Positions 1 through 32,991 of a DNA stretch of 32,991 nt are shown piece after piece. Within the stretch, counting starts at the first letter, position 1. Each line of letters opens with the position of its first letter. The position numbers and the translations under genes are program-made. This DNA comes from a virus, in the IMG/VR virus record IMGVR_UViG_3300011189_000026, positions 1 to 32,991 of that record, one strand, 5' to 3'. The notes beneath the pieces are model-generated. The model was not told the origin of the DNA, made no database searches, and saw only the letters and a list, made by a program, of their open reading frames with translations.

Positions 1-216
1 CACAACCTTGCCGTGGCTTTTGGCAAGCATAGTCGTGGCCTTGTGGAGTACATCACGTCGAACATTCCGAACCCGAGCGTGGCCTCTCGCCAGACGGCGA
101 ACGGCCTTGCCCCGGTTCTTCCATCCTCGGTCTTGAATTTGGTTTTGGTGATTTGGGTGATCACGGTCGGGGCCATCCTCTACTCCTATGGCGGTCGTAT
201 AAACGAACTACCGTAG
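1..216 (+). CDS. C-terminal end of an unknown one-pass membrane protein (partial at left edge)
   Basis: The reading frame is open from base 1 to a TAG at 214-216. A GTG at 13 would give 67 residues, but nothing resembling a ribosome binding site precedes it, so this is more likely the tail of a longer gene that begins outside the window. A hydrophobic stretch at residues 40-59 (counted from the GTG) looks like one transmembrane helix close to the C terminus, followed by a short polar tail. It converges on the tail-fibre gene that ends at 250, and the 33 bases between show no hairpin with a T-run. I do not recognise the family. It could also be a chance ORF, though codon choice fits the neighbours reasonably. 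Confidence 0.4.
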   Translation, partial: HNLAVAFGKHSRGLVEYITSNIPNPSVASRQTANGLAPVLPSSVLNLVLVIWVITVGAILYSYGGRINELP

Positions 217-249
217 AATACCCGCGTTCACTAAGTTCCTCGCTACTGT

Positions 250-804
250 TCAACGCAACCCTCCAGAGGTCAGCCCCGCATCAACCACCATCTCGCAAGT
301 GAGGTCGCAATAGCGAAAGTCCCACCCCGAGAACACCGGGCTTGGGGGGTCCACGACCGTGGCGTACCAGAAGCCAGAGCAGTGATCTAGGGCAAGGCTC
401 GAAACTCCCACGGTGGTGTTCGAGGTGCCGGTGAAGCGCACGTTGCGGATCGAGAGCTTCCCGTCCAGGGACAGGACCGTGGGGTTCTGGAAGTCGATCC
501 TCGTGTCGGTTGAGGGGTTCGCGGCATAGATGTACACATCGACCCCCGCCGCCGCCAAGTTGGAGCCGTTCCAATCATGGTCGCTGCCTTCGGCCAACCG
601 GATGACGATGGGGTCATCGGATGCGGATGTGCCCGCTGCAAGAGCCGCGTCGATGGTCTGATACTGCCGCTTGGTGGCGTCAGCCCCGAGCCCTGGATCC
701 ACGAAGTATTCGTTGGGGGCTGTGTAGGTGTCCGGGCCACCACCACCGCCGCCTGGGCCGACGTTGGCTTTGCCATCGAGGTTGGATGAGCAGGTCGCCA
801 TCAT
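250..804 (-). CDS. Short tail-fibre/tailspike-like protein with pectate-lyase-type beta-helix
   Basis: A 184-residue protein, or 183 if the second ATG (801) is used. A Gly-rich linker at about residues 16-23 is followed by a segment (VDPGLGADATKRQYQTIDAA) typical of the entry into right-handed parallel beta-helix domains, then short alternating strands (LSLDGKLSIRNVRFTGTSN) that fit stacked helix rungs. Known proteins with this look are phage tailspikes and fibres that bind surface sugars; no catalytic residues can be identified here. ATGA overlap (801-804) with the upstream fibre gene implies translational coupling. AGGAG lies 3 bases before the first ATG and 6 before the second, so the second may be preferred. 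It is short for a tailspike and ends abruptly, so it may be an accessory fibre tip or a truncated gene. Confidence 0.6.
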   Translation of the reverse strand: MMATCSSNLDGKANVGPGGGGGGPDTYTAPNEYFVDPGLGADATKRQYQTIDAALAAGTSASDDPIVIRLAEGSDHDWNGSNLAAAGVDVYIYAANPSTDTRIDFQNPTVLSLDGKLSIRNVRFTGTSNTTVGVSSLALDHCSGFWYATVVDPPSPVFSGWDFRYCDLTCEMVVDAGLTSGGLR

Positions 805-3800
805 TGACTCCTGAAGATGATCTGGACATAGATGCCAGAGGCCACGAGATCACCGGTGTCCGAGACAAGCTGGAACTGAACGCGGGTGCCCTCCGAGATT
901 TGAAGGTCCGGACCAGTCCCAGTCAGGCCCAAGGTGGTTTGGGTGGCCGCCGTGAGACTCGTCATGTCGAACGTGGGAGCCCCCAACAAGTTGTTCGCAC
1001 CGTCGATGTCTTCCACAGCCAGCGTGTAGGCACCTGCGGTTGTAGGCGTCACCTGTCCGTAGATCTTGATGGCCAGGATTTGCATGTCGTACGGAGCGAA
1101 GAAGACATGGTTGATGGTGTCGGAGGCTGACACCGTCATCTCAAACTGCGAGTCGTCGTTCGAGCCGCCGATGTAGATGATCTGGGCGTAGAGACCTGAC
1201 GCCACCAGATCAGCATTGTCCGAAACGAACTGGAGCTGGACCGGTGATCCCTCGGTGAGCTGAAGGTTCGCCGGAATACCGGTGAGGGCAGCAGACACCA
1301 ACGTAGTGGGTGGGAGACCCGTCAGGTCGAACGTAGCCGCACCCAACAGATTGTTCGAGCTGCTGACCTCCTCGACGGCCAACGTGTAGACACCTGCGGT
1401 CGTGGGCGTCACCTCCCCATAGACCTTGATGTCGGTGACGGTACAGTCGTAGGGCGGGAAGAACAACGTGTTGATCGTGTTCGCCGGGAACACCGTCACT
1501 TCAAGCTGGTGATCATCGGGTGGGGCACCCGAGACCGTCACGGTGGCCTCGGTGCCGAACAACATGCTGAAGTAGATGCCGTCGCCATCGAACAACAGAT
1601 CATCAGAGATGAATTCGGCTGACCACTCGTCCCCAGCGCTGAAGGTCAGGTCAGCTGCTGTGCCCGTCAACGAGAGCGATGTGACCGCACCCATGACGAG
1701 GGTGTTCATGTCGTACGAGGCTCCGACCAGCATTGTCTGGCCAGTCGTCTCGTTCGTGAAGATCGCCGTGTAGTTGCCCTGGGTGTTGAGGACATCCATG
1801 CGCACAGAGATGTCCGACACCACTGCGCCGATCGGAACCCAGCCCTCGAACCTGTAGGTGTTGTTCGGCAACACCGGGACGTTTTTGATCAGGAACGGCG
1901 ACCCACCGCCTCCAGACCCTGTACCGATGTCCGCCCAAGGACCCGCGTCCACCGAAGTCTGGAAGCTCGTGGTCGCTTGGTTGTAGCGAAGCCGGCCGGT
2001 GTTCGAGACGGAGACCGGGGCTGCCGGGCTGTCCTCGAAGATCATCGCGTCATTCGAGCTGATGACCGGGTTGGTGCCCCCAGAGATGTTGCCCGCGACA
2101 AGGACAGTGGCCCAGTCCTCGGTCACAGGGCCGCCGCCAGTCGCCGTGTTGAACACCACGGAGACGTAGATGGCGTCCCCGTCGAAGTTCAGATCATCCG
2201 ACACCAGCTCTACGGTCCACTTGTCCTGCGCAGAGAAGGTCAGATCTGGGAGAGACCCAGAGAGCGGCACCGCTGTCACAGCACCCGCCACGATGCTGTT
2301 CATGTCGAACGTCGCGGCGCTCAACACCGTGTTGCCGGTCGCCTCGTTGGTGACGGCCAGGGTGTAGTTGCCTTGGGTGTTCACCGTCTGCATGTAGACG
2401 CGAACGAAGATCAACTCAGCCGCAACCGGGGCCCAACCCCGATACCGCACGGTGTCGTTGGGCACGCGCGGCATGTTCTTGTGGTAGACGACCGGAGCGA
2501 CAGCGGCAACGGCTGCGATCTCGTCGATGGCGTCCTGTACGTTCTCCGCCATCAGTCCAGTGATGGTGTTGTCGTAGAAGTGCGACTTCGACTGAGCCAG
2601 TGCGTTGAGGTCCGGATCAGTGCCGGGGAACACCAATGCGTTGTACTCGACGCCACTGGTGTTCAACGTGCTCGTGCCCGCCACGCCCGTCGTGTCGAAG
2701 TTGATGTTGCCCACAACCGAGGTGAAGCGGAGCGTCGCATTGATGTTGCCGACCAGAGCGCCTGCACTCGGGTGGATCCAAACGGCGCTGCCCAAAGCTC
2801 CCGAAGGAACATCAAACGTGGAGCGGCTCACTTCGAGTTCTTGCGCCGAGCTGCGTAGGCCCCATCCGGAGGCGTTCCGGCCCACGAATTGACACGCATC
2901 GAAGATGGCTGATTGGGTGACCACCAGACCTGGGTTCAGATCAACAGGGCTGGGTGCGTTGAGGTCGGTGCGAAGGAAGCTCGAACTGGTCGACACCCCC
3001 GACTGGAGGAACGCTACCCTGTCTGCTGGGTTCGAGCTGTCGGTGAGGAGCACACTGTCTTCGACACGGAGCGAGCCACCTTGAAGATCAACTGCGGCAC
3101 CTTGAGTGGGGGAGACACCGAGCTGCTCCACGCGCACCCGGTGCATGCGCAGGCTGCCGACGCCAGTCTTCCGCAAGACGGCGTTGGTGCCTACGGTCGT
3201 GCTCTCCAGGTTCAAGCCCGAGACCAAGGCCCTGCCAGCGGGAATGGCAGCCTCGTGCCCTGTCGCTGTGGCGGTACGGAGGATCACCGCATCCGAACTG
3301 CGACCGTCGATGTTGCCCGGCCACCCAACGACATGGATGTAGGGCTCGAAAGTCACATCCTCGACGTAGACGCCAGGACGCACAGCCACGACCCACTGCT
3401 CTGAATCGGAGGCTCCCGCAAAGCTTGCCGCCGTGATGGCCGCTTGTACGGTGGAGTGGTCGGCGTAGTTGCTCGTGCCATCGTTGGCATCGACATAGAG
3501 CAGCCTCCCGCTCGCCACCAAGGGCTTCACGAAGTCCTTCAGAGTGACGAGGTTGAAGTTCTGCTCGTTCGCCCAACCCTCGACATCGACATCCACAGGG
3601 ATGATGCCTGAGTCGTCGCGACGCTCTCCCGCCGCCACCAGACAGAGGGACCCAAACGCCGTCTTGGACCTGAGCCGGACGAACTGGGTGTCCTCAGTGA
3701 CCTCTCCAGCGTCCACCGTCAGCTTGATCAGGTAGGGACCTTCGACATCGGCAATGAACATGCCGGGCGAGGCTGCCGTCGCAGAACCGCTGAATGTGGC

Positions 3801-3956
3801 CGCAGAGGTCTCCGGCGCGAACGCGATGACCCAGTTGTAGGTCGAGTGCGCATCCACTGCTGTGAGGAGCACAATATCGCCCTCAACGAGGTCGTCTCGC
3901 GACACCCCGTCAAGGGGTGTGACCCCATTTCGGAAACTCCGGATGATTGCCGCCAT
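801..3956 (-). CDS. Large tail fibre: Ig-like N-terminus, beta-helix, four tandem beta modules
   Basis: About 1051 residues from ATG 3956; an in-frame TTG at 3959 is less likely because AGGAG would touch it. Residues ~1-140 form a beta-sandwich-like region ending in AAGERRDDSGIIPVDVDVEG and a WANEQNFN stretch, a conserved block I know from fibre proteins of large phages. Residues ~150-430 read as a parallel beta-helix (repeated short strands, AAITAAS, VAVRPGVYVEDVTF). A linker with ITGLMAENVQDAIDEIAAV follows, a motif common in phage fibres. Residues ~490-1050 contain four homologous ~85-residue modules. The product is probably a receptor-binding virion fibre. It is the first gene after the plus-strand cassette, preceded by an 18-base element shared with another minus-strand gene start, and is coupled to the small fibre gene by ATGA. 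Confidence 0.75.
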   Translation of the reverse strand: MAAIIRSFRNGVTPLDGVSRDDLVEGDIVLLTAVDAHSTYNWVIAFAPETSAATFSGSATAASPGMFIADVEGPYLIKLTVDAGEVTEDTQFVRLRSKTAFGSLCLVAAGERRDDSGIIPVDVDVEGWANEQNFNLVTLKDFVKPLVASGRLLYVDANDGTSNYADHSTVQAAITAASFAGASDSEQWVVAVRPGVYVEDVTFEPYIHVVGWPGNIDGRSSDAVILRTATATGHEAAIPAGRALVSGLNLESTTVGTNAVLRKTGVGSLRMHRVRVEQLGVSPTQGAAVDLQGGSLRVEDSVLLTDSSNPADRVAFLQSGVSTSSSFLRTDLNAPSPVDLNPGLVVTQSAIFDACQFVGRNASGWGLRSSAQELEVSRSTFDVPSGALGSAVWIHPSAGALVGNINATLRFTSVVGNINFDTTGVAGTSTLNTSGVEYNALVFPGTDPDLNALAQSKSHFYDNTITGLMAENVQDAIDEIAAVAAVAPVVYHKNMPRVPNDTVRYRGWAPVAAELIFVRVYMQTVNTQGNYTLAVTNEATGNTVLSAATFDMNSIVAGAVTAVPLSGSLPDLTFSAQDKWTVELVSDDLNFDGDAIYVSVVFNTATGGGPVTEDWATVLVAGNISGGTNPVISSNDAMIFEDSPAAPVSVSNTGRLRYNQATTSFQTSVDAGPWADIGTGSGGGGSPFLIKNVPVLPNNTYRFEGWVPIGAVVSDISVRMDVLNTQGNYTAIFTNETTGQTMLVGASYDMNTLVMGAVTSLSLTGTAADLTFSAGDEWSAEFISDDLLFDGDGIYFSMLFGTEATVTVSGAPPDDHQLEVTVFPANTINTLFFPPYDCTVTDIKVYGEVTPTTAGVYTLAVEEVSSSNNLLGAATFDLTGLPPTTLVSAALTGIPANLQLTEGSPVQLQFVSDNADLVASGLYAQIIYIGGSNDDSQFEMTVSASDTINHVFFAPYDMQILAIKIYGQVTPTTAGAYTLAVEDIDGANNLLGAPTFDMTSLTAATQTTLGLTGTGPDLQISEGTRVQFQLVSDTGDLVASGIYVQIIFRSQ
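812..2475 (-). repeat. Four tandem diverged protein modules in the tail fibre (2+2)
   Basis: Within the large fibre gene, four modules share the pattern [I/V]xVY...GxYTLAV...LxxAxFDM...LxGxxxDLxxxxGxxxxxxxVSDxxxxxxxxIYxxxxF. Approximate spans are 2475-2150, 1890-1560, 1485-1170 and 1125-812. The first two resemble each other (NTQGNYT, DLTFSA, DDLxFDGD) and the last two resemble each other (TPTTAG, NNLLGA, DLVASGxY). This suggests an ancestral duplication followed by a second round or by recent conversion within each pair. Confidence 0.75.
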
Positions 3957-3990
3957 CAACTCCTCACAGGGAAGGCTCTACCTCTGGCGG

Positions 3991-4008
3991 GCTATAGGCT
4001 GGCCACCG
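3991..4008 (-). promoter_or_regulatory. Shared 18-base element upstream of tail-fibre gene (candidate late promoter)
   Basis: On the minus strand this site reads CGGTGGCCAGCCTATAGC. It matches 16 of 18 bases of the element at 13521-13538. In both places the CCTATAGC end lies about 31-35 bases upstream of a minus-strand start codon with a good Shine-Dalgarno. The site lies in the only divergent intergenic gap of the window (3957-4050), so the palindromic CTATAG core could also serve the plus-strand glycosylase gene. Promoter function is an inference from position and recurrence. Confidence 0.4.
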
Positions 4009-4050
4009 CAGCAGGGTTCATCTGGTGGCCCAACGGCGTAACGGGCAGTC

Positions 4051-4677
4051 ATGACACCAGATGAACAACTCGACTTCCTACACGACCAGAAGGTCGCCTC
4101 CTGCACTCGATGTCCTCTCCATGAGCATCGCACCCATGCTGTGCTTGGAGAGGGCTCTGCTGAAGCAGCTGTGTTCTTCGTTGGGGAGGGTCCGGGTGCA
4201 CAAGAAGACCAGCTGGGGCGTCCCTTTGTGGGTCGTGCGGGCGTCTATCTGAACAACATCCTCAAGCATGCCCGGCTCACTCGCGAAGAGGTCTACATCA
4301 CCAACCTCGTGAAGTGCCACCCCCCAGGCAACCGTGATCCCGAGGCGGGGGAGATCGCCACCTGCTCATCCTTCCTGCACGCTCAAGTCGCTGTCGTGAA
4401 ACCTGACCTCATCGTTGCCCTTGGACCTCTGGCGGGCAACGCGATGACAGATCAAAGTCCGGCACTTTCAGAAGAAGTGCTCCAGAGACGCCTCTGGACA
4501 TACCGAAACCCCAGCACCGGCTTCGAGGCCCCCGTCGTGTGCATACACCACCCTGCCCACTTGATGCGGCTGCGAAACGATCCCGAAGCGCTGCGTCCGA
4601 TCTACCGAGACACCGTAGCCAGTCTTCGCAGGGCCATCGCCCAAACAAAGAAACTTGACCTGGACTTCGACTTTTAG
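4051..4677 (+). CDS. Family 4 (4Fe-4S) uracil-DNA glycosylase
   Basis: A 208-residue protein of the usual length for family 4 uracil-DNA glycosylases, which remove uracil from DNA as the first step of base excision repair. Four cysteines fit the 4Fe-4S ligands: C18 and C21 (CTRC), C89 (KCHPP) and C105. The family's uracil-pocket motif is present at ~45-64 (GEGPGAQEDQLGRPFVGRAG), then TNLVKC at 84-89, and the C-terminal DNA-intercalation motif HHPAHLMR at 166-173. It is the first gene of the plus-strand cassette. No strong Shine-Dalgarno precedes the ATG. In a phage it could repair deaminated genomic cytosines or exclude uracil during replication. The same family includes a DNA-polymerase-fused phage form, but here it stands alone. 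Recognition is firm. Confidence 0.93.
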   Translation: MTPDEQLDFLHDQKVASCTRCPLHEHRTHAVLGEGSAEAAVFFVGEGPGAQEDQLGRPFVGRAGVYLNNILKHARLTREEVYITNLVKCHPPGNRDPEAGEIATCSSFLHAQVAVVKPDLIVALGPLAGNAMTDQSPALSEEVLQRRLWTYRNPSTGFEAPVVCIHHPAHLMRLRNDPEALRPIYRDTVASLRRAIAQTKKLDLDFDF

Positions 4678-4708
4678 GGTTTGGTTTGATCCGGGTGCGC
4701 GTAGTACA

Positions 4709-4726
4709 GGTGTAAGGAGATACACC
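4709..4726 (+). promoter_or_regulatory. Perfect hairpin presenting the Shine-Dalgarno in its loop
   Basis: GGTGTA (4709-4714) and TACACC (4721-4726) are perfect reverse complements flanking the six-base loop AGGAGA, which is the ribosome binding site of the gene starting one base later at 4728. A loop-exposed Shine-Dalgarno would stay accessible and might protect the leader; alternatively a protein could bind the hairpin and block translation. The sequence is certain; the function is inferred. Confidence 0.6.
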
Positions 4727-4727
4727 G

Positions 4728-4997
4728 ATGCTGTTCACTCTCGGAAAAATTGTTGGCACCCCCGACGCGCTGGCCCTTCTTGAAAGCCACGGGGTCGAGC
4801 CGAAAACCCTTCTTGACCGCCACGTCAGCGGCGATTGGGGCGATGTCGACGACCACGACCATGCGGTCAACGACCAAGCCGTCAAGACCGAGGGGCGCAT
4901 CCTGTCGGTCTACGACATGAGCAACGACCAGAAGGTCTGGATCATCACCGAGTGGGACCGCAGCGCGACCACCCTGCTCCTTCCTAGCAACTACTGA
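4728..4997 (+). CDS. Small conserved 'plasmid-related' family protein
   Basis: An 89-residue protein that I recognise as a member of a widespread but functionally uncharacterised family often labelled 'plasmid related protein', found on proteobacterial plasmids, integrative elements and phages. Hallmarks seen here are GTPDALALLE near the N terminus, a central RHVSGDWGDVD followed by a DxxNDQAV segment, RILSVYDM, and the C-terminal WIITEWDRSATTLLLP. The start is supported by a strong AAGGAGA seven bases upstream, sitting in a hairpin loop. It follows the glycosylase gene by 50 bases and precedes an unknown gene. Its presence points to exchange with mobile elements of Gram-negative hosts. Function is not known and none is proposed. 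Confidence 0.8.
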   Translation: MLFTLGKIVGTPDALALLESHGVEPKTLLDRHVSGDWGDVDDHDHAVNDQAVKTEGRILSVYDMSNDQKVWIITEWDRSATTLLLPSNY

Positions 4998-5009
4998 TCT
5001 CTGGAGTTC

Positions 5010-5522
5010 ATGATGCCTGTCCTCTGCAAAGAAGCTGCCGCCAAGACCAACGATGCCGAAGTGCTCGCCGTGTTCGAGAACGCCGGCCTCACCGCCGCCA
5101 ACTTCGTGCTCATCGAGCACCCTTCCCACCCCGAATACAACCGGGTGGTTGTGATGGGAGCCGAAGCCTACGAGCGCTACCGCTCCGACCGTGCCGCCCT
5201 TCGTGCGGACCAGGACCGCAAGGGCGCTGAGATCAAAGAGAGGGGCGGCTTCATGACCCCCCGTCAGCGCGACGACATGCTCTGCTCCATGCAGCGTCGC
5301 CACTTCAGCTCCGGACTCAGGGAGTTCCGCCTCTCCACCAACATCTACGGCTGGTGCGTCGAGAAGACCACCAACCTCGGGGGTGGAGCTGCCGCCCAAA
5401 CCCGGCGCGGCCTCAACAAGGCAGAGGCCATCGCCTGGGGCGTCCAGTGGGCCAAGGCTGACCCCAACAACCGCTACTTCACCGTCTACACGTCCTACCT
5501 CCCCGAAGGATTCGAGGTCTAG
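5010..5522 (+). CDS. Unknown protein of the plus-strand cassette
   Basis: A 170-residue soluble protein that I do not recognise. The N-terminal half is mixed, with a charged helical stretch around residues 55-85 rich in Arg, Asp and Lys; the C-terminal part contains aromatic strands (NIYGWCVEKT, RYFTVYTSYLP). GGAG lies 3 bases before the first ATG and 6 before the second (5013), so translation may begin at the second Met. The stop is followed two bases later by the next ATG, so it is probably co-transcribed with its neighbours from 4728 onward. No membrane segment or signal peptide is visible. Confidence 0.7.
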   Translation: MMPVLCKEAAAKTNDAEVLAVFENAGLTAANFVLIEHPSHPEYNRVVVMGAEAYERYRSDRAALRADQDRKGAEIKERGGFMTPRQRDDMLCSMQRRHFSSGLREFRLSTNIYGWCVEKTTNLGGGAAAQTRRGLNKAEAIAWGVQWAKADPNNRYFTVYTSYLPEGFEV

Positions 5523-5524
5523 CC

Positions 5525-5782
5525 ATGCTGATCGGACTCCCCTCTGCCCACGACTTCTCCATTCAGTTCGACGAGACTCGTGGCGAGATCGTCGAGCTGG
5601 GACTCGACAACGTCCGAAGAGGTCTAGGCAACTACATCCCCGACATCCAAGGTGTCCGGATCGTGCTCCACACCTTGGGCGAGTTTGGGGATGAGGACAC
5701 CGAAGTCCGACTCGAACTCGATGAAGCTGCCGCACTCGCAGAAGCACTGCTTGAACTCGTCCGCCAGCAAAGGTCCGCATGA
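5525..5782 (+). CDS. Small acidic unknown protein
   Basis: An 85-residue acidic protein with no recognised family. It reads as a short beta-rich N-terminal part (FSIQFDETRGEIVEL, VRIVLHTLGEF) followed by an Ala/Leu/Glu-rich C-terminal helix (residues ~65-82). It starts two bases after the previous stop, and its own TGA overlaps the next ATG as ATGA (5779-5782), so it is translated as part of a tightly packed cassette. The size and acidic helix would suit a regulator or inhibitor, but nothing in the sequence shows that. Confidence 0.65.
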   Translation: MLIGLPSAHDFSIQFDETRGEIVELGLDNVRRGLGNYIPDIQGVRIVLHTLGEFGDEDTEVRLELDEAAALAEALLELVRQQRSA

Positions 5783-6315
5783 CTACCTCGAACGAACAGC
5801 TCGACACGCACCTACGTCAGCTTGTGGTCGCCCGATACGCCATGAGCCCGTCGGTGCCGGACGACTCCAAGTACCTGTCCGTCTCGGACTACGTTCTCGA
5901 CCAAGGGGAATTCTTCCGATCTGAAGCGCTGGCAGACCACGAGCTGCGCATTCTGGAGGATGCCATCGCCGCCGCGAACCAGAGGGACGACTGGGGCTTC
6001 GAGCCCCGGCAATGCTTCGCCAACGCGGCACGTCTGGTGCTCTTCGACGAGTCCGGAGAGCTGCGCTACTGTGAAGGCTTCGCCTTGGGCGCAGTCATGC
6101 CAGTGGCCCATGCCTGGGCAGCCATCAACGGCAAGGTCGTCGACCTCACCTGGACACTGAAGGAGGGGGAGGGCCCCGTGGGCTTCCGGAAGAACACCCC
6201 TTCCATGATCGGATTGGGGGTTTGGTTCCAGAGACCCGCGCGTATAAAGGGCTGGAATTCCTCGGGCACTACCTTCGAGGACGAGTTCTCGAAACAGAAA
6301 CCTACCTGTCCCTGA
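5779..6315 (+). CDS. Transglutaminase/papain-like fold protein, frame-disrupted near the C terminus
   Basis: The 178-residue reading contains a Cys-His-Asp arrangement typical of transglutaminase/papain-like enzymes: C79 in QCFANAARLV, H111 in PVAHAWAAI and D122 in GKVVDLTW, with an intervening YCEGFALG. Such proteins may be peptidases, amidases or acyltransferases; the substrate cannot be told from sequence. After about residue 147 the frame turns into unlikely sequence, while the -1 frame continues convincingly to 6416. A single extra G in the GGGGG at 6216-6220 would join them into one 212-residue protein whose TGA overlaps the next ATG. The stop as read, at 6315, instead leaves a 100-base gap. 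I regard the restored version as the true gene. It starts with an ATGA overlap with the preceding gene. Confidence 0.7.
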   Translation: MTTSNEQLDTHLRQLVVARYAMSPSVPDDSKYLSVSDYVLDQGEFFRSEALADHELRILEDAIAAANQRDDWGFEPRQCFANAARLVLFDESGELRYCEGFALGAVMPVAHAWAAINGKVVDLTWTLKEGEGPVGFRKNTPSMIGLGVWFQRPARIKGWNSSGTTFEDEFSKQKPTCP

Positions 6316-6416
6316 TCGACGACATGGCCGGCAACTGGCCGCTCCTCCAAGAAGATCGCCTCAAGCCCCCTCCCCACTACGCGGAACTCCGCGCCTCCTT
6401 CCAAGGACCCTCCTGA
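6222..6416 (+). pseudogene. C-terminal fragment of the transglutaminase-like gene, out of frame
   Basis: The 64-residue reading (TTG at 6222, no ribosome binding site) is best seen as the real C terminus of the gene starting at 5779, displaced by a missing base in the G5 tract at 6216-6220. It contains TRAYKGLEFLGHYLRGRVLE followed by ETYLSLIDD and WPLLQED. This has normal globular composition, unlike the overlapping upstream frame. It ends TGATG with the following gene, the same coupling geometry seen elsewhere in the window. Confidence 0.6.
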
Positions 6417-6643
6417 TGAACAACCTCCGCACCCCGCTCGCCAAGATGGACACCGACACCCTGGGCTTCCTCTGCATCGCCGCGCTCCTGCTTGTCGCAG
6501 GCATCGGCTGGTACTTCGGCTACGTTCAGCCCCGCGAAGAGTTTCTGCTAGCCGTCACGGACTGCACCAACCAAGCCCCTCCGAACACGGACCCCCAGGC
6601 CGCGTGGAGCCAATGCGTCACCGTTGTGCAAGCACAGCTGTGA
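6416..6643 (+). CDS. Small one-pass membrane protein
   Basis: A 75-residue protein with one strong hydrophobic segment at residues ~16-37, preceded by Arg5 and Lys10 and followed by a polar C-terminal domain with two cysteines (C50 and C67). By the positive-inside rule the N terminus would be cytoplasmic and the C terminus periplasmic, where the cysteines could pair. The start overlaps the preceding stop (TGATG at 6414-6418). Small membrane proteins in phage cassettes can be holins, spanin parts or superinfection-exclusion factors, but no lysis enzyme is adjacent and the sequence does not decide between these. Confidence 0.65.
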   Translation: MNNLRTPLAKMDTDTLGFLCIAALLLVAGIGWYFGYVQPREEFLLAVTDCTNQAPPNTDPQAAWSQCVTVVQAQL

Positions 6644-6653
6644 ACCTCCCAAC

Positions 6654-7076
6654 ATGGATGCCCGCATGAAGATGCACGAGATCAAAGCGAGCTGGCGCTT
6701 GCCCACCCCAACGGTCCAGAACCGGTGGAACCTTGGCATCGAGCCGCCCACAGTGGTCATCGTAGAAGGTGCCCGTCTGTCCGACCCCTTCGCCGAAGTG
6801 ATGCGGTTCGCACTGACGGGCGACGGGACGTTCCTCCTCGGAGACGCACACACCGTCCTACACCGGGACATCGGCCTCGCGGGCTCCGCCTGTGGGTACG
6901 GACAAGTCCTGACCATCGGTGTGGTCCTCCGCCCAGAAGGAAGCTGGGTTTGCATGACCCAGCCCTTCGACACGGTCCCCAAGACGCTCTTCCCCCGCCT
7001 GTCCACATGGATGGAGCTGCTCGACGGAGAAGTGGTGGAACTGCGGAACGGCTACAGCGAAGACGTGCTGTTCTAG
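6654..7076 (+). CDS. Unknown protein, last gene of the plus-strand cassette
   Basis: About 140 residues from ATG 6654; ATGs at 6666 and 6672 are also in frame and none has a clear Shine-Dalgarno, so the start is uncertain. I do not recognise the family. It appears to be a mixed alpha/beta soluble protein, with beta-type stretches (PTVVIVEGARL, VLTIGVVLRPEG) and an acidic C terminus. A HTVLH motif is present but lacks the spacing and acidic partner of a JAB/JAMM metalloprotease. Its TAG (7074-7076) and the TAG of the convergent ubiquitin-like gene share the four bases CTAG, leaving no room for a terminator. Confidence 0.6.
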   Translation: MDARMKMHEIKASWRLPTPTVQNRWNLGIEPPTVVIVEGARLSDPFAEVMRFALTGDGTFLLGDAHTVLHRDIGLAGSACGYGQVLTIGVVLRPEGSWVCMTQPFDTVPKTLFPRLSTWMELLDGEVVELRNGYSEDVLF

Positions 7077-7294
7077 CTCGATTCGAGGGTGACCTTGATC
7101 ACCATTCCCTCGACGAGGGGCAACATGTCTCCAGGTAGAAGGGTGCCTCCTACAGGATCCGACCGGCGGAACAGATACGTGATGGAGGGCCGGCAGGAGG
7201 GCCCTACAGTCACCTGGGCCAGCTCCAAAAGACGGTCATAGCTGATGAGCGCCCGATCGACCTCGACCCACTCGTCGTTCAAACTGATCCGCAT
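7073..7294 (-). CDS. Ubiquitin-like beta-grasp protein in the baseplate operon
   Basis: A 73-residue protein whose pattern matches the single-domain ubiquitin-like family of bacteria labelled 'multiubiquitin', as I remember it: a first strand with an Asn (RISLN, 2-6), a second strand (WVEVD, 9-13), a helix opened by ISYDRLLELA (17-26), a third strand ending in Tyr (PSITY, 36-40), then GGTLLPGD (49-56) and EGMVIKVT (62-69). In bacteria such proteins occur beside E1/E2/JAB-type genes. No such enzymes are seen here, and the C terminus (LESS) lacks a terminal Gly-Gly. GAGGGA precedes the ATG, and the gene begins six bases after the gpI-position gene stops, so it is transcribed with the baseplate. 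It could be structural, a decoy for ubiquitin-like anti-phage defence, or a conjugated modifier. Confidence 0.6.
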   Translation of the reverse strand: MRISLNDEWVEVDRALISYDRLLELAQVTVGPSCRPSITYLFRRSDPVGGTLLPGDMLPLVEGMVIKVTLESS

Positions 7295-7300
7295 GTTCCC

Positions 7301-8638
7301 TCACAGGTAGAACTGGTTGGAAACGTCTTCGGCGACTCGTGTTTTGTACTCCCGAACACCCAGACGATCGACTGTTACCGTGTACGTCTGGCCAGTGGCG
7401 ACCTCGATCATCCTTGGCTGAACGCGGAGAATAGACGGCGCGACGCGCACCTCAGTTCCCGAGCCTGGATTCTGGGTGAGAGGTCCCCCATTTGGACCGA
7501 GCACGTCTTCGAGACGGTAGCTCCCCGCATTCGACCCTTCTACGAAGGTGAGCACTTCCCCCTCAGCAGCGAGAGACCAGTCCTGGGAAGCGTCTGTGAG
7601 CACACCACCGCTCGACACGGTCGCTGAACCTGCCAGCCCCGAGGGAGTGGTCGTGTACGCCCGTGCCGTGGTGTCTACAGACACGGGAAACTGAAGGACC
7701 TCGACCACTCGGTAGAGCCCGGCGTTGCTGCCTGTGTCGATCGTGACGGTCGCACCAACAGGGATGGACTCGAAGCTACGAGCTGGATCAGAGAGCAAGT
7801 AGCGCCCCGACAACGTGCTGCCTGTAGCCCCGTTGATCTCCTTCGCGCCGTAGCAGAACTTCCGAAGGTCGTCGTAGTAGTACGCCTCCAGCTCCCACAC
7901 CATCGCATCGTCGGCGGCGTCATCAAAGATGTCCCCAAACGCATCGCGGAAGAGGTGGCTGTACTCGTACAGGGTGTGCGCAGGCTTCAGCGCTTCGAGG
8001 ACCAACCGGACGTTGTTCTGGGTGACGAAGGGGTCGCCCGGAAAAGAGGTCCCTCCGTTTTGCTCGACGAAGATCTCGAAGATGAACTGGTCGTCGATGG
8101 TGTAGGCAGAAGCAGGATCACGAGAGGCAAGGTAGCGCTCGATGATCGACACTTCGAGACCCGAGATGGCCTCAATGCCCTCTTGAACGGCATCCTTCTT
8201 GGCTCCAAGTAGGAGCAGCCGGACCATGGTCTGAAGGAAGCACCGGTAGGTCGTGTCGCCGTCGATGACCGGAAGCCCCTCTTCCTCCGAGTCGGGAAAC
8301 ACCAGGGACGCGATGATCGGAAACAAGAACTCTGACCGGGTGAAGTCGTGGTCGAAGTCCAAGGTGATCTGTTGGGCCGTGAGCTGGATCTGAGCAAGCG
8401 CCTCCGCGATGGCTTGGAACTGGAGCGTGTAGAACGGGCCGTTGACCTGGGAGACGTAGTTGTCCGGCAACACCGCCATGAACGTGACCATGATCTTGTT
8501 CACGAGCGTCTGGAACTGCGTGTTGAAGTCCTGCCCTTGTAGAGGGAAGGGGGCAGGGTTTTGGCTGACGGAGTCCGGGTAGGGACTGACGATCTCGTCA
8601 GGCGCGTTTGGATCGTCGCTGTTGTTGCTTCCCGCCAC
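7301..8638 (-). CDS. Baseplate protein in the gpI position
   Basis: A 445-residue protein directly after the J-like gene, the place of tail protein I in P2-type baseplates. The N-terminal ~25 residues are Pro/Asp/Asn-rich; residues ~30-200 are largely helical (QFQAIAEALAQIQLTAQQI, RCFLQTMVRLLLLGAKK), followed by LVLEALKPAHTLYEYSHLF, a segment typical of this position in large phages. The C-terminal third is beta-rich and contains two related units, each with GSNAGxYR followed by a VL-containing strand (near residues 301 and 369), indicating a small internal duplication. Start is GTG 8638 with GAGGA nine bases upstream, overlapping nothing but only two bases from the J stop. Probable role: wedge component linking J to the fibres. 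Assignment rests mainly on synteny. Confidence 0.6.
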   Translation of the reverse strand: MAGSNNSDDPNAPDEIVSPYPDSVSQNPAPFPLQGQDFNTQFQTLVNKIMVTFMAVLPDNYVSQVNGPFYTLQFQAIAEALAQIQLTAQQITLDFDHDFTRSEFLFPIIASLVFPDSEEEGLPVIDGDTTYRCFLQTMVRLLLLGAKKDAVQEGIEAISGLEVSIIERYLASRDPASAYTIDDQFIFEIFVEQNGGTSFPGDPFVTQNNVRLVLEALKPAHTLYEYSHLFRDAFGDIFDDAADDAMVWELEAYYYDDLRKFCYGAKEINGATGSTLSGRYLLSDPARSFESIPVGATVTIDTGSNAGLYRVVEVLQFPVSVDTTARAYTTTPSGLAGSATVSSGGVLTDASQDWSLAAEGEVLTFVEGSNAGSYRLEDVLGPNGGPLTQNPGSGTEVRVAPSILRVQPRMIEVATGQTYTVTVDRLGVREYKTRVAEDVSNQFYL

Positions 8639-8640
8639 GG

Positions 8641-11600
8641 CTACCGGTCCTCGTCGTAGGTGAAGTCCAGGGTGCCGATGACGAGGTACTCGGCATCACT
8701 TGGGCTCAGGTTCTTGGCGGCCGTCTCATCCGCAGAGATGTACGTGGCGGCGTAGTCGCGATTCGTCGGGGAGTCGGACACGTCAGTCGTCACAAGGATA
8801 CGGTTTGCAGTCAGGTTCTGACGTTCCGCCTCGCGCTCGGCAGCCGTGTCGAAGCCAGCTGCTGTAAGCGTGGCGTCGTCGGTGAGGCCGTTGATGACCA
8901 GCCCCTCAGAGCCGATGATGAAGGAGAGCCCTGTCGTGAGGCCCACCGTCGAGATCGGCAGCGCACGCAGCTCCAAAGTGGAGTCGTCCTCGAACACGCT
9001 CCGGAACTCGTTGGGAGGACCGCCGTTGTTGTCCGTCGCCGCCTTGAGCTGATCTTCGATCAACCATGTCGAGACCGTCTGGGTCGAGAGGGCCGACAAG
9101 TAGGTGGAGTCACCCTGTTGCCCAGTGACCAACACCTCACGGACCACCTGACTGCCAGCCTGACGGACCATCTTGGTGAGAGGGGTCACCACGTAGGAGA
9201 CACCAAAAGTCTTGTCGATGGCGGAGATGATGTCGCTCTTGCGCAGAGGTACGCCAAGGCGGATGGCTGCGAACAGGTTGGTCAGATTGGTTCTGACGGC
9301 CGTGTCCACCGTGGACTGCACCGAGCCTCGGTTGAGTACGATGGTGGCGGCAATGTCCACGGGGACATCAACACCATCCTTCGCAAGCACATCCGCCGTC
9401 AGGTGCTTCATCTCATTCAGCTCGTCCTGGGCGGTGGAGACCACGAGGTTGGTTGTGTACTGCACCACGAAGTTCTCATCGTGCTCGTAGTCCACCAACA
9501 CAGACTCGCCTGAGGAGATGGCCGTGCCTGCAACCCTCTGGATGGTTGTGGGAGTGGTCTCATCCCCTTGGGAGATGGTGTAGTCGGACACACCACTGGG
9601 ATCGTTGGGGCCTCGGTAGGTGACCGAGCGGTCCGAGTTGAGCACCACGATGCTCAAGAAGTTGACCCCCAGGTTGTCGAGCGACTCCGCGAACTCACCG
9701 ATCATGACGTGCGGCTCGTTCGAGATGGGGATGGACTCTCCTGATGGAACCGTCACACCTGTAGCTGCGTTCGTCACCGAAGTGATCTGGACGTAGTCAC
9801 CGGCCAAGGACGAGCGACCTTGACCCAGAGGGGACGAGGGGTGGAAGAGCAGGAAGGCCGCCGCAGGGAGGGTTCCAGACACCGACCCCGTAACTGCCGT
9901 GATCTCGCGCACCGGCTGACGAGGGAGCACGAAGCGGTTGGTAGACCGGCGGCGGTAGTCGCCCAACACCACGTCGGTCAGAGACACCGCCGGCTGGAGC
10001 AAGTTCGTGTCGAGCTTGATGGTGTTGAACCCCGTGATCAACACACCTGTGAGGTCGAAGTCCTCGCCGGTGGTGGCGTTGCGGAAAGCGAACCCCGCCG
10101 TCGCACTGTCCAGCATCTGAACGATGGGGTTGCCCTCGGATAGAAGGTTGTCCACCGCGCGGAACTCCAGATCAACGGGATCGGAGATCAACTCGAACTG
10201 GATGTCCTTGGCGACATCGAAGCTGAACGCAAAGGTGTCGGTGACCGTGGCGATGCTGTTGCCCTGGATCCACACATCAACCTTGCCGCCTCGATGCTGC
10301 TTGTCTGCCGCATCCCAGTCTCTCTGCATCAGAGGGTCGAGAGCACCCACTACATTGCCCTGAATGACCCCTGGGACGGCCGCGACCGTTTGGAGGTACC
10401 CACGCGCTGTTCCGCTGTCGACGCCCGCCACGGCATTCTGTGCGCGCTCTGCGAGCTGCCGGTTGGTCTCGGTCTGAGTCCCCCCGAACATGGCGGACTC
10501 ATTGGTGACGGACAGCCCAGGAATAGAGCTGACGATGCGGCGAACCTGACCCACACCCACGTTGCCGGACTCGCCAGAGTTGACGGCCTGCACAGGGATG
10601 CGGACGAGGAACCGACCTGTTGTGGGGTCCCGGAAGGACGCGATGTTGTTCAGCGGAAGTTCTGAAGCAGACGTGGTCCTGAACTGCACTGAGCCAGAGG
10701 CTATCAAGGTGCCAAGCGGGATTGGGATCGACCGAGTGGGAAGCACGGTCGTGAAGAACGTGACCTCGCCCCGAGAGAACCTGCCTGGGGTCCGGAAGAT
10801 GTGGAAGTTGCTGGCGAGCTGCTCGTACGCCCGGTCCACGAGGGCCTGCGTCTCCGCATCCCTGCCAAACCCGAAAGCGCGCTTCAGGCCAGTCTTGTAG
10901 ACCGAGAGGCTGACCGCAACGCTGTTGCCAGTGTTCTGGGGGTCATCGAGGGAGTTGAGCGAAGAGAAGCTCTGGGCCCGGTGCATGAAGTCGACGATGA
11001 ACCGGATGCGCTGGGCTTCGTTGGAGAAGGGGTCAATCACCGTGTCCCGAAGCACCGACCCGGCTTCCATCTTCACCGTAGGGCTCGACCGGAAGACCGA
11101 GGCCATGTAGTCCTTGACGATCTGCTGCCGCGACAGGACGGGGAAGTTTCCGACGTTGGTCGACACCGTCAGAGGAGAGCCCACGACCTCGATCGAGAAG
11201 CTCGACTCGGTCTCCACGAGGTTGACACTGTCGTAGTAGATCGCCGACACGACGTAGTAGAGCGGCTCAGTGGCGGCGATCGAAGCGAAGGCACCGATCG
11301 AGACGGTGGCGGGGGTGGAGTTCGGGCCTCCTGCACGGTCATGGCGGAAGGAATATTGGTCGAACTGCCTCACCTGCTTGACCACGAGGGAAGTCGTGAC
11401 CTGCGTGACGAACTCTGGAACCTCGATGCGCTCCACGAAGTCTTCTTGGACCTCAGTGTCGTCGATGCCCACCTGAGTCTGACTGATCTTCACGAAAAGA
11501 GGGTCGGCTGCGGGATCACCGAAGCCGTTCGTAGCGATGTTCACGCTCTGCTCAATTTGGGCGAGGTCAGCGTCCTCGGTGACGATTGAGCTGTCGATGA

Positions 11601-12102
11601 CCGTCTCGATGTTGATCCGCCTGTAGCCAGTGATGCCACCCCCCGCGAATTGGCTCGCGTAGAAGTTGAACCCCACCAGGGTTGGATCGTCGATGTCCGT
11701 CACCTTGATGTCGACCTGATTGTCCAGGCGCTCGACTTCGATCTCCGTTGGCGGCGCTGCCACCAGCGTGAAGTCCCCATCTCGGATGACACGTACCTCG
11801 ATGCGGGCAGGGGTTGACACCGCGCCGGAGCTGGAGACGGAGCGAACAAAGATCTCATTCTTGCCCGGCTGCAAGTCGAGCCCGTCCGGGAACGCCGTCG
11901 AGTTGGGGAGCGTCCAAGACGTGCCCTCAAAGGCGATCAGATCCGGCTCATTGGTGAACGCACCTCCCCGAATGCTGACCTGCATGTCTACAGTGTCTGG
12001 ATCGGTGGTGCCCGAGAAGAACCGGGATGTGAGCGTCGTCGAGAAGACGAACTCCACCCGAGAGACACCATCGGGACCTACAACCTTTGGAGGGTTCGCC
12101 AT
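8641..12102 (-). CDS. Baseplate wedge J-like protein (gp6/gpJ family)
   Basis: An 1153-residue protein with clear baseplate J features: a helical segment ESxSVLRD-like (MEAGSVLRDTVIDPFSNEAQ, ~350), then PIPLGTLIASGSVQFRTTSA (~460), the hinge with VNSGESGNVGVGQVR, SIPGLSVTNESAMFGGTQTE with a following NRQLAERAQ (~525-555), and a C-terminal VDVPVDIAATIVLN (~915) and LRKSDIISAIDKTFGVSYVV (~957). Known members form the dodecameric wedge ring of contractile tails. The usual P2 protein is about 300 residues and T4 gp6 about 660; the excess here is an N-terminal ~330 residues of Ig/FN3-like beta sequence plus insertions between 580 and 880. It sits between W-like and gpI-position genes, the canonical order. 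Confidence 0.85.
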   Translation of the reverse strand: MANPPKVVGPDGVSRVEFVFSTTLTSRFFSGTTDPDTVDMQVSIRGGAFTNEPDLIAFEGTSWTLPNSTAFPDGLDLQPGKNEIFVRSVSSSGAVSTPARIEVRVIRDGDFTLVAAPPTEIEVERLDNQVDIKVTDIDDPTLVGFNFYASQFAGGGITGYRRINIETVIDSSIVTEDADLAQIEQSVNIATNGFGDPAADPLFVKISQTQVGIDDTEVQEDFVERIEVPEFVTQVTTSLVVKQVRQFDQYSFRHDRAGGPNSTPATVSIGAFASIAATEPLYYVVSAIYYDSVNLVETESSFSIEVVGSPLTVSTNVGNFPVLSRQQIVKDYMASVFRSSPTVKMEAGSVLRDTVIDPFSNEAQRIRFIVDFMHRAQSFSSLNSLDDPQNTGNSVAVSLSVYKTGLKRAFGFGRDAETQALVDRAYEQLASNFHIFRTPGRFSRGEVTFFTTVLPTRSIPIPLGTLIASGSVQFRTTSASELPLNNIASFRDPTTGRFLVRIPVQAVNSGESGNVGVGQVRRIVSSIPGLSVTNESAMFGGTQTETNRQLAERAQNAVAGVDSGTARGYLQTVAAVPGVIQGNVVGALDPLMQRDWDAADKQHRGGKVDVWIQGNSIATVTDTFAFSFDVAKDIQFELISDPVDLEFRAVDNLLSEGNPIVQMLDSATAGFAFRNATTGEDFDLTGVLITGFNTIKLDTNLLQPAVSLTDVVLGDYRRRSTNRFVLPRQPVREITAVTGSVSGTLPAAAFLLFHPSSPLGQGRSSLAGDYVQITSVTNAATGVTVPSGESIPISNEPHVMIGEFAESLDNLGVNFLSIVVLNSDRSVTYRGPNDPSGVSDYTISQGDETTPTTIQRVAGTAISSGESVLVDYEHDENFVVQYTTNLVVSTAQDELNEMKHLTADVLAKDGVDVPVDIAATIVLNRGSVQSTVDTAVRTNLTNLFAAIRLGVPLRKSDIISAIDKTFGVSYVVTPLTKMVRQAGSQVVREVLVTGQQGDSTYLSALSTQTVSTWLIEDQLKAATDNNGGPPNEFRSVFEDDSTLELRALPISTVGLTTGLSFIIGSEGLVINGLTDDATLTAAGFDTAAEREAERQNLTANRILVTTDVSDSPTNRDYAATYISADETAAKNLSPSDAEYLVIGTLDFTYDEDR

Positions 12103-12108
12103 GACCTA

Positions 12109-13248
12109 CTATCCGAGGAAACGACGGGCTTGAGCCGTCGTGAGACCAGTCGTGTCCAGGCCGAGTGACAACCCATTTGATCCCGCGAGCGCGATGGCCC
12201 CCGGCACGGTGAACACGATGTTGAGGCTGATGGGTTCGCCCGAGCCGTTTGACACCACCACATCCACAAGGAACGCAGAAGGGTCTTGCTCGTGCGGAGA
12301 GACATTGACCGAGAGTACCGAGACCAAACGCTCTTTGGCGGTGACTCGTTGAAACCGGGCCTGCTGGGTCTGGAGCTGCTGCATGTTGCGCAGCCCGAGA
12401 CGTACATCTTCGTTGATCAGCGTCGTGACCAAGCCAATGGCTTTCGCGCCGATCCGAGACTTCAATGAGGTGCCGTAGAACGGATGGAAGGGGTTGGACC
12501 CCTTCCCTGTCAGCAAGATCTTCAACGCTGCCTGATACAGCAGGTTCTCGTTCTCGATGATCAGCGGGTCGCCCCGGATGTCGAAGCGGTAGTCGTTCTC
12601 CACGAACGTCGCGCCGCAACGCAGACATCGTTCAACGGGAGCGGTGTAGGCGACACGGAAGTTGGCCGCCTGCTTCACCGAAGAGACGAAGCGGGGGTAG
12701 CGGTTGGTGATCGTGCCCTCTCGCTTCTCCAGCACCCAGGGAGGGAACACGGTTGCGCCGCGAGCACCCGATTGAAACGTGAACCCCAGCGCTTCGGCAG
12801 CTGACCCCGACACCTTGATGCGGGAGGACTGGCCCACCGTAGCCACATCGCTGAAGACAATGTGTCCCTTGATGTTCTCCACCAAGATGCTGTTCGTCAG
12901 AGGCTGGAACAGCTCAACAACCGTCTTGGCGGGAACCGCTCTCGACGATGGAAGCGTCACCGTCACCGTCTCTTCGCTGCTCCGAACGGTCAGCTCCAAC
13001 CCTTTGCAGTCGACGAGATCAAAAGGCCCGCTCACCGAGCCTGTCACCTGCGCGACCGACAGGAGCCCCGAGCTAGGGATGTAGAAGGAGTCCTCAGGAT
13101 CAAGCACCAGATCATCGGAAGACCGCACTCGCCTCGACCCGCTCGCCGACACAACTTGGATGCGTACGGACCCACTCGCCGCCACCGGCTGTCGGGTAGG
13201 CAGAGTTCGACGGTCCGCACCCAAGATGACCGACTCCTCGATCGTCAT
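12109..13248 (-). CDS. gp25/W-like baseplate wedge protein with long N-terminal extension
   Basis: 379 residues from ATG 13248. The C-terminal part resembles the gp25/W wedge family: LLTGKGSNPFHPFYGTSLKS (~250-270), a helical AIGLVTTLINEDVRLGLRNM with an acidic-Arg pair reminiscent of the family's EPR motif, and a final beta hairpin. The N-terminal ~200 residues are beta-rich and unlike T4 gp25, which is about 130 residues. A CxxC pair (CLRCG, ~210) precedes the core and could bind metal with partners not seen. The frame is open upstream: a CTG at 13287 would add SIEYQLAFPCPH, overlap the previous stop as CTGA and stand six bases after GAGGAG, whereas ATG 13248 has no good ribosome binding site. 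It lies seven bases before the J gene. Confidence 0.65.
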   Translation of the reverse strand: MTIEESVILGADRRTLPTRQPVAASGSVRIQVVSASGSRRVRSSDDLVLDPEDSFYIPSSGLLSVAQVTGSVSGPFDLVDCKGLELTVRSSEETVTVTLPSSRAVPAKTVVELFQPLTNSILVENIKGHIVFSDVATVGQSSRIKVSGSAAEALGFTFQSGARGATVFPPWVLEKREGTITNRYPRFVSSVKQAANFRVAYTAPVERCLRCGATFVENDYRFDIRGDPLIIENENLLYQAALKILLTGKGSNPFHPFYGTSLKSRIGAKAIGLVTTLINEDVRLGLRNMQQLQTQQARFQRVTAKERLVSVLSVNVSPHEQDPSAFLVDVVVSNGSGEPISLNIVFTVPGAIALAGSNGLSLGLDTTGLTTAQARRFLG

Positions 13249-13283
13249 GTGTGGGCAAGGGAACGCGAGCTGGTACTCAATGC

Positions 13284-13490
13284 TCAGCGGATTCTCCTCA
13301 ACTTGGCGGGCAGCTTCGAGAGCTTGACGATCAGGTCGGCTGCCTCAGCGGCCCCCTCAATCTCTGAAGCAGCCCAACCAAGCTCGTCCTGGCTACCTCT
13401 CCCCTGCTTCAACAGAGGGACGAGGCTGGGACGCAGCTCCGGGTTCTGAATGGCCGCCTTTCTGATGCGACTGCGGAGTGTGTTCACCAT
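13284..13490 (-). CDS. Small basic helical protein
   Basis: A 68-residue protein beginning LRSRIRKAAIQNPELRPSL and continuing VPLLKQG, an amphipathic segment that I recall at the N terminus of several unrelated proteins of large phages. A central acidic helix (SEIEGAAEAADLIVKLS) and a basic end (LPAKLRRIR) follow. The start ATG 13490 has GGAGGAA six bases upstream, and an 18-base element shared with the tail-fibre leader lies about 31 bases upstream. The TGA (13284-13286) overlaps a possible CTG start of the wedge gene. It may be a small baseplate assembly factor; no function is recognised. Confidence 0.65.
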   Translation of the reverse strand: MVNTLRSRIRKAAIQNPELRPSLVPLLKQGRGSQDELGWAASEIEGAAEAADLIVKLSKLPAKLRRIR

Positions 13491-13520
13491 GCTGTTCCTC
13501 CATTGACCTACCCACCCCGA

Positions 13521-13538
13521 GCTATAGGCTCGACACCG
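13521..13538 (-). promoter_or_regulatory. Second copy of the 18-base element (candidate late promoter)
   Basis: The minus strand reads CGGTGTCGAGCCTATAGC, 16/18 identical to 3991-4008. It starts three bases after the TGA of the 281-residue gene and lies about 31 bases upstream of ATG 13490, in one of the few gaps of the block. Here CGAGC and GCTCG also form a five-base stem around CTATA, without a following T-run, so an attenuator or processing site is an alternative reading. Confidence 0.4.
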
Positions 13539-13540
13539 GG

Positions 13541-14386
13541 TCAGAGTGCTGTGTTGTCCTCATCCGGGCTGATGTCGTCGAGCAGACTGACGAAGTCTCG
13601 CAACGCATCTTCGTTGGGGGTGGAGTAGTCAGCACTGCCGTTGTCGGAAGTGGTGTAGAAGACGCGATCGATCGCGGCGATGATCCCCGCCACACCAAGA
13701 ACATTCTCGTACTGGCTCTCGTCCCTGGAGGCTGAGGCAGTGACCTCTCCGGAGGCGGACAAGGTCAGCTCCTCCAGCTCAAGCAAGAGCTGCTCCCGGA
13801 GGTCGCAGAGCTTGATGACCCGCCACTCCAAGTCGTTGCGCTTGTACCGGATGGCTTGGTTATGCGGCCTTCGAGCTTGCAGGACCTGCCCGGCCACCCG
13901 CTGGTCTTCGAGCGTGATGCGCCCACCGGTACGGGCAGGGATGTACTTCTTGATGTTCAGGAAGCCGCCCTCATAGGTGGCACCGATGCTGTAGACACCA
14001 TCTTGAGGACTGATCACACCCTCCCCTGGCTGGCTCCCCCGCTCCTGCTGGTTCCCATCAGTGTTGGTGAACACGACGGTGGCATCTGGAGTCAAGAACA
14101 AGCTGATGTCGAACGGGTTCCCGCCCATGGCCACATAGGCCATCATCAGCTTCTCCAGGGAGGTGCCTTGGGGGACGAAGATGCCAGTGCGCTGTTCGGT
14201 GGTCGTCTGGTTGCCCGCATCCGCTACCACCTCACGAGCGTAGGTCACCGTGACCTTGCCGATCCGGGACAGCTCTGCCTCGATGACCGCAATACGAGCT
14301 TCGATGTCGCGACGCTCTTCGAGGATGAACTTACGGAAAGCTCTCCACGAACCCTGACGAAATGTGCCCAGCCAACCAAAAGACAC
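13541..14386 (-). CDS. Unknown baseplate-region protein
   Basis: A 281-residue protein of unrecognised family. The N-terminal ~45 residues form a charged helix (FRKFILEERRDIEARIAVIE) that could be a short coiled coil; the middle is beta-rich with GTSLEKLMMAYVAMGGNPFD at about residues 75-95 and a Gly/Tyr region (YSIGATYEGGFL); a second helical stretch (EWRVIKLCDLREQLLLELEE) lies near residue 190, and the C terminus is acidic. It starts at GTG 14386, two bases after the stop of the 916-residue gene. Position between two large structural genes and the W-like gene suggests a baseplate component. Confidence 0.7.
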   Translation of the reverse strand: MSFGWLGTFRQGSWRAFRKFILEERRDIEARIAVIEAELSRIGKVTVTYAREVVADAGNQTTTEQRTGIFVPQGTSLEKLMMAYVAMGGNPFDISLFLTPDATVVFTNTDGNQQERGSQPGEGVISPQDGVYSIGATYEGGFLNIKKYIPARTGGRITLEDQRVAGQVLQARRPHNQAIRYKRNDLEWRVIKLCDLREQLLLELEELTLSASGEVTASASRDESQYENVLGVAGIIAAIDRVFYTTSDNGSADYSTPNEDALRDFVSLLDDISPDEDNTAL

Positions 14387-14389
14387 TGC

Positions 14390-17140
14390 TCACCCCGCCG
14401 CGAAGAACGCTTGCAGCAATGCCGTAAGCGAGGAGTTGAGTCCGCCAGACAGGATGACCACACCACCGCCGTATGCAGAGGGAGCATCTGAAGGCTTGTT
14501 TTCAGCAGTGATCAGCTCACTGAGGATGCCGTCTGTACCATTGGCGACCGTCACCACGCCAGATGCTGCTGGAACTTGGAGAGCGGTGAGTTGGCCCAAT
14601 AGGTTGACGATCCGGTTGATGATCGCCTGGACCTCAAGGATGCGCGCCTCGATGAACTCGATGTAGCGAAGGATGACATCCACGATGCTGTCGATGCCGG
14701 CCTTGATCGAGTTTAGCCAGTCCACGATGGTGTCAAGGAACGCTTCAATCGGAGGAAGCCCTTGCGGGAGCAAGCGGATGGCGATCCAACCCCCTTCCCC
14801 ACCCGGAGGGCGGTTGAGCGTCAGGGGAGCCGCAGCGATGCCGAGCACAACCTGGGCTGCCGACAGCACTTCCCCACTGTTGTACTCGTGGAACACGTTG
14901 CGAGTGAAGTAGATGGGCTCCACGTTCTCGCCCGAGCGGTGGTACACAACCGGAGAGCGGTCCGCTGAACCATCGCCCTCGATGAAGACAGAGGTGTTCG
15001 CACCGGGACGTGTGCGGAAACCCGGGGGCCGTGACAACGTGACGCCACCCGGCTCCGAAAAGCGCTCCATCAGGTTCGTGGGATCAACAGCCAGAGCGAA
15101 GGGGTTGAGCGCGACACCTTGCTTGGGAGACGCTCCCAGGAATGTCGTCGTGTCGAGGGACTCCAAGATGGTCAAGTCCGGCAGCCGGATGTCGTAGTCG
15201 CTCCACTTGAACGCGCTCTCGCCGGTAAGGACCGCGCCGTTTGTGACCACCAACTCCTCGATGGTCGGACCCATGTTGCCGCTACGTCGGTAGAGCTGGT
15301 TGGCCACACTGCGGCAGCGGCGTAGGACCGCTCTGCGAAACTTGGCGGGGGCGAGGCGGTCACGCCGGTAGAACTTGGCCGGGTTGCGACCGACAACCAT
15401 GGGGACGACGAACCTCGCGATGTCCTCAAGTCCCGTGGGGGTCTCCACCACCAGAGGAAACTTGCGGTCCCTCTTTTGGATCAAGGCGAACAGATCATCT
15501 TGGGCGTCGTGAAGGTTGTCCAGCTTTTCCTGAGTGGTCCTGCCAGCGATGACGAGGTCTTCTCCCGTCGTGCCCAAGTCCTGTGGCGTCAGCCCACTGA
15601 CACCCACCAAGGCTTGTGAGCGTGCCGTCACGATGCGCTGAGCAGATTCGATCTCCTCGTTCAGTTCCGCGAGGGCCGCCTCGTTGTCAGCCCCATCCTC
15701 CTCACCCGCGCCCACGGGGCCCAAGGTCAAGTCAGCGCGAGAGAGCACAACTACGGCCAAAGCAGCTGTGACCGTGTCGAGGAACTGCGAGGTGGAGGCA
15801 CTCGGGAACGAGATCTCTACGGGAGATGAGGCGGGGCCCCGGTCCTGGTAGTTCAGGGGGTTGCCTTCCACCGTCATGGGAACAGCCTTCCCCGCTTGAC
15901 TGGAGGACGTGATCACTTGTTCGGTGATGGTCCACTTGTAGGTGCTGGCATCAGTGACATTGGGCGAGACCGCTGCCACGCGCACAAAAGCGGTGGTCGC
16001 CTGCTCCCCCACCCGAGCTGTGACTTTCCCACTGCTCTGAACCTCGAAGTCCGCCTCGTAGGGCATCTCCTCTTGTGGGATGCGGATGCTGAACCCTTGA
16101 GCGACGTTGCGCATCAGAGCGCCTGCACTCCCACCCGTCTGCACAAAGAAGGTCTTCTGGAGAAGGTACCTGTTCCCACTCTTCAGCTTGTCGACAGGGA
16201 TGGGAGCAGGGTCGTTCACGTCCCGCATCGCCACCAAGCGTGCTGCCCCAGCCTTCAGCTCCTTGTTGCCCTCGATCGCATCGTCCCCACCGAGCGACAC
16301 ACCGTTGGTGTCGATCTGGTCATGGCCGCCGTAGAAACGAAAGGGGCGACCTCGGTTGTCCACCGTGAGGCCAAAGGCGCGAGTTTGTCCGCCCTCCTCG
16401 TTCTCTGCGTTGGCAGTGGGAGCTTCCCAAGCCAGGAGCAACCCGTCCTTGATCGTAGATACCTCCACCAAGAACCCGTAGGGTGCTGGTAGAGGCCACT
16501 CGATGGGTGACGCCTTGGCGGGCGGAGCCATGTTCCAGCGGACCAAGGCTGTGTCTTGAACCAGCCCACCAGTGTTGAACGCAGGCTTCAGGCCCCCGAA
16601 CTTGGTGATCGCATCGTTCTCAGCCCCATAGACCACTTCGAGCCCGACAGGGACGCTGAACTGCTTGATGTCCCCGTCCTGGCCAAAGAACTTCATGATC
16701 CGGTGGATCAAAACGATCAGGGTAGCGATGGCAGTGGGGTCCACCGAGACGTACAAGAACACTGCGATGACAGAGCTGTTGGAGCTGAAGGCCGGCCGCG
16801 TTGGATCACTTCGGTCGGTGAGACGGCCAACCATACGACGCTCGTATGCCTGAAACCCTCCAAGCAGCTCGTCGAAGGGCCACTGTGGGTTGAGGTCTCC
16901 CGAGATGTAGATGCCGAGCTGTCGGATGTCTTCGAGGAATGATTCGATCTCGTCGATGATCGCTTCGATGATGGCGGCCAGAGGGTTCAGGAACCCCACC
17001 AGGAAAGCCTTGACGATCTGGAGGATCTTCAGAGCAATGTTGAGAATCTTCAACAGCGCCTGAGCGAACGACTCGATGATCTCGGCCAGATCGACGACGG
17101 CATCTGGGACGCCGATCTGGATGTTTCCCCACTGTGCCAC
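14390..17140 (-). CDS. Large structural protein with hydrophobic helical ends
   Basis: A 916-residue protein. Residues ~12-85 form a very long amphipathic/hydrophobic helical stretch (FAQALLKILNIALKILQIVK and on), and a similar one lies near residues 790-850 (WLNSIKAGIDSIVDVILRYI and on); the middle is beta-rich, with a helical segment around 500-560. The C-terminal motif with DGTDGILSELITAENKP and YGGGVVILSGGL is one I recall from homologous proteins of large phages. The paired helical ends could bundle in the baseplate or touch the host membrane during injection; this is inference. Start is GTG 17140 with GGGGGGAG four bases upstream; the previous stop is immediately adjacent. Not a typical tape measure, since most of its length is not helical. 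Confidence 0.7.
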   Translation of the reverse strand: MAQWGNIQIGVPDAVVDLAEIIESFAQALLKILNIALKILQIVKAFLVGFLNPLAAIIEAIIDEIESFLEDIRQLGIYISGDLNPQWPFDELLGGFQAYERRMVGRLTDRSDPTRPAFSSNSSVIAVFLYVSVDPTAIATLIVLIHRIMKFFGQDGDIKQFSVPVGLEVVYGAENDAITKFGGLKPAFNTGGLVQDTALVRWNMAPPAKASPIEWPLPAPYGFLVEVSTIKDGLLLAWEAPTANAENEEGGQTRAFGLTVDNRGRPFRFYGGHDQIDTNGVSLGGDDAIEGNKELKAGAARLVAMRDVNDPAPIPVDKLKSGNRYLLQKTFFVQTGGSAGALMRNVAQGFSIRIPQEEMPYEADFEVQSSGKVTARVGEQATTAFVRVAAVSPNVTDASTYKWTITEQVITSSSQAGKAVPMTVEGNPLNYQDRGPASSPVEISFPSASTSQFLDTVTAALAVVVLSRADLTLGPVGAGEEDGADNEAALAELNEEIESAQRIVTARSQALVGVSGLTPQDLGTTGEDLVIAGRTTQEKLDNLHDAQDDLFALIQKRDRKFPLVVETPTGLEDIARFVVPMVVGRNPAKFYRRDRLAPAKFRRAVLRRCRSVANQLYRRSGNMGPTIEELVVTNGAVLTGESAFKWSDYDIRLPDLTILESLDTTTFLGASPKQGVALNPFALAVDPTNLMERFSEPGGVTLSRPPGFRTRPGANTSVFIEGDGSADRSPVVYHRSGENVEPIYFTRNVFHEYNSGEVLSAAQVVLGIAAAPLTLNRPPGGEGGWIAIRLLPQGLPPIEAFLDTIVDWLNSIKAGIDSIVDVILRYIEFIEARILEVQAIINRIVNLLGQLTALQVPAASGVVTVANGTDGILSELITAENKPSDAPSAYGGGVVILSGGLNSSLTALLQAFFAAG

Positions 17141-17383
17141 CTAGCTCCCCCCGCCGTGCTTCAGCCGTGCCACATCGGCATGCAGCTTCGCCACGGTCCG
17201 CTGATCCTGCTCCAGCTGGTGTTCCAACAGGCCCTTGGCCTTCTCCAGCATGGAGCGCTGACGCTCCAACAGAGGCGACTCGACCTTGCGCTCTTCCGAC
17301 TCCTCCCACTTCCCGTTCACAGGGACGCCTAGTCCTCGGAGGACGCGCTTGATCTCGTCGATGTCATGAATGGTCTCGGACAT
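17141..17383 (-). CDS. Small coiled-coil protein
   Basis: An 80-residue, highly charged protein. Residues ~42-72 have coiled-coil character (ERQRSMLEKAKGLLEHQLEQ and DQRTVAKLHADVARL). The start ATG 17383 has GGAG six bases upstream; an in-frame TTG at 17401 without a site is rejected. It lies between the giant gene and the 916-residue gene and directly abuts the latter. A chaperone or small linking protein would fit; nothing is diagnostic. Confidence 0.65.
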   Translation of the reverse strand: MSETIHDIDEIKRVLRGLGVPVNGKWEESEERKVESPLLERQRSMLEKAKGLLEHQLEQDQRTVAKLHADVARLKHGGGS

Positions 17384-17419
17384 CACCTGCTCCCTGTACA
17401 AAGCGGTTCGATAGGCGGA

Positions 17420-20400
17420 TTAGGCGTCACCGAGGCCCTCCTGAAGACGCAGCAGGTCCTCTTGCTCTTGCAGAAGGCGGGGCAGCTCGGCGTCGAACCG
17501 AGCGATGGCCGGGAGCGTGCCGTTGATCTTGTCGGAGCGGAAGCGGATCCAGGCGAAGCGAAGACCACGCAGCCTGTCTGTGCGGTCCAGCACGTCATCC
17601 ACACGGTCAGGCAACACTGGGCGGCCCGAACCTGGACTGAGACCCTCTCCCAAAGCATCCTCCTCGAAAGACGAGTATGGGGGGCCGGTCGTGATGTTGG
17701 GAGGGCGAGTGGTGTCGAGCCGCGTGTCGAGGATCCAGAAGCGACGGTCGAGAACGGACAGGCAGTCCGAGGTGTTCAAGAAGGGCGCAACATCAACCTC
17801 ACCCGAAAGCGTGGTCAACGCCTCGTTGCTCGGCACACCGAGACCGTCTGTCGCGCTGGAGGGTAGGTCCGTGATGTGGTCGTCACGCTGGAACACGAAG
17901 TAGTCGCCCTGCTTCGTCCCGTCGGATGGACCGGTGATCTCCTCAATCCAAGAGAGGATGCGTTCACGGTGCATCAACACGAGATCGATGGTCTCGTCGC
18001 TGAAGATGCCAGAGGGCCGGATGATCCGGTAGCTGAAAGGCTCGATGCTCTTGAACGTGCCGTCTTGGTACGAGTTGGACCCGTCTGCAACCTGGGTGAC
18101 TCTCAGGTCCATCTGACCTTCGGGCCCACCAGGACCTGTGGACACCGTCGGATAGACCGCAAATTCCTGACCACTCGCGCCGAACACTACGTTCGTCGAG
18201 CTGTCAGGACCACTGAACGTGGACTCCCCGTTCAGCTCAAGACCCGCTGCGTCAGCTGCGGGGCCCAGCGCTGTGATTCGGTAGTAGCCTCGGTTGTCGT
18301 CCAGATCAGAAACAGGCCGGGCAACATGCTCGGCTCGGGCCGGAACGCCAGTGTCTCCGAAGGGCCGCACACCATCCTCTGGCGGACTGGTCTGGCCCGT
18401 TGGACCGGACAGCTCACCCGCAGGATCGATGATGACGATGTCGCCCACCTGAGCGCCAATCGAGGTCAAGTTCACGCCATTGTCGGAGAGTACGTTGACC
18501 GTGCCCGCTCGACCCCCCGTGTCTGCCACAGGGTTGGCCGTTGAGCTGAACACCTTGGTCTCGGTGATCAAGCCCAACAACTCTTCGTTGCTCTGTTCAT
18601 GGGGAACAGGTGCTGTGCGAAGGTAGATGTAGAGCTTGTCGCCAACCGAAACCGGTTGGGTGAAGCCGGGCTTGGTGAGCAAGATGTCGGTGGCGTTCAG
18701 AAGCAGGCCAACACGGGCACGATCGACCTCGTTTCCGCTCGCATCCAGCAAGAGGACATCGTCTCCTGCGTTGATGTTCACATCCTCGCTGTTGAGATCT
18801 CCAAGTTGAGTCGCCGTGCCGAAAGTGGCGGTGTCCAACTCAAGGAGCCGGGTGGCGGGGGTGTAGCCGCCTACCTCCGCGCGACGAGTTTCGTAGGCGA
18901 AGCGCAAGGGTTCGAGGTTGTTGCCAATGCCGTCGAGAAGCTCCCTGAAACGACGGATCCTGCGAACCTGGAAGGTGACCCGCTCTCCGCTCGCCGTGTA
19001 GAGGGCCTCGATGGTGGTGCCGGCGTCAGGGACATCGCCAGTCGTGTTGATGACCAGCTCACGCGTGAAGTAGTCGACCGTCGAGCTGCCCGGCGTTCCG
19101 GAGCCTGCGAAGCCACCCGCGCCATCGTCCGTCATGGCCACAGTCGCGGCACCGCTCGTCCATGAGATCGTGAGCGAGCCTGGGGTGATGGGGTTCTCTG
19201 GGAGGTCGAGGGTCCCTTCACCCAGCACTGCACCCGAAGTCTTCCAGATGGCAATGAGACCGTCCGTCTCGGTGCCGTCCTCCACCTCCTCTTGGTTCGG
19301 GGACTGGTAGAACGTGCTCGTGTCACGCATACCGACTTCGTTTGCTGAGAGGCCCGTAGAGGAGTCCACGACCTTCACACCACCCGTGGCAAGGTCGAGA
19401 CACGTGAGCGGCCAGGAAGGCTCAAGGAAGACACCCGCGAGGGCTTGGTAGCCCGCGACCCCGGACGGATCTGCCGTGCCGTTGGCAAGCACCAAACTGG
19501 ACGCCGTGAACTTGTCTCCGGGCAGCACGCAGGCCACATCCGAGGTGTCGCCCGTCCCGTCTGTGTGGACGTTGTCCCACACCGTCGCTGTGATCGAGCT
19601 GATGTCCATGTAGTCAGCCACGTTGTCGTAGATGATCTCGGTGGGGTCCGGAAGGAATGTCGTGCTGGGCGTCTTCGCAGCAACCACCACATCGACAGTG
19701 TCCGCCCCGTTGGCGAGGGTGCTGCCGCTTGAGTAGGAGAACGTTTGGGCGCGAGCGCCACTCGTCACATCCTGGGGACTGTAGAAGCTCGGGTTGCTGA
19801 GGGTCAGCTCGCGGAGACCACCGGCAGTCGTCTCCCCATTGCCGAAGGACACAGTGTTGTTGTCTGGGAGCGGGGCAGCAAAGCCTCCCACGGGGAGGTA
19901 GGCGAAGCCCGAGACTCTCAACCCGGCGAGCGCTGCTGTGTCGAAGTCGTTGTTCGTGACGAGCGTGCCGTCAGCCGTCAGACCTGACCCACCAGTGATT
20001 GTGAACACACCCGCAGGTGTGAAGCTCGTGTAGGCCACACTGATGACCGTCGTTGGGTCCGAGATGTTGGGGATGACATAGAGCCTTCCCGAAGGAGCCC
20101 ACGCGAACCCGCCTGGACCCGGACCATCCACGCTGCTGATGGTGATCTCACGGGGAGCACCTCCCCCAACGTTCGACGACACCACAACTGGGAACTCGAT
20201 CTGAACCCACCCAGCAGAGCTTGGAGCAGTGGCCACGGGAGACGACGTGTTCGCGCCTTGAGTGGACCCAGCTTCGGGCACCGAGTGCCGCACAAGATAC
20301 GTGCCCTGCTTGACGCCGCCAGAGCCTGAAGCAGCTGCTGTGACATAAGCCACGTCGCCCGCTTCGACATTGGTGAGAGCGCCTGTGCCGGCTGTGACAT

Positions 20401-23400
20401 CGAGGAGCGCCTCGGTGCCGTCGAGCGCTGACCCGTCCCCACTCAGAATGGACCCTGCCTCGCCTTCGTCCGAAGACGGGATGGCCGAGAATGTCACCGG
20501 TGCGGAGGTGGTGAGAGCCGTGTTTCCGTAGCCCTCGAACGCCATCGCCTTGACCCGACCCTCGGTGAACGGAGGTCCACCGGAAGGACCAAAGGTGCCT
20601 ACGACCCCTGTGGTCGCATCTCGCGGAAGGAACGTGAGCGGGAGAAGGTTGTTGATGTTCGTGGAGTCGTTCACATCGCAGTCGTCGTTGCCCGAGCACG
20701 TCACCCGTCGAACGAACAGACCTCCATCTACAGGAACTGCCCCCACCGTGGTGGTGCCGCGTGGCAACACGGTGCTCAAGTCGTAGCTCTCTTGGAAGGT
20801 CAGACGGTCTTCGAGGATGTGCCCTGTGTCGCTGCCTGCGGAGGCGATCCCACCGACCCACGTGTCCACAGTGATGGCGATGTTGTAAGGGACTGTGGGC
20901 CCCGGTGCGGCCGTGCCCAGCGCGGTGAAGTCGACGAACCCGACAGCAGGGATGCTGATCTTCTTGTCGTCGAACTTGACCGTGCTTCCGATGGGCGCAA
21001 CCCCAAGCGTCCCAGCGGCCGTGGCTCCCGCGATGGTGATGGTCTCCACCAACAACCCCGTGCCTGGATCGAAGAACTGGATGAAGATGCGGTTCTCGTT
21101 CGGGAAGGGGAAACTCGTGCCGTCCACGATGTCATTGAGACCCCCAGATGTGGTGGCCGTGCCGTCATCAAAGATCAACCCGCCAACACTGGAGATGTCG
21201 ATCTCTGTGGTGGTGCCTGCGACCTCCTCCACTACGGCACCCGATGCGCCGGTGGGATCAAGGTGGGTCATCGCGTTCACGAAGATGTAGCGGAACCGGT
21301 CGCCCAACTGGGTGGCTGCTGGGAAGCGAGGTGGTTCGATATGGCCCAAGGTGCTGTCGACCTCGCCAATAGAGAGGATGCCTTGGGAGCTGGCTGGGAG
21401 CCCACCGCTTGAAGGAACCTCGACCATCAACACGTCGTAGCGACGAGCGTCGCCCACCCCTGAGTTGGGTGTGTACGCACCGCCCGTAGGCTCCAGATCA
21501 ATTCCTGTGAGAAGGGTCGCTGCGGGCGGTCCCCCAAGCCCAGAGGGCGAGATCACGGTCCCGTCGGTGCCGACGATCTCTTGCGGATAGACCGACTGCG
21601 GGGTCGGACTGTCTGTGGTGAGAATGCTGGTGACGACTGACTGCACCGAGCCGAGGCGCTCCAGTTCGGTCGTCCCTCCGATGTCCAGGTACGGGATGCC
21701 GTAGTCCCCCGAGTCGTTGACGATCTCGCCTCGAAGCGCAGGGAACTCATGTGGAGTGCGCTGGTTGTTCACGAACTCCACATCCGCTTCGATGGTTGAG
21801 AGCGGAGATGGACCGTTTTGACCCAGCAGCTCCTTCAACCCAAAGGGTGAGGGGTCCTTCCAGCTTGGGAGAGAGAGGTCGCGGAACTCACCCGAGTTCT
21901 TGTTGATGCCCACATCAAACCCGCGCCGGTAGATCGGCAGGGACTCATTCGCCTCTTGCTGCTCTTCGACAGTAGGGGTGTCGTTGGCATCCGATGTGTC
22001 GAGCGCACCGGGAGGCGTCACGTAGATGGTGTCGCCCTTGAACAGCTCCACGGGGGAGCCTTCCAGCTCGCCTGCCCCGAGAGCTAGCAGATCATTGCCG
22101 GACTCGATGTCGTTCCCGTCGTCATCAACGAATGTGATCAAGCAGCCCTGGTAGACAGCCCCCACGAAGATGCCGCCGTAGGAAGGGTCAATGTCGAAGA
22201 GGCCCCCAAAGAGACCCGTCCCGATGGTTTTCTGGGCGTTGCCCACAGCGAAGGTGCTGCCATCGGGGCGGCCGAACGCCACCTGAGGAAGCAGGTTCTC
22301 TTTCCGATCGAGCGGCTTGAACGGCGGGGTCGAGAACTCCGCGTCACCCGTCAGCAAGTCCGCGAGGGTCCCGCCTTCCGAGATGAACTTCGAGGGGTCC
22401 GGCAAGCCCGTATCTGGGTTCACCGGGAAGTCCTTCAGGAAGAGGGGTGTGGCGATGACCGTGGGAAGGTCTTCCGTGAGAGGCTCGATGTCCGGGAAGC
22501 CTGTTGGACTGTAGGCCCAGATGCGAGCCCTAGCGCGACGGGCTCTGATCTCAGCATCCGTCGTGTTGACGATGGTTCCGAGAGCTGGGTTGCTGAGCGA
22601 GCCGATGGGGCTGCGGAAGGTGCTGCCGAACACCGCGCCTTCCCCCTTGAACAGCGACGGAGGCTCCAACATCTTGCTGAAGGCGTACACACCAGGATCG
22701 CCGGTCAGCGCGTCGGCTTTCAATCCCGGGTACGTCGTGGTGAAGACGAGGGTTGCCTGGGGGAAGATGCGCGAGAACCTATGGTTCTCCCCCATCTGAC
22801 GGAAGTCGCCAAGAGCCTTCAGCCTCGGGAAGGGCGGAAAGCCCAGAGTGATCTTCGGACGCTGGATGCCTACGAGAACCCAGTCGTCGATGTCGTTCTT
22901 GATCAGCGGGCGTTGCTGATCCGAGTAGAACCGAAGCAGGTTCGGGTCCATGAAGTCGCCTTCGACTTCAAGGGAGGTGGGGTCCTGCGTTGCGGTCTCG
23001 GGATCGACGATGATGTCGTCGCCGTTCGGCTCGATGCCAGTGGGGCTTGCGCTCGTGAACACCCGGAACCACACCGTGCGGGGGTTCAGCACACCAGTGA
23101 TCTGATCTTCCCAGCCAGGAGGTGGATAGACCTTGTCGCGTCCCACGAAGAACCGGAACTTGCCGTCCCTGTCTCCAATGACGCCGCCATTCGACCCCAT
23201 GGACTCCACGAGCTGCTCGAACGAGACGATGGCCTCGTTGTACAAGCTGATGAAGGTGCGGCTGGCCCGGTCTTGATCGACGAGGTCCTGACGCTGAGAC
23301 GTGAGGCCCAAGCTCCCCTGTTCGTAGTTCTTCGGCTCGCCCGGAGCCGCAGTGATGGGCCCCCCTGTTGCCGACTGCGAAGCGGCAGCAGCCGCGACGT

Positions 23401-26400
23401 TCTGAGCGACCTCTCCCATGTACGAGCGCAGCGGGACCGCCCGGAAGTAGAAGCTGTCCGGGCTGCGGAAGGTGTAGCTGGCCTGGAGAACACTGCCGAG
23501 AATGAGCCCTTCCTCGTCCGGGATCTTGATGTGGCTGTAGTTGGCCCGGAAGCGGGGGAAGTTGAGCACGCCCCCTGCCACGAACGGGGCCAACACCCCG
23601 AGGCGGGTGTGCAAGAACACCAACCGCTCACCGGGCTTGAGGGCCGGGTACTGCTCCAAGAGCGTCACCGCCCCCGTGTTCGCGTTGATGCTGTACTCGA
23701 CATTGGGAACCAGCGTGCGGCCTGGGATGGGGCTCCCAATGTCGTCCGTCGACCCCAACAACACCAACGCCGACGGCTCGCCTTCAACCACGGCTCCCAT
23801 GCCAAGGAAGTCCCGTGGCCCTGGCGGGTAGATGGGACGAACACTGATCTTCACCGTGTCGAACAGAGGCGAGAAACCCTTGGGGAACGGGGTGGTTACG
23901 TCTACGCGAGTCGTGAGGCCGTCATCCGACAGCGTCCCAGCTGAGATCAGAAGCGGGTAGCCTCCCATCTCCAACAGGTGGCCCGGAACTGCGTACGTCG
24001 TCACGTCGCCGTAGAAGATGATCGACAGCATGCCCCGATCGACGGGCTCATAGGTGGCCGACAGGGGAAGCAAGAACCCCGCGTTTGCCGTTGTGGGGGT
24101 GCCAGCGATCTCGGTCGTGACAGGCTCTGAAGTCAGCAGGCTGTTGAGATCATTTCCGGGAGAGCGCGACCCCACTTCATTGAGAGTCTCGGGGAAGATC
24201 GTCACCGTCGTCAGATCTGCGCCAGCATCGTAGGACGCACCTACGATGTAGATCGGGGTCTCTCCGATGCGAAGGAGCTTGCCGGGAACCATCAACGAGG
24301 TGCGGTCGGAAGCGAGCGTGAAGACCGTCGTCTCAGCATCGAGGAAGAATGGAGGCCGGAACACAGGGAGGGTGGAGGCCGAGTAGGACTCCTCTCCTCC
24401 GAAAGCTTCGAGGACGGCGTAGTTGATGCGAACAGAGGTACCAGACTCAACGCTCTCGACGAAGCTCACCTGCCCTAGATCGAGATCAAAAGCAGAGGTG
24501 TCGATGGAGCCGTAGTTCTGGCGGTTGGCACCCACCCACACAACTGGCTCTGGGGGGCTCACAACCGTGCGGCCCGTGGGGTTGAAGTTGTAGAGCCGAT
24601 CGTTGGCCTCGGTACACTCCTCTTCCACGACCAGAAGCGGGAGGAACTCAGTGATCTCGGTCGTGTTCCCGTCGTCGTCCGTGACAACGGAGCCATCCGT
24701 TTTCGCCTGGAAGTAGCTGACCTCCACAATCTGACCGTCGCGCAGAGGGCGGTTGAAGTACACCGTGCCAGAGAGAGGGCTGATGACTACGTCGAGACCC
24801 CTCTCTGTGATCATCAGCTCCGTGAAGTAGGCCGTGCTCCCAGCTTCCGACGCCATGTCAGCGGTGCTGAAGTTCAACGTCCCATCGGAGGGCTCGATCT
24901 CCACTTCCCCAGCTGCCAGAACGTCGGGGTCGAGGTAGCTCTCGAAGTAGTAGACCTGCGAGCCCTCGTAGGCTTCGAGGATGTCGTTCGCGAACTGAAT
25001 TTCGCCATCGATGCCGGAGCCCACCGCGCCGACCTCAACCTCATCAGTGAGCGTCGAAGGGTCCGAGAACGCTGAGACGAGCGTCATGTTGACGCCCAGC
25101 GTGTAGGGGTTGGAGCCCACCTGGATGATGAAGCTGGGATCAGTCGCAGATGCTGTGCTGTAGTGTGGATCGGACAGATCAGGGACCGCCAGACCGCTGT
25201 TGGACAAGATGCCCAACTCGGTGTTCGCCAACACCGTGGCTGTCGCCTCTGCATTCCCGCTTTCCAAGCCGAAGCGCACACGGATGTCGCGACCACGCTG
25301 GATGGATTCGGTGGCCACAGCTGCCAGTCGAGCAGAGGCTTGGGCCGTCTTGTTCGCGGGGAGGCTTCCCACTGACGACAACTGGCGCACCTTGAAGGGC
25401 TCGTCCGGGAGGTGGTTGAACTCCTCGTACTGGATGTCAGCCACGACGCCAGGATCGAACGTGTCGAGGTCGTACGCCTCGTAGATGCGGTAGGCGATGA
25501 ACTCGTCGGGCCCGGCCAACAGAGGGGCATCCAATACTTCCAACGTTGTCTCGCTGGGCACGCCCGAGATCACATACCAACCAAGGAGGTCGCCGGCCTC
25601 AATCTGGAGGAGGTAGCCCGGAAGAACCCCGTCGGTGATCCACGTTGCATTGGGGTCTGAGAAGACAGCTGTGAGCCCCGAGCCTGTCACGGTACCTGCG
25701 GAGCCCACTGCCGCCTGCCCACCGATGTTGTTCGCCAGAAGCGCTTGGCCCAGGTTGCCCCCGCCCGGCAGAACGTAGTCGTCACCCAGAGTGAGAGGGG
25801 TGAACGCTCCACCTGTGGAGGCGAGGTACAGACCATTGCCGGGCTCGACTGCCGGATGCAGTGTCGCACCCAGAACCGATGGGTTGCCCAAAGGAAGTGA
25901 CGTGCTCGGCGCGGTCACCTGACCCGTCACCGAAGCCTGCTCGATCCAAGCAAACCTACGGTTGCCGGCGAACTCGTACCGCACGTCCTTGTAGTTCTCC
26001 AGCAACGTGAGACTCAGTCCCTCGACAAGCTGGAAGAAGATGTCCACATCGTAGCCAGCCACATCTTGAAGAGGGGGGTTGTCTACGGTGAAGTACGGGT
26101 TGGCGATCACGCTGCCGGTCAGCAACGTCTCGCTGAAGATCCCCCGGGCGTTGAAGTCCGGCGTCTCACTGGAACGGTCGCGGTTGGTGGGGCTCCTGAA
26201 GAGCCCGACGCTGGACCCGTTGTCCGCCAGCCAGTTCTCGGATGCGCTGCTGTCGATGCGCCAGCCAGGGAGCAGGCCCAAGATAGCCGCGCCAGAGAGG
26301 TCGCGAACGGACGCAGAGGGACCAAAGGCGATCTCGATGGAGCTGTCCCCTTCGAGCACAATTCGACCGTTGAGTGCTGTCGCCGAGCCCGTGCCCGTGA

Positions 26401-32991: not shown

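Follow-up and report, generated by a model that had tools for sequence, protein, structure and literature searches.

Ubiquitin-like (Ubl) pathways and phage tails are known to meet in the bacterial Bil system (BilABCD), whose known targets are phage tail proteins. BilA has a pair of Ubl domains, and processing leaves it with a reactive C-terminal glycine (PMC11354881). The central tail fibre is where Bil acts while tails assemble, and anti-phage tagging of tails is established for this system (PMC12948488). Bub operons, many of which carry immune-type regulators, have not been demonstrated to protect against phage (PMC13373217). Single-domain bacterial Ubls of 85-93 amino acids, ending in serine without glycine, exist within the Bub type. 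Phages also encode a Ubl domain among their own tail genes, namely in tail assembly protein I (TAPI) of lambda and T1 (PMC1779556).

Here we analyse a 32,991-base virus contig (hereafter the window), a fragment of the genome of a large uncultured bacterial virus that likewise encodes a Ubl among tail genes. The gene occupies 7073..7294 on the minus strand, with its ATG at 7294 and its stop codon ending at 7073, and specifies a stand-alone protein of 73 amino acids, MRISLNDEWVEVDRALISYDRLLELAQVTVGPSCRPSITYLFRRSDPVGGTLLPGDMLPLVEGMVIKVTLESS. The original prediction had proposed this frame without assigning it a strand; the frame is real, and the six motifs quoted from it, RISLN to EGMVIKVT, all occur in the product in the order given. 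Its start codon had also been placed 6 bp behind a baseplate gene, and the stop of that gene, g445 (7301-8638, minus), indeed falls exactly 6 bp before the ATG. Across the start region (7292..7303, minus strand), the g445 stop TGA is followed by the 6-bp gap at 7295-7300 and the ATG at 7294-7292. Because this junction reads TGA-GGGAAC-ATG, a GAGGG Shine-Dalgarno-like site overlaps the g445 stop codon; as read from the DNA, translation of the Ubl may be coupled to that of g445. The Ubl gene also matches its neighbour in codon-position composition, with a GC3 of 0.757 against 0.758 for g445. Rfam, tRNA and repeat scans return nothing relevant at the Ubl junction.

The product aligns over nearly its whole length with the Pfam family Multi_ubiq (PF14452), residues 1-70 matching profile positions 1-67 of 69 at 20.0 bits (E 7.7e-4). 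Despite the full-length match this score lies below the curated gathering cut-off of 24.5 bits, and we therefore call the protein a divergent relative of PF14452 rather than a certified member. An AlphaFold single-sequence model has a mean pLDDT of 84.6 and a predicted strand-strand-helix-strand-strand-strand order, which is that of the beta-grasp fold. In a Foldseek search of the PDB, the top two matches are both chains of 9cd2, the multi-ubiquitin of E. coli ZDHYS365 (E 4.6e-5 with TMq 0.82, and E 1.3e-4), and the third is far weaker (E 0.11). The beta-grasp fold that had been expected is thus borne out. VIA re-alignment superimposes the model on residues 145-219 of 9cd2 with a Z of 11.4 over 73 residues at 25% identity; the rows that follow are also multi-ubiquitins, other bacterial members scoring 7.6-8.8 and ubiquitin about 7. 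Since 9cd2 scores so far above the others, the model singles out the multi-ubiquitin family beyond the general fold. The best structural match thereby falls in the third domain of a 222-residue bacterial chain, whereas the phage protein is a single domain of 73 residues. BLASTP of the phage Ubl against that third domain alone finds no match, so the link to 9cd2 rests on structure and profiles. A BFVD search with the model gives no significant fold match.

Relatives of the phage protein were sought among bacteria with a bait, a Multi_ubiq-like consensus that scores 72.7 bits against the Pfam model and was used for no other purpose. This search recovers 31 plasmid records, most of them annotated as multiubiquitin beside a ThiF adenylyltransferase. 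Nine of the 31 records were examined; most also show DUF6527, and their Ubls have one to three domains. Operons of the order multiubiquitin - ThiF - DUF6527 are found on plasmids of Rhizobium, Runella, Rhodococcus, Streptomyces and other hosts. The phage Ubl aligns with the last domain of the nine bacterial Ubls at 21-33% identity, its terminal ESS lying under their final residues. A profile built only from the last domains of these nine plasmid-borne Ubls scores the phage protein at 15.8 bits, while 20,000 shuffles reach at most 7.3, and among the 611 stop-to-stop frames of at least 30 codons in the window the Ubl is the only significant match. The corresponding inner-domain profile gives -1.6 bits. 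In a tree, the phage Ubl falls on the C-terminal-domain side (95/92), but on a long branch. With the caution that such a branch imposes, the phage Ubl appears related to the C-terminal, not the inner, Ubl domain of Bub-type proteins. No close relatives were found in 84,980 genomes, in plasmids or in named phages, and in IMG/VR only one sister record, L002, contains one.

Profile, fold and the independent C-terminal-domain profile support the initial reading of a stand-alone multiubiquitin-type Ubl behind a baseplate gene. They strongly support the view that the gene product is one beta-grasp domain with homology to the last Ubl domain of bacterial multiubiquitin proteins, and identity as a Ubl is well supported. 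The sub-threshold Pfam score (20.0 bits against 24.5) is what a small beta protein unrelated to Ubls might give by chance resemblance, but the independent profile, the shuffles, the fold and the placement in the tree all agree on a Ubl; we disfavour this reading and consider it the least probable of those weighed here.

These relatives bear on two further points of the original prediction. It had connected the protein with Bil and had remarked on the missing Gly-Gly. The Ubl-type identity behind the first point holds, but the nearest relatives found belong to Bub-type operons. Gly-Gly is indeed absent from the phage Ubl, but this is nothing special: all nine bacterial Ubls end in serine without glycine (VSRTGQS, VTATDKS, VESANRS, VYRTSRS etc.), as does 9cd2 (VTQTDKS), so its absence is normal for the Bub-type branch.

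The phage protein shares with the Bub-type C-terminal domains (PF14452) both the fold and the motif order ISY..LLELA / SITY / GTLLPGD / EGMV.KVT. It differs from them in being encoded in a baseplate operon, in having no adjoining ThiF or DUF6527 gene, in its shortened or altered tail and in its long branch. Profile searches of the window, itself a genome fragment, find neither ThiF nor Prok-JAB, which agrees with the earlier statement that no E1 or JAB gene is visible there. The Bub operon arrangement is likewise not seen: the Ubl is flanked by a wedge gene and a convergent ORF, and the window contains no ThiF. Relative to Bil, which is also a Ubl pathway, the phage protein has one domain rather than two and no glycine, and with neither ThiF nor Prok-JAB in the window the locus does not have the makeup of a Bil system, in which BilA is accompanied by E1, E2 and JAB genes. 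TAPI has a conserved glycine, a Gly-rich linker, a further C-terminal domain and a JAB/NlpC neighbour, all of which the phage Ubl lacks, and no sequence match to TAPI was found. A ThiS/MoaD sulphur carrier was also considered and rejected, since the C-terminal Gly-Gly is absent (the protein ends in LESS or V) and no ThiS/MoaD profile matches.

The genes upstream of the Ubl identify the operon, with strong support, as the contractile-tail baseplate of a large myovirus with the Ubl at its 3' end. On the minus strand, a gp25/sheath-initiator-like baseplate protein of 379 amino acids (12109..13248; weak matches to PHROG 975 and 2669, and no significant match to PF10934) precedes a Baseplate_J/wedge subunit of 1153 amino acids (8641..12102; PF04865 E 2.7e-18, PHROG 6 E 5e-30). 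Next, and directly upstream of the Ubl, comes g445 (7301..8638, minus; 445 amino acids), which has no family match in Pfam or PHROG. We assign it as a baseplate wedge/triplex-like subunit from a 29-row alignment and a fold match: its model, built with 29 relatives and of intermediate confidence (pLDDT 74.5, pTM 0.43), resembles wedge/triplex subunits of phiCD508 (9gb2_M, E 5.9e-6) and diffocin (8v3w). Separately, a C-terminal beta domain of g445 (residues 265-426) matches both the lambda tail tip and the eukaryotic E1 Uba1 (residues 179-260) with Z about 7, a likeness that probably reflects a common barrel. A single ORF of 3662 amino acids (17420-28408) lies within the tail module. A Baseplate_J search of genomes found no host.

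Downstream, the Ubl gene shares its stop region with a convergent ORF on the plus strand (6624..7076; 150 amino acids), the two stop codons overlapping; this ORF is the last gene of a plus-strand cassette at 4051-7076. At the end of this cassette, 4051-4677 encodes a family 4 uracil-DNA glycosylase, a gene that recurs at the same place in the related contig L054; the remaining cassette genes have no match in related loci. On the far side of the cassette lies a fibre/spike-like protein of 1052 amino acids (801..3959, minus), syntenic in L054, whose putative fibre role is suggested by its position and repeats.

The baseplate genes are widely shared, the Baseplate_J gene being common to 52 viral contigs with 8 contigs reached via g445, and the Ubl is carried by only two near-identical records, the window and L002, a 6.7-kb fragment. 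In L054, g445 is 59% identical and is followed by a convergent cassette ending in uracil-DNA glycosylase and then by a fibre-like gene; there the g445 stop (11284) meets the stop of the convergent gene (11281) with no Ubl between them. The g445 stop of L057 likewise abuts a convergent gene without a Ubl. The isolated jumbo phage Tunturi_5 of Tunturiibacter (309 kb) has the same layout, with a gap of 3 bp between gp240 and gp239 and no Ubl. A Ubl profile matches no ORF in any of the related viral loci, a result that also speaks against the Ubl having separated from the wedge or fibre protein of a relative. Across 50 related records Pfam Multi_ubiq yields no match above cut-off; since a good many of the records are fragments, a Ubl could lie elsewhere in those genomes. 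One weak match (L060; G022, record 332561-332677; 16.2 bits, below cut-off) was seen outside the baseplate operon of a 435-kb relative. Because relatives with the same operon lack the Ubl, the baseplate does not need it, and there is strong support for regarding the gene as accessory and not as a conserved component of the baseplate.

These comparisons bear on a role in tail structure or assembly, in which a recruited Ubl fold decorates the baseplate, or acts as an assembly aid outside the virion, by binding the upstream wedge protein. The Ubl closes an operon of gp25, Baseplate_J and wedge genes, starting 6 bp after the last of these and with an overlapping Shine-Dalgarno-like site, and there are precedents in TAPI, whose Ubl-containing protein is absent from the mature tail (PMC1779556), and in the beta-grasp domains of Mu-like phage tail proteins (PMC1949818). 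The Ubl is nevertheless missing from relatives whose wedge proteins are 45-59% identical to g445 and whose operon is otherwise alike, and its nearest sequence relatives are Ubls of conjugation pathways, with no tail-family match in Pfam or PHROG. We regard such a role as quite possible, though short of probable.

The two carriers of the gene differ at its 3' end. The window and L002 are 99.9% identical over 6.3 kb, and their homology stops at window position 7088, in the last codons of the Ubl. The variable end (7073..7087, minus) gives a 73-residue form ending ...KVTLESS* in the window and a 70-residue form ending ...KVTV* in L002, so that the core is preserved in both almost to the end of the last strand and the difference is confined to the tail. 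Five substitutions separate the shared block; the one within the Ubl gene, the sole difference in its homologous part, is synonymous. Compared with the Bub C-terminal pattern V-x-x-[ST/A]-x-x-Ser, the VTLESS of the window keeps the serine but is one residue shorter, and L002 has VTV. Beyond the junction, L002 has no match among the sequences compared. Elsewhere in the shared region, L002 has about 97 extra bases (L002:150-245, against window position about 13352) in the intergenic space that precedes the gp25-like gene.

Since the 3' ends differ between records that are otherwise 99.9% identical, an intact conjugation-type tail is seemingly not needed. Unless the L002 end is an assembly quirk, the tail, which in conjugated Ubls is the part fed into the enzymes, is dispensable, and a binding role is therefore mildly favoured over a conjugated one. 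The conjugated alternative is that the Ubl is attached to the phage's own tail proteins, as a shield or regulator, by E1/E2 of the host or by enzymes that the phage encodes beyond the window. The window form does keep a Ser-ending VTLESS, which lines up with the tails of Bub Ubls that likewise end in Ser (VTATDKS), and Multi_ubiq, ThiF and JAB genes are all present in another huge phage, LR756511, but the L002 form stops earlier (VTV*) and has no such tail, and neither ThiF nor Prok-JAB occurs in the window, a genome fragment. We consider self-modification of this kind unlikely. The break in homology within the last Ubl codons, with only two carrier records, could mark a functionless passenger gene that was captured recently and sits at the operon's variable 3' end. 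Its open frame, operon-like composition, synonymous-only change, coupled start and confident predicted fold speak against this, and we rate it slightly more unlikely still.

Multi_ubiq domains are also encoded by other huge phages, but there they form part of longer fusion proteins and are not located in a baseplate operon. LR756511 (595 kb) encodes a 148-residue protein (LR756511.1 L064:14776-15222) with a C-terminal Multi_ubiq domain that scores 24.6 bits, just above cut-off; this protein contains a cysteine, and no viral relatives of its Ubl were found. ThiF and JAB genes lie 200 kb from it, in a separate cluster of ThiF-like, 214-residue and Prok-JAB genes (LR756511.1 L076:4617-6542), and these LR756511 genes may be parts of a phage-borne Ubl pathway. 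LR745208 (485 kb) has a Baseplate_J with 43% identity to that of the window and encodes, in the region LR745208.1 L086:5114-6673, a 239-residue protein with a C-terminal Multi_ubiq domain (30.4 bits) that probably sits behind a coiled coil. The C-terminal-type profile does not match this domain; its gene adjoins an R2K-clade ATP-grasp gene and a YpsA/DprA-like (SLOG) gene, and a ThiF search of the LR745208 genome gives no match. In Tunturi_5, a Prok-JAB match above the curated cut-off was noted (L087, record 223905-224210).

We tentatively favour, slightly over a tail part, a reading in which the Ubl is a non-covalent competitor or mimic of the host Ubl at tail assembly. Placement of the Ubl for translation together with the baseplate proteins is strongly supported; the steps that follow are proposed. 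The Ubl, probably of host origin, would be made with the baseplate proteins at the time of tail assembly and would occupy host E1/ThiF, E2, a DUF6527-type peptidase or multi-ubiquitin filaments, and with these host enzymes occupied, assembling tail proteins would escape modification. With its C-terminal tail altered and dispensable, it would be poorly conjugated, yet the surfaces through which the fold binds would remain intact. The idea of a decoy, a bacterial conjugation Ubl copied with an altered tail, which keeps the host from tagging phage tail proteins, is a fair guess that still falls short of likely. The competitor reading fits because of the accessory status of the gene, its kinship to conjugation Ubls, its late placement and its loose C-terminal tail. 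The late placement would suit a Bil-type target, since Bil acts during assembly (PMC12948488), and the multiubiquitin-type domains of LR756511 and LR745208 count in favour of competition as well. Against it, the closest relatives are Bub Ubls, which have not been demonstrated to stop phage (PMC13373217); the position in a structural operon fits a virion or assembly role equally; and there are only two carrier records, one of them the 6.7-kb L002.

Phage tail fibres are tagged with Ubls by Bil, and the related Bub operons have no settled purpose; the presence of a Bub-type Ubl in a phage tail operon points to contact between Ubl pathways and phage tails. This small and concrete protein raises the questions of whether it binds an E1, E2 or peptidase, whether it blocks tagging and whether it is incorporated into the tail. 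A decoy, if that is what it is, would be a counter-defence that copies the tag itself rather than inhibiting or cleaving. The finding suggests that the virus took over a tag from its host, whether to jam tagging by the host or to add a part to its tail.
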